Positions 1 through 64,000 of a stretch of 64,000 nt of DNA are shown here, in pieces. The notes beneath the pieces were generated by a model. The model had not been told where the DNA came from. It searched no databases and saw only the letters and a list, made by a program, of their open reading frames with translations. Both the position numbers and the translations under genes were made by a program. The first letter of the stretch is position 1. Each line of letters begins with the position of its first letter. The DNA is from Crambe crambe (lineage: Eukaryota > Porifera > Demospongiae > Poecilosclerida > Crambeidae): positions 3,505,501-3,569,500 of the forward strand of contig OZ004583.1 in the NCBI GenBank assembly GCA_963924555.1, given 5' to 3'.

Positions 1-743
1 TTACTTCGTACTAGAGTAATCCAAGTTCATCCTGCAGAAGAAACAATGACATCAAGGACATTGACTACACACTCTGAAAACTCCAATCCAAATATCAAAG
101 TACATCATTATTAGAGTGATCAAAGTGAATCCTTCAGATCATTATACATATGAAAAATCTTTATGCTACATAGTCTAGGCATGCGCATGTATTTGATATC
201 CAATTGTTCAAAATTATAATATTACTCAGCTAGCTAGATCTAGATATGTGCATGCATAGACTACTCTATCAACTCGGTGATTTTAGATTCACCAATCCAT
301 CTACTGGTAGACTCTATTTTAGATTCATTTGCATCCTCGACCTCCAAGTATAGCTCAACACTTAAGCCTTTGACTCGCTGATAAATAATCATTGGGCTGC
401 TATGCTATTGGAGAACTATTTTCTTTCATCTGTCCCTGCATAGCTACACATACTCTTACATTTATGCGTACATACATAAGACCGGGAACAAGGGAGAAAA
501 CATTTCCCTGGAATGATTGCTCAATAAAAGTAGGGAAACAAGGGTATGGATGAAGGATGTACTTCTCAATGAAAAGAAGACTTATTGAGACACTGTTGGT
601 TGTTTGGTCATGCTTGGAGTGAAAATAGCAGCAATGCTTTGGCTACACTCACTGAACAATGACAGGCAAGTGGTGTTACTTAGCAGCACTGCACATTTGA
701 GACTTTGTCATAGCTAGTGGAACTGTAGAACGCATTATACAAT
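1..743. other. 3' flank of an upstream GPCR copy plus spacer
   Basis: No coding region is supported. The first about 150 bases resemble 9,605-9,720, the 3' flank of the GPCR copy ending at 9,582; both share the sequence around 'actctgaaaactccaa' and 'agtacatcat'. This implies that a further GPCR copy ends just left of the window, so the receptor forms an array of at least three. The rest, up to the ATG at 744, is spacer and probably upstream sequence of the next copy. A TATA box or start site could not be assigned. Confidence 0.5.
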
Positions 744-1560
744 ATGGCAGTGTTGTTCAACCTCACAGATTTGAATGAGGAACTATTCTACAGTGTCAAC
801 TCAGCTATTAATGTTATTCTATTCTCCTTCCTGATATTACCAACTTTATTACCAACTTTGATTCTTTGTGGATTGTGTATGATAGCTCTTATTCTGGCAA
901 AGGATATCAACCAGCAAATGCGAGTTCTTCTGATCATCTTCATCACTGAAGTGATTTTCTTGATAGCTGGCAGTGGGTTCTTCTAATTAAAGTTTACTCA
1001 AATGATTTGAATAAGGTATCCTCTGCAAGATCAATTACCATATCTTTATCATCGGTGACTTGGCTTCACTACCTTGGCCCTTTATGCTATCATGGTGTAT
1101 ATTTTTGTAAAGTACAGAGATAACAAGCTGAAGTGGAAGATAATCATCCCATTCTTAGTAATGACATGGAGTGCATCAATTATAGTTGGACCTTTAGCTT
1201 ATTTTGATGCTTATGGCGTTTTTACAGACTCCGGTTTCTGTCTACAGCCGGTATATATATCATATCAGTGGTCCTGGTATGGTTGTCTGCTCTGGGAAGC
1301 ACAATCACAATAATCGTATTCGTTGTTCTCACTACTCACTACATGAAACATAACACACTTGAAGGAAACACAGACCTCAAGAGAGCCATTGCACAGAACG
1401 TACCTTCTCTATCTCTTGATAGGTTTACTCTTAATGGCTGGCAGCACTTTACTTTCCACACTCTTCCCTGTATTCCAGCGTGGTGTTTCTTCCTCTGTGG
1501 AAGACATAACTCAAAAGTTAGTGGGTACTTATTTTGCTCAGTAACCAGTATAATTCTAAC
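744..1560 (+). pseudogene. Seven-transmembrane receptor (GPCR) copy 1, decayed
   Basis: Hydrophobic segments in the order and spacing of a seven-helix receptor are spread over several frames. Helices 1-2 lie in 744-986 (NVILFSFLILPTLLPTLIL, then a basic loop and a second helix), helices 3-4 in 1,074-1,250, helices 5-6 in 1,268-1,500. The coding frame changes near 985, 1,076, 1,258 and 1,400, and the last helix seen in copy 2 is missing after about 1,540. The frame changes interrupt helices without splice sites, so this reads as a host pseudogene rather than a spliced gene. Copy 2 at 9,285-9,582 supplies the intact helix 6-7 sequence. The GPCR class could not be assigned: no DRY or secretin-type hallmark is visible. 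Confidence 0.65.
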
Positions 1561-2165
1561 CTCAAAGTACATCATTGATCAAAGTACACATCCTTCTACA
1601 CTAGTAGTTATATTATGGCTAACATTACACCCTGTATACTTAATACTGTATAGTTATATCAGTTTATCTTTAAAAAGATTTGCCTTTGCACATAGTAGAC
1701 TTGGCTATTTTTATAATTACCCCGCGCGCATGTGCATAAAGTGATCGCTCATGGTGTCCATATTATATAATAATATATGCCCAAAAAATTTCCAAACCAG
1801 CAGAACTACACATTCAACTATATAGGCTATCTTGTTGCTTTTTCAGACGATCATAAACCGTAAGCTTTGTAGCTAGCCTCAGCTCTCGCTTTCTTTTAAG
1901 GTGTCTTTTAAATCATAGAGCTTTGTATCCTCTGCTGTTGTTTATGGCTTTCACACTGCATGGTTCTCTTGCTCACAGTGCTTTCTCAAAAGATCGTTAA
2001 CTAGCTATGGATTTGGCCTCTAACTTTCTAGTTAGTCGCTGAGGCAAAAAATCTTTATGCTATAATACCGGTATTACCCAGTTACCTAAAATTCCAATCC
2101 TTCATATTACTAGTTAGCTAGCTAGCTAGCTAATCCCTTCAATTTTTTTTCTCCCCCCCCCCCCA
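1561..2165. other. Spacer, duplicated 3' flank of GPCR
   Basis: No gene seen. Parts are shared with the flank at 9,610-10,480, with many short indels, as expected for an old tandem duplicate. It includes TAGC-rich low-complexity sequence and a C-run at about 2,152-2,164 that sits where the right copy has a T-rich splice acceptor. Confidence 0.5.
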
Positions 2166-2655
2166 GGGAGGAATTGGTGGTGTCATTTCAGGACAGATTG
2201 GTCAGCATAGTGGCCATAGACATTAATACCTACTACAACCGAGTGACAGTAAGTTAGTATCTGTGATGGCTAATGCATGCATCCTTTTACCATGCCAACG
2301 GTGGCCATTTTGGTACACAGCATAATACTAATTGTGCAACCAAAAATAGCTGGCATGTGCATTGCAAAAGCTAATAATGTCCAGCGGCCATTACAAAATG
2401 GTGACAGACACTTCAAAACTCCTGAGACTTCTGTATGAGCTCAGAGTTAAGGGACAACTTCAAAATAGATCTCGGCAGTTTGAAATCCACAAATTTTATA
2501 TTGTAGCATCAGCCATGGCTGCTGTACACTAAAGTCACTAGATTTCCTTTTATTAGCTGTGTATTCATCCTTTTTTAGGGAGAAGATCTCACAAAAACGA
2601 TGGTGAGCAAGGAACTGCAAGTATCAAATTTCAAGATTTGTTTCAGAGTCACTTG
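2166..2655 (+). pseudogene. Gene X fragment, copy 1 (unrecognised exons)
   Basis: Three exon-like pieces also occur in the same order at 10,489-10,840. The first (2,166-2,249) follows an AG and ends at GTAAGT; in one frame it gives ELVVSFQDRLVSIVAIDINT and on to a Thr. Several changes against copy 2 are silent or conservative, suggesting coding descent. The second piece (about 2,380-2,480) carries SKLLRLLYELRV. The third (about 2,581-2,655) carries GEDLTKTMVSKEL, after which the frame diverges from copy 2 (GEDLAKTMASKELISRFVSE). I do not recognise the family, and no N-terminal exons were found. This copy looks broken. Confidence 0.4.
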
Positions 2656-2689
2656 AGCTAGTTTAGCTTACTTTAGTGATTTTTGACAA

Positions 2690-2830
2690 TTTTTGAGATT
2701 GGTAAAGGGTCTTTGTGGTAGATGGCGCATGCGCGGCGGCCGCCGGGTTGGTTGGTAAAGGGTATGCCATTTGGTAGGCAGCTGATTTCAATTGAAGAGC
2801 ACCACACACGTGTTTGATCATAGATACTAT
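2690..2830 (+). promoter_or_regulatory. Stranded duplicate of the RPAP3 5' flank
   Basis: The stretch from 'ggttggttggtaaagggt' to 'gaagagcaccacacacgtgt' matches the sequence immediately upstream of the RPAP3 start codon (about 10,940-11,020), including the CACGTG E-box. Here it is not followed by RPAP3 exon 1, so it is an orphan promoter left by the tandem duplication and later loss of the first RPAP3 exons. Confidence 0.6.
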
Positions 2831-3368
2831 GCTCAACTGCTCTTTTTATGGACATTTTCACCCCAACAAGTTCTGTACATATATTTATTTCTTGGAGTGA
2901 GAATATCTCTATCCCAAACTGCTTTTGCTCACTGAATTTATAGCCTATGGATACTAAAGTTTGACCATCTTTTTACCGTATAGATTCTATTGCTCACCTT
3001 ATAATAACGAAAAAACCTCCGTTGCTACGGCTTATTGACGACCGTTACCATCCAACACGGAGTGTCGTGTCCGCGCATGTTTTGTATTGTTGTAATGGAA
3101 AAATTTGGATGCGCAGATTTCGTTTCCAATCCCAGTGTCACAGGGAATCTGGCTTCCCCAGTTTTTTGCACCCCCGAGTAAAATACCCTAGTGAATTTGG
3201 CATCCCCGAGCCAAATACACTCAGGGTATTTGGCACCCCCCGTCACACCCCCTCAGGGAATATGGAATCCCCTAATAATTGTTCAGGCGCATGCGCCAGA
3301 CGGCTATGCATGCAGGCGCTAGGCGCATGCAATTTACTGCTGCATGCTGATATCATCGTGCATGATGG
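2831..3368. other. Spacer with short inverted and repeated motifs
   Basis: No supported gene. Around 3,170-3,260 the motif 'aaataccct' and its complement recur near 'ggcatccccgagccaaat', giving a small imperfect inverted structure. 'GCGCATGC' palindromes occur at about 3,289-3,330. This could be the non-coding part of a mobile element next to the integrase fossil, but no ends were found. Confidence 0.35.
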
Positions 3369-3750
3369 AGTTTATGGATGAAGATGGAGCTATCTATGAC
3401 GAAGTGCTTTCTTATCTTCTTCGTGGAGAGTACCCTCCACCTATAGAAAGAAAGACAAAGCTGTAATGAGGAAAAGGTCTAAGTTTCAAATGGTATTTTA
3501 AAGATATTAAAGGAGGTGAAAATGTCCTTAGACAAGTAAGTGCTAACAGATTGCTGCTTGATGAAAATCTCAATGAATGATGGTCATAAAAATAATTATA
3601 GGTTATAACGGATAACAAAATGGAGGCACAGATTTTGGAAGCCTGCCATGATGATAGGGTTGGTGGCTGTCATTGTGGCCGAGACAGAACTATTGATTGT
3701 GGTCAGAAGGTACTATTGGAGGAGAATATACGCTGATGCAGAGAACTGGG
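3369..3750 (+). mobile_element. Ty3/gypsy-like integrase fossil
   Basis: A short stretch resembles the start of integrase proteins found in Ty3/gypsy elements and in the related KRBA2-like host genes. It has a leader with an EYPPP motif, then a His/Cys zinc-binding segment with GGHCGRDRT, then an aromatic segment. Only this segment of an element is present; no LTRs or reverse transcriptase were seen. It is clearly broken, with a few interruptions, and looks old. The family assignment is from motif memory. Confidence 0.55.
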
Positions 3751-3940
3751 TAAGACTATAAATTACTAGCTAGCTAGCTAATACAAAAACCAGGTTATTA
3801 AAGATGAACACATGAGGTAGCTGGCAACCAATCATACCCAGGACACACTGAGATCTAGAAACTTCTAGAAGATCAGTATGACAAACAAGATAATAAAATA
3901 GAGTGATACAATAATAACATGTACAACAGGTACCCATCTA

Positions 3941-4240
3941 CAGGGTTTCATCTACTGGGGGGTGCAGGGGGGAAGCTTCCCCCCCAAACCCTCAATCTTC
4001 CCCCCCCCCAAACTAACCAACTTCCCCCCCCCCCCCCCCCCCCCACTCTCTTTGGTGACCACAGGTTAAGTGTCACCAAAGGGAGTATAGTAATTAAGGA
4101 CCAATTTGGGATACTTCAGAGTAGTAAGCATTTTTGGCTTTGCACTTTGCGTGGGAGGGGGCACATCCCCCCCGCTGTGGCCTACGGCCACATAATTGGT
4201 GAGCTTCCCCCCCAAGGTGAAATTCCTAGATGAAACCCTG
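3941..4240. mobile_element. MITE with CAGGGTTTCATCTA ends, 5-bp TSD
   Basis: Perfect 14-bp inverted ends (CAGGGTTTCATCTA at 3,941-3,954 and its complement at 4,227-4,240) are flanked by direct repeats ATCTA at 3,936-3,940 and 4,241-4,245. The interior is C-rich, with a run of about 21 C at 4,024-4,044, and has no credible ORF. A CAGGG start with a 5-bp target duplication would fit a hAT5-like element; the superfamily is an inference. Confidence 0.75.
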
Positions 4241-4299
4241 ATCTACACTTGTGCTTTGTGGGGGTCTCACCTAATGAGTGTTATCTAATATGTTTTGGG

Positions 4300-4450
4300 A
4301 AGTATAATTATTATTATAACAGTGTTATGTACACAATGTTAAACATTATGAAACATTGTTAACATTATTTTAACCATCATGTTAACATTAGTTTTGTGTT
4401 AACATTGTGAAATATTTTAATATGAAACATTGTGTTAACATGTTAACACT
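4300..4450. repeat. GTTAACA-rich degenerate tandem repeat
   Basis: Variants of 'gttaacattgtgaaac' recur about ten times with irregular spacing. It lies just beyond the 3' end of the minus-strand three-repeat gene and is not present beyond the 3' end of its paralogue at 14,941. Confidence 0.6.
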
Positions 4451-4500
4451 GCCCTATGAAACAATCACTTTTCTGTTCAACTAAAATACTATGTCTCTGT

Positions 4501-5073
4501 TCAGTCTTTCTTCGTAATCTTGAAGTAGGCTCGGTTGTAGTAGTTGGCATCGGCACCCACAAGGGAAGGAGACTCAAAGCCTGTACTGGCATCCCATCCT
4601 TTCTCTGCACCTCTCTCTCCTTTGATCGGCTCTCCATCTTGGAACAGATATCTCTGGGTCTCCACATTCTCAATGAAGTACCTCCCATTACCCTGAGGAA
4701 GGATTTTCCAATAGGCCAAGTTGTAGTAGTTCGAATCAGCACCAACAACTTTTGGTGCCTCAAATCCAGAGCTTGCCTTCCACCCGCCTTCATCTCCACG
4801 GTTTCCTTTGATGGGTTTCCCATCTTGAAACAAGTAGCGTCTAGTTTCGACATTCTCAATGAAGTACCTATCCTCGCCCTGAGGGCTAATTCTCCATTTA
4901 GCACGGTTGTAGTAATTATCATCAGTTCCAACAACTTTTGGTGCTTCAAATCCAGAACTTGCTTTCCAGCCACCCTCGGCTCCACGATCACCACTTATTG
5001 GATCACCAGTTTGAAACACATAGCGCTTTGTCTCCTCATTTTCAATGATGTATACACCATCGAACTGCGACAT
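4501..5073 (-). CDS. Three-repeat protein (beta-trefoil-like), copy 1
   Basis: An intact intronless 190-aa frame starts at the ATG ending at 5,073. It consists of three consecutive repeats of about 62 residues. Each begins with an aromatic-Ile-Glu-Asn core (YIIENEETKRYVFQ, FIENVETRRYLFQ, FIENVETQRYLFQ), continues through GxRGxExGWxASxGFExP, and ends with a YYN-aromatic segment. Three repeats of about 60 residues are the architecture of a beta-trefoil, so a cytosolic sugar-binding protein is plausible, but the ricin QxW signature is absent and I do not recognise the family. No signal peptide is present. A TATAAAAG lies about 100 bp upstream. The paralogue at 14,941-15,519 sits inside RPAP3 intron 5; this copy is its tandem-duplication partner, whose surrounding RPAP3 exons have been lost. 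Confidence 0.85.
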   Translation of the reverse strand: MSQFDGVYIIENEETKRYVFQTGDPISGDRGAEGGWKASSGFEAPKVVGTDDNYYNRAKWRISPQGEDRYFIENVETRRYLFQDGKPIKGNRGDEGGWKASSGFEAPKVVGADSNYYNLAYWKILPQGNGRYFIENVETQRYLFQDGEPIKGERGAEKGWDASTGFESPSLVGADANYYNRAYFKITKKD

Positions 5074-5810
5074 GCTTGTCCTTTAAGTGGTTGAGTTCTG
5101 TACTGAGGTGTGGCAATTGTAGAAGTGAAGCCTGTATCGTTCAGATGTAGCAATTTGAATAACCAGTGGCTCTTTTATAGTATGTACGTAGTCATGGACA
5201 GTTCCCACCATTTCCTTTCAGTGGAGCAGTCCAGGTGTTTAATGACATCATCATGAATGATTTCAGTGGAACAAAGTAATACTGCTTTCAACTTGCAGTC
5301 TAATAAGTAAAGTGTAGTAAAGGGTTCCCACCATTTCCTTTCAGTGGAGCAGTCCAGGTGTCTGAACTTTCAGCTTATACTTTACTATTATAAAAATACA
5401 TTATTGCCGCTTATTGAGTGCATTGTATACACACAGTGATGAAGACAAAAGTGGGTCAATACCCCCCCCCATAGCTATGTGACTCCTACCCAACAAAAAG
5501 GAGGCTATGATATGAAATTGCTGAAAAGTGCAGTGTTGCTGAGCCCTGACTGTCTTGTCATTGATTAGAGGAGTAGCCCCATTTCCATAACTGCTAATCT
5601 AAACCCAGAGATTTAGCCAGGGATTTAGCCAGGGATTTTGCTCATTACAGCACAGCACTATGCATGACTGCTGATCACTGGTCATTTTGCTGGAGATGCA
5701 CTAGTACAGTAGTTCCAGGAAGTAGTCACTGTGGTTTGTAGTCTGGCTAATTAGCATAGCAGTAGATGCTAAGCAAACTGCCTAGAAAGAGTCACTAGTA
5801 GGCCTACAAC
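5074..5810. other. Spacer with dispersed CCCACCATTTCCTTTCAG repeat
   Basis: No gene seen. A 35-bp motif containing 'cccaccatttcctttcag' occurs at about 5,207 and again at about 5,329. The same sequence, inverted, recurs in the 136-bp repeats at 7,185 and, degenerate, near 16,040. A doubled 'atttagccaggg' lies near 5,610. Confidence 0.5.
5171..5178 (-). promoter_or_regulatory. TATA box of three-repeat gene copy 1
   Basis: Read on the minus strand this is TATAAAAG, about 100 bp upstream of the start codon at 5,073. The corresponding position in copy 2 (about 15,634) reads TACAAAAG, so the two paralogues may differ in promoter strength. Confidence 0.55.
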
Positions 5811-6068
5811 TAGCCTCAAACCCAGCCTCTTTTTGGGGGGAAAAAAGAGAGCCTGGTATTCGCTGTTTGCGCACGCGCCAATTTTTGAATTATATAATTA
5901 ATAGATGCGCATGCGATGACAAAGTTTTGACGAGAAGTGCTAAGTGCAATCTCATGCATGATGTCGTAGGATCCTCCAGGGCATCAAAAGTAACAAGGGC
6001 TTCAGGGGCACAGAACAGAAGGCTATCTGATCTAAGACTGGCAGATGTAGCGAGGTGTACCTGGCCAC

Positions 6069-6718
6069 TAGTCTCTGTCCCAGCCCCCTAGCTCACAGCA
6101 CTGGATGTATTGCATCACCAGCACGCGAGGAAGGGGTCTGGTGGTCGGGCTGCAGCGGTCACGGAACTGTACTGAGGAATGTTTGGAATTTTACTTAAAT
6201 TCAATAATTATGCGCATGCGTGTTCATTTTGCCGCGGGAAAAAAGTTATTGCATGCAGCAGCAATGAGGCAGCTTTCTTGCAGGGTCTGTGGGAAAGAGC
6301 TCACTGATCACAGAGAGCGCAGGGTTCTCCACAGTAGTGCTAACAAGGAAGTGCTACCTGTTCTAGAGAAGTATATCTCCCAGGGAAGGATAAACCCTGC
6401 AATGATCTCTCCAATAGCTAGTGGTGGACCCTGGATCTGCAAACATCCATGCTATCCATGCTATAAAGAGTTAAAGCGAGTTCAAGAGATTCAAAATGAA
6501 CTGCAGACATCTGGCCTCTTATCAAGTTTCACCTACCACACCCCTTTTCGCGCGAAAGTTAATGTGTGGTAAAGTGGAAATCTAATCATTGGGTACGGGT
6601 GCGCCTGAATTCCGGCGCAGTTCCGTGACCGCTGCAGCCCGACCACCAGACCCCTTCCTCGCGTGCTGGTGATGCAATACATCCAGTGCTGTGAGCTAGG
6701 GGGCTGGGACAGAGACTA
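6069..6718. mobile_element. MULE-like element with perfect 101-bp terminal inverted repeats
   Basis: The arms 6,069-6,169 and 6,618-6,718 are exact inverted copies starting TAGTCTCTGTCCCAGCCC. Flanking 9-bp direct repeats CCTGGCCAC lie at 6,060-6,068 and 6,719-6,727. Long terminal inverted repeats with a 9-bp target duplication are the hallmark of Mutator-like elements. No transposase is present; the interior carries one Cys-rich ORF (6,264-6,572). Identical arms point to a recent insertion. It interrupts the outer element at 5,811-7,105. Confidence 0.85.
6264..6572 (+). CDS. Cys-rich ZAD-like ORF carried by the MULE element
   Basis: A 102-aa frame runs from the ATG at 6,264; the frame is open further upstream. 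It has a CRVC motif at residues 6-9, a middle predicted-helical region (LPVLEKYI) and a C-terminal CKHPCYPC cluster followed by a basic helix (KELKRVQEIQNEL). C-x2-C near the N-terminus and C-x2-C about 50 residues later is the layout of a treble-clef or ZAD-type zinc domain, often found at the start of transposon-derived or DNA-binding proteins. There is no transposase or DNA-binding C-terminal part. It may be a first exon of a MULE protein or a captured host exon; the stop codon is genomic, so a spliced product could be longer. Confidence 0.5.
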   Translation: MRQLSCRVCGKELTDHRERRVLHSSANKEVLPVLEKYISQGRINPAMISPIASGGPWICKHPCYPCYKELKRVQEIQNELQTSGLLSSFTYHTPFRAKVNVW

Positions 6719-6727
6719 CCTGGCCAC

Positions 6728-6873
6728 AGCATCATTGGTTGATCGTCAGAGCAACTAACAGATCCAGTTGGTAGACAAACAAAAACATCCTTCCCATCAT
6801 AGACTGCCTTGACAGCTCCTTCTTCGGGAATGCCAAGTTTCTCCAAGGAGCAAGGAGAAACGAAGAACAGCAA
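6728..6873 (-). pseudogene. RecQ-like helicase fragment
   Basis: Minus-strand translation contains LEKLGIP, AVKAVYDGKDVFVCLPTGS. This resembles the Q-motif region and the approach to Walker A of RecQ-type helicases (consensus LPTGxGKS). The Lys-Ser of Walker A and everything downstream are absent: the homology stops at LPTGS, perhaps at an exon border. It lies within the outer transposon and was separated from its left part by the MULE insertion. Assignment is from motif memory. Confidence 0.5.
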
Positions 6874-7051
6874 AAGGAGAAATGAGGAGCAGGAGTAAAA
6901 CTATATCACTAGCAACATAGCTGTACTGGTTGTGAAACTACGCCCATTAATTATAACAATCATGTAGTGGAAATATCCAAGTGAATATCCTGATTCCCAG
7001 ATTTCTGGGAAAAATTGGCGCATGAGTAAACAGTGGATACCAGGCTCTCTT

Positions 7052-7077
7052 CCCCCCCCCCCCCCCCCCCCCCCCCC
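7052..7077. repeat. C homopolymer (26 nt)
   Basis: An uninterrupted C-run lies inside the right end of the outer transposon; the matching left end has a shorter G-run near 5,835. Its length is likely unstable and its exact size depends on sequencing. Confidence 0.8.
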
Positions 7078-7184
7078 ACCCCCAAAAAGGAAAAAGGAGA
7101 CTGATACCATTAATCTAATTGTGGGAGGTTGCCCCTCTCCTGCACATAAAAGGAGTGGAGGCTAAATCAATTCTTTACTACACA

Positions 7185-7470
7185 GACTGGAAGTTAACAT
7201 GCCCAAGAGGGTTACAGTAGTGGTTTTGTGTGTTCCACTGAAATGAAATGGTGGGAACTGTTTACTACCACTTTAATTATTAGACTGGAAGTTCTTGTTA
7301 CTGGTAGCTAAAAAATATTAGACTGGAACTTAACATGCCCAAGAGGGTTACAGTAGTGGTTTTGTGTGTTCCACTGAAATGAAATGGTGGGAACTGTTTA
7401 CTACCACTTTAATTATTAGACTGGAAGTTCTTGTTACTGGTAGCTAAAAAATATTAGACTGGAACTTAAA
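7185..7470. repeat. 136-bp tandem repeat, about 2.1 copies
   Basis: Units start with 'gactggaa' at 7,185, 7,321 and 7,457 (third truncated), at an exact 136-bp period and almost identical. A further partial copy ('ttacagtagtggttt...gttccactg') lies near 7,561-7,595. Each unit contains the inverted 'ccaccatttcatttcag' motif also found near 5,207 and 5,329. No ORF. Confidence 0.8.
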
Positions 7471-7532
7471 GCAGTAATTACTGGTACAGTTACACAAGAA
7501 GTGCTAGTCTCTTACATGCCACTGACCCTGGC

Positions 7533-7662
7533 ATGTGTGTGTGTGGGTGGGTGGGGGGGTTTACAGTAGTGGTTTTTGTGTGTTCCACTGGAATGAATAG
7601 TCTTGCTAGCCAGACTCTTTACTTCACACACACATACGCACACACACACGCGCACGCACGTG

Positions 7663-7694
<32 letters not shown>

Positions 7695-7700
7695 CACCCA
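7533..7700. repeat. (CA)n/(TG)n microsatellites
   Basis: A short TG/GGTG tract (about 7,533-7,558) and a longer CA-rich tract with CG-containing variants (about 7,627-7,690). ORFs over it on both strands are repeat artefacts. Confidence 0.85.
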
Positions 7701-7744
7701 AATACTTGCAGCCACCTTTTCAGACTATTCAACTAGTTTTTTTT

Positions 7745-8308
7745 CACAGGATCTGCAGTATATACGAGACTAGCATTTCTATTACTAGGTCACAAAAAAA
7801 TTTTTTAGTGGTCAAAGTTTAAGGTGAAAAGTCGGTCCAGTAGACCAGTCAGACACCTGAGCAATCCTGTGCTTCACGTCTGCCTAGTGCCTACCTCGGC
7901 ACTGAATAAATGCAGTCATTATTAGTTGGCTTTCCTGCTGTCTTTAGCCTAGTGTGGTGTGGGGGAGTGTACAGAGTTATTGAGCAAAACCTTTAAGCTA
8001 ATTCCTTCTAGGTGGGGAAATAATGAGTTGTACATATCAAGTTACTCCACATCCAGAGAATGTTGAGGATTATTCCTCATGAGTATAGTATAGAGCTATC
8101 TGAGAGAGCCCACACATTCTTTAGTTGAAAGAGGAATTCTTAGTTATGACATTTGACCTGCCATCCTGTAGAGGACCTGGAGCGGGAATTTGAAAGTATG
8201 ATAAAATAATTTTAATTGGTAGAATAACTGACACAATAGAATCTCAACTAGCTAGAGCATAAATTCTCAACTAGACTGGGATGCTAACTTTATTCTGTAT
8301 GAATAGAC
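7745..8308. other. Spacer, nothing recognised
   Basis: No coding region, RNA gene or clear repeat was found. A phrase near 7,850 ('gagcaatcctgtgcttcac') resembles one near 16,065, so dispersed repeat remnants may be present. Confidence 0.35.
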
Positions 8309-9284
8309 AAGGTACATCCAGTCATTATGTGTGCATGAAACTGGACTAAAGTCTATTTGCATTCCTTGATCAGAGTCTCCCTTAACTGTACTTTCAAGTA
8401 TACTGGGGAAACACTGCTTGATCATTCACTATAACTGCTATAACTTTCTCAATTCTTTAAATTTCAAACACCAGCAGAGAGAGTGGATAATCAGTTCTCT
8501 ATTGATGAAACTTGGTTAAGAATTGCATGGGGCTATCAATCAGATGCATAATAGTGAAATAAGTATAGCAAGTGCTTGAAATCAGTGCTGTGTGTGCCAC
8601 CAAGTCAACTATGCCTTGCAATAACATGAAGAATTTCCATGTCCCACTCCCATGGGTAATATTCACTATGTAGCTACTACACTATGCTAATTAAAAAGTC
8701 TATTTGCATTCACCTTGCCCCTTGATCATTCACTATAACTGTTATAACTTTCTCAAACAGATGTGTGGTTATATGGTGATGCACTGTAATACCGTACTCG
8801 CACATTTTAGGTGCATCTTGCTTATAAGTACATATTCACTGTTAGGGACTGGTTAAGTGCTCCTTGCTTATAGCTAAGCTCTATTTCTGCTTCTTCTGGC
8901 TTATTTACCAGTTTAGCAACTCTTTCCTAAGTGTCTATTTCTGCACAGAACTACCACTTTCTGCTGGTACTGGTTCTTCACATGGTGGTCTAATAAAGCC
9001 CACCCAAAATCAAATTGCCGTTAGGTGGTTAAAATGTTCCTGTGGAGATATAAAAGCGCATACACTTAATAATGTGTGAGTACGGTACCATAGAAACATG
9101 GTAAACCATCATATATGCTCCCTCACAGGCAGGCAGCAAAAAATGATAGAGGGTCATCATGGTTATAAAGTGGTAAAGGGTCACCATGTTCCCTCGCACT
9201 CTGACTGTTATTTTTCTTCAGGAAGTAGGCACTGAAGGAATGCAATACATCAGAGTAGTTAGTGAAGCGACCTCCACACTTGAG
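8309..9284 (+). pseudogene. Relic of RPAP3 exon 6 end, intron 6 and exon 7
   Basis: The sequence starting 'gacaaggtacatccagtcat' matches the last bases of RPAP3 exon 6 and the start of intron 6 at 19,056. The sequence from 'gaagtaggcactgaagg' (9,225) to 'ccacacttgagat' (9,284) matches exon 7 (19,399-19,457). In between, the copy is longer than the original because of inserted material, including a MITE at 8,790-9,087. At 9,284 it is fused, inside exon 7, to the GPCR copy. This is the right-hand end of the left tandem-duplication unit. Confidence 0.75.
8790..9087. mobile_element. MITE with TACCGTACTCRCACATT ends
   Basis: Ends TACCGTACTCGCACATT (8,790-8,806) and AATGTGTGAGTACGGTA (9,071-9,087) are inverted copies with one mismatch. 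The outer TA pairs can be read as a TA target duplication, which would fit a Tc1/mariner-type non-autonomous element. The interior has no transposase. It sits in the relic RPAP3 intron 6 and is absent from the functional one, so it inserted after the duplication. Confidence 0.65.
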
Positions 9285-9582
9285 ATTCACTGTTCTCACT
9301 ACTCACTACATGAAACTTGAAGGAAACATAGACCTCAAGAGAGCCATTGCTAAGAACCTTCTCTATCTCTTGATAGGTTTACTTTTGATGATTGGCAGCA
9401 CTTTACTCTCCACACTCTTCCCTGTATTCCAGCGTGGTGTTTCTTCTGTGGAAGCCATAACTCAAAAGTTATTGGGTACTTATTTTTGCTCAGTTGGTTT
9501 TCAGTATTTCATACCTATTGTGGTGATGATCACACTGAAGCCTATTCGTGATGCCTTGAGGCAAATGGGGTACACATTGTAA
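9285..9582 (+). pseudogene. GPCR copy 2, 3' half only
   Basis: An open frame encodes the end of helix 5, a loop with EGNIDLKRAIAKN, helix 6 (LLYLLIGLLLMIGSTLLSTL), an extracellular loop and helix 7 (GFQYFIPIVVMITLKPIRDA), ending in a stop at 9,580-9,582. Helices 1-4 are missing because the piece begins at the tandem-duplication breakpoint, joined to RPAP3 exon 7. The helix 6-7 frame is intact where copy 1 is broken. It lacks a start and cannot make a receptor. Confidence 0.7.
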
Positions 9583-10488
9583 AGGAAGCTGTGATTACCA
9601 CCATTTAAATTACCTCGAACTAAAGTAATCCTGCAGATTCTGAAGCATACTCTGAAAACTCCAACCTCAGAGTACATCATTAGTAAAGTGATCAAAGTAG
9701 ACATCCTTCAAAAAGATTAAGACAAAGCTAGTATTGTACCCTGTGTACTTAAGCTGTGCATATCATTTTAACAAGTTCGTCTTTAAAAAGACTTAATGCC
9801 TTGGCAGCACATAGTAGACTTGGCTATACGTACACAATATTTTGGGGCAATGGAAACTTTTCTGAAGGTAGCTAACTAGCTACAGTCTATCATTTATGGA
9901 TGGTAGCTATATGAAGACTAAAGATCTTTATTATTCAATCAATGATTCTTTCAATAACTCTCTATGCTACTAGCTAGTAGCTAAGTCATAGTGTACCTAA
10001 CCTTTGCTCTTGCTGCTCGTCAGTGCTTTCTTAAACTCTCTTTGCAGTTTGAGGCACCTTTTCTTGTATAGGCTGTCTTGCTGCTTTTCAGACAATTAGC
10101 TATATAAACTATAAGCTTTGTAGCCTCTGCTCCTCCACTTTAATTTTATTTCCTACGGCTTTGTTTTCTGACATAAAGCTTTGTACCCTCTTGTCTTGCT
10201 GTTAGCTAGCTATGACTTACTCTTGCTTATAGTGCCCTTCTCAAATGATCATGAACTAGCTATAATATCTGCTCTTGCTTTCTTCCAGCAGCACTTCGGT
10301 GCTTTTATGCTATATATAATGCACATACGTCTACATAACCAGCTAGCTACTCTTTAGACTAGCTGTCCCGAAGTAATAAATATTACTGTGCACATCATAC
10401 AATTGTGATTTTGCTAGCTAGCTATTTTAGCAATCATTTGATTTTGTTTTGTTTGTTTTTTTTGTTTTTTTGATTTTGTTGTTTTTAG
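9583..10488. other. Spacer, duplicated GPCR 3' flank
   Basis: No gene seen. It is patchily similar to 1,580-2,160 and its beginning to 1-150. It ends with a T-rich tract (about 10,440-10,486) that looks like the polypyrimidine tract of the following exon-like segment. Confidence 0.5.
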
Positions 10489-10840
10489 GAAGGAATTGGT
10501 AGTATCATTTCAAGACAGGTTGGTTAACATTGTGGCCATAGACATTAATACCTACTACAACCAAGTAACAGTAAGTTGGCTAGTCCTTTGCTATAGCATG
10601 TTCAGCAGCCAAAGCAAAATGGTGGCAGATGCTTCAAAACTGCTGAGACTTCTGTATGAACTCAGAGTTGGAGGACATAACTTCAAAATAGATCTCGGCA
10701 GTTTGCCATTGTAGCATGGCTGCTGTACATTGAGGTTACTAATATCACCCGCCTAATCTCATAGGGAGAAGATCTCGCAAAAACAATGGCCAGCAAAGAA
10801 CTGATTTCAAGATTTGTTTCAGAGTTACTTGAGCTAGTTT
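10489..10840 (+). other. Gene X fragment, copy 2 (unrecognised exons)
   Basis: Counterpart of 2,166-2,655. The first piece (10,489-10,571) follows a T-rich tract ending in TTTTTAG and is followed by GTAAGT; it encodes KELVVSFQDRLVNIVAIDIN and on to a Thr. The frame remains open without splicing to 10,714, covering SKMVADASKLLRLLYELRV. The last piece, after an AG at about 10,763, encodes GEDLAKTMASKELISRFVSE and LLELV before a stop. Two copies keep the same frame with mostly silent or conservative changes, which argues for coding origin. Family unknown; either the C-terminal exons of a gene or a shared pseudogene. Confidence 0.4.
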
Positions 10841-11011
10841 AGCTTTATGTGGTGATTTGGTTTGTTTATTGTTTGTTGACATTGATTTGTAAACTTCGCG
10901 CGTGCGCCTGCGGTAGATTGTATATGCGGGCGCGGGCGCCGAGCGAGCATGGGTTGGTTGGTAAAGGGTCTGCAAATGATGGGTAGCTGATTTCAATTGA
11001 AGAGCACCACA

Positions 11012-11017
11012 CACGTG
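11012..11017. promoter_or_regulatory. E-box CACGTG in the RPAP3 promoter
   Basis: A palindromic CACGTG lies 44 bp upstream of the RPAP3 start codon and is retained in the orphan promoter copy near 2,805-2,810. Preservation in both copies is weak evidence of function, since the whole flank is similar. Confidence 0.4.
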
Positions 11018-11060
11018 TCTAGGTCTCTAGCTCTAGCTCTGGCAGGTTCTGCAAATTATC

Positions 11061-14000
11061 ATGAATCAGGAACAGGCGGCAATAATGCAGATGCAGGTTA
11101 GGCACAATGCTGAGGACCTGCAGGACTATTTAAAAGGACTGGAGAGTTGGGAAGAAGAGATAAAGAGAAAGGACAGTTCTCTCACTAGGCAGAAACCAAT
11201 CCTCAAAGAAGTAGGTGAACTGCTGTAATACACAAGCTACAGAGCAGTAGACTTGTTCACTTCCCTGCCCTAGCCACTGGCTTAAGGGGTGGGGCCCACA
11301 TGCTTGTTGACTGTTTTGTAAATCTGCAGTTATCCTGAGCAAGTTTAGTTATTAGTTCCCAGATAGAGCAATAAAGTGGATACAGATCTTTGTATGGCAT
11401 GCTAAAAATACTCACAGACTGTACTAAGTGCCAGAATTCATGATCAGGTCCTCCCCTTTGATGATGAATGAACAGGCAAAGGCAGAAAATGACTGGACAA
11501 ATGAAGAAATTGACTGGAAAATGTCCATGTATATAATACATTACGTGCATTGTACTGGGCATGTATCATGCATCATCCATGCCATCACATGTACCCAAGT
11601 GCTCACAATAACAGTCAGTCACAGGACATTTTCCGGTCATTTTCTGCCTTTGTCTGACCATTTTTTTTTCTATCATAGCTATACATTTAAAACTGCTATT
11701 AGATAATCATGTCTGGACAGTGATAGAGTATTACTGTGAGCCCTGTTATCATGCAAATTGCATGTACAATGTGTCATCCTTATCACATTATTGCATGCAT
11801 ATATCTTATCCAGCATTTGCCTCCCGTCCGTAGCACGGTCTCGTCATCACAAAGGCGGAAAATGAAGAAGAAGAAGAAGGATGTAACCAGTGCTAAAAGC
11901 TCTAAGCCTCGTCGAATCGATTCATATGATTACAACTCATGGGATAAGTTTGATGTGGTGAGTGTTAAAGTAGGGACTGTTTTCTTCCAGTACTTGTGTA
12001 GGTATGCAATGCCCATGTGATTATTCATTGGGGGATATTCCTCCCAATATATTCTAGGGATGTCCCTCCTAATTACTGTAGTTAAAAAACATGATACGAA
12101 AAATATGAAATAAAGGTACTTTCCATTGAATTCATCATGTTTAACGGAGAGCCTTGTATTCGTCATGTTTAGGAAACCCTGTTGTATTACTCTCTATTAC
12201 TTTTAGGATAAAGCTTGTGAGGAAGTTGACTATCAGGTCCACTCTTCTTCCTCATGTGAATCTTCCGAGGAGGAAGAGGATGAGGATGAGGAAATGAAAC
12301 GAAGACAGCATGCTGTCATGGAGAAAGAAAAGGTAAATACTTTGATCTGGATTATCCAAGCTGGATGTGAAATATCCTAGCAGATGCCTACATCATGTAT
12401 CCAAATGCAAGGTGCTTGAATGCATCAGGAACTTACTACAGTCTACCCCCTCCCCCAGGCTAATAAACCAGTCAGTGGAGAGAAAAGAATAACAACAACC
12501 AGTACGTCAGTGTTTCACTTTAGACCCTTTACCAAGTAGAAGAGACAATGATGACCCTTTACCATAGAGCAAACCCTGATCACAGATTTGGATACTGAAG
12601 TACCTGAACACTAGGGAGTTGGTTGAAGCCTTTAACAGTCATATAATTGGCGAGCCCTTGAGATATATAATATGTCAATGTGTCTTTGCCTTTTGACCTT
12701 TGACCCCACAAATTACAAGAGCTTGATTGCAGTGAATTCACTGAATGCTGTTTGGCTTATGGTAAACATTATGCAGCCTCATATGCAGCTGCCACCACCT
12801 GACCACTTACATGCTTAACTGTGCTGACAGCAATATCTTAGAGAATTGGCACTTTCAACTGCTTCGCTTAGCAATTGAATAGCAGGGTTCTCATCTTAAG
12901 GGTGCTGGCAACCCTCCGCCCATGCATGGTTGCTAGGGGAGTATAACTCCAGAGCTGTTTAGAGCAGCAATATCCTAGCTATACAGTACCATGTCACTAC
13001 CACACACACCAAAAATTGCCTAATTTTCGTGGGTGCTATGAAAATGCGTGTAATTCTCAGGAACTGTTGGACTTACTTAGGTATTTTTTTTTTCTCTCAG
13101 ACACCTTCTATCTGTATTCTACAACATAACATTTGAGTTTTTCTGAATTTCAGTATTATTGTTTTTTTGTTTTTTTTTATGCTCGACCTTGTGATTTGAA
13201 AAGTCTAAGCTAGATATAGAAAAAACTAACAGTTGATCACCTTGGCTTATGAAAGCTGCATGCCAAAAATGAGCTGATTCCAACCAGTGGTTCCTGAGAT
13301 GTAAAACTTTATGGTTTAAGGTATTTTAGCCAGACTATGCCCCACCCCCTCTTAATAACTAATATCCTATCTGAAGATAAGACTATAAAATTATCTGACT
13401 AGCTTCAGTATAAGTGCAGGACAACCTTTTCATACTCTAGAAATAGAAGCACGGGCATTGCTATTGCAAGCACCCTTAAGACATAGCGGGCCACTATGCC
13501 TTCAGTTCTTTCAGTTCTTCCCCCTATGCCTTATATCTTGCCACTATGCCTTCGGTTCTTCCCCCTATGCTATATCTTGCCCACTATGGCTGGCTTCTAT
13601 ACCAGCAGAATACTCATGGGCCACTATGCCTTCAGTTCTTTCAGTTCTTCCCCCTATGCCTTATATCTTGCCACTATGCCTTCGGTTCTTCCCCCTATGC
13701 TATATCTTGCCCACTATGGCTGGCTTCTATACCAGCAGAACACTCATCATCATTGGGACCCCTCTCCTTCATGATGATTATATGGTCTTGCCCCTATGCC
13801 TTCAATAAGTCCTGGGGAGAACCCTGAATAGCTAAGTTACACGAACTAGTTATGGTTTATTGTGGTGGTACCATTGGGCACTTAACAGTAATGTTTTGCA
13901 TTATTTGGTTGGGTGTAGGGGAATGACTTGTTCAAGAAGAAGAAGTATGAGCTGGCAGTGGAGAGTTACTCTAAAGCAATGGAACTGGATCCAAGCAGTG

Positions 14001-17000
14001 CTATATTGCCAGCCAACAGAGCTATGGCCCTACTCAAGCTGGAGAGGTATGATCTTTTTAATTTTGTTGAGCGTAGCATGCAAACTTGCACACTAATCAT
14101 GTTAGTATGTTAGTGGAGATAAGTACTACCAAGTATTACCATGAGGTCAGGTGTACATACATATGTGGACCGATATGAGCATGTACATACAGTTAAAAGC
14201 ATTGGCCCTAGCATGCAAGCTTGCACACTAATCATGTTAGTGGAGACAAGTACTACCATGTATTACCATGAGGTCATACATATGTGGACTGATATGAGCA
14301 TGTGCAGTTAAAAGCATTACTTGGATACTGGGGTCAAAGTTCAATCATTCTCACTGCTAGCAGTTTTTGTTGTTGCACCTGATTCCACATAATTCATTTG
14401 GAGTAGGACAAATAAAAAATGTTCTCTTTTGTTATTGTTGTTCCTTTTGTTTTTGTTAGTTTTTTACATCCATTCCACAGATGATAAGGATAAAAGTCCA
14501 TTTTTATGTAGATGATATATATTTTTAAAAACCTTATTAAGGCCAAGGGTGGGAAAGGGTTGGAGAGTAGCTATAGTTCTAACACCTGGAAACTTTATTA
14601 TGCTTCTTCAGACTAATGAGTGCATATAATTATTTACAATGCAGATATGCTGCAGCTGAAGCAGATTGTTCTATAGCCCTGGACCTCGACAACAGCTATG
14701 TGAAGGCATACCTCAGGAGGGCCACAGCTAGAGTCAAGTTGAAAAACTTCAAGGGAGGCAGGGAAGGTTAGCAGGGTTTGATCTAGCTAAGATTGCATGC
14801 ATCAGTCAGCAATAGCCTACATCTCCTTGGAGTAAAAAAGCTTTATGTATATTAGGGAAGTATAACATTAGATATTTATAAGTTTACTTTCCAAGAAAAT
14901 GAGTACATTTCTGTTCAACAAAAAAAAAATGTTTCTCTGTTCAGTCTTTCTTCGTAATCTTGAAGTAGGCTCGGTCATAGTAGTTGGCATCGGTACCCAC
15001 AAGGGAAGGAGATTCAAAGCCTGTACTAGCAAGCCATCCTTGCTCTGCACCTCTCTCTCCAATCCTCTCTCCATCTTGGAACAGATATCTTTGTGTCTCC
15101 ACATTCTCAATGAAGTACCTCCCATCACCCTGAGGAAGGATTTTCCAATAGGCCAAGTTGTAGTAGTTCGAATCAGCACCAACAACTTTTGGTGCCTCGA
15201 ATCCAGAGCCTGCCTTCCACCCACCTTCATCTCCACGGTTTCCTTTGATGGAGTTCCCATCTTGCAACAAGTAGCGTCTAGTTACGACATTCTCAATGAA
15301 GTACCTATCCTCGCCCTGAGGGCTAATTCTCCAGTCAGCACGGTTGTAGTAGTTGGCATCAGTTCCAACAACTTTTGGTGCTTCAACTCCAGAACTTGCT
15401 TTCCAGCCACCCTCGGCTCCACGATCACCACTTATTGGATCACCAGTTTGAAACACATAGCGCTTTGTCTCCACGTTCTCAATGATGTATACACCATCAC
15501 TATCAAATTGCAAAGACATGCTTGTCCTTTGTTTAAGTGGTTGAGATTCTTGAAGTTTAGCAAAGAAGGCTCTGTGTCTTCTATGTACTGAGGTGTAGCA
15601 ATGAAGGCTGTATGACTATAACCAGGTGCCTTTTGTAGTATATCCTAGTATGTTCTAGCCAGACATGAGTATCATTGTTATGGCGCAGGAGAGGGGTGGT
15701 TCCCCATAATTACTTCAATTTAGATTAAGAGTGTTAATTATGTACTGTCTACAATGAACATCTGTTCTGTAACAATGAACAGTCACATGCTACTGTTCAT
15801 GTTCATTTGTTAGAGTGATTGCATCAGTTTTCAACTTTTCTCCCACAGCTTCATTCAGGGATGTAAAGCCACACCCACAATCCACACCCCTAAAACATAA
15901 AGCCGCAACTTAACCATACCCATTATAAATAAGGATATAAGCTGCTGCAGAGTTAGCAACCCCTGCATGGGGGTTAAAAGTAGGTAGACCATACACTCAA
16001 GGGTGTACCACATACCTGTTTAATTACACCTCTGGGGTGTAGACAACTCCCATCATTTCATTGGAGCAATTCTGTGCTCCACGTGGTGGGGGGGATATTA
16101 AACTAGAGGATCTAAGGGACGTGTGGTCTCTGTATAAGGGGCATCTTGGGGAGAGAACAGGGTAGAAGAGCAAGAAGAGTTTTCATAACCTTTGATCTTC
16201 CATCCCTACATAGAGAGTGTTAACACTCTGATAGGCTAGAGGAGCAGTAAGACAGCAGGAAAGTCAACTAATGACTAAACATCTTAGATAATTCTATTAA
16301 AAGCACAGCAACTTAGTAAAAGCATGTAATATCTATTGGTCTATGAAATTCAATGAGCGAGAGTTTTCTCCATTGAGGGAGAGCGAGTTGGAACTGTTAA
16401 ATGCTGAGCTATCATTGGCTCCTTCATCATGGAACATTTCCAGTGTGGCATATAAGGGAAGGGAGTTACTCTTACCCTTTGCATTGTTTGAAAGCGATGA
16501 CACATCGAGTAGAGCTGCATAATGTAATGAAAGCAGCTGCTTTAATTTCAAAGTAACAGACAGACACACACAGACACAACTGAGTACCGTAATCCTCGCT
16601 GCATGCACACCAAGGATTAATAATCCATTATGCAGTTATTCAGTACTAAGGATAAAATCTTTTTATTTGTTACATACTTCCTGAAAAATGTGGTCTGTTG
16701 ATAGCTAGTTCTCTGTATATAAAACAGCTGCTAGAATGATAAAGCGCTAACCTGTAAACATTCAGTACTAGACTAAGGAAAAAATCTTTTTATTTGTTAC
16801 ATACTTCCTGAAAAATGTGGTCTGTTGATAGCTAGTTCTCTGTATATAAAACAGCTGCTAGAATGATAAAGCGCTAACCTGTAAACATGTAACCTAATTA
16901 TAAACAGTACATATACATGTAACTACATAGTATAGTTATGCAGTTATTCAGTACTAAGGAAAAAATCGTTTTATTTGTTACATACTTCCTGAAAAATGTG

Positions 17001-20000
17001 GTCTGTTGATAGCTAGTTCTCTGTATATAAAACAGCTGCTAGAATGATAAAGCAGGTGCTAACCTGTAAACATGTAACCTAATTATCAGAGAGTGCGGTA
17101 GCACTCTCTAAGTAGGGATGGCAGGTCAAAGTCCATAGGACAGTATAAACTAAAAACTCTTCTTTCTCTTCTACCCTTACTCTACAGGTTCTCAGAAGGC
17201 TACAGTGAATTATTATATCTACAAAGAAGAGAGGAGAATGTTCAAAAGCCAAAAATTCATTCGCCAACATAAGAAAAAAACGAGTTCTAAAATTGACTTT
17301 TCGTTCTTTTTCTTTATAATAATAATAATAAGATCGACGTACCGACTTACTGGCTATAGTCATCAAAATTCTGCTTTGGCCATCTGTTAGAGCGGCACCT
17401 AGAGGCTGATCTTTTGCTATTAGTTTTGACTAAGGCTCTACTTCACTATTCGATAGCACTCAGAACACAGCTGCTAATCTTTCTACGCCATTTTGAAGGG
17501 GGCGGGGCTTATGGGCGGAGCCACGTAAGCTTAAGTTTAGCTATAGCCAAGGTCTTCATTCATTATCTGATGATGTTCCAGTCACTCCTTGCTGAATTAC
17601 AGTACAGATGCTCATCCTATAGTAGCATTATAGCCAGTACTGTAGTGTAGTCAGCTCACTTCACCATGCCGTGTACATGTCATTTACATTGCTGTTGCTG
17701 TAAAGTTTTATATCAACAAAACTTAAATAGCTAAACAAATTCTTCAACCAGAGACACTGTATGTACCTACAAAAGAGGTTTATGTAGAGCTGGCTTTGTA
17801 TATTACTGTACTGTAGCCTCCCTCATTCAACTTCAAGCACTAAGAAAAAGGATAGAAACAAGTGAGCGTAAAAAATTTCTTCAAATAAAAAGGTTAAGTA
17901 GGGATAGCCTAAAATCTAGCTGGGTTATCTATAATGTGCTGCAGCCTCGTATGAAAAAAATCTTCGCGATATTACCTCATAAAAGGGGTGGGGCAATTAA
18001 TAGCAGTTCTCCTCATATAACACCTGCACAGGATGTGGCCATTTGATGGCATCCACTATTATGATCACTACACCAAATGCATAAACTCCCCATACTCCTC
18101 CCTCAAGCAAGACATACGTACCATCTCAATAATTATTTCAGTGATCACATATGTAACAATTAGCTAATGCTGTTCACTTTTTAAAATGTTCACTCCTTTC
18201 AGTACTCCATTACACTGCAGATGATCATCCTTCAAACTCTCCTCCCTGAACAGAATGAAATACTGATCATTAAATAAATTTAGTTCAATCAAGGAAGCCT
18301 TTAGTGTCTATCAATTTTCATAATCACAAAGAAAAAGAATGCAAACAAGTGAATGCAAAAAATTTCTTCGAAATAAAAATGTGAAGTAGGGATGCTATTA
18401 TAACTGCAGCTTCATTATGAAAACCAAGTACTGCAGCATCGAAGCAGTATGGCCCAAAAATCTAGCTGGAATATGTATTATAACTGCATGCAAGAGAGTG
18501 AACTTAGTGAAGTGACCCTTACCCATCATCAAGTACAAGATACTATTCCTACTTCACTCCCTTGGCCCTTGATCATGGGAGTGAAGTAGGAATAGTATCT
18601 TGTACTTGATGATGGGTAAGGGTCACTTCACTAAGTTCACTCTCTTGCATGCAGTTATAATACATATTCCAGCTAGATTTTTGGGCCATACTGCTTCGAT
18701 GCTGCAGTACTTGGTTTTCATAATGAAGCTGCAGTTATAATAGCATCCCTACTTCACATTTTTATTTCGAAGAAATTTTTTGCATTCATAAACAGTACAT
18801 ATACATGTAACTACATAGTATAGTTATACTACGTCTCTCTCTTCCTCAGAGTTAAGCTAGCAGGTGCTAGCAACCTAATTATAAACAGTACATGTTTAAC
18901 TAGTATAGTTATACCACAAAAAGAACATCTGATTCCCATTATCATGAATCTTTTACATTCATTCATTTCTGTTTAAATTTGATCTCGCCAGATTTTGAAG
19001 CTGTTCTGAAGATTGAGCCAAGCCACAAACTGGCTATTGCAGAATTGGAAAAATTAGACAAGGTACATGCAGTCATTATGTGTGCATGAAACTGGACCAA
19101 TAGCTACAATAATGAATACTTTCAGTGGGAGTGGAGGACATGAATTGCAGGGCCAATTATAGTTGAATCATGCGTAGTAGATTTGGCACTGAATTTGCAC
19201 TGATTTTAAGCACCTGCTACTCACTTTTAACTACCATAATTATGCGTCATCTGATTGAGAGCTCTTCACAGATGTGTGGGCAATAGGTAAAGTGTCATCA
19301 TAAATGCTCATTCAGCAGAATTGGTAGGTCATTATGGACACTTAATGGTGGTAAAGGGTCACCGTGTCACCTCATTCTGATTGTATTTTTTTCTTCAGGA
19401 AGTAGGCACTGAAGGAATGCGATATATCAGAGCAGTGAAGCGACCTCCACACTTGAGATCAAAGGTTTGTGATCAGCTACTCTGTTATTATTGGACATTT
19501 AGCAGTTCAAGTTGATTTCCATCCATCAGTGATACAAATTCAATGTTAGATATCACAGGGTCTTCCCTCCCTCTCATGATTATGCATCCCTGATTGCAGG
19601 GGCCTCCCCTCTCATATAATCATGCATCCCTTATCACCTCATAGGGTCCTCCCTCCCATCCCCGATCAAAGGGTCCTCCCTCCTGTGATTATGCATCCCT
19701 GATCACAAGGTCCTTCCTCCCGTGATTATGCATCCCTGATCACAGGGTCCTCCCTCCCATCCCTGATCACAGGGTCCTCCCTCCTGTGATTATGCATCCC
19801 TGATCACAAGGTCCTTCCTCCCGTGATTATGCATCCCTGATCACAGGGTCCTCCCTCCTGTGATTATGCATCCCTGATCACAAGGTCCTTCCTCCCGTGA
19901 TTATGCATCCCTGATCACAGTGTCCTCCCTCCCATGATTATGCATCCCTGATCACAGGGTCCTCCCTCCCATGATTATGCATCCCTGATCACAGGGTCCT

Positions 20001-23000
20001 CCCTCCCATGATTATGCATCCCTGATCACAGGGTCCTCCCTCCCATGATTATGCATCCCTGATCACAGGGTCCTCCCTCCTGTGATTATGCATCCCTGAT
20101 CACAAGGTCCTTCCTCCCATGATTATGCATCCCTGATCACACCCATGATTATGCATCCCTGATCACAGGGTCCTCCCTCCCATGATTATGCATCCCTGAT
20201 CACAGGATCCTCCCTCCTGTGATTATGCATCCCTGATCACAAGGCCCTTCCTCCCGTGATTATGCATCCCTGATCACAAGGTCCTTCCTCCCATGATTAT
20301 GCATCCCTGATCACACCCATGATTATGCATCCCTGATCAAAGGGTCCTCCCTCCTGTGATTATGCATCCCTGATCACAAGGTCCTTCCTCCCGTGATTAT
20401 GCATCCCTGATCACAGGGTCCTCCCTCCCATCCCTGATCACAGGGTCCTCCCTCCTGTGATTATGCATCCCTGATCACAAGGTCCTTCCTCCCGTGATTA
20501 TGCATCCCTGATCACAGGGTCCTCCCTCCTGTGATTATGCATCCCTGATCACAAGGTCCTTCCTCCCGTGATTATGCATCCCTGATCACAGTGTCCTCCC
20601 TCCCATGATTATGCATCCCTGATCACAGGGTCCTCCCTCCCATGATTATGCATCCCTGATCACAGGGTCCTCCCTCCCATGATTATGCATCCCTGATCAC
20701 AGGGTCCTCCCTCCCATGATTATGCATCCCTGATCACAGGGTCCTCCCTCCTGTGATTATGCATCCCTGATCACAAGGTCCTTCCTCCCATGATTATGCA
20801 TCCCTGATCACACCCATGATTATGCATCCCTGATCACAGGGTCCTCCCTCCCATGATTATGCATCCCTGATCACAGGATCCTCCCTCCTGTGATTATGCA
20901 TCCCTGATCACAAGGCCCTTCCTCCCGTGATTATGCATCCCTGATCACAGAGTCCTCCCTCCCATGATTATGCATCTCTGATCACAGGGTCCTCCCTCCC
21001 ATGATTATGCATCCCTGATCACAAGGTCCTTCCTTCTGTGATTATGCATCCCTGATCACAGGATCCTCCCTCCCATGATTATGCATCCCTGATCACAGGG
21101 TCCTCCCTCCCATGATTATGCATCCCTGATCACAGGGTCCTCCCTCCCATGATTATGCATCCCTGATCACAGGGTCCTCCCTCCCATGATTATGCATCCC
21201 TGATCACAAGGCCCTTCCTCCCGTGATTATGCATCCCTGATCACAGGGTCCTCCCTCCCATGATTATGCATCTCTGATCACAGGGTCCTCCCTCCCATGA
21301 TTATGCATCCCTGATCACAAGGTCCTTCCTTCTGTGATTATGCATCCCTGATCACAGGATCCTCCCTCCCATGATTATGCATCCCTGATCACAGGGTCCT
21401 CCCTCCCATGATTATGCATCCCTGATCACAGGGTCCTCCCTCCCATGATTATGCATCCCTGATCACCCATGATTGTGCATCCCTGATTACAGGGTCCAAC
21501 TCCTAGTGTATCCTTATATTACTACCTTCACCTTTTCCTACCACAGAAACCACTTAAAAGAATCTTTATAGAAGATATCAGAACTGAAACGGCCAAGACA
21601 GACCTATCAGAACACCCCTCTCCTTCTTCCTCTCAATCCATCACAACTTCAGCATCAGCACCAAAATCCAATCATTCCAAGCCTGAGGGAGGGAGTGAGA
21701 TAAAATCCAATCATTCCAAGCCTGAGGGAGGGAGTGAGACAAAATCCAATCATTCCAAGCCTGAGGGAGGGAGTGAGATAAAATCCAATCATTCCAAGCC
21801 TGAGGGAGGGAGTGAGACAAAATCCAATCATTCCAAGCCTGAGGGAGGGAGTGAGACAAAATCCAATCATTCCAAGCCTGAGGGAGAGATTGAGACAACC
21901 AATCATACCAAGCATGGGGGGAAGAGCAAGAATACAAGTCCTATGGTGGAAGAAATAAAGGCATCACCTGCCATCCAGATCGAAACCAGTCAGACGACTC
22001 CTTTAGTAGAGGCCTGTGATGTGAACCGTGTTACAGTTATTACAGAAACTGGTAGAGCTGTTGGTGATGTGAGAAGTGAGACCACAAAGATGAAGGTGAT
22101 GGACACAATGACTGAGCAACCAGGCTCTGGAGATCAACAACAAACACCAGAAAGTGTCAAGTCTAACTGCAAGTTGGAGATGCCTGCAGTGCCACAGTCA
22201 TCCATTCAGTTTCAAGCCGATTGGAAGCGATTGAGAACCAATAAGAACACGCTGACTCAGTACTTCAAGGTGAGACAGGGTTCTCCCCAGTGAAACTGAT
22301 CAGAGCGGTGCTTGAATACCACATTTAAGGATTTTGATATTCTTGTGGTTATTAAAAATACATTGTTTTAATGCACATGAAAACATGAAAAAAATGGGCC
22401 CATCAGAGTGGTGTTGCACCTCTCTAACACCCTTTGGGGAAAATCCTGGCGAGATATTAGGTGCAAACCCTAACACATGAAAATAACTGGCCAGTGACCA
22501 GCAGTTTTCTGCCAGTGATTGATATGAATACAGTGTATAATGGAATTCACTATAATGAACACCTCAGTTATATTGCTATGATACAGGAAGCTAAATAGTT
22601 GAACTTTGACCCCAAGCTACTCAATGTAGTTTCAGTTTAACGAACGCTCTTTGGTCCCAAAGTGGTTGATATACTGAGGTCCCACTGTATTAATTCTCTC
22701 CCCCCACACATAAAATTGGTTGTCTATATGCCCCTACATTCATATAATATACTTCTCCCTCCTTTTCTTTAGTCTATTCCGATAGCAAAGTATCCACTGT
22801 TACTTCAGCAATCATTAGAGACCGATGTTTTTCAGGACATCATAACCATACTCCATGATCAATTTGTGAAGTAAGGCAATTAATTTGTATGTTAATGCAT
22901 ACAGTCAACCCATTCTAGTCTCTGTTAAGTTTAAGCTCATCTTGAGCTTATCTTGTACCTACAAGCTTGTCCTTAAATAGACAAAATGGGATTGATAGAC

Positions 23001-23972
23001 TATCACTATTTCTATCTGTAGTGGTAATTACCCAGAAAGTGTAGCAGTGAGTTTATGTGTACTATACTATTTATGCATGGGGACTTGTCTAGGTGACATA
23101 TGGTGTTGGGTCAGCAGTTAACCCTATCTCAGTGCAAGTGGGTTAACCCATCTCACTAGTTTTTTTTGTACCTGACCATTATCTAAAACCAGTGGTTGAC
23201 TCTGTGGGTATACAGCACAGCAGGATATTTTTTGCCTTGTCAAAACCTGTGGAATACAGGTCGCTTGACACAAGCACCGAGGTCACATGGACCAATCAGA
23301 TTTGCAGGCAATGATGTCAGCATGAATCTGATTGGTCTATGTGACCTTGCTGGCTGAAGTACTAGTGTCAAGCAACCTGCAATCCACTGTACACAGGACA
23401 GATCATTACCCAAGCACTTGCACTGAGGTGAAGTCAACACTTGCTCATGTGCATGTGACACAGCAGGTATCAATAATTATGGCCATCATTATTGAGCAAT
23501 GAAAAAATTGAAGTTCTTCTGGTAGCCACCATTATGCAAACACAATTAACTTCCTACCAGTTCATATTGCTGACTTACTATAATTAGCAACTTATAATGC
23601 AGTTCATGAAAATCTAGGAGAGGGAGACCATTGTTATCTGTTCAGTAATCCAGTTCTTGACTTTTATGTATTATACATTATCCAGGTGTGGCGTAGTGTG
23701 TATTGATGAGCTAGCTGGACTTACTAAGGTCAAAAGGTTCTCAGTGGCTATTATGTTTCTTTCCAAACGCCAGAAAGAAGGTGGGTTGTGCCTCCCATTA
23801 TTGTAATGATGCCCTCACGGATTAAAAACTGCCACCCTCTCTCATTACGCCATCCCTTATATGGTTTCATGTAGGTCTTGTCTCACTGTTCAAGGATCTA
23901 CTCATGCTAGCAACAGAGGATGATGAAAAAATCACCAACCTTGCAGTTGACTATGATGTAACTATCAGCTGA
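11061..23972 (+). CDS. RPAP3: RPAP3, RNA polymerase II-associated protein 3
   Basis: TPR co-chaperone of the R2TP complex (with RUVBL1/2 and PIH1D1), which hands HSP90 clients to RNA polymerase, PIKK and snoRNP assembly. Exons with frame-consistent GT-AG joins: 11,061-11,210; 11,814-11,957; 12,207-12,332; 13,919-14,046; 14,645-14,766; 18,992-19,062; 19,399-19,464; 21,547-22,269; 22,773-22,870; 23,686-23,780; 23,875-23,972; 606 aa. The N-terminus (AEDLQDYLKGLESWEEEIKR) and SYDYNSWDKFDV match the family. TPRs occupy about 141-245, a 13-residue repeat 309-386, and the RPAP3 C-terminal domain about 491-600 (ADWKRLRTNKNTLTQYFK onward). Vertebrate RPAP3 (about 665 aa) has two TPR arrays; only one is present here. 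Introns hold a nested gene, transposons, a palindrome and a minisatellite. Confidence 0.93.
11475..11665. repeat. Fold-back element in RPAP3 intron 1
   Basis: 'caaaggcagaaaatgactgg' and a following 'ggaaaatgtcc' on the left are mirrored by 'ggacattttccggtcatttt' and 'ctgcctttg' on the right. This gives imperfect inverted arms of about 30-40 bp, probably a decayed MITE. No target duplication was identified. Confidence 0.55.
12883..13826. mobile_element. CAGGGTTCTC-ended element with 5-bp TSD, RPAP3 intron 3
   Basis: Ends CAGGGTTCTC (12,883) and GAGAACCCTG (ending 13,826) are inverted copies flanked by AATAG on both sides (12,878-12,882 and 13,827-13,831). It contains a duplicated 130-bp unit near its right end and no transposase. 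Same terminal sequence as the element at 22,276; probably a hAT5-like non-autonomous family. Confidence 0.7.
13488..13750. repeat. 130-bp tandem duplication inside the transposon
   Basis: Two nearly identical units starting 'gggccactatgcc' at 13,488 and 13,618, each internally built from 'ccactatgccttc' and 'gttcttccccctatgc' sub-repeats. Overlapping ORFs in three frames are repeat artefacts. Confidence 0.8.
14941..15519 (-). CDS. Three-repeat protein (beta-trefoil-like), copy 2, nested in RPAP3
   Basis: An intact intronless 192-aa frame on the strand opposite RPAP3, inside its intron 5. Same three-repeat plan as the gene at 4,501-5,073 and very similar in sequence: YIIENVETKRYVFQ, FIENVVTRRYLLQ, FIENVETQRYLFQ. 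It differs by two extra N-terminal residues (SLQFDSDGVY against SQFDGVY) and a shorter acidic segment in repeat 3. No signal peptide. The upstream TATA position reads TACAAAAG rather than TATAAAAG. Both copies remaining open while the surrounding sequence has diverged suggests selection on the protein. Function unknown; a cytosolic lectin-like fold is a guess from the repeat count. Confidence 0.85.
   Translation of the reverse strand: MSLQFDSDGVYIIENVETKRYVFQTGDPISGDRGAEGGWKASSGVEAPKVVGTDANYYNRADWRISPQGEDRYFIENVVTRRYLLQDGNSIKGNRGDEGGWKAGSGFEAPKVVGADSNYYNLAYWKILPQGDGRYFIENVETQRYLFQDGERIGERGAEQGWLASTGFESPSLVGTDANYYDRAYFKITKKD
15520..16640. other. RPAP3 intron 5 filler
   Basis: No gene supported. 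Contains the upstream region of the nested minus-strand gene and, near 16,035-16,090, a degenerate copy of the 'cccatcatttcattggagc' dispersed repeat seen at 5,207. A minus-strand frame at 16,333-16,608 has no recognisable domain. Confidence 0.35.
16641..17080. repeat. About 125-bp direct repeat, three copies
   Basis: A block starting 'cagtactaaggataaaatc' and running through 'acttcctgaaaaatgtgg' to 'aacctgtaaacat' occurs at about 16,641, 16,772 and 16,950. Offsets are 127 bp and then about 181 bp, because extra sequence ('acagtacatatacatgtaac') separates copies two and three. That extra sequence recurs near 18,790 and 18,885. Confidence 0.75.
17081..18350. other. RPAP3 intron 5 filler with MITE relics
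   Basis: No gene supported. A hairpin 'agagagtgcggtagcactctct' sits at about 17,090-17,112 and a TAA microsatellite near 17,318-17,332. At about 17,861 a sequence starting 'caagtgagcgtaaaaaattt' matches the left end of the palindromic element beginning near 18,346 and of the MITE at 61,535. Confidence 0.45.
18351..18787. repeat. Perfect long palindrome, 211-bp arms, 15-bp spacer
   Basis: Arms 18,351-18,561 and 18,577-18,787 are exact reverse complements by base-by-base comparison, around the spacer 'ttggcccttgatcat'. The left arm begins inside a MITE end (CAAGTGAATGCAAAA...) of the same family as 17,861 and 61,535. The right arm stops short of the matching CACTTG end. Lies in RPAP3 intron 5, about 200 bp before exon 6. 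As RNA it would form a long hairpin close to the splice acceptor. Confidence 0.95.
19560..21490. repeat. 37-bp minisatellite with higher-order repeats, RPAP3 intron 7
   Basis: About 50 units of roughly 37 bp, each containing 'gattatgcatccctgatcac' followed by a 'agggtcctccctccc' variant. Variant types (aaggtccttcctccc, agtgtcc, aggatcc, short units) recur in the same order at an offset of 671 bp (for example 19,741 with 20,412 and 19,918 with 20,589), marking an array-segment duplication. A second, 296-bp (8-unit) duplication links 20,975 with 21,271. No spacers, so not CRISPR. It fills most of intron 7. Confidence 0.95.
21664..21897 (+). repeat. RPAP3: Coding 39-bp minisatellite in RPAP3 exon 8
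   Basis: Six in-frame copies of 39 bp, starts at 21,664, 21,703, 21,742, 21,781, 21,820 and 21,859, encode KSNHSKPEGGSE followed by T or I; the last copy is degenerate. It lies in the low-complexity linker between the TPRs and the C-terminal domain. The unit length keeps the frame, so copy-number change would alter linker length only. Confidence 0.95.
22276..22449. mobile_element. CAGGGTTCTC-ended MITE next to the exon 8 splice donor
   Basis: Begins CAGGGTTCTCCCCA at 22,276 and ends near 'ggggaaaatcctgg' at 22,449, flanked by TGAGA and CGAGA (a 5-bp target duplication with one change). Only six bases separate exon 8 from its start. A reverse-oriented truncated relative is at 50,938-51,072. 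Confidence 0.65.
22531..22687. mobile_element. TA-flanked MITE (pogo/Tigger-like), RPAP3 intron 8
   Basis: Flanking TA at 22,529 and 22,688. The right end reads as CAGTGGGACCTCAGTATATC on the minus strand and the left end as CAGTGTATAATGGAATTC, so similarity of the ends is partial. CAGTG-type ends with a TA duplication are typical of pogo/Tigger relatives. Low coding content. Confidence 0.4.
23255..23380. repeat. Fold-back element in RPAP3 intron 9
   Basis: 'aggtcacatggaccaatcag' is mirrored by 'ctgattggtctatgtgacct', and 'gcttgacac' by 'gtgtcaagc', around a short loop. Imperfect hairpin arms of about 55 bp; probably a decayed MITE. Confidence 0.65.
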
Positions 23973-24189
23973 AATATACTACATCTATAATTATAATAAT
24001 TATGCTTCAAATGATTCATTTTATTCATAGTATCAAAACCATGATACTACTAAATAGCTGCAAACCATTAACAAACCACATGGTGTTTATAGCAAAGCCT
24101 TTGATGACAGCAGCTGATAAGTATTTTAAGAATTCATATCTAGCTTCAACATCATTACTGTGACTAGTTAGTAGTTGGCTAGAGCTAAA
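23973..24189. other. Intergenic spacer between RPAP3 and FReD-A
   Basis: Short AT-rich spacer holding the end of RPAP3 transcription and the upstream region of the following gene. No clear polyadenylation hexamer or TATA box was identified. Confidence 0.4.
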
Positions 24190-25245
24190 ATGTTTTTAGA
24201 GACCTGTTGTTACAATGTTCTCTTGTTTGCTGCCTTTGCTACAATGGCATGCCATTGCATTACTGGCAGAAGAATTGTCCCTGAGTACTTTGAAGTCAAA
24301 CCAATTCAACAGACTGGCAGTGGTGAAAATTGTCCTGCAGGTGGCACCATCTCTTCTGCTCGAGATGCCATTTCTGTTGAAGTTCAAGCAATCATAAGGA
24401 ACCAGATCCTTCCTGCTCTCCAGTGCGACTTTGGCACATGCAAGGACAACCCTGCTCAGTCCTGTAATGAAATCTACGAAAATAACCCCTCAAGCGTTTC
24501 TGGAAACTACTGGCTGAAGAGATGTGATGGTGCAGTAGTTCAAGTGTACTGTTCTATGGGTAATCCATGCGGCTGTTCGGGAAGAACTGGAGGATGGAAG
24601 CGAGTTGCTTTCCTCAACACCACAGATGCATCTCAGCCTTGTCCAGGAGGAACTAGACTTTTCACAGAGAGTTCACCAATCAGGACATGTGGAAGGTACG
24701 TACATGGGTGTGTCTCTTTGCTGTACAACAACGACTTCATGGAATATCAGCATGTCTGTGGTAAAATGATAGGCTACCAGTATCGCTCACCAGACGCATT
24801 TGCTTCGTACAATGCCGACACCTCCAAAACTATCGATGACAACTACTTAGATGGTGTTAGCATCACATATGGGAGTGGCCCACGTAAACATATCTGGAGC
24901 TTTGCTGTTGGTTTGGACGAGACTCGTGTTGACACTAACCGATGTCCTTGTGCCAATAGAGGGTTCACTTACAATGGTGTGATCCCCCCTTTCATTGACA
25001 ACAATTATTTCTGTGCCACGGGCAGCAGGACAGCAGTAGGGACAGGATTTTATTCTGATGACCCGGTTTGGGATGGAATGGGGTGTGGTCAAGTCAGCAC
25101 TTGCTGCACTTTGAATAACCCACCATGGTTTTGCAGGACCCTTCCAACTGCCAGCAGGGAGAATGTGGAGGTCCGATTGTGTGGTGATGAGAATAACAAC
25201 AATGAGAATATTCCCATTAGTCTCATAGAACTTTATGTCCAGTAG
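24190..25245 (+). CDS. Secreted Cys-rich fibrinogen-like protein (FReD-A)
   Basis: A 351-aa intronless frame. I chose the ATG at 24,190 because it is followed at once by a signal-peptide-like segment (CCYNVLLFAAFATMACHC); the frame is open slightly upstream but has no ATG there. The mature region begins with a predicted amphipathic stretch, then PAQSCNEIYENNPSSVSGNY and WLKRCDGAVVQVYCSM, which resembles the start of fibrinogen-related domains. It continues into a Cys-rich module with CGRYVHGC, HVCGKMIGYQ, HIWSFAVGLDE, CPCANRG, PPWFCRTLP and VEVRLC motifs, ending LIELYVQ. This layout is known to me from secreted metazoan proteins of unclear function. AATAAA lies at 25,337-25,342. Five decayed copies occur downstream; this is the only intact one in the window. 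Confidence 0.85.
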   Translation: MFLETCCYNVLLFAAFATMACHCITGRRIVPEYFEVKPIQQTGSGENCPAGGTISSARDAISVEVQAIIRNQILPALQCDFGTCKDNPAQSCNEIYENNPSSVSGNYWLKRCDGAVVQVYCSMGNPCGCSGRTGGWKRVAFLNTTDASQPCPGGTRLFTESSPIRTCGRYVHGCVSLLYNNDFMEYQHVCGKMIGYQYRSPDAFASYNADTSKTIDDNYLDGVSITYGSGPRKHIWSFAVGLDETRVDTNRCPCANRGFTYNGVIPPFIDNNYFCATGSRTAVGTGFYSDDPVWDGMGCGQVSTCCTLNNPPWFCRTLPTASRENVEVRLCGDENNNNENIPISLIELYVQ

Positions 25246-25282
25246 TGAGCCTTAATAGATTATTATTACTATACAAAACAAA

Positions 25283-25306
25283 GGGGGGGGGGGGGGGGGG
25301 GGGGGG
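25283..25306. repeat. G homopolymer (24 nt)
   Basis: Uninterrupted G-run in the 3' untranslated region of the secreted gene, between its stop and AATAAA. In RNA it could form a quadruplex. Absent from the relic copies. Confidence 0.85.
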
Positions 25307-25394
25307 AATAATGTGATTGTGATTTAAATTGTAAAAAATAAAAGAAACCCATAATTATGTGCACACAATCATTAGCTATTACATTTTAATGGAG

Positions 25395-26956
25395 CTAATT
25401 TATGTTTCTGCTGTCTCCTAAGTCTTTGGAATAGTATTCTTCTGCGTACTGGCGTATATTGGATGGTTCATCTCTCTCTCTGTATTTATAGTTCTTGGCT
25501 ACTTTCACATAAACAATAAAGAATACAAGACAGAGCACTGTATTCAGAACATAGTACAAAAATCCACCAGTGGGGAAAAATTTTCGATTAAATTTCAGTT
25601 CCAAAAAAAGTGTGGATAAGAACCAAAAGAGACCATACTGGGCTAAAATTAGTCCAATGAATGATCCTTTCATGGAGTGAGGGCTCTGCGAACAGATAAA
25701 TTCAAAAAGAGCTGTCAAGATCAACAAGTAGGACAAATTTTCTGCCACACTTTGGAGAATGCTGGCAGATAACAATATGTCTACTACTTGTGGAGCCAAT
25801 AGCGAAACATTTAAGGATTCACTTGGATTCTTTTCACCATTAACAAAATAAGCTACCGTGTTGAGAGATGTTGAAAGGACAAGGGATATCAAGATGATAA
25901 ACATGCCAATTCCCATTCTCTTCAGCATTCCAGGGATGCAGTGTGAGAAGAAAGGACGAATCAAACACAGATAGAGAGGGATACTCACTATTGGAAGTAG
26001 ACAGAGAATAGTGCCTGCAGGAAGCATAAATCTTTTCATCCATGTAGTATAGTAAACATGGTCAATTCTTAAGAAATCAAATGGTGGAATAACATTACTC
26101 ATTGCAATAAAAAAGAAAAATACTGTTCCACAGCTTAAGAGTACTTTGAGGATCCTATAGAAGGCTTTGACATCTTCCACTTCTTCTGTGGTGAAGGGTC
26201 CTCCGTACTTGTTCTTGCCAAGGTCCAGCCCTGAAGGCAACTCATCTTCACAGTAAGTGAAAGCACTACGATGGATTGGGATTCTATGTTGATAAGCAAA
26301 TTTGGTGACTAATTTATAGGGATTAATTCTTTTGACGTCAATAACAAACAATTTTCTCAGGTGATGAGCAAAGCATAGGGCTACAATAAGTAATACTACA
26401 AGTAGCAAGGGTACCACAAAGGTCAATGTTATTACAAGGTACCTAAGAAGAGGTTGCAATAGATGTAACAGTGTTCCTATAGAATAGGTTGAAAATATAT
26501 TGTATGCCCATTACTACATGTTCCATTCTGGATCAAAAAACAATACACATTAGGTAATGCTAGACTTTGAGCCAAGATGATCATAATCGCATCACATATG
26601 AACTAGTTAGAATAGCTCTGAAACGACTGAATTTCACATCAGGCAAAATCCAGCGAGTGGACAGAATACAAGAATGATAGCATTGACACCTTCAGATAAT
26701 CATAATTGATATCCAAGACTTGCATGTATAGAAATCCATTGAACAGTAATCCAATTGAATTTATCATAATGAAGCACCAGAAAAGAATCAGAAGGGCTGC
26801 CTTGGAGCTCAAGCATTTTCGAGTGTTGCAATATCTTGCTGCCAGTGGTGGGAAATAGGATCTTTTCTTCTTCAATAGAGGTGATTTATCATTATATTGA
26901 GCAGGTTGCAGGCTGTCATTCAAGGAGACTTCATCTCTTGTTATCATTGTGAACAT
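25395..26956 (-). pseudogene. POT/SLC15-like transporter copy A, internally deleted
   Basis: The N-terminal part (26,639-26,956; MITRDEVSLNDSLQ, a KSPLLKKK motif, helix 1) and the C-terminal part (25,395-26,459; helices 6-12) lie in different frames. The sequence for helices 3-5 between them is largely deleted and frame-disrupted when compared with copies C, D and G. The 354-aa C-terminal frame is still open, including the TM10 motif LFEFICSQSPHSMKGSFIG. Probably non-functional as a transporter. Convergent with the intact secreted gene FReD-A. Confidence 0.8.
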
Positions 26957-27602
26957 CAGACTAGTCTAGTAGCTATATCAAATGCCATCCATTCCAGCAG
27001 CTACATGTAGCTATATCGCTAACCACTTGCCTTTAAAGGAAAACCATCAGTAGTAGTTACTTTGTCAAATAATTATGGGTCATGCCCCAATATTGTAGTT
27101 TTGACCTATGACTTATGATGCGATAATCATAGCTAGTTGCATTTGCCCATGTCAGACCTTCCATTACTATGGGTCATTACAATGTCATAAGCTATAGCTA
27201 ACTTAGCTACTTGCTGTATTACACTATTGAAGGGTATGTAATTTAAAATATATACATAATTCATAATTGGTATAGGTACAGGTAATTCAAGTTAACCCTA
27301 TACCCATTTTTAATGCACTCTTAAACTTTATACAAACCATCCCTCTGGATTAGGATTTTTTTGCAACCGTGCTTATGAAGGCATGCTAAAATGGCAGTGG
27401 AAGTAGATCGGACTGTACTATCTACTCCAGTTTAAGAACCGACTTAATTGTTCTTCTGGCAAGACCGAGGTGGTAAATTTCCTCATTGTCAGAAGAGTGT
27501 AGCTAATTAGAAACTAAATGATGGGGTGATTCTCAACATTTCAAATACTACTGCTAGCTACTCAAGATTACTGAGCTCAAAGAATAAACTATAATGGTAG
27601 TG
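26957..27602. other. Spacer with a relic of PSMD10 exon 1
   Basis: From about 27,360 to 27,500 (+) the sequence 'gcttatgaaggcatgctaaa', 'ggcagtggaag' and 'gtaaatttcctcattg' matches PSMD10 exon 1 at 41,790-41,940, with indels that break the frame. The rest (27,000-27,340) is shared with 30,880-31,230 and, in part, 33,660-33,910: it is the common upstream flank of the transporter copies. Confidence 0.65.
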
Positions 27603-28417
27603 TTCATTGGATGGTTCATAACTCTCTGTATTTATATTTCTTGGCTACACTCACATAAACAATAAAGAATACAAGACAGAACACTGTATTCAGTTCATAG
27701 TACAAATACCCACCAGTGGGGGAAAAATTTTAGTTGCAAGAAAAGTCTGGATAGGAACCTATAGAGGCCCATACTGGGCTAGCATCAGTCCAATAAGGAA
27801 TCCTTTCATGGAGTGAGGGCTCTGCGAACAGATGAATTCAAGAAGAGCAGTCAAGATCAACAATATAGACAAACTTTCTGCCACACTTCAGAGAATGTTG
27901 GTAGATAACAGTATGTCTCCCACATGTGGAGTCAATAGTGAAACATTTAAGGATTCGCTTGCATTCTTTTCGCCATTAACAAAATAAGTTGCTGAGTTGA
28001 GAGATGAAGAAAAGACAAGGGATATCAAGATTATAAACATGCCAATTCCCATTCTCTTCAACATTCCAGGAATGTGGTGTGACAGGTAGAGAGGGATACT
28101 CACTATTGGAAGTAGATTGAAGATAGATGTAGGAGCCAGCCAATTAATATCGTGAATGTACCCAGTATTCATAAAATTAGGTATTGATGGATCAAAATTA
28201 CCCATCGTGAAACAACAACAAAAAAACCATTCCATAACTTAAGAGTATACTTTGAGGATCCCATAGAAGGCTTTGACATCTTCCACCTTTTCTGTGGTGA
28301 AGGGTCCTCCATACTTATTCTTGCCAAGGTCCAGCCCTGAAGGTAACTCGTATTTGCAATAGGTGAAGGCACTACGACGAATTGGGATTTTATGCTGATA
28401 CGTAATTTTGGTCTCAT
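27603..28417 (-). pseudogene. POT-like transporter copy B, truncated
   Basis: Only sequence for the middle loop and helices 7-12 is recognisable. It is spread over at least two frames (27,888-28,235 and 28,169-28,417) with a degraded C-terminal end around 27,603-27,880. The first six helices are absent. No secreted-gene partner was found beside it. Confidence 0.75.
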
Positions 28418-28691
28418 GGTGACTTAGTCATGCATCATTAATCAGCAGACCTTCAATTATGGTATGGATTTCACAATTGCTATAGCTAACTTATTTGCTG
28501 CAGCTATTTCACATTATAGCTATGTGATTCGTGAACAGAGAATGTGGTAGCTTTATGCACATCAACCCTACACCTAATGGGGATGAGGCTAAAGAGATAT
28601 GTACCTCAGCGGCCAAATTATGACGTCATCATGTAATACAAAAGGTCATGAAATTAGATTGCTCAGTGGCCAAAATATCAAATGGGAGGGG
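28418..28691. other. Spacer between units B and C
   Basis: No gene supported. It holds weak remnants of the transporter upstream flank ('aatcagcagaccttcaattatgg' region) and runs into the FReD-C relic. Confidence 0.35.
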
Positions 28692-28806
28692 GTGTTTGTA
28701 GGACCCTTCCAACTGCCAGCAGGGAGAATGTGGAGGTCAGATTGTGTGGTGATAAGAATAATAACAATGAGAATATTCCCATTATAGAACTTTATGTCAG
28801 TGGGCC
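28692..28806 (+). pseudogene. FReD-C relic (3' end only)
   Basis: Matches the last about 110 bases of the intact secreted gene: 'aggacccttccaactgccag', 'ggagaatgtggaggtcagat', then 'gaatattcccatta' and 'gaactttatgtca'. No upstream exon sequence is present. Convergent with transporter copy C, as FReD-A is with copy A. Confidence 0.75.
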
Positions 28807-28929
28807 TTGTAATCATTAGTACCAAGTTTGATCGATTGGAAAATAATAAAGGAAATAAAAGACCAAGAGACCTTATAGTGATGATACAATGTGCACACGA
28901 TTATTATCTATTACATAATGGAGTTATAA

Positions 28930-30660
28930 CTAGTTTATGTTCTCACTATCTCCAAAGTCTTTAGAATAGTACTCTTCAGCATACTGGCGTATATTGGATG
29001 GTTCATCTCTCTCTCTGTATTTATAGTTCTTGGCTACCTTCACATAAACAATAACGAATATGAGACAGAGCACTGTATTCAGAACTAAGTACAAAAATCC
29101 ACCAGTGGGGAAAAAAGGTTGATGAAATTTTAGTTTGGAGAAAAGTGCAGATAGGAACCCAAAGAGGCCATACTGGGCTAACATCAGTCCAATGAACAAT
29201 CCTTTCATAGAGTGAGGGCTCTGTGAACAGATGAATTCAAGAAGAGCAATCAAGATCAACACACCAGAAAAACTTGCCACCACACTTTGCAGAATGTTGG
29301 CAGATAACAGTATGTCTACTACTTGTGGAGCGGATAGTGAAATGTTTAAGGATTCACTTGCATTCTTTTCACCATTAACAAAATAAGTTGCTGTGTTGAG
29401 AGATGTTGAAAGGACAAGGGATATCAAGATTATTAATATGCCAATTCCCATTCTCTTCAGCATTCCAGGAATGCAGTGTGAGAAAAAAGGTCGGATCAAA
29501 CATAGGTAGAGAGGGATACTCACTATTGGAAGTAGATACAGGATAACCATAGGAGTCATCCATATAGTATCATAAATGTACCCTGTGTTTACAAAATCAA
29601 ATGGTGGAGCAAAATTTCCCACTGCAATAAGAAAGAAAAATACTGTTCCATAACTTAAGAGTACTTTGAGAATTCCATAGAAGGCTTTGACATCTTCCAC
29701 CTCTTCTGCGGTGAAGGGTCCTCCATACTTGTTCTTGCCAAGGTCCAGCCCTGAAGGTAAGTCATCTTCGCAGTAAGTGAAGGCACTGCGACGAATTGGG
29801 ATTTTATGTTGATAAGCAAATTTGGTGACTTTTAACACTAATTTATAGGGATTAACTCTTTTGACATCAATGATGAACCATTTTCTCTGGTGATGAGCAG
29901 AACATAGGGCTACAACAAGAAGCACTACATATAGCAAAGGTACCACAAAGATCCATGTTATTACAATGTACTTAAGAAAAGGTTGCGATAGATTCAATAG
30001 TAGCCCTATACCGTTGCTTGATAATATAATATATACATAAAAAATCCACACAAACCAATGTATAAAGAGAGATTGATCCTCTGCTGGTGAGTCATGGAGT
30101 TGGTCCAAGCCAAACTGGATGGCATTGGCTATGAATCCAACGAAACCGATAATTAAGAATATGCCGAAAAGAAAAGATAGGCCTAAGCCAATCCAAAACA
30201 GATGATCATTACTGCATGTTCTATTTTGGATCAAAAAACAATACACATTGGGCAATGCTAGACTTTGAGCCAAGATAACCATAATCACTGACAGTAGCAA
30301 CACATACGAACTAGTTACAATTGCTCTAAAACGACTAAATTTTACATCAGCCAAAAATCCAGCAATTGGACAGAATATGAGAATGATGGCATTCATACTG
30401 TAACCATAATCAAATTTAATATTCAAGACTTGCATATAGAGAAATCCATTGAGCAACAATCCCATTGAACATAGCACCACAAAACTCCAGAAAAGAATCA
30501 GAAGGGCTACCTTGGAGTTCACGCATTTTCGAGTGTCGTGATATCTTGCCCCCAGTGGTAGGAAATGGAATCTTTTCTTCTTCAATAGAGGTGACTTACA
30601 ATGAGCAGGTTGCAGGCTGTCATTCAAGGAGACTTCATCTCTTGAGCTCCTGTTTATCAT
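28930..30660 (-). CDS. POT/SLC15-like 12-helix transporter, copy C
   Basis: I chose the ATG at 30,660 (576 aa) because it aligns with the starts of copies A, D and F (MI..RDExSLNDSLQ); the frame extends to 30,714. Twelve hydrophobic helices are evident. POT/PTR2 features: an IQFGLDQL segment after TM4 followed by SPAEDQSLFIHWF (compare FGxDQF), and a TM10 LLEFICSQSPHSMKG motif. The ExxER proton-coupling motif expected in TM1 is missing, so substrate and coupling are uncertain. The N-terminal SPLLKKK lacks the acidic residue that precedes it in copies A and D. The C-terminus EEYYSKDFGDS has a Tyr-rich tail. Intronless. Probable oligopeptide or related solute carrier; membrane unknown. Confidence 0.8.
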   Translation of the reverse strand: MINRSSRDEVSLNDSLQPAHCKSPLLKKKRFHFLPLGARYHDTRKCVNSKVALLILFWSFVVLCSMGLLLNGFLYMQVLNIKFDYGYSMNAIILIFCPIAGFLADVKFSRFRAIVTSSYVLLLSVIMVILAQSLALPNVYCFLIQNRTCSNDHLFWIGLGLSFLFGIFLIIGFVGFIANAIQFGLDQLHDSPAEDQSLFIHWFVWIFYVYIILSSNGIGLLLNLSQPFLKYIVITWIFVVPLLYVVLLVVALCSAHHQRKWFIIDVKRVNPYKLVLKVTKFAYQHKIPIRRSAFTYCEDDLPSGLDLGKNKYGGPFTAEEVEDVKAFYGILKVLLSYGTVFFFLIAVGNFAPPFDFVNTGYIYDTIWMTPMVILYLLPIVSIPLYLCLIRPFFSHCIPGMLKRMGIGILIILISLVLSTSLNTATYFVNGEKNASESLNISLSAPQVVDILLSANILQSVVASFSGVLILIALLEFICSQSPHSMKGLFIGLMLAQYGLFGFLSALFSKLKFHQPFFPTGGFLYLVLNTVLCLIFVIVYVKVAKNYKYRERDEPSNIRQYAEEYYSKDFGDSENIN

Positions 30661-30706
30661 CGTGAATGTTAGACTATTTTCAAAATGCCATCCACTCCAG
30701 CAGCTA

Positions 30707-30872
30707 CACTGCAAAAACGAAAATTGTTATTTTAACAAACCTACTTAGTTAGGTGAGGTTAATCATTTGAAATCTGTCAATATATTTTTGGTGAATATAA
30801 CAAACTGTTTGGTTGTTTCAACGATGATTAGTCTTGCCTAACAGTTGAAATAATAATTCTGTTTTTGCAGTG
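30707..30872. mobile_element. MITE with CACTGCAAAAAC ends, TA target
   Basis: Inverted ends CACTGCAAAAACGAAAAT and its imperfect complement (ending 'gtttttgcagtg' at 30,872), flanked by TA. The corresponding site beside copy A (about 26,996, 'cagcagctacatgtagcta') is empty, so the insertion postdates the split of units A and C. It lies 46 bp upstream of the transporter start codon. Confidence 0.75.
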
Positions 30873-31509
30873 TATATACATGTAGCTATATCGCTAACCA
30901 CTTGCCTTTAAAGGAAAACCATCAGTTGTAGTTACCTTTGTCATATAATTATGGGTCATACCCCAATATTGTAGTTTTGACCTATGACTTATGATGCAAT
31001 AATCATAGCTAGTTGCATTTGCCCATGTCAGACCTTCCATTACTATGGATCATTACAATGTCATAAGCTATAGCTAAGTCAGCTACTTGCTGTATTACAC
31101 TATTGAAGGGTATATAATTTAAAGTATATACATAATTCATGATTATTATAGATACGGGTAATTCCTATAAGCACATCAAGTTAACCCTATACTCATTTTT
31201 AATGCACTCTTAAATTTTACACAAACCATCCCTCTGGATTAGGACAACTGTGCTTATGAAGGCATGCTAAAATGGCAGTGGAAGCAGACTATCTATTAAA
31301 AGGAGACTCCAGTTTAAGAACCGGACTTGTTCTTCTGGCAAAACTGAGGTGGTAAAATTTCCTCATTGTCAGAAGAGAGTAGCAAACTAAATGATGGGGT
31401 GATTCTCAATATTCAAATACTACTGCTAGCTACTCAAGATTACTGAGCTCAAAGTTAGAGAATAAACTATGATGGTAGGACTTGTGAGAAGTAGCTATAG
31501 ACACGGTTG
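30873..31509. other. Transporter upstream flank with PSMD10 exon 1 relic
   Basis: Shared with 27,000-27,600. From about 31,235 to 31,400 (+) it carries a decayed copy of PSMD10 exon 1 ('gtgcttatgaaggcatgcta', 'ggcagtggaagcaga', 'gagactccag', 'cctcattgtc'), with small deletions that break the frame. Confidence 0.65.
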
Positions 31510-31790
31510 CATCATAATGACTTCATAGAATATCAGTATGTCTGTGGCACAGAAATAGCTAATGGTTGTTAATGAAAGGGGGATCATGTCTCACCATTGT
31601 AATTAGTCTTATAATATGTTTACATGGATCACTGATGATAACACCATGGGATGGAATGAAGTGTGGTCAAGTCAGCAAGTCAATAATCCACTGTGGTTTT
31701 GTAAAACTCTTCCGACTGCCAGCAGGGAGAATGTGGTCAGATTGAGAATAACAACAATGGAACAATGCGAATATTTCCATATCCAGAATC
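31510..31790 (+). pseudogene. FReD-D relic with internal inversion
   Basis: Pieces match the middle and 3' end of the intact gene ('aatgacttcatagaatatca', 'tgggatggaatgaagtgtgg', 'ccgactgccagcagggagaa'). A piece of about 60 bases near 31,545-31,605 ('ggcacagaaata', 'gttaatgaaagggggatca') is in reverse orientation relative to the gene. Non-coding. Confidence 0.7.
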
Positions 31791-31863
31791 AAGAAAATTA
31801 ACAAATGCACAAAAATAAAGACCAAAAGACCTTGGTAATGATCACACAATCACTATCTAGGAC

Positions 31864-33609
31864 CTATAAATTATAGTTAATGCTTTCACTATCTCCAAAG
31901 TCTTTAGAATAGTATTCTTCAGCATACTGGCGTTCATTTGATGGTTCATCTCTCTCTCGGTATTTATAGTTCTTGGCTACCCTCACATAAACAATAAAGA
32001 ATACAAGACAGAGCACTGTATTCAGAACAAAGTACAAAAATCCACCAGTGGGGAAAAAATTTTGATTGAATTTCAGTCTCAAGAGAAGTCCAGCTAAGAA
32101 CCAAAAGAGACCATACTGGGCTAACATCAGCCCAATGAACAATCCTTTCATAGTGTGAGGGCTCTGCGAACAGATGAATTCAAGAAGAGAAATCAAGATC
32201 AACACACCAGAAAAACTTGCCGCCACACTTTGCAGAATGTTGGCAGATAACAGTATGTCTACTACTTGTGGAGCCAATAGTGAAACATTTAAGGATTCAC
32301 TTGCATTGTTTTCACCATTAACAAAATAAGTTGCTGTGTTGAGAGATGTTGAAAGGACAAGGGATATCAAGATTATAAACATGCCAATTCCCATTCTCTT
32401 CAGCATTCCAGGAATGCAGTATGAGAAGAAAGGACGGATCAAACACAGGTAGAGAGGGATACTCACTATTAGAAGTAGATACAGGATAGCCGTAGGAGTT
32501 ATCCATATTGTATCATATCCTGTTTTTACAAAATCAAATGGTGGAGCAAAATTTCCCACTGCAATAAAAAAGAAAAATACTGTTCCATAACTTAAGAGTA
32601 CTTTGAGAATTCCATAGAAGGCTTTGACATCTTCCACTTCTTCTGTGGTGAAGGGTCCTCCATACTTGTTCTTACCAAGGTCCAGCCCTGAAGGCAAATC
32701 ATCTTCACAGTAAGTGAAGGCACTACGACTGACTGGGATTCTATGTTGATAAGCAAATTTGGTGACTTTTAACACTAATTTATAGGGATTAACTCTTTTG
32801 AGGTCGATAACGAACCATTTTCTCTGGTGATGAGCAAAGCATAGGGCTACAACTAGAAGCACTGCAAGTAGCAATGGTACCACAAAGGTCAATGTTATTA
32901 CAAGGTACGTAAGAAAAGGTTGTGATAATGCTAGCAGTAGCCCTGAAGCATTGCTTGATAATATAATGTATACCAAAAAAATCCATGCAAACCAATGTAT
33001 AAAGAGAGATTGATCCTCTGCTGGCGAGTCATGGAGTTGGTCCAAACCAAACTGGATGGCATTGGCTATGAACCCAATGAAACCGATAATTAAGAATATG
33101 CCAAAAAAAGAAGATAAGCCTAAGCCAATCCAAAATAGTACAACAAGACGTCCATTACTACATGTTCCATTCTGGATCAAAAAACAGTACATATCTGGTA
33201 TTGCTAGACTTTGAACTAAGATTATCATAATCGCTGACAGTAGCAACACATATGAACTAGTTAGAATAGCTCTGAAACGACTGAATTTCACATCAGCCAA
33301 AAATCCAGCAAGTGGACAGAATATGAGAATGATAGCATTGATACCAAAAGCAGCACTATCATAATTGATATTTAAGACTTGCGCATATAGAAATCCATTG
33401 AACAGTAATCCAATTGAACTTATCACGATAAAACACCAGAAAAGAATCAGAAGGGCTGCCTTGGAGCTCAAGCATTTTCGAGTGTTGCGATATCTCGTTG
33501 CCAGTGGTGGGAAATAGGATCTTTTTTTCTTCAATAGAGGTAAGTTGTCATTGCAATGAGCAGGTTGCAGACTGTCATTCAAGGAGGCTTCATCCCTCTT
33601 GGTTATCAT
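31864..33609 (-). CDS. POT/SLC15-like 12-helix transporter, copy D
   Basis: Intact 581-aa frame from the ATG at 33,609 (MITKRDEASLNDSLQPAHCN). The cytosolic N-terminus has DNLPLL, a match to the acidic dileucine endolysosomal sorting pattern [DE]xxxL[LI]; the human relative SLC15A4 has a similar N-terminal signal, suggesting an endolysosomal location. Twelve helices follow: TM1 starts AALLILFWCF, IQFGLDQLHDSPAEDQ follows TM4, and the TM10 motif is LLEFICSQSPHTMKGLFIG. TM1 lacks the ExxER motif of proton-coupled POTs. A large loop with FTYCEDDLPSGLDLGKNKYG between TM6 and TM7 is near-invariant among the copies. Intronless. Confidence 0.82.
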   Translation of the reverse strand: MITKRDEASLNDSLQPAHCNDNLPLLKKKRSYFPPLATRYRNTRKCLSSKAALLILFWCFIVISSIGLLFNGFLYAQVLNINYDSAAFGINAIILIFCPLAGFLADVKFSRFRAILTSSYVLLLSAIMIILVQSLAIPDMYCFLIQNGTCSNGRLVVLFWIGLGLSSFFGIFLIIGFIGFIANAIQFGLDQLHDSPAEDQSLFIHWFAWIFLVYIILSSNASGLLLALSQPFLTYLVITLTFVVPLLLAVLLVVALCFAHHQRKWFVIDLKRVNPYKLVLKVTKFAYQHRIPVSRSAFTYCEDDLPSGLDLGKNKYGGPFTTEEVEDVKAFYGILKVLLSYGTVFFFFIAVGNFAPPFDFVKTGYDTIWITPTAILYLLLIVSIPLYLCLIRPFFSYCIPGMLKRMGIGMFIILISLVLSTSLNTATYFVNGENNASESLNVSLLAPQVVDILLSANILQSVAASFSGVLILISLLEFICSQSPHTMKGLFIGLMLAQYGLFWFLAGLLLRLKFNQNFFPTGGFLYFVLNTVLCLVFFIVYVRVAKNYKYRERDEPSNERQYAEEYYSKDFGDSESINYNL

Positions 33610-34059
33610 TGTGACTTAGTCAGTATTCCAAATGCTACCCTTCACCAATCCACTCCTGCAGCTATATATAGCTAGCCACTTCCTTATAAGCCACCAGTAG
33701 TAATTGCTCTTGTCATGTGGGTACCCCCAATATAGTGATTTTTGCATTACATCATTATGATGTAATAATTTACATCATGATTATTTACAATTGCTATAGC
33801 TACTTCCTGTATTATACAGTTGACAGATACATAATTCGTTAATAGATAGCTAGCTAGTTTAAGTTAACTCCTATGCACATCAACCCTACCACCCTTTACA
33901 CACACCATCCCTCATGGATTTTTGCAACTAGGCTTATGAAAGCATTAAGATGGCAGAAGAGGTTTATCTAAAAGAGACTTCTGAGCTCAAAGTTAGAGAA
34001 TAATGGCTATGCTATAATCTGACCTTACTGAGGGGAGATGGGTATAGCTATAATGGAAT
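33610..34059. other. Spacer with PSMD10 exon 1 relic
   Basis: Shared transporter upstream flank, more diverged than the others. About 33,916-33,990 retains 'gatttttgcaact', 'gcttatgaaagc' and 'aaaagagacttc' of PSMD10 exon 1. Confidence 0.55.
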
Positions 34060-35020
34060 AATGGGCTATAATGGAGCACTTTCTTGGAATCCATCCTAAT
34101 TTGAAGATTTCGAGTAAGTTTAGCTGCTATGACTGCTCTTATGTACCATCTTGGAGGTTAAAAACTCAACATGGATTATTTTTTCATAATTTCTTTTCTG
34201 TTGAAGTTCATGAGCAATTATCAGAAACTAGCTGCTCCTTTGGCACATACGAGGGCAACCCTGCTAGCTACGCATATCCTGTGAAGAATTTACCAAAGTT
34301 GTGAACAAGTTTGGAAGACCAAGGTGTGAATGATAGTGATTGTTGATAAGTTAAAATTTTTGTGGATTTGGAATGGAAAGATGTGATGGTGCAGTTCATA
34401 GTTCAAGTGTACTGTTCTGGTGAATGGAAGAACGTTTCTTTCCTTAACAATACAGATTTATTGCCTTGTCCATGAGGAACTAAACTTTAACAGGGTACTT
34501 GCTGATCAGAACTTAGCAATTCACATGGTGTCTCATAAAAAATTCATGGAATATCAGCATGTAGCTATGTGGTAAAGTGAAGGTAGTATCGCCCACTGGA
34601 TGCATTTGCTTCGTACAACACAGATACCTTGATGATAACTACGTACCTTATCATCACATGATATGGGAGTGGCCCACGTAAACATAGCTATCTGCAGCTT
34701 TGCTGTTGGTTTGGATAAGACTTGTGTCAACATGCACTAACCGATGTCCTTGTGCTGATAGAGGGTTCACTTACAATAATGTGATCCCCCCCCCCCCTTT
34801 CATTTACATCTGTGCCACAGGCAGCAGGATGGCAGCATGGACAGGATTTTATTCCAATTATTTTAGGGATGGGTTGGGTGACACTTGCTGTACTTTGGAT
34901 AACCCACCATGGTTTTGCAGGACCCTTCCAACTGCCAGCAGGGAGAAAGTGGAGGTCAGATTATGTTGTGATGAGAATAATGACAATTATAATATTCCCA
35001 TTAGTCTCAGTGTCCAGTGA
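34060..35020 (+). pseudogene. FReD-E, near-full-length decayed copy
   Basis: Covers most of the secreted gene from the region after the signal peptide to the stop, with many small deletions and frame changes. The best frame (34,700-35,020) retains NRCPCADRGFTYNNVIPP, TCCTLDNPPWFCRTLPTASR and EVRLC. The signal-peptide region is not recognisable. A C-run of 11 lies near 34,787. Confidence 0.8.
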
Positions 35021-35189
35021 ACCTTGTAGCTAAAAAAGGCGATGTACTGTAAAATTAGGAAATTTTGTTAGATAATTTTCATTCAATAGAATTAGTTCTC
35101 ATAAAAATTAGGTGGTTCGTTGTCATAAAGCTAATTTTCATGAGAACTAAGAGTTTTATCGTGTTAGCTGAGAGGAATAAGAAAAGAGT

Positions 35190-35950
35190 TATGTTGTTAA
35201 ATCTAGTACAAAAATCCACCAGTGGGGAAATATTTTCGATTGAATTTCAGTTTCAAGAGAAGTCTGGCTAAGAAGTTAAAGAGACCAAACTGGGCTAACA
35301 TCAGTCCAATGAACAATCCTTTCATAGAGTGAGGGCTCTGCGAACAGATGAATTCAAGAAGAGCAACACACCAGAAAAACTTGCCACCACATTTTGCAGA
35401 ATGTTGGTGGTAGATAACAGTATGTCTACTACTTGACTGTTGAGCCGATAGTGAAATTCACTTCCATTCTTTTCACCATTAACAAAATAAGTTGCTGTGT
35501 TGAGAGATGTTGAAAGGACAAGTGATATCAAGATTAAATTCCCATTCTCTTCAGCATTCCAGGGATGCAGTGTGATAAGAAAGGACAGATCAAACACAGG
35601 TAGAGAGGGATACTCACTATGAGAATTAGTAACAGGATAATGCCTGTAGTATCAGTCTTTACGAAATCTGATAGTGGAGAAATATTTAACACTGCGATAA
35701 CAAAGAAAAATATCGTTCCACAGCTTAAGAGTATTTTGAGGATCCCATAGAAGGCTTTGACATCTTCCGGTGAAGGATCCTCCGTACTTGTTCTTGCCAA
35801 GGTCCAGCCCTGAAGGCAAGTCATCTTCACAGTAGGTGAAGGCACTACAACAGACTGGGATTTTATGTTGATAAGCAAATTCGGTGACTCTTACTTTTTT
35901 GTTGAATTTTTCAGCCTCCAAGATGATAAGAATGTGTTCCATAAAAGCAA
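35190..35950 (-). pseudogene. POT-like transporter copy E, truncated
   Basis: Sequence for the loop before TM7 through TM11 is present in at least three frames, with several deletions; both termini are missing. It ends at about 35,950, where it abuts the opposite-orientation unit F, so this is probably a duplication or inversion breakpoint. Confidence 0.75.
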
Positions 35951-36451
35951 TCAAACTTAGCAGCTAGAACTTACTCGAAATCCAATTTAGGGTCATAAGT
36001 CATCTCTAGATTCCATGTTGCATGCATGAAAGTGCTCCATAATACTCCATACTTCCACAATACATACATCTCCCCTCAGTAGGTAATTCGCCACCACAGT
36101 AGATTTAGCTATATTTGAGGTCATAATTCTTGAACAGCAGCAGTATTTGAAACATCAAGAATTAGCCCAACACTCAATTTATTATCATATTAGCTAGCCT
36201 CTGCTCCTTTGGAAATATGGTACAGCTAATCTACTTCTTCGATAACAATTAGCTATAATGAGCAGAGATTTTAAGCCAATCATAATGGAAGGTCTATAGC
36301 TAATTATTGCATTATAATGATGCAATGCAAAATTCACATGACAAAGTAATTAGCTACTACCAGTGGTTTTCCCTATAAGGATGTGGTTGGCTATATGAGT
36401 GGATGGTAAAGGGTAGCATTTGGAATGCTGACTGAGCCTATAATGTTCACA
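35951..36451. other. Spacer, inverted transporter upstream flank
   Basis: No gene. Parts ('ctactaccagtggttttccc', 'tcaagaattagcccaacactc') read as the reverse complement of the flank upstream of copies A, C and D, confirming that unit F is inverted as a block. Confidence 0.5.
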
Positions 36452-38027
36452 ATGGTAACTAAGAGGGACGAGGTCTCCTTGAATGACAGCCTGCAACCTG
36501 ATGACAACTTGAAAAGAAGATCCTATTTCCCACCACTGGTGGCAAGATATCGCAACACTCGAAAATGCTTGAGCTCCAAGGCAGCCCTTCTGATTCTTTT
36601 CTGGAGTTTAATTATGATAAGTTCAATTGGATTACTGTTCAATGGATTTCTATACATGCAAGTCTTGAATATCGATTATTATTATGTTCCTGATGGTGTT
36701 AATGCTATCATTCTTGTATTCTGTCCACTTCCTGGATTTTTGGCTGATGTGAAATTCAGTCGTTTCAGAGTAATTCTAACTAGTGCTATACTGTCAGTGA
36801 TTATGATCATCTTGGCTCAAAGTTTAGTATTACCTAATGTGTATTGTTTCAATGAAACATGTAGTAATGGACGTCTTGTTGTACTATTTTGGATTGGCAT
36901 AGGCTTATCTTCTTTTTTTGGCATATTCTTAATTATCGGTTTCATTGGGTTCATAGCCAATGCCATCCAGTTTGGCATTGGTTCCAATTTTTTCGGGCTA
37001 CTGTCACATTTTAGGTACCTTGTAATAACATTGACCTTTGTGGTACCCTTACTACTTGCGGTGCTTCTCGTTGTAGCCCTATGCTTTGCTCATCACCAAA
37101 GAAAATGGTTCATTATTGACATCAAAAGAGTTAATCCCTATAAATTAGTGTTAAAGGTCACCAAATTTGCTTATCAACATAAAATTCCAGTCCGTCGTAA
37201 TGCCTTCACTTATTGTGAAGATGATTTGCCTTCAGGGCTGGACCTTGGCAAGAATAAGTACGGAGGACCCTTCACTACAAAGCCTTCTATGGAATTCTCA
37301 AAGTATTCCAAAGTTATGGAACAGTATTTTTATTTTTCATCGCAGTGGGAAATTTAGAGCTGATTTTGTGAACGTGGAATACATCTATGATAGTACAGGC
37401 CTAGGGATAAAAATATTTCTAACTCCTGCAGGTATCCTGTTACTACTTCCAATAGTGAGTATCCCTGTGTTTGATTTGTCCTTTCTTCTCACACTGCATC
37501 CCTGGAATGCTGAAGAGAATGGGAATTGGCATGTTTATAATCTTGATATCCCTTGTCCTTTCTTCATCTCTCAACACAGCAGCTTATTTTGTTAATGGTG
37601 AAAAGAATGCTTAAATACTTTGCTATTGGCTCCACATGTAGGAGAGTCATACTGTTATCTACAAACATTCTGTAAAGTGTGGCAGTAAGTTTGTCCATAG
37701 TGTTGATCTTGACTGCTCTTCTTGAATTCGTCTGTTCGCAGAGCCCTCACTCCATGAAAGGATTGCTTATTGAACTGATGGTATCCCAGTATGGCCTCTT
37801 TTGGTTCCTATCTGCACTTTTCTTGCAACTGAAATTTCGTCAACCTTTTTTCCCCACTGGTGGGTTTTTGTACTTTGTTCTGAATACAGTGCTCTGTTTA
37901 TTGTTTATGTGAGGGTAGCCAAGAACTATAAATACTGAGAGAGAGAGAGAGATGAACCATCAAATGAATGCCAGTATGCTGAAGAGTACTATTCCAAAGA
38001 CTTTGAAGATAGCAGAAGCATAAACTA
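36452..38027 (+). pseudogene. POT-like transporter copy F, inverted and broken
   Basis: The only transporter copy on the plus strand. It starts MVTKRDEVSLNDSLQ at 36,452 and reads well through helices 1-4 and 6 to FTYCEDDLPSGLDLG. It lacks the segment after IQFG (about 30 residues including SPAEDQSLF), loses frame after KYGGPFTT, and continues in other frames (37,430-37,595; 37,679-37,912) to a degraded C-terminus that still encodes EEYYSKDF near 37,978. Roughly five lesions. Recent enough to align throughout. Confidence 0.85.
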
Positions 38028-39003
38028 GCTAAAGCAAATAATTGTGTGCACATCATTTTAATACTAACTAGCTGTTGTAGTCTTTATTGTGCATCTAAAA
38101 TAACACTTTAAACTATTATTATTAAAGACAAAGATGAATATTGTTATTATCATCACTACATAATCTGACCTCCCAGCTGGTAGTCGGAAGAGTCCTGGAA
38201 AAACATGGTGGATTTTATTCAAACTTAACCACACCCTAACCATTGGAATAAAATCCTGTCCCTACTGCTGTCCTGCTGCCTGTGGCACAGAAATAATTGT
38301 TGTTAATGAAAGGGGGATCACACCATTGTAAGTGAACCCTCTGTTAGCACAAGGACATCGGTTAATGTCATAAACCAACAGCAAAAGCTCCAAATATGCC
38401 ACTCCTGTATGTGATGATATAACACCATCCACTCTTTAGCTAAAACCACTTCCTTTAATGGAAAACCATCATAGTAGTCATGTGGGCAACCTATACATAG
38501 ATCATGCTGATGCAGCTGTGGGGATAACCATCGATTCCTTTCCTAAATTTTGCCCCCTCAGGATGAATTCCAATATGCAACTGGGGTAATGAAAAGTCAT
38601 TAGCTACATACCTATAGCGATTCTGGAAGCCACAAGCTTAGACCAATCATATCCAGCAGCAGCTCGATAAATGTGCTAGCTATAATAACTACTCGAACAC
38701 CAAATGAACCAGTTGCAGTTAGCTATTAATACCGTTGCTTTTTATTTCTGTGGAAATTTATATGGGAAAACTGAAAGCAACTTCAGCAGTGGGTAGGCCT
38801 ACTAGTGATACATGCTACTATAGTGGACTCCAGTGTTTTTCTGGCAAGACTAATTGTCAAAGAAGCAGAGGTTAGCTAGCTGATATTTAAAATATGTAGG
38901 CAAACTGAACGTTAGGGTAATTTTAGTGTCACAGTGATTTTGTCCTCCTCCCCCACCCCCTCCCCAAAGTAATATGTCCCCTTGACTCATGGTTGTCTCC
39001 TTT
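38028..39003 (-). pseudogene. FReD-F relic and spacer
   Basis: 38,160-38,420 is a minus-strand relic of the secreted gene: its reverse complement contains the PPWF region, 'aacaattatttctgtgcc', the start of the CPCANRG region and the HIWSFAVG region, with gaps. It pairs convergently with copy F, confirming inversion of a whole unit. 38,421-39,003 has no gene; about 38,790-38,880 retains fragments of PSMD10 exon 1 ('gtggactccagtg', 'ttctggcaagact', 'gcagaggttagctagc'). Confidence 0.6.
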
Positions 39004-39750
39004 ATAGCACAATAATGACTTCATGGAATATCAGCATGTCTGTGATAAAGTGATAGGCTACCAGTATCAAACATTTCTTCTTCTGTACACCTCCAAAAGT
39101 ATTGATTACAACAACTAGGTGGTGGTGTTAGCACCATATTATATGGGAGTGGCCCATGAAACATATCTGGAGCTTTGCTGTCAATGTAGGTATTGTGTTA
39201 ACAATAACCAATGTCCTTGTGCCAATAGAGGGTTCACTTATAATGGCGTGATCCCCCCTTTCAATTATTTTTATGCTACAGGCAGCAGGACGGCAGTAGG
39301 GACAAGATTTTATCCTAATGACCACAGTTTGGGATGGAATGGGGTGTGGTCAATGTTGTGGGTTCTTCGCAATGAGCCCAAAGTTCTGCGTTAACACGAC
39401 TAGCTATTCACCCAGGTAACTGGAAGAGAGGAAAGATTTTTCATATAGACTTGACAAAATCACAACAGGACTGACTGAATGATACAACAGTATAGTTTGA
39501 TAGTGATTGAATGATGATCATATATGGTAGCATGTGTGAGCTGTTGATTGAATCAAGGTGAGTAAGTCTAAGTTATTGATTGAATTGAATGTTTCATGTG
39601 TCAAAGTGTTAATACGTAGAGTTGCAGTCCTAAGGTCATGGAGATGGTTGTATGGCTGTTAGGTTGTCTTCCCTAACAGTCAAGTCAGCACTAGTTGTAG
39701 CTACTTTGAATAATCCACCATGTTTTTTTTTTTTGTGGAGGTCAGATTGT
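39004..39750 (+). pseudogene. FReD-G relic split by a solo LTR
   Basis: Left part 39,004-39,353 matches from 'cacaataatgacttcatgga' through the CPCANRG region to 'gggatggaatggggtgtggt'. Right part about 39,679-39,750 continues with 'gtcaagtcagcac' and 'ttgaataatccaccatg'. Small deletions break the frame. The interruption at 39,354-39,678 is a clean insertion. Confidence 0.75.
39354..39678. mobile_element. Solo LTR (325 bp) fossil
   Basis: A 325-bp insertion with 5'-TGTTG and TAACA-3' ends and a 5-bp target duplication GTCAA (39,349-39,353 and 39,679-39,683). The uninterrupted sequence is known from the intact gene at about 25,088 ('gtggtcaagtcagcac'). TG...CA ends with a 5-bp duplication are diagnostic of an LTR left by recombination of a retrotransposon. 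The family cannot be told from the LTR alone. Intact ends and target duplication suggest moderate to young age. Confidence 0.8.
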
Positions 39751-39928
39751 GAAGAATAAATAAACCCATTATAGCTAGAAACTTGTATATCCAGTAAGCC
39801 TTGTAACTAGCTATATAATTACCAAGTCAAAAAAAAAAAGAGTTGTTAATGTAGACAAAGTGAAGTTACTATTATTTTTTTGGTTATCACAATGATGTGC
39901 ACACATAATGAACATGATGAAGGAATAG

Positions 39929-41608
39929 CTAGTTTATGTTCTCACTATCTCCCAAGTCTTTAGAATAGTACTCTTCAGCATACTGGCGTTCATTAGATGG
40001 CTCATCTCTCTCTCGGTATTTATAGTTCTTGGCTACCCTCACATAAACAATAACGAATATGAGACAGAGCACTGTATTCAGAACTAAGTACAAAAATCCA
40101 CCAGTGGGGAAAAAAGGTTGATGAAATTTTAGTTTGGAGAAAAGTGCAGATAGGAACCCAAAGAGGCCATACTGGGCTAGCATCAGTCCAATAAGCAATC
40201 CTTTCATGGAATGAGGGCTCTGCGAACAGATGAATTCTAGAAGAGCAGTCAAGATCAAAGCGCCAGAAAAACTTGCTGCCACACTTTGCAGAATGGTGCT
40301 GGATAACAGTATGTCTACTACTTGTGGAGCCAATAGTGAAACATTTAAGGATTCACTTGCATTGTTTTCACCATTAACAAAATAAGCTGCTGTGTTGAGA
40401 GATGTTGAAAGGACAAGGGATATCAAGATTATAAACATGCCAATTCCCATTCTCTTCAGCATTCCAGGAATGCATTGTGAGAAGAAAGGACGGATCAAAC
40501 TCAGATAGAGAGGAATACTCACAATTGGAAATAGTAACAGGATAATATCTGCAGGAATTAAAACTATTCTCACCCTTGAAATGTACCCAAAATCAAATGG
40601 TTGTAAAATAGCGATAATAAAGAAAAATGCTGTTCCACAGCTTAAGAGTACTTTGAGAATTCCATAGAAGGCTTTGACATCTTCCACCTCTTCTGTGGTG
40701 AAGGGTCCTCCGTATTTGTTCTTGCCAAGGTCCAGCCCTGAAGGCAACTCATCTTCGCAGTAAGTGAAGGCACTACGATCAACTGGGATTTTATGCTGAT
40801 AAGCAAATTTGGTGACTTTTAACGCTAATTTATAGGGATTAACTCTTTTGATGTCAATAATGAACCATTTTCTTTGGTGATGAACAAAATATAGAGCTAT
40901 AATAAGTAGTACTACGAGTAGCAAGGGTACCACAAAGGTTATTGTTATTACAAAGTACCTCAGAAAAGGTTGTGATAGACTTAGAAGTAGACTTGAAAAA
41001 TTTGGGTATGCCAAAAAAATCCACACAAACCAATGTATAAAGAGAGATTGATCTTCTGCTGGTGAGTCATAGAGTTGGTCCAAGCCAAACTGGATGGCAT
41101 TAGCTATGAACCCAATGAAACCGATAATTAAGAATATGCCAAAAAGAAAAGATAGGCCAAGGCCAATCCAAAATAGTACAAAGAGACGTCCATTACTACA
41201 AGTTCCATTCTGGATCAAAAAACAGTACACATTAGGTAATGCTAGACTTTGAGCCAAGATGATCATAATCGCTGACAGTAGCAATACATATGAACTAGTT
41301 AGAATGGCTCTGAAACGACTGAATTTCACATCAGCCAAAAATCCAGCAAGTGGACAGAGTATGAGAATGATAGCATAGATGCCACTAGCGGCATTATCAA
41401 AATTGATATTCAAGACTTGCATGTATAGAAGTCCATTGAACAGTAATCCAATTGAATTTATCACCACAAAACACCAGAAAAGAATCAAAAGGGCTGCCTT
41501 TGAGCTTAAGCATTTTCGAGTGTTGCGATATCTTGTCACCGGTGGTGGAAAATAGGATCTTGTTTTCTCCAGTAGAGATAGGTTGTAATTACAATAGCGA
41601 AACCTCAT
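39929..41608 (-). CDS. POT/SLC15-like 12-helix transporter, copy G
   Basis: Intact 559-aa frame, starting at an ATG different from the other copies. The conserved start (MITRD.EVSL) is present on the same strand but quickly hits a stop; the used ATG lies in another frame, giving MRFRYCNYNLSLLEKTRSYF before rejoining the family sequence. The acidic dileucine of copy D is thus replaced by YNLSLL. Twelve helices, IQFGLDQLYDSPAEDQ and LLEFICSQSPHSMKG are retained; a few residues are missing in the TM5 and TM7-8 loops. The C-terminal third is nearly identical to copy C, suggesting gene conversion or recent origin. Its start is 146 bp from that of PSMD10, head to head. Confidence 0.75.
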   Translation of the reverse strand: MRFRYCNYNLSLLEKTRSYFPPPVTRYRNTRKCLSSKAALLILFWCFVVINSIGLLFNGLLYMQVLNINFDNAASGIYAIILILCPLAGFLADVKFSRFRAILTSSYVLLLSAIMIILAQSLALPNVYCFLIQNGTCSNGRLFVLFWIGLGLSFLFGIFLIIGFIGFIANAIQFGLDQLYDSPAEDQSLFIHWFVWIFLAYPNFSSLLLSLSQPFLRYFVITITFVVPLLLVVLLIIALYFVHHQRKWFIIDIKRVNPYKLALKVTKFAYQHKIPVDRSAFTYCEDELPSGLDLGKNKYGGPFTTEEVEDVKAFYGILKVLLSCGTAFFFIIAILQPFDFGYISRVRIVLIPADIILLLFPIVSIPLYLSLIRPFFSQCIPGMLKRMGIGMFIILISLVLSTSLNTAAYFVNGENNASESLNVSLLAPQVVDILLSSTILQSVAASFSGALILTALLEFICSQSPHSMKGLLIGLMLAQYGLFGFLSALFSKLKFHQPFFPTGGFLYLVLNTVLCLIFVIVYVRVAKNYKYRERDEPSNERQYAEEYYSKDLGDSENIN

Positions 41609-41754
41609 TATCCCTCGTTATCATCGTACGTAGACTAGTATAGCTTTACCAGCCGGCTGCAACTAACCACTCACTTCCTTTCCTGTGCATATGCGCATGC
41701 GCAATAGCAATGCGTCGACCCCTTTCCTTATTCTTTATCCTTTACCTAAACTCC
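41609..41754. promoter_or_regulatory. Divergent promoter region, POT-G / PSMD10
   Basis: 146 bp between two start codons on opposite strands. Contains GCGCATGCGC at about 41,693-41,702, a palindrome of the NRF1-site type (GCGCATGCGC), 52 bp upstream of PSMD10. Assignment of NRF1 is by consensus only. Confidence 0.5.
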
Positions 41755-43385
41755 ATGACTTCTTCGATTTCCAACGTGGATTTTTGCAACTGGGCTTATG
41801 AAGGCAAGCTAAACTTCGTTAAGACGGCAGTGGAAGCAGATCAGACCATACTCTCTAAAAGAGACTCCAGTAGAAGAACTGGACTCCACTGGGCTTGTTC
41901 CTCTGGCAAGACCGATGTTGTAAATTTCCTCATTGCTAAAGGAGCAGAGGTCAGCTAGCTTAATAACCAGAGAGTATGGTAAACCGAATGGTGGACGATT
42001 CAAATAATTTTTAAACTGCTGAGATTTCTGATTCAACGTTAGTGATGGTAGTGAGAGTTTTTATTATCCCTTATACTGTTATGGTATTACTGTAACATAT
42101 GTGATAGTGTAGCTAATGCTACAAGAAATGATGAAACACATGTAACCCTCCTAAGAGCTTAAACTCATACACCCCCTCCAATTATAATAGAGAGAAAACT
42201 CACTCATAGGCAGAGCTTAGTCTCCCGCGTGCAGCCCCCTGTAAAAAAATAGGGGTCTGGTCTAATGCGTATACCTTTCTCGTTCTCAAGGCATGGTTTA
42301 TTATGACGTATGACTATCATTAAAAAAGTGCGAGTATAAAATTAATTTTTCAGCATGGAAGAGATGTCTCCTCACAGTCAGAGGAGAAGAAACAGAGTTG
42401 CAGCTTAACATTGCAAGCAGTAGCCCAAACACTTTTCTTGAACCAGGGAGAATGCAGCTGTGGCTGCATCTTGATCCTTGTAGACTTCTTGTCCATGGAC
42501 CTATTGAAGACACTAGGAAGTAGCTAATATAGCCAGTAGGGAGTGACACAAAGACATCATGGTCAGTTACAAATTTCTATGAAGAGTCCTCTCTTGCTCT
42601 GGCTTCGTGGTGAAATAGCCAAGTAACTCCGCCATCCTGGCAATGATTGAAGAATGTTTGGCTCAGCAGGTTCCATACTTGGACTCAGGCTCTGGAAACT
42701 ATGCTAGAAGCTTAGCACTAGCTGCTAGCAAAAAATCTATCTCGCAATTTTTACACCTTCTCTCACATGCTCCATAAGTCTCACATGCTCCATAAGCTAT
42801 ACAGCTCTAGTACGCTCCTCCAGATTTTGGAGGAGAGAATGAAAAAGGTATACACACATTAGACCAGACCCCTATTTTTTACAGGGGGCTGCGCGCGCGA
42901 GACTAGGCAGAGCTATGAGCTACATTTATGTTATGCAGGTGGATGTTGCTGATGATTCAGAGTGGACCCCCATAATCATTGCTTCATCAGCAGGTCATTT
43001 GGACTGCATTGAGTCCCTTACATCAGCAAGTGCAAGGCTGAACAGCACAACATCTAATGGCCAGACAGCTCTCCACTATGCCTCTTCTAGAAACCGAATA
43101 TCAATAGTTAACTATTTAATTGCAGCCGAGGTTGATGTGATGCCGAGAGATAAGTATGGTTCCACTCCCCTTCATCGAGCTTCATCAGTCGGACATACGA
43201 AGGTCGTCTCTGCACTTTTGAAAGCTGGGGCTGATCCCAACGCTCGAGATAGTGAGGGTAATACTTGCCTCCATTTGGCAGCGGAGGGGAGGAACAAAGA
43301 AGTGTTCGATCTCCTCAAGGCTGCAGGAGGGAGACCTGAAATACGGAATAAGGAAGGATTGACACCAGCTGATCTTGTATCCTGA
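41755..43385 (+). CDS. PSMD10: PSMD10 (gankyrin), proteasome assembly chaperone
   Basis: Ankyrin-repeat chaperone that binds the ATPase PSMC4/Rpt3 during assembly of the 19S regulatory particle. Two exons, 41,755-41,949 and 42,939-43,385, joined in frame, give 213 aa (human 226). The start matches the family (SNVDFCNWAYEGKL against human SNLMVCNLAYSGKL). Ankyrin repeats follow: RTGLHWACSSGKTDVVNFLI, EWTPIIIASSAGHLDCIESL, GQTALHYASSRNRISIVNYL, GSTPLHRASSVGHTKVVSAL, GNTCLHLAAEGRNKEVFDLL, then a capping EIRNKEGLTPADL. The intron contains a MULE-like element. Exon 1 has been copied into the transporter array at least four times. Tail-to-tail with the USP gene, 195 bp apart. Confidence 0.95.
42218..42905. 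mobile_element. MULE-like MITE, 688 bp, 9-bp TSD, PSMD10 intron
   Basis: Imperfect terminal inverted repeats of about 70 bp begin TAGTCTCCCGCGTGCAGCCC on the left and TAGTCTCGCGCGCGCAGCCC on the right (minus strand), both continuing through a TAGGGGTCTGGTCTAATG motif. The 9-bp target duplication is GGCAGAGCT (42,209-42,217 and 42,906-42,914). No transposase ORF. The right end stops 33 bp before the PSMD10 exon 2 acceptor boundary, leaving a short pyrimidine-poor tract. Confidence 0.88.
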
Positions 43386-43580
43386 TGCAGTGTATAGTAT
43401 AGTCCTATCCCGATGCAGTGTATAGTATAGTCCAGGACACCATTCTGAATAGCTTAGCTACTTGTTAATGTGATTATAATCAGGCTCTTTATAATTATGA
43501 CATCACAGTAAAAAGCATATAAGGTATTATAATATTATGAATCACGCTAACAGCTATAGCTCTAAGTATTATACTTGGTA

Positions 43581-45458
43581 CTATGATACACAATGGTAAA
43601 ACAAGAGATATGCATTACGAAGTACAAACTCGCTGTTCAATTCGGTATCAATATCGGGCACAGTACTAACTATGTTGTCATTAAATTCATACCACTGCTG
43701 GTTAGTGGCCTTGCAGAAGGCTATGTAATGGCCGAAAGATGTACTCTGGGCTCCACTATGCACACAGAATGCACAGAGTTCGTACATCATCTGCTTGTGA
43801 TCTTCATGGTTTTCATTTAACTTAGCTTTCATAGTGTAAGGGTATAAATCGATCTTCTGATGAAAAAACACAGGTGTGTCCTTCTTTTCGGCAGTATGCA
43901 AATTGCTGTTGTATGAAAATCGAGTTAATTGTATCACCAAACATTTTGGAACAACACTGAGCAATGCAAGTCTTGTGGCAGGTCTTAGATCTTGGTTGCA
44001 AGAACAACTAACCATATTATCATAAACGAGGCTTTCTTGCTCACCAAACTTCTTGAAGCAGTCACTCAAAGAGCAGGCAATATTATTCAAGGAGGAGATA
44101 GGAACAGGAAGAAGAGTGAAATACTCCATGTTCATAGTTACTTTCTTGCAGGTCAGACATTCACGTGCCTCTAAAATTTGACCCAAAAATAAATCGTACA
44201 GAGAAGATGAATTCTTATACCAGTAGAGATCCCAGTCTACTTCAGACAAGTTGGTCATTGGTGTCACCAACTCTTGGAGATTGCTAGAACCAACCTTGTT
44301 TATCAAGTCCATGCACAACTGCTTGTTTTTGTTCATATCTTCTATGTGTGCTTCTGTGAATACATTCTGGTGACTTTTGGACTGGCTTTGGAGAACAGCA
44401 TGGAGATAATTGAGCAACCATAAGAGGAATTCAGCAGCATCTTGTTGATATTGGGGCGATCTTAGCGGTGCCACCAAATGTGGTGCCAAATGTGATATAG
44501 CCGTAAGAAGCTTACTGGTGTTTATCGACTGGAATTCAGTTTCATTATCAGGTACACAATGAGATAAAACAAAAATGCCATTGATATTCTCGAGAAAGAA
44601 GGATTCTTCAGTTTGTGTTAAGGTGATAGAGAACTGGGGGAGGATGTTGATGAAACCAGGTGTCCATGTCAAGCACTGCAAGATAGAGTTGACAAAACAA
44701 GTGTTGCCCGGGTTAACTAAACCAGGAGGTGTAGTGCTTGGTGTTGGAGGTGTTATTGTTTGTGTTAGATAGGGGTGAGATGATTCCATTGGTTCTCTTA
44801 TAAGCTGTGATCTATCAGCTACTGTTTGTCCAACAGTATTGGGCGTTGTAGTTGGTGTGGTGAGGTGTTGCAGGGGAGAATGTGATGACCAAAGTTTAGT
44901 AACACTCTGTACACTCTCCTTGATGTTTTCTATTCTTGGTAGAAGTCTTTTCCGTGGCTCAATGGACGAGTAGTCTGTTCTTAAACCTGAATGAACCATG
45001 CTTTTATGCCTGAGTCCAGCTTGAGCACTGTGCTGCTGGAAGTATCTAGAATCCTCAGTACACTCTCGTGGATAAGAATATTGCTCATCTAGTCTCGCTT
45101 TTTGGTAAACATGTGATTCATATTGCTGAGATTCAGTCATACGAGAGCCACGACCAATTGGCATGCTAACCGATTTTATAGCACCACGAAATTTTGGGAC
45201 CTTAGGAGCATACAACTTCATATGAATGACACGAAATGAGATACATATGGCCCCAACAATCAGGATGAAAGTTGTGTGATGCCAAATGGTCAATACCACA
45301 ATAAAAAAAAAAAGAATGGGTACTTGTGCGATCATGAGATAAATTTTTCTAGTTCTTCTCTCGTATTCATTACCGTTTACGATAATAAAGGGCCTCAACA
45401 CCAAATCTGAGGCTAAGATAATGACACATTCTAAGAATAGGTTGAGGAGATTTTCCAT
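43581..45458 (-). CDS. Membrane-anchored USP-family deubiquitinase
   Basis: Intact single-exon 625-aa frame. The N-terminus has three hydrophobic segments (about residues 7-27, 39-59 and 60-80), then a basic, low-complexity linker, so the catalytic domain is predicted to be tethered to a membrane. The USP domain (about 244-624) has the Cys box PGNTCFVNSILQCL (Cys254), YQQDAAEFLLWLL, a zinc ribbon (Cys434/437 and Cys485/487), and the His box SFGHYIAFC (His577) followed by WYEFND (Asp594). All catalytic positions are present, so it should cleave ubiquitin. An N-terminal membrane anchor recalls USP30, but that has one helix and the catalytic motifs do not identify an orthologue. Head-to-head with the cyclase-like gene. 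Confidence 0.9.
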   Translation of the reverse strand: MENLLNLFLECVIILASDLVLRPFIIVNGNEYERRTRKIYLMIAQVPILFFFIVVLTIWHHTTFILIVGAICISFRVIHMKLYAPKVPKFRGAIKSVSMPIGRGSRMTESQQYESHVYQKARLDEQYSYPRECTEDSRYFQQHSAQAGLRHKSMVHSGLRTDYSSIEPRKRLLPRIENIKESVQSVTKLWSSHSPLQHLTTPTTTPNTVGQTVADRSQLIREPMESSHPYLTQTITPPTPSTTPPGLVNPGNTCFVNSILQCLTWTPGFINILPQFSITLTQTEESFFLENINGIFVLSHCVPDNETEFQSINTSKLLTAISHLAPHLVAPLRSPQYQQDAAEFLLWLLNYLHAVLQSQSKSHQNVFTEAHIEDMNKNKQLCMDLINKVGSSNLQELVTPMTNLSEVDWDLYWYKNSSSLYDLFLGQILEARECLTCKKVTMNMEYFTLLPVPISSLNNIACSLSDCFKKFGEQESLVYDNMVSCSCNQDLRPATRLALLSVVPKCLVIQLTRFSYNSNLHTAEKKDTPVFFHQKIDLYPYTMKAKLNENHEDHKQMMYELCAFCVHSGAQSTSFGHYIAFCKATNQQWYEFNDNIVSTVPDIDTELNSEFVLRNAYLLFYHCVS

Positions 45459-45687
45459 TAGAGTTCTCTATGCCTATGTATTCGAGAAGTGATGGAGTAT
45501 CGCTATGATTTTTACGACAGTGCCTTGCTCTCTACTTCATACTTTGCCATGCACGCTTATTTTGCTTCATGGCTACAAATAACTCCAATTAGTGCGCACC
45601 ACGCACGTGACGTCAAATCTTGGAAACCAGAAGGGGCGGGGCTGGTTGCTAAGGTGGTGTACGTACGTGTACGTGTGCAGGAGTAGA
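45459..45687. promoter_or_regulatory. Divergent promoter region, USP / cyclase-like gene
   Basis: 229 bp separate the two start codons. Contains TGACGTCA-like 'cgtgacgtcaaat' at about 45,607 (a CRE-type palindrome TGACGTCA) and a repeated 'acgtacgtgtacgtgtg' at about 45,660. Functional role is inferred from position only. Confidence 0.5.
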
Positions 45688-47567
45688 ATGGGGGCAGGAG
45701 CAAGCGTCAAGAGATCTGCGTCATCTTTGAGGATAGAAATGGACAGATTAAGGGAAAGGGAGCTAAATTCTAAGGTTAACATAATCCTCTAGATATAAAA
45801 GTATAGTCAATATCTAGCTAATAATAACACAGTTGCAACTTTTAAGCTCTATTGCGCATGCTTATAATATCGTTTATTCATAATAGGAAGAGAACTTAAA
45901 GGAATGGGAGAAAGAGGAAGCTAAAGTAAGCTCCAAGGTGACTCGTCTCCAAAATGAGAGAAATGAACTGGCACAGAAGCTGGCTGAGTTGGAAGTGTCC
46001 TTGGCCCATGAAAGAGAGGGCTGGAAGAGGGAAAGAAATAAAACTTTGGCTTTGACGTATAGTAAGTTAACTGATAGCTAGCTATGTAGAGCGGACTGTA
46101 TAATAGCTCTGCTGTTAATATTGTACCTTTGATGTAGTCTGGCATAGCACCGCCCACCGACTTGAGTAGGTGGTCTGGTGACATACAATACAACGAGTTG
46201 TGCCGTTTAGCAGGAAACCAGCTAAATCAATGAATATGACGTTTAATGACGTAAAATTACGCAAACACTTGGCGCCTTTTCCTGTAAGTTCGCACGCTAA
46301 AATTGCACCTGCCAATTAAATTAAGAATAACTATGACAACTGTGATGTCACTGGCTAATTATAATACCACTTCCTACGACACTTCCTGTTAGTAATGCGC
46401 GTGTGCAGTAGAATCCACCGGCACAACTCGTTGTATTGTATGTCACCAGACCACCTACTCAAGTCGGTGGGCAGTGCTATGCCAGACTACCTTTGATGTA
46501 CCAACATAATAATAATAGCTCTGCTATTTTGAATTCAGATGGCCTTCCACTTTCTCTAATCAGTGAAAAGGATGCTGATTTTTCGGGGGAAAAGTCCAAC
46601 CCTTCACTGGCAAAGAATTATCCTATGGTCACATTGGCCCAATGGTAAGTAGCCTATTGAGTCAGACCCTGCTGTTAATCACTTATCAAGATGTTCTAGA
46701 GTGTATAAATTTTAAAGAGAAAGATCTAGCTAACTAAGTATCCAATAACAAAAAATAGAGGCTTAACAGTTACTTTTTCCTTTCAGTGATGTGGCTGGAT
46801 TCTCCACCTTAACAGCAAAACTGAAGCCACAAGAGGTCATAAGAGTCATAGACCACCTTCATGCACTCTTTGATGAAATTTACAGCAGTAAAGAGATTTT
46901 CATAATGGAGAGGAACTCTGATGGCTGTACAGCTGTTTCAGGATTGGTAGAGACTCTGTTGGAAGAAACAAGAGTGAGAGATGGTTCGTTGTCTAGTGTA
47001 GACAGCTCATATGGCTCTGAGTTCAATCTAACAGATTTTGAGACAAACAAGTATTACAGTCGAACCAAAAAATCACAACTAAAATCTAATCAACTGGACT
47101 CTGAAGACCTTAAGACTGCATCATATTTTGCTACTCTTTTGGCTACATCAGCTCTCAATCTCATGAGCTCATCCAGCAAGATCAGAATCCCCCTTGAAGA
47201 AGTGTCACATCTCCAGCTGAGAATTGCTCTGCATTCTGGACCCTGCTCAGCTGGAATTCTGGGGTTGCAGGCAGGCTTGAACTCGAGTCGTATTCCACAA
47301 TTTAAAGTCTTGGGACCCTCAGTGATTTACACAAGCAACCTCTGTAGAACGGGTCTTGCCTTGCAAATTCGAGTCAGCAAGCAGTGCAAATACCTTCTCG
47401 AGCACAGTGGAGACTTTATTTTCGAACGTTGTCCTGACTATTTGGCTTGGGATAATCGTAAACCTATTGAATCTTATTGGCTCGTGGGCAAAACAGACCT
47501 CCATATAAAGCTACCTTCTCTAGATCTAGCAATTCCTTTAGAAAGTTATGGTGACATAGATATTTAG
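45688..47567 (+). CDS. Myristoylated coiled-coil class III cyclase-like protein
   Basis: Four exons with consistent joins (45,688-45,774; 45,887-46,061; 46,539-46,644; 46,787-47,567) encode 382 aa. The N-terminus MGAGASVKR fits an N-myristoylation signal. Residues about 15-85 form a charged coiled coil. A class III nucleotide cyclase domain runs from about 120 to 360. Both metal-binding Asp are present with the canonical 44-residue spacing (Asp124 in CDVAGFS, Asp168 in NSDGCTAVSGL), and RIALHSGPCSAGILG is conserved. The VNxAxRxE motif is VIYTSNLCR, so the catalytic Asn and Arg are Ile303 and Asn307. An insert of about 55 residues follows the second Asp. Probably catalytically dead or dependent on a partner. 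Followed tail-to-tail by a BPI gene. Confidence 0.82.
46135..46489. mobile_element. MULE-like MITE, 355 bp, 9-bp TSD, cyclase intron 2
   Basis: Terminal inverted repeats of 71 bp (46,135-46,205 and 46,419-46,489), nearly identical, begin TAGTCTGGCATAGCACCGCC. The 9-bp target duplication CCTTTGATG lies at 46,126-46,134 and 46,490-46,498. No ORF of its own. Confidence 0.9.
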
Positions 47568-47659
47568 CTGATCATCCATTTTTTTAGTCCTACATGTAAT
47601 GGTTTTAAAAAATAACAAACAAACAAAAATAACAACAAAAACAACTAATAATTATAAAT

Positions 47660-47680
47660 AATAAACAGCAAAAGTTTATT
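47660..47680. terminator. Interlocked polyadenylation signals of two convergent genes
   Basis: AATAAA on the plus strand at 47,660-47,665 serves the cyclase-like gene, whose stop ends at 47,567. AATAAA on the minus strand (TTTATT at 47,675-47,680) lies five bases past the BPI stop at 47,685. The plus-strand signal lies past the BPI one, so the two transcripts' 3' ends overlap. Confidence 0.65.
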
Positions 47681-47684
47681 AAAG

Positions 47685-50600
47685 TTAGCAGTTTTTTGGA
47701 GCAGGATCATAAGTGATGTCCATTCCCACAACGGCATACCCCTGCAGATTAATCACTGATTAGTCTATAGTCACATATTTATATACATTAGTGTTTCAAA
47801 TAGTAGAGTATGACTACTAGCTAGGAAAAGTCTTAGAATGTATAATCTTCAAGCCACCACTTTGTGTGGGGCTGTAGCTGTGCTCACCCCCAATTTGCTA
47901 GATATTTCATGCAATGCAAACCTTGTAGAAGTCAATTGAAGTGTGATGAAACATTAGACCCTCTGCTCCAGGATCATGTACCAAATATCCTTTATTAGCC
48001 ACTTCTGTGATAATAAAATTAGCTAATGGTATAGCAATATGGGTTTAGACGTGCTCTTTAAAGTATATAGCATGTAGATGCAGCCATAGATATGAGGTTT
48101 TACGGGATTGGAAACGGATCACGTGCTCTCGTTAGCAACTAACAACCGAGGCGCGTTGACAGCTGTAGACAATAGCACTTTTGTCAAAGTTGCTGTTCTG
48201 ACAAGATCCATGAGGTAAGACTTATGCCAATGATACTATAATACACTAGGGCATAGATTTACTGTATGAAATAAATTCAGAATTCAAGTTTATTCCTACA
48301 AATACTACTGTAGTGGTTAATGGGACTGTATTCCCTCTCACACTTGATGGAATTAATTGCTGTTGCCCATTTTCTGATCAAAAGGCATGTAAACTTTAGC
48401 TGCATGGAATAGTAATGTTAGTTTTTGTATTAGCGGACATATATTGTCTCTAGCATTTGCACAGTGGTGTTAAAACTGTGATCCCTCTCCCAAGAAATAG
48501 ATTAACAATATTGCAACTGTATTAGTTATTTCAGGGAAAGGATAGAACAGTAAATGACAATAGTCATCCCATGGAGATGGTAAGCTTACAATATTTCCCC
48601 CCTAATATCCATAGGGTCCACAGGACAGCTGACTGAGCTGAATTCTTGAGGTGGATGGTGTCAAAATCCAACAGCCAAAAGCTGGAAGTATTGCGATGAG
48701 GGAGAACTGAGCAGAAACTGGCAGATAACTTTGGGGCAAAATTATCTAGCTATAATAATAATGAATCTATGTCTAATTTTAATACCAAAAGTCATTTTGG
48801 CCTTTCTTTCAAATCAATCACATAAAATTAATGTATAATGAGCAATGATAGGTACTCATAGTTATAGCTAATTACAAGGAAAAAAGTTAATAACTTCCTT
48901 CCTCAGACTCTCCAACTTCAACTCTCTGACTCTTCACTTCTTCAATACCTTCCCCTTAGCATACTTTACTATTCTGTGAGCTGTAGGGGCAGAACATCAC
49001 TTTAACTGCCTTGAAAGGAGTGAATATTGATCTCTTTTCACAACCATTAATATAATTAATGTTGCATGTGCGTGCGCATCTATCAATGCGCCACGATTGT
49101 GCAGTTTATTGGGCGTTTCCAATCCCGTAAAACCTTGATGCAGCCTGGTACTGTACATGATTACTTACTATTGATACTTGGTATTATCTTTTCCTGCGTT
49201 AACCTCAGACCTTTATTTAGTAGGTTAATTTTGTCCACCTGCATGCATATAGCTACACATCACATTAGACTGCAGTATAATAATTATTATAGCAGCTGCA
49301 TGTTATGTTGGCTCACATCTATGTGCCCAACATTGGATTTAAGAGGAGTAAAATGGATTCTGCAATAAAAGATGAAAGAACTAGTTTGGAGTTAACATGG
49401 CTATAGTTAAGTATGGCCATACCTTACATCAGTAGCATTAGCCTTGATTTTAAATGTGCCGTTTTTCATGCCATTTTCTAGCCAAACTCTGGCACTCACA
49501 TTTGCAGTCTAATGAGAGAAAAGAACACTTCAATTCTCAAATATAGCTAGCTACATGATTCCTGGGTCACATCCATCATTCACAGTGACGGCTTGGCTTT
49601 TTTTTGTGGAAAAAAAAGAAGAAAAGCTAGATAGCTAGCTACAGCTAAAGCTAAAGCTAGATAGATAGCTGCTATCTAGCTATAATGAATGCTTACAAAT
49701 CCCAGGGTGAAAGCCAGGGGCATGATACTCCCAGTAAGAACGTAAACATCGACAGCTCCAGTCGATGAAATACTAACTCCTTGCTCAGCGATTACGACAT
49801 TTGGTGGTTTCTTTACTGCCCTAATAGTCAATAGAAGTTCTTCACGGGGGAATCTGTGATACAACTGCAGTATATATAACCAAAAAAAAGGCAGCTATGA
49901 TTCTTTGAACTATTATAGCTATGGCCAATTAGGTGGTGAATAATAGGATTAATTCATAACATAAGAATTATGGGATAAAACTTGAGCCACAATTGTTTAC
50001 TATTAATTTTATTCAAGACCACAAAATATTCACAAAAATTTTACCTCCCACTATATGAGTTTGGCATCTACCCATTTTATTAGAGATGAATGTTACAGTG
50101 TTAACTTACTTCAGGTGCGAAGAAAGAAAATGTAGTTGTATTTAATCCAGGGAAGAATTTATGCATATGATCATCTTTCAACTATAAACATTGATATATA
50201 AATCTGATAATTATGGAACTCCTAAAGAACTACATCTGCACTGGATAATGTAGCTAGCTAGCTACTAAAGTTCTGAATTTAATGAAGCTATCGAGCCACC
50301 ACTTACTGAATCAGCTGTGACATTATAACAGAGTTTTCCTGCTCTCATGTAGACCAAAGCTGCTGTGTTGGCCACATACTCACTGACCCACAGATACATC
50401 ATCTTGGATGAATTTTTGATTGAAGGGGAAGAAGTAGGCAATGAAGGAGGAATGAAAGGAAATTTGACATTGGGTTGAGTCAGTGAGAGGAATTCTCCCT
50501 ATAGAGCAATGATTAAGTGAATCATGTACAGAACTAGCCCTGTTGCCAGGCTCTTCCTGGGTACAAGGCTAGCACAGACATAATTGCTATGTGTTTATAA

Positions 50601-52328
50601 ATTAGCATGCATGCTATAGTATATAGAAACTGACTGCATAATGAGGGCCACTTATTGCTTGTTAAAGGTGGGAGAGGGCATGCAACTAGCAATATACTCC
50701 AGATGCATGGTACAAATATCAGCCTATAATAGTATTATGATGGAGAGCTTTAAAAATGGGCACTTAGTGGCTAGAGTATTTGTCTTCGAAAGTCATGAGT
50801 TTATAATAATACTTGATTGAGGAAGTTCATAAACAAGTAATTCAGCTTTGCTGATGAAAAGGAAAATTTCTTTCATTATGAGATTAATCTAGCAGCATAA
50901 CAAGCAAGCTATGTAAATTGGGAATTTTCCAGTGCTGCAGGGTTCTCCCCAAAGGACACTCTGATGGGGACCATTTTTCTTTCATGTTGTTAAAACAATG
51001 TATTTTAATAGCCACAAGAATACCAAAATCTTTTAATGTGGTATCCAGGCACCGCTCTGATCAGTTTCACTTATGTAATTCTCATGTCTAGAATCTTCTT
51101 TTAATAATACGGTAGTTTAATGACCATAGTAACAGATGCATACCTTAAGATCTACCTGAACTTGTTCAGAAGTGTAAGTAGGTTGTCCCATTAGGATATA
51201 GCTGATACCAGCATATTTATTTACTTCTAAGATAACTAAAAAATTAATAATAGCATTTGAAACACAAATTTAGATGCTTCAATATTATCTCACGTGATGA
51301 AGAGGCAATCTTTATATTTAAATGCTTTAGATGATTTTTGATGAGTTTATCACACACTAATTCCTTTGATCGACTTTTGAGTTCGTCTCGAATAAAATCA
51401 TGCATTAAATTCAAGACTGTATATAAAAGACTATTCAGAAAAATATTAGCTATTAATTTTTTTAAATAATAACTGCCATACCATTTAACTCCATAAAATT
51501 CCAAACCAATGTCCTGAATTTCAAAGGAACAACTTGTGGCATTAATTTGAGGATGCCCCTGGTTATTCGAGGTGATTCGAAACTCTATCTTGAATGACAT
51601 CTTTTTAGCTGTTACATTTATTGATCCAGTGAATATGCCTAACAAAGGAACGGAAATGTTCCAGTCAGCTGAAATATCCAGGGAAACATTATCAGCTTTC
51701 AGGACCAAACCAGCAGGAGAGGATTTGAGAGATAATCTTCCATCACCCACTTCGGTCACTTGTATACTTGAGACCATCAATTTAATGATGCATACAAAAA
51801 ACAAACAACCATGCAAGCAACAAACAAGTTGAATGTTTACATAGCTATAAAGAAGTGTATAGCTGGACTCACTTTTTGAAATCATACTTTATGCACTTCC
51901 AGAACGTTCCAGAAATATTGTATTCTTTTATTTCATTCACAAGGAAAGGCAGACTAATAGTACTCACTATAACAATAAATCATTGCAACAACAAAAGTGT
52001 GAATGATTAATACAGTATGTGAATGATTAATACAGTATGTGGCATGGTATGAGCCTTTTGATGTCTATTATTTTAAATATCCCATGAAAAAATTGATGAT
52101 TCCTATTTTTCTCCTTTTTATTTTTTTTCAAAAAGCAATGATGGCGTATAGCCTTAGCCTACTCTATACTCACACTACCTACTCTAGTTACTCACAGTAA
52201 TCAAGTCCTTTTTGGGTGACTGTGGCTCTGAAGCCCGGATTAGAACTAGCTAAACAGTAAAAGTTACTACGAATTAACACTTCTACTATTATCACTGTCA
52301 CAATCAGGCCAAGTAACTTCTCCGCCAT
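47685..52328 (-). CDS. BPI/LBP-family lipid-binding protein, copy 1
   Basis: Bactericidal permeability-increasing / LPS-binding family, secreted proteins that bind lipopolysaccharide or other lipids. Thirteen exons on the minus strand, in coding order: 52,328-52,192; 51,962-51,873; 51,766-51,482; 51,430-51,294; 51,235-51,144; 50,498-50,307; 50,181-50,110; 49,864-49,697; 49,508-49,423; 49,359-49,317; 49,238-49,169; 48,004-47,922; 47,741-47,685. Predicted 503 aa (human BPI 487). A signal peptide (MAEKLLGLIVTVIIVEVLI) is followed by NPGFRATVTQKGLDYC, the BPI N-terminal signature. The N-barrel includes GTFW, a SCSFEIQDIG strand and the Cys in ELVCDKLI. The C-barrel includes MYLWVSEYVANTAALVY and ends GYAVVGMDITYDP. 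The exon 3/4 join differs from copy 2. Confidence 0.88.
50938..51072. mobile_element. Truncated CAGGGTTCTC-ended MITE, BPI-1 intron 5
   Basis: Begins CAGGGTTCTCCCC at 50,938. Its interior ('catttttctttcatg', 'acaatgtatttta', 'caccgctctgatcagtttca') is the reverse complement of the element at 22,276-22,449. The right terminus is missing or diverged, so no target duplication is visible. Absent from the corresponding intron of BPI copy 2. Confidence 0.7.
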
Positions 52329-54065
52329 TATTTTCTGCGCAATTCTACCACAGCGCGCGCAGCGCAGGTAGCTAAATGGGTGGGGCTGAAAATTAGCTAC
52401 ATATGATGCCGAGAGGGAACTTTGGAGTGACAACTTGAGCGAGCTCACTGTTCAGAAGAAAGATACCAAGGTATGGATCTAGTCAGCCCCAGCCATGACT
52501 TGATACGTTTTGTAGCAAGGGCCTCTGCCTTCGTGACGGTTTTGGTATTGATGGAATTTACCGATAATCTGAAGTGGAGGAAGGGACTAGCTAAGTAGAG
52601 CTGAATCAATGTTGTTGCTGAAGTTGTCTGTGAAGCCAGCATGCAGCTCCAACCAACTGAGTGTGGGATTAGACCTGTGGTAGCGATGTCAGGTCAAAAA
52701 TCAAATCTTAATTGTAGGATTCTAATTTTTGATATCCTTTTCTGCCAACTTAGAGAAACCAGAAGCGCTGAAATCGGCCAAGCCGTTGCGGAGATCCAGT
52801 CCTTAATTAGAACATTGTCACTATTCGATTTAATTATACAGAATTAAAAAATAATTCTTAATTAACGTAGTGGGCTATTTAAAGGAAAATTTTATGTCAT
52901 CGATGCTTTTGTGTATATCTCTGGATTGAAGCCACCAATTCTCTTCAAATTTGAAATACAAAGAAGAAATGGTGCACACTACAATGTATTTGAATCTGAT
53001 AGACAGAGAATGACTATTGCCTAAAAATACCTGATTTTCAGCAGCTTGGGTAGATCACTAAAATAGTTCTTTAAAGCATCTTCACTCATGCTTATACTTA
53101 TGCCAGCATCAAGCTCCAAGACTCAGCAGTAGTTAAATTGTTGCCCTGCCCATTTTTTCACAATTATTAATTTCTCAGGTTAATCCGCGAAAAAGTAAGT
53201 TGGTAAGAGCGATTTTGTGCACCTAACTATTCGTAGATAGGGGCAAAGAATATGTGTATTCGAGTTTTCATCCATTCACAATTTTGATCATGCAATTATG
53301 ACATTATTTTTGTAAGAAATGTACATAGTGCAAGCATAAAGCTATGAAATCATAGAATATAGTGCTGATATTTAAATTCTACGCTATTTTTTACCCCTGG
53401 GAGCAACTTCTTCTCGAACAGCTTATCAAGGGCTTGCGGATCGCCATTCTTGTACACACACTCTCCTGTTTCAGCAGTAGCTGAAAACCCTGTACACGTA
53501 TCCGCCCACGCACGACTTCCGGTTTGACATCGCGTCATATTTTGCCTATCGGTCTAGACTATGGATTCGATGGGCTCTTTGGTGAGTGATCTGCTGGCTA
53601 AGAGCTCAGGGAAAACACAACTGTTTGCAGGGGTAATAAGGGTGTGAATAACTAAGAGTTTAGTTCCCTCCTAGTCAATCTGTCCATTTCACTCTTGACT
53701 TCCCCATTCTTCTCAAAATCCACCTTAGCACTTATCCCCACCTTTCCGACTTGATTACTTATTGTGATTACATATTTTGATAGCAGCAGCATTCTAGTTG
53801 CAAGGAAACAGATCAGTCGTTATAGCTATAGTATATGCTACATGGTTCAAACACAATTATCTGGAAGGACATATTGACCTTCCCATGGGGCTTCCCATGG
53901 AGCTTTTAAGCTCTGTACAATAAGGGATAGTTTCTTGTCTATTAAACTCCTCCAACTGGCTTGAGTCTCGTAGGGCCATGAGCTCCAGCTCCTCAGACCT
54001 GTGGTTCCAATTACAAGGCCTCACTCAGCTATTCCTCTAGCTAGCTACGAGTTGTCTACAGTACA
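52329..54065. other. Unique spacer between the two cyclase-BPI units
   Basis: No supported gene. A minus-strand frame (53,350-53,538; AWADTCTGFSATAETGECVY) is high in coding-like composition but has no recognised domain, and a plus-strand ATG at about 53,562 heads in the opposite direction (MDSMGSLVSDLLAKSSGK) before a GTGAGT. These could be a head-to-head pair of first exons, but no partner exons were found. This is the only part of 45.8-59.7 kb without a duplicate. Confidence 0.4.
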
Positions 54066-54069
54066 TGAT

Positions 54070-55000
54070 TGCAACTTAAATTGCATGCTTACTTAATAGG
54101 AAGAAAGAGGAAACTACAATAGGTTCCAAGGTGACTTGTTTCTAGCCTCGTCCCCAAGCCCTCCTTTTTAATTCATAACTAAAAAGAGGGCCTGGGGGGA
54201 CGAGGCTAACTCATTTCCGGAATGAACTTGCACAGATGCTGGTAAGATGGAAGTTGGAAGAGGGAGATAAATAAAACTATGGCCTTTGACACATAGCTAG
54301 TACAGTAAGTTAACTGATAGCCAATTATGGCTACTATAACTAATCACTTTATCAGGATATGAGATCTGGTAATACAAAGTTGATCTGACTCATTAGTCAG
54401 TCTCATCTGACTCGTGTGTTGGACTCTCAACCTTAATAGCAAAACTGAAGCCACAAGAGGTCATAAGAATCATGGACCACCTTCATTCACTCTTTGATAA
54501 AGTTTGCAGCAGTAAAGAGATTTTAGAAGGAACTATGATGGCTGTACAGCTGTTTCTGGATTGGTAGAGACTCTGGAAGAAACAAACATGAGGACAGCTC
54601 CTATATGGTTCTGAGTTCAGATTTTGAGATGAAGAAGTATTACAGTTGCTAACATCTAATCAGCCTTAAGACCGCATCATATTTTGCTACTCTATTGACT
54701 ATATCAGCTCTTGATCTCATGAACTCATCCCTGCAATAAGATCAGAATCCCCTTGAAGATATGTCACATCTCCAGCTCTGCATTCTGGACTCTGCACAGC
54801 TGAAATTTGAAGTTTGCAGGCAGGCTTAATTCAAGTCATATTCCACAACTTAGTATGTCTAGCCTCACAAATTTGAGTGCAAATACCTTCCCAAACATAA
54901 CTCAGTGGACACTTTATTTTATGATTTGGCTTGGTGCAGCTAGCTATATACCTTCTCTGGATCTAGCAATAACATAAATGACTATTTAGCTGATTAGCTA
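54070..55000 (+). pseudogene. Second copy of the cyclase-like gene, dead
   Basis: Matches exon 2 of the gene at 45,688 from 'aataggaagaaagaggaaac' (interrupted by a 66-bp MITE) and exon 4 from about 54,420 to 54,990 ('cttaatagcaaaactgaagc', 'gacatttagctgatt'-like end). Many small deletions and frame changes remove any usable frame. The matches to exon 1 and exon 3 were not found. Convergent with BPI copy 2 as the parent is with copy 1. Confidence 0.85.
54143..54208. mobile_element. 66-bp hairpin MITE, MULE-like ends
   Basis: TAGCCTCGTCCCC... and ...GGGGGACGAGGCTA form an almost pure hairpin with a short loop ('aattcataact'). It is flanked by ACTTGTTTC and ACTCATTTC, a 9-bp target duplication with two C/T-type differences. 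The uninterrupted sequence in the functional paralogue is ACTCGTCTC at about 45,940, confirming the insertion point. Confidence 0.85.
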
Positions 55001-55089
55001 TTGTGTGGATAGATAGCTACATAGCTAGCAATTTTTTTAATTTGAAATAAAGGTTCAAGTTATAATAGCTAGCTATAGCTAATAGCTTA

Positions 55090-58000
55090 TTAGTTTCTTG
55101 GAACAGGATCATAAGTGATGTCCATCCCCACAATGGCATATCCCTGCAGGTTATAATTTAGCTAGTCAGAAAATGTATAGGCAGCCATTGGGTTGAGACA
55201 CCTAGCTAACTACTAGAAAAGCCTTAGAGTATAAGGAAAGAAACAAAAAAAAATGAATTTCCTCAAGCATGCTCATCCCAATTATTTCAGTATTACACTT
55301 CTGAATTGATCATGCAATGCAAACCTTGTGGAAGTCAACTGAAGTGTGGTGAAATATTAAGCCCTCTGCTGTAGGATTATGTACCAAATATCCTTTATTA
55401 GCCACTTCTATGATAATAAAATTAATTAAGGCATAGCTATATGATATCTGGCTGCAGGTATGGATTACTCACTATTGATACTTGGTATTATCTTTTCCTG
55501 TGTTAATCTCAGACCTTTATTTAGTAGGTTAATTTTGTCCACCTGCATGCATACATGCACACATCAGATTAATTATGACTGTTGAGTTTAAAAAAATCTG
55601 CTCACATCTATGTGCCCAACATTGGATTTAAGAAGAGTTATATCGATTCTGCAATAAAGGGAAGATTCAGTATGTAGTTAACCATAGCAAGAAATAAAAT
55701 CTTAGTGTTAATTACCTTACATCAGTAGCATTAGCCTTGATGGTAAATGTGCTGTTCTTTGTGCCATTTTCTAGCCAAACTCTGGCACTAACATCTGCAG
55801 TCTATAATATATGAGAGAAAAGAACTCCCATGCAATTCATGACTATTATTATTATAGCTATACTGCAGCTACTACCTACACGATTCCTGGGTCTATGGCC
55901 CAGTAGCTACTATTTTAGCTAGTCAGTTTTTTTTGTTTTATTTGTTGTTGTTGTTTTGTTGTTTTTTTTAGAATATAGAGCTAGCTATGTACTTTAACTA
56001 AGTAGAAAAATGATATTGCAAAAAGCTTATTTCACCCGTGCATAAAAATTAGTGGGCAGAGTTTCAAACTATAGTCAGATAAAAGCTAGTTTCTTGCTTC
56101 ATGGTGCTATGAAGCACCAACAAAGCCCAGAGAAGGGCAACAAGATACCAAAGGTATAGTGTAGATAGTTTTGTTAGTTTATGTTTTTGAGCATAAGCTT
56201 ATAAGTTGGAAGCCTACCTTATAGGCCTACCTTATTTCTGGTGATTTTCCACATGATTCCCAGTTGTTCTGTGCACAAAGCTTTCATGGCTGACTAGCTA
56301 GCTTTAGCGCTATGCTTGAAGCTTTAGTCTAAGCTCTAAAAAAAATGTTCAATCAAGAATATTGTGCATTTACATAGCTACCTACTATGCAGAGAAAAGA
56401 AAACATAGCACAAATTCTTACAAATCCCAGGGTGAAAGCCAGGGGCATAATACTCCCAGTAAGAACGTAAACATCAACAGCTCCAGTCGATGAAATACTA
56501 ACTCCTTGCTCAGTGATTACGACATTTGGTGGTTTCTTCACTGCCCTAATAGTCAATAGCAGTTCCTTTCTGGGAAATCTGTGATACAACTGCAGTATGT
56601 ACAAAGAAAAATGAGTCAGTTATGATTCCTTCATACGTAACTAGCATCATATGATTACAATAATGTATGGGATAATAATACAAAAAAGTAGTTCATGCTG
56701 TAGTTACCATACTGTCCATACATAGTGTAAACTTTCATGGGTTTATAAATTCCCTTATTTCCATGTGTTAGCTAATTTTTTTTCAAGACCACAAAATCCA
56801 CAAAAATTTACTTCATGAAATTCCTGCCATGTTTTAGCAGCTAAACTTCCACCCATAATAGCTATAGATGTTAAAGTGTAGCTGTAGGTATGTATAGCTT
56901 ATGTTAACACATCCAACATACTTCAGGTGCAAAGAATGAAAATGTAGTTGTATTTAGTCCAAGGAAGACTTTATGATGCTTATCTTTCAACTATAAACAT
57001 TGAATATAAAAGTGGATTAGAGGATGATAATGGAGTTGGTGCAGGATGATGGGAGTGGTTTTGGAGAACCACATGTTTCCATCGGTCAATGAGCTATACA
57101 GTTATCAGCTGTAAATTTAACATCAGCAGAGAGCTGATCACCCAGTATACGTATGAACTGGTTTTGAAATTTTGAGAATTGAAAAGTTATATTATAATCC
57201 AGGTATTAAATAAATACACATTTATAGACTTCTAATGTATTGGCACTTACTGAATCAGCTGTGATATTATAACAGAGTTTTCCTGCTCTCATGTAGACCA
57301 AAGCTGCTGTGTTGGCCACATACTCACTGGCCCACAGATACATCATCTTGGATGAAGTTTTGATTGAAGGGGGAGAAGTAGGCAATGGAGGAGGAATAAA
57401 AGGAAATTTGACATTGGGTTGAGTCAGTGATAGGAATTCTCCCTACGTATAAGGTAAGAGTATGTGGTTGAATCATGACCTTGCCTTGTACCCAGTGGGT
57501 ATGAGGCCTATAGTATCACTCATTGCCACATGGTTTATGAACAGCTACATGCGCATACCATCAAGTGCTTATTGACTTCTGAAGGCGGGAGAGAGCATGC
57601 AACTAGCATATAAGGTACAGATATTCCCGGCCAAGAATGAATGCATCCAATATCATAGTCAGTCAAGACTTCAATATCGACACACTTGGGACCCAGCCTT
57701 TTGTCCTTTGTAGAGGGTTGTCCTCTTTTGGAGGTTCAGTTTTCAGGAATCTTGCAAAATGCTGAGTGTGCATTCTCGTGCATACTCGTCTTTGAGCTTC
57801 GAAAAATCTCACTGGAGAAGGTTAATTGTACACCAAAGGTTAGAAGTATACTAGAACAGCTAGCTCTTCAAGGCTTATTAGAAGTTACTTCTCTCCAAAT
57901 TCGAGCGCAATTTCAAAAGTTCGCATGCGTAGTAGTTGGTTAACGGATAATGCCTGACGACTGATTTACATTGTGAAAACATGCATTAAGTAGTCCCTAT

Positions 58001-59688
58001 ATAGCTACACATGTGCAATGTACACTGTATATTTATAGAGTGTATACTTTGGTGGGAGGTTTGGAGTATCCTTATCAAAATTCCACTGTATATATTATTA
58101 GTTTATAATCACTGTAGAAGTTTATAAACAAGCAGTTTCAGCTTCAAAGCTGATGAAAGGAGAATTCTTTCACTATGAGGTCATGCAATAACAACATAAC
58201 TTGTGTATGAATAGATTAGCTAACAAGGAAGCTATAGAATACATACCTTAAGATCTATTTGAACTTGTTCAGCAGTATAAGTGGGTTGTCCCATTAGGAT
58301 ATAGCTGACACCAGCAAATTTATCTAATTCAATGACAACTATTTCAAACACAAAATTGTAGATGAAGTTAGGACTGCATGATGCTTTGATATTTTTATCT
58401 CACGTGATGAAGAGGCAATCTTTTCATTTAAGTGTCTTAGCTGATTTTTGATGAGTTTATCACACACTAATTCCTCTGACTGACGTTTGAGTTCATCTTG
58501 AAAACTATCATACATCTGATTCAATAATGGGCTGTACATAGAATGATAAAAGACTAACATTGATCTTGAGTGAGTAATGGTAATGCAGTATTTATTTTTG
58601 TGGTTACATATATGTATCAACTTTAGCTAAGTACATTGTTGCCAATGGTTTTTTTTCTCCCAGTTCCTGCTCATTTTTCTAAGAATAAAAAATACCATAC
58701 CTCGTAAATTCCAAACTAATGTCTTGTATTTCAAAGGAGCAACTTGTGGCATTAATTTGGGGATGCCCCTGGTTATTTGAGGTGATGCGAAACTCTATCT
58801 TGAATGACATCTCATCAGCTGTTCCATTTAGTGATCCAGTGAATATGCCTAACAAAGGAACGGAAATGTTCCAGTCAGCTGAAATATTAAGGGAAACATT
58901 ATCAGCTTTCAGGACCAAACCAGCAGGAGAGGATTTGAGAGATAATCTTCCATCGCCCACTTCAGTCACTTGTACACTTGAGACCGTCATACAAAAACAA
59001 AACAAAACAAAACAAAACAAAACAAAACAAAAAGCTCAGTACTAGAGCTATAATTATCCTTTTGCTCTGTCTTGAATGTTATTCTAAATTGTTTATAAAA
59101 GTTATACTGTGGTCACATGCTATCTATATTATATGAGGTTATTCAATAGGCAAACATCCATGAAACTTCCTAGTTACTGATATAATTATTGTTAGCTTGA
59201 AAAGCTTCAGTGGATGAAGCGCCCCATATACAATAGGATTACAGAAATCCAGGAAATTTCCACTGGCTGTATGTCACTCAAATAACTGCTATAAAAATTA
59301 TAGGACTCACTTTTTTATTTCATACTTTACTGATTGTGAAAGTAACTTCACTGTTCCAGAGATACTGTGTTCTTTTAATTGATTCACAAGGAAAGGTAGA
59401 CTAACATTACTCACTAAAAATCAAATGACAACAAATGCAACTAACAACAACAAAAGTGTGAGGTGTGTGCCTTATTGTTCTGTAGAGTGAGGTGATCCTG
59501 TTAACAATATAATGGCTCGTATATAGTCACTACTATTCTGTGTCTCGAGACTACTACTCACAGTAATCAAGTCCTGTTTGGGTGACTGCGGCTCTGAAGC
59601 CCGGATTAGAACTAGCTAAACAGTAAAAGCTACTACAAACCAACATTTCCACTGTCACAATCAGGCCAAGTGACTTGTTCGCCATCAT
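55090..59688 (-). CDS. BPI/LBP-family lipid-binding protein, copy 2
   Basis: Tandem paralogue of the gene at 47,685-52,328. Exons in coding order: 59,688-59,558; 59,409-59,311; 58,976-58,701; 58,531-58,404; 58,338-58,247; 57,442-57,251; 56,990-56,922; 56,589-56,422; 55,801-55,716; 55,648-55,606; 55,542-55,473; 55,407-55,325; 55,143-55,090. All joins keep frame; predicted 496 aa. The signal peptide starts MMANKSLGLIVTVEMLV, followed by NPGFRAAVTQTGLDYC. Exon 2 is three codons longer than in copy 1; the exon 4 acceptor lies downstream of the copy 1 position. Both paralogues stay open across 13 exons, unlike the adjacent cyclase copy, so both are probably expressed. Only 94 bp separate its start from that of HTATIP2. 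Confidence 0.86.
58985..59034. repeat. (AAAAC)n microsatellite, BPI-2 intron 2
   Basis: About nine units of AAAAC/ACAAA immediately upstream (in transcription) of the exon 3 acceptor. On the BPI strand it is a GTTTT repeat serving as the polypyrimidine-like tract. Confidence 0.85.
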
Positions 59689-59782
59689 TGAATTGTTATC
59701 TTTTATCAATGCGCATGCGTATAGACCTAAGTGGGCAGGGCTGAACATTATAGCCACACCCAAAGGTGTGCATGATAGAAAA
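59689..59782. promoter_or_regulatory. 94-bp divergent promoter, BPI-2 / HTATIP2
   Basis: Contains TGCGCATGCGT at about 59,710-59,720, an NRF1-type palindrome shared in kind with the POT-G/PSMD10 promoter, and no obvious TATA box. The two 5' untranslated regions must be very short or overlap. Confidence 0.55.
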
Positions 59783-62700
59783 ATGGCTGAGGGCAGGGGT
59801 CCAGCAGCCTTGAGTGCGATCGTGATTGGAGCCACTGGAGCTGTGGGGAAATGTCTCGTAGGATCCCTCCTCAAAGCTAAGGTTATATTATTGTAGCTAT
59901 GTGACTAGAGTTTGTTATACTGGGATAGAAGTAAAAGTTGGTGGGTCTTCCATGGACATGTTTCCATGGCCTTACCATAGGCCCTACCCTACCCTCGAGA
60001 CTCAGGCCCGTTGGAAGCAAATCAGATAACGACCTCATATGCAGAGCTTTTTTAAAAATAAAAAAATCCCCATGGGGAGGCTTAGATTTTCTGAGCATAA
60101 TTAGACATGGAGCAGGAATGGAAACTGCCCACAATTAACTGTGCCATCTAAGTTTGGCGGGAAAAGACTTTATATTCTTTGTACTCTATGACTATGGCTT
60201 TCCGGGTTCTTTAGATCAAGTATCATCAAAGCCCTGGATTTCATTTTGAGCACTTTTCACATGAGATTTCATGGCCCCCTGTACACTATGCTGTCTTGAC
60301 CCCAGTAGAGCGATGCTACAGAATGGTATAAACATTATACTTTATAGATTTGGTCCCACATACGCCAACATGCAGACAAGTCCAATAATGTCCAGAAAGC
60401 CACCACCCCTGTACTGTTGTTCCATGGAGTGATCACCAGACTCTACCCATGAGACCCATCTTTAGGATACAGTGGAACCTCCAAATAATGTTGGGACCCA
60501 GTATTTATCTTTTGTAGAAAGGTTGTCTTTTTAGTAGGTTGTTAATTTTAGTATGGAGTGTACATAGGGAGTGAGAGGTTTATACAAGAGATTGTCCTTT
60601 GTTTAGAGGTTTACAGCGGACTCCCTCTAATCCGGCCACCTTTGGGACCAGCAGAAGTGTCCTGATTAGAGGGGTGACCTCGTTTCAGTGGTGGATTTAT
60701 ATTATGAAGTATACGTTGGGACTTTTTAAAGTGTCCTGAATACAGGGGTGGCCTCATTTGATCAGAGGGAGTTCACTTGTATACAAAGGTACTTTTAGAC
60801 TGTCCTTGGTTGAGAGGTTTGTCCTCATTCAGAGTGTCTTTTGTCAAAGGTGTGGATGCTAGATACTGGTGTCATATGCAGGATAAAGTGGCCAAGGTGA
60901 CAGTGATTACTCGGAGGAAGGTAAATTCTGTGGCAGAGAGTTATGGGGTGGATGTAAAGGAAGAAGAAGAACAAGGAAGACTGGTCCAGCATGTGGAAGG
61001 TGAGCATTAATAATCCACAACTCATTGGCGAAAGTGCAACGTAAATGACCATTAGTACGGAATGGGCGTGGCTTCTCTCATTAGGACAATACAAACTAGA
61101 CTCTCTGTATCTCTTCTATTCTTGCTACAGGCTCAACTAAACTTCTTACATCTGGAAAACGATGCAGAAGATGATGATATGACCGCTCAAACTCCTCCAG
61201 AACAGCGTCAACGATCGGCACCAGCCGCCGCCTAAATCTATGATTCGTTCAGATTCATCTTCTATGGCTGTAACTCCATGATCCTTTCACATACGACAAT
61301 GAAATTCATATCAACTCGTGCAGTTATAACCACACAATGTGCTTTTACCATCGTTATATCCACAGTTTCCCTTCAAAATAATCACTCATATCGAACGACT
61401 TTTCATTATAAAAGACATGTCGGCCATTTAAAATGACATCATTTGTCAAGCGCGCACCTGTCACTATCATGTGCACGTACGCACGTGCCAACCAGCTATT
61501 AATTAATTTTTAATATTCACAAAAAGTAAACAAACAAGTGAAAGGAAAAAAATTTATGCTAAATAAAAAGGCCATGTAGGGTTAGTCTGTACTTTAACAA
61601 CAAAAATCAAAATTATGCTAATAATCCCTACATCACTGCCTAAACCAAGCGGAACATTTTTATACTGACATGAACAATTAAAGCAGCTTGGTGGGAGGCA
61701 GTGATGTGTAGGGATTATTTTTGTTGTTAAAGTACAGACCAACCCTACATGGCTTTTTTATTTAGCATTTCACTTGTTATTATTGTACCTAAATTGGGAA
61801 ATCATTGTTGATTAATTTATTTTCTGGTCATGTTCAATTAATAGCTAATTCCATGATTGTACAAAATAGTGTGACAGCAAAAATAAATTGCAAGATCTCT
61901 GCCACTCTACCACCTAGCAACCACACCATGTATCATGACCTCCATACATATACCTCTCAGAGTCACTCTTACTAAAATTCGGTGATCAAGATAGTTGCTA
62001 TAAATTTCTATGTATGTACATCTTCGCTATGCAGACTTGGAAACAGTGAAGGATGACACTGTGAAGGAGCTATGCACAGGAAGCCATGTTTTCTTTAACT
62101 GCTTGGGGACCACCAGACGGACAGCTGGCTCTGCTGTAAGTAACTCTTGTTTCCTTTATATTCATAGACATAGAATATCCACTGGTGCCAACCCCCCAAA
62201 TTACTTAGATACAAAGTAGAAAAGTGAAAAGTAAATAATCTACCGTAAATAAATGAAATTTTCGTTAGTTTACGGAACTAGTGCTGGAAATGGTGATGAC
62301 CAGTTCCTATGAGGTTTTTCTATTTGATATGCAGTTACCCTTTTTGGGGTAACATTCAGGCCTTTGACCACTTTATGCAGGTGCTATCAATATATACTGG
62401 TTTTACAGTTAACCACATGGCCCTGTTTGTAGCAATTTTGTACTGTGTTAGCAGATCTCCTACATTATACTAGCCAAGACTTTGTATATATAGTGGTTAT
62501 GCACTTTATTCCAAGGGTTACCATTATAACAAGGTTCCACTTTTGCGTAATGAATAGGCGGCTTTTCGTCGTATTGACTATGAAATGCCTCTGCGCTTGA
62601 TCAAGATAGCCAAAGAAGCAGGAGTTGGTCACTGTAGTGTAGTGACTTCTGTGGGATCCAACCCAAATAGTTGGTTCCTGTACATGAAGACAAAGGGAGA

Positions 62701-63348
62701 AATGGAGGTATCTGTGAAGGAGGAGAAGTTTGAATATGCTTCCATCTTCCGACCTGGATTGCTGGACAGGGGTGAAGGAAACATGAGATTTGTTGAAAAA
62801 ATCACACGTATGTTTTTAAAATTAATATAACTAGTAGGATGGTAGCTATGGCTCCTACTCTCCCAAAGTTATCTACTAGGGAAATGCACAAACTCAGTAT
62901 AATGGTTGCTATTACCAACCATTACTGTAAAAGATGATGATGATTATAGGAGAGGGCAGGCAATTGGTCTATAGACTTTCTCTGATAAGCTAGTCATAAA
63001 TTTTATGCTATATAGACAGAAATCTCGTAATAATGAGGGGTGTGCTCTAATTGGGAATTCTGCATGCCTTCCTATGCTATAATCATATTAGGTACATAAA
63101 TTTCATATTAACTGGTTTAAGTCCTTAGCAGCCAAAGTTCTGTGAAAACAACAACAGTAGCTATAATAGTGTATATGCTTCTTTCAGGAATTTTTATAAA
63201 AGCTATGCCTGTGTCATCAGTAGCCACGGCAATGCTTCAAGATGCCTGGACTCACCATTCATCATCCACACAAGAAGGTGCAGCTACCAGCAATGAAGTG
63301 ACATATGACAATGCCGGAATATATAGACTCTGCGAGGTATGTGGTTAA
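59783..63348 (+). CDS. HTATIP2: HTATIP2/TIP30-like SDR oxidoreductase
   Basis: Atypical short-chain dehydrogenase of the TIP30 family, an NADPH-binding protein linked in vertebrates to nuclear import, endocytic trafficking and apoptosis. Exons 59,783-59,881; 60,882-60,999; 62,035-62,135; 62,558-62,807; 63,188-63,348 join in frame to 242 aa, the same length as I recall for human TIP30. The Rossmann glycine motif GATGAVG is at residues 16-22, then TVITRRK, NCLGTTRRTAG, Ser137, a Tyr148-x3-Lys152 pair (FLYMKTKGEMEV) and the family signature IFRPGLLDRGEG. Introns 1 and 2 contain MITEs. A competing acceptor at about 61,131 would lead to an early stop and was not used. The last codons (CEVCG) read through a GTATGT, so a further small 3' exon cannot be excluded. 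Confidence 0.9.
60614..60779. mobile_element. TA-flanked MITE, HTATIP2 intron 1
   Basis: Ends CAGCGGACTCCCTCTAAT and, on the minus strand, CAAGTGAACTCCCTCTGAT, flanked by TA on both sides (60,612 and 60,780). Interior repeats of 'ggggtg(a/g)cctc' type. Resembles pogo/Tigger or Tc1-type non-autonomous elements. Related phrases ('ttgggacccag', 'ggttgtc') occur just upstream near 60,490 and in BPI-2 intron 5 near 57,690. Confidence 0.55.
61535..61776. mobile_element. Palindromic MITE, HTATIP2 intron 2
   Basis: Inverted arms of about 85-90 bp: 'caagtgaaaggaaaaaaatt', 'gctaaataaaaaggccatgt', 'cagtactttaacaac'-type sequence mirrored at the right end, finishing 'gcatttcacttg' at 61,776. Same terminal family as the sequences at 17,861 and 18,346 in RPAP3 intron 5. 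Arms differ by several indels, so it is older than the 18,351 palindrome. Confidence 0.75.
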
Positions 63349-64000
63349 ATAATAATTGATTCAATCTTCTTATCCATACTGTAATTATCATCATAGGAGT
63401 TTTCAGAGGAATGAAAGTGACATATCCGATGATAATTATACAATTCATTTTATAACACTACAGCTGTATGCATGTTATTGTTGTGCTTTAATTAGAGACC
63501 TTTGTCTGTTAATGAAATATTATCTTTATGCCTCACTGTGTAGCTAGCTAGCCGATTCTGTTAAAAAAAAAATGATGATGATGATGATAATTATGTTGCC
63601 CCCATCTTATCTCCAAGCTAATGGCCTACATGGCAAGGATCATCCAGCTCAGCTTAATAGGTAATCACATGCACAGACTAACTCAGAGCTAAATATGACC
63701 ACCCCAAACACACTACATTTTTTGTTGTAGCTAAATAATTTTCGTACAGGAACAAGTGTACCAAATATTTCAATAACACAAATTACAGTACTATGGACTA
63801 TGGATAGAATTGCTATTTGAATGCCAGCTAATAGGAAGAAGAGAAGAACCAAATGAAGAAGAAGAAACCTGATTTGTATATAGCTAGGTATCGAAAGGTG
63901 CTAATAATTATTCATAGCCATCATAGTAGCTATCATTAGTCCTGAATCCAGTAACAGCTGAGAAGAATAAGTTCCTGGAAGTGTATCATATGGGGGTTGT
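63349..64000. other. 3' flank of HTATIP2, nothing recognised
   Basis: No supported gene or RNA. An ATG-repeat microsatellite ('aatgatgatgatgatgatga') lies at about 63,570-63,590. Short frames have no recognisable domain. Confidence 0.4.

Follow-up and report, generated by a model that had tools for sequence, protein, structure and literature searches.

The window analyzed here, a stretch of 64,000 nucleotides from contig OZ004583.1 of the sponge Crambe crambe, holds several gene families and a range of repeats, among them three short mobile elements that we named E1, E2, and E3. POT/PTR2-like transporter genes and their fragments form an array at 25395–41617, in both orientations and mostly 80–89% alike by self-BLAST. 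Three long frames of this array matched PTR2 just below the cut-off (24.8–26.5 bits vs 27), and a fourth (31867–33615) gave no match at E 0.01. A duplicated segment (46796–52332 and 54420–59689, pieces 80–97% alike) has LBP/BPI-like frames in each copy and a guanylate-cyclase-like frame in the first one. A ricin-B-lectin-like frame that contains internal repeats of 186 bp is present in two copies that are 93% alike (4504–5082 and 14944–15615). A 37-bp minisatellite of ~50 copies (19657–21466) shows a strong strand asymmetry, with a GC skew of -0.325 over 20001–22000. We also observed a near-perfect palindrome of 439 bp (18350–18788, 98%), a fold-back structure at whose ends our scan (see below) found no 9–11-bp duplication, and a MITE-like 52-bp inverted pair, 96% alike, with 109 bp between its arms (61556–61768), for which the same scan found no exact 7–11-bp duplication.

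Structure of E1

E1 is a 650 bp element at 6069–6718. Its terminal inverted repeats, a left arm at 6069–6169 (+ strand, starting TAGTCTCTGTCCCAGCCCCCT) and a right arm at 6618–6718 (- strand), are 101 nt each and 100% complementary to one another, with 448 nt between them. The 9-bp sequence CCTGGCCAC flanks E1 exactly, at 6060–6068 on the left and, as an exact copy, at 6719–6727 on the right; the span 6060–6727 comprises the element together with both copies of this target-site duplication. Upon inspection of the borders, we noted that TA precedes the left copy (6058–6059) and that E1 itself ends in TA, which permits an alternative reading of the direct repeat as 11 bp (TA + 9), with two ends that then differ. 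An earlier note on this DNA had described perfect 101-bp inverted repeats and an exact 9-bp target duplication, and both were confirmed, the latter with an 11-bp reading if TA is counted. Since the arms and the duplications are identical, a recent insertion is suggested, as the same note had proposed from arm identity; homogenization of the arms is a possible alternative. E1 itself is almost certainly a transposon.

The first 30 bases of the E1 arm had no further match in the window at up to three mismatches, and no empty site was found within the window after removal of E1, or of E2 or E3. Separately, a 42-bp inverted pair, 88% alike, brackets E1 at 5845–5886 (left copy, AAGAGAGCCTGGTATTCGCTGTTTGCGCACGCGCCAATTTTT) and 7010–7051, and E1 seems to be nested in an older transposon of another family.

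Two further elements with the same ends

Our scan of the window sought 12-base inverted ends with no more than one mismatch that are bounded by an exact 7–11-bp duplication. Four of the 13 resulting rows had a 9–11-bp duplication, and these correspond to E1, E2, and E3, the last being listed twice, with a duplication of either 9 or 11 bp. The other nine rows, with 7- or 8-bp duplications, were two shifted readings inside E1–E3, one in the palindrome (at 18493), and six in the repeated gene array at 29–41 kb. Inverted ends with a 9–11-bp duplication were found in none of 25 shuffled windows.

E2 (688 bp, 42218–42905) has TAGTCT ends, arms that are 89% alike over 72 columns, and the duplication GGCAGAGCT at 42209–42217 and 42906–42914, preceded by TA. 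E3 (355 bp, 46135–46489) likewise has TAGTCT ends; its 71-bp arms differ by one mismatch, and its duplication, CCTTTGATG at 46126–46134 and 46490–46498, has TA on both outer sides. E1, too, starts with TAGTCT, and the exact 9-bp duplication is present in all three, in line with the length that the earlier note had expected of further copies. Moreover, the window contains six copies of the octamer GGTCTGGT (both strands), one in each arm of the three elements, always pointing inward and starting 36–67 bp from the end: at 6135–6142 (+) and 6645–6652 (-) in E1, at 42254 (+) and 42863 (-) in E2, and at 46172 (+) and 46445 (-) in E3. The octamer was chosen after inspection, but a simple count shows that it is found nowhere else in the window. 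When 104-bp stretches of the window were drawn at random in threes, any 8-mer was common to all three in 27 of 20,000 draws. A second sequence, CAGCCCCCT, is common to E1 and E2, with all four of its occurrences in the window lying in their arms. E1, E2, and E3 are related non-autonomous transposons, and GGTCTGGT is a candidate transposase-recognition motif.

TA stands before the left duplication in each of the three elements and on four of the six outer flanks, and the elements end in ...CTA. At the TA frequency of the window (0.079), four of six flanks would be expected with a chance of ~5e-4, a pattern that was noticed post hoc and that points to insertion beside a TA. With the right end placed two bases further in, the direct repeat of E1–E3 can be read as 11 bp, and that of E3 even as 13 bp; we retained 9 bp as the duplication length because it leaves the ends symmetrical.

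The surroundings of E2 and E3 were also inspected. Immediately downstream of E2 (region 42209–43385) follows an ankyrin-repeat ORF (Pfam Ank) that resembles gankyrin/PSMD10, and E2 is possibly located in an intron or the 5' region of this ankyrin-repeat gene. Upstream of E3, the flank is similar to parts of 54099–54329, and the alignment over the E3 site itself was uninformative. A near-palindrome in that second region, TAGCCTCGTCCCC...GGGGGACGAGGCTA (54143–54208, 83% self-complementary), has flanks that resemble the E3 upstream flank, so it may have been inserted into just one copy of a duplicated segment.

Superfamily assignment

MULEs are described as having target duplications of 8–11 bp and terminal repeats of 14–500 bp (PMC6446971). 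The three elements match this description both in their 9-bp duplications (11 bp with TA; 13 bp for E3 in its longest reading) and in their repeats, which measure 101 bp at 100% in E1, 72 columns at 89% in E2, and 71 bp with one mismatch in E3. Their TAG termini, on the other hand, depart from the G/C in the first three terminal bases that is a trend in most arthropod MULEs, though not a strict definition of the group (PMC13359780). The MULE type given in the earlier note is supported by the lengths of duplication and repeats, with TAG as an atypical terminus, and E1 probably belongs to this superfamily, an estimate that is not independent of the one for its core (see below). We call the group MULE-like rather than filing it as a proven member, a judgement made on ends and duplications alone.

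E1–E3 could instead belong to another superfamily with 8–9-bp duplications, such as Merlin or hAT, or to one as yet unnamed; this would be compatible with every account of the core. The atypical TAG terminus and an assignment drawn from ends and duplications leave room for such a placement. However, hAT duplications are 8 bp, whereas those of all three elements are 9 bp (or 11 bp with TA). Merlin elements, with duplications of 8 or 9 bp, have a conserved terminal 5'-GG (PMC8101967), again at odds with TAG. Both superfamilies fit E1–E3 worse than MULE does, and we consider a placement outside the MULEs rather unlikely.

A profile search, systematic for stop-to-stop frames of at least 110 aa, matched a transposase family in none of the 33 such frames of the window (one frame searched at E 10, 32 at E 0.01).

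The open reading frame of E1

E1 carries an ORF of 102 aa (CRVCG...CKHPCYPC) with a weak resemblance to zf-AD at 6264–6572 (+ strand), with its ATG at 6264, its last codon running to 6569, and TAA at 6570–6572. We took 6264 as the start since the first CxxC follows directly after it. The frame itself extends, free of stops, back as far as 6072 within the left arm (166 codons), and earlier in-frame ATGs are found at 6105 (155 aa), 6210 (120 aa), and 6216 (118 aa). The open frame of at least 102 aa that the earlier note reported is present, and, consistent with that note's statement that E1 has no transposase, the ORF matched no transposase family. When the whole of E1 was shuffled by dinucleotide (n = 2000), the observed length was reached 17 times by a stop-to-stop frame and seven times by an ATG frame; the corresponding counts for the 448-nt interior alone (n = 2000) were 11 and four. 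An ORF of this length would thus be a moderately, but not overwhelmingly, improbable product of chance.

The product had been described as zinc-binding-like, and a comparison with ZAD, THAP, and BED profiles had been proposed. Its CxxC...CxxC pattern speaks for this description, as does its best Pfam match, zf-AD (PF07776; 14.3 bits, E 0.049), which aligns residues 6–82 with profile positions 2–67 of 75. This score is nevertheless below the gathering cut-off of 28 bits, and the zinc-binding call is weak. Neither THAP nor BED was among the five Pfam families that the ORF matched at E ≤10. To gauge the zf-AD match, we compared it with 30 shuffles in which Cys, His, and Trp were kept in place. 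None of them matched zf-AD, but 18 other families were matched among the 30, at E 0.0058 in the best case; an E of 0.05 means little on its own because Cys-preserving shuffles reach E 0.0058 with some Pfam family. The ORF had no NCBIfam match, and a sequence search of the Protein Data Bank returned nothing below E 0.5. Single-sequence structure prediction gave a poor model (mean pLDDT 54.5), and a fold search with this model yielded 38 matches, the best at E 4.3, and no useful fold. Lastly, the codon usage of the ORF was not host-like (score -0.086, with ~83% of random segments scoring higher), although this test is weak: the nine training frames of the window score from -0.06 to 0.13, and the Pfam-supported ankyrin-repeat frame scores -0.06.

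Much of this is what one would expect if E1 were an ordinary MITE-like element, with an interior of unremarkable filler and an ORF whose frame and CxxC...CxxC pattern are both fortuitous. An ORF length just moderately unusual, reached by 4 to 17 of 2000 shuffles, a codon usage unlike that of the host, a sub-threshold domain match, a poor structure model for which no fold was matched, and the E-values of the Cys-preserving shuffles, which go down to 0.0058, are all consistent with such an origin. It accounts less well for a match that none of the 30 shuffles reproduced and that spans positions 2–67 of the profile, and the CpG mosaic described below would still demand an origin for the core. We regard a chance frame in filler as unlikely.

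The frame could, alternatively, be the first exon of a transposase or accessory protein with an N-terminal zinc-binding DNA-recognition domain, the rest of which was lost when E1 arose by internal deletion from an autonomous MULE-like element. The ORF begins a short way inward of the left arm, the stop codon is overlapped by a donor-like GTAAAG that would be compatible with a first exon, and an added zinc-finger motif is frequent in MULEs (PMC6446971). By contrast, the MULE table in that source has no zf-AD among its zinc-finger types, and the lack of a match between the ORF and any transposase family also argues against this origin, as does the CpG evidence considered in the next section.

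Searches for relatives outside the window covered bacterial, archaeal, and viral collections and have almost no bearing on an animal genome. A 20-mer of the E1 arm had no match in the bacterial, archaeal, and viral contigs, which says almost nothing about animal DNA. With the ORF protein, we obtained 32 pattern stretches in bacterial and archaeal genome contigs and two in viral contigs, no relative among either, and no match in phages.

CpG mosaic and origin of the core

CpG is unevenly distributed along E1. The left inner shell, between the arm and the ORF (6170–6239, + strand), has a CpG o/e of 1.75 and contains an Nrf-1-like GCGCATGCG at 6212. It is followed by a CpG-depleted core (6240–6535, + strand) with 2 CpG in 296 bp (o/e 0.13), and then by a right inner shell (6536–6617, + strand; o/e 1.31) with TTTTCGCGCGAAA at 6545 and the donor-like GTAAAG that overlaps the stop codon. 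TpG and CpA stand at 1.27 and 1.30 in the core; the whole window has 0.31 for CpG, 1.26 for TpG, and 1.25 for CpA. The arm alone has a CpG o/e of 0.53, and arm plus inner shell 0.80 and 0.81, hence the CpG-rich state is strongest just inside the arms. With core borders that are approximate and were set after the CpG positions had been seen, core and inner shells differed at a Fisher p of 2e-4, and a CpG-poor stretch of this length was obtained in 49 of 100,000 permutations of the 13 interior CpGs. A palindrome suspected at 6536–6571 proved no better than chance, with 4730 windows as good.

Among 296-bp stretches of the window, 95% have a CpG o/e of at most 0.74 and a quarter of at most 0.15, so it is the shells, not the core, that are the unusual part. 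E2 has the same pattern: its CpG-poor core, at 42341–42800, has an o/e of 0.14 and its ends have 1.14 and 0.81. E3 is CpG-rich throughout (o/e 0.92), with merely 213 bp between its arms and little room for cargo. We detected no similarity between the E2 core and the E1 core. The four translated E2 frames contained no domain; a single match to an enzyme family (E 0.063), far below its cut-off, was taken as chance.

Most simply, these profiles would be read as element-type ends that, in both E1 and E2, enclose DNA which had long resided in a methylated host genome and was then captured; the evidence is suggestive and indirect. It favors capture over a leftover transposase exon, which should have had the same past as the ends. 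Had shells and core evolved together, the CpG break between them would be hard to account for, and E2, which has related ends, the same CpG pattern, and a core without detected similarity to that of E1, is likewise difficult to reconcile with internal deletion. Derivation from an autonomous element by deletion is a possible origin of E1, but in our view a doubtful one.

Some observations count against a captured core: no parent gene was matched in the window or in the bacterial, archaeal, and viral collections, no second copy (paralogue) of the E1 core was found in the window, and the codon usage, by the weak test above, is not host-like. Ordinary genes, moreover, also have this look, a CpG-rich start followed by a CpG-poor exon, which provides a partial alternative for the left side of E1. 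Promoters of the sponge Amphimedon are marked by Nrf-1-like motifs and increased CpG (PMC4773876), and 6170–6239 is a candidate promoter. The earlier note had left open whether the ORF is a MULE exon or a captured host exon; the CpG mosaic tips the choice toward capture without settling it. On balance, we lean slightly toward a captured host core in E1, an assessment that is not independent of that for the MULE superfamily.

A model for E1

Combining both parts, our preferred explanation is that E1 is a non-autonomous MULE-like cut-and-paste transposon with a captured core, a joint claim that we put forward tentatively, at a little less than even confidence. A transposase made elsewhere in the genome, and acting in trans, would recognize TAGTCT and the subterminal GGTCTGGT. 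It would then excise E1 and insert it with a 9-bp stagger, probably next to TA, to give the 9-bp duplication. Most likely, the middle of E1 would be part of a host gene that was copied between the ends, namely a first exon encoding a zinc-binding N-terminus. Template switching during repair, which has been proposed for animal Pack-TIRs, might have been the route; capture by these elements is described as gap filling with microhomology (PMC8277862).

The look of a cargo carrier, with a CpG-poor core, is shared by two of the three elements in the window (E1 and E2). It is conceivable, though very unlikely in our estimate, that the TAGTCT...GGTCTGGT ends define a distinct lineage of 9-bp-duplication transposons in an early-branching animal, inserting next to TA and habitually packaging host exons. 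If so, Pack-MULE-style exon shuffling would operate in non-bilaterian animals, and chimeric transcripts would be predicted to start from the CpG-rich ends. A Pack-MULE-like pair in a non-bilaterian, if real, would in itself suggest that exon capture by MULEs extends beyond plants and insects. The end signature (TAGTCT, GGTCTGGT 36–67 bp in, and a 9-bp duplication after TA) offers a handle for tracing further copies and an autonomous partner in the assembly.

Comparison with known systems

Elements that work like E1 are already known in plants and in Aedes. The suggestion in the earlier note of an undescribed mobile system does not hold, given that Pack-MULE-like elements have been reported in Aedes (PMC5225508) and Mutator elements in placozoans (PMC12221973). 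Among the titles and abstract openings on which our literature search was mostly judged, we found no description of a Pack-MULE in a sponge.

The closest likeness is to the Pack-MULEs of plants and the Muta1 derivatives of Aedes aegypti, which, like E1, are non-autonomous, have inverted repeats, and carry foreign-looking interiors that differ between elements with related ends (PMC5225508). The Aedes derivatives have 8–9-bp duplications, comparable to the 9 bp of E1, and ~20% of them contain host-gene fragments (PMC5225508). In these systems the parent host gene is known (PMC5225508), whereas the E1 core is a candidate capture, and the termini of E1–E3 are TAG. Pack-TIRs of animals resemble E1 as TIR transposons with non-transposon DNA between their ends, but they are mostly hAT and Tc/mariner elements (323 of 370), and the survey of 100 animal genomes that described them reports no Pack-MULE (PMC8277862). 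Merlin elements share with E1–E3 duplications of 8 or 9 bp and inverted repeats (24–462 bp in Merlin) and differ in their 5'-GG ends, as opposed to 5'-TAG (PMC8101967). Lastly, the Tm1 Mutator/Foldback elements of Meloidogyne have 9-bp duplications, as do E1–E3, and include transposase-coding, cargo-bearing, and MITE-like classes with common end motifs, much as E1–E3 have end motifs in common; Tm1 differs in that its ends bear tandem repeats and other motifs and in that a putative transposase is known (PMC3169594).
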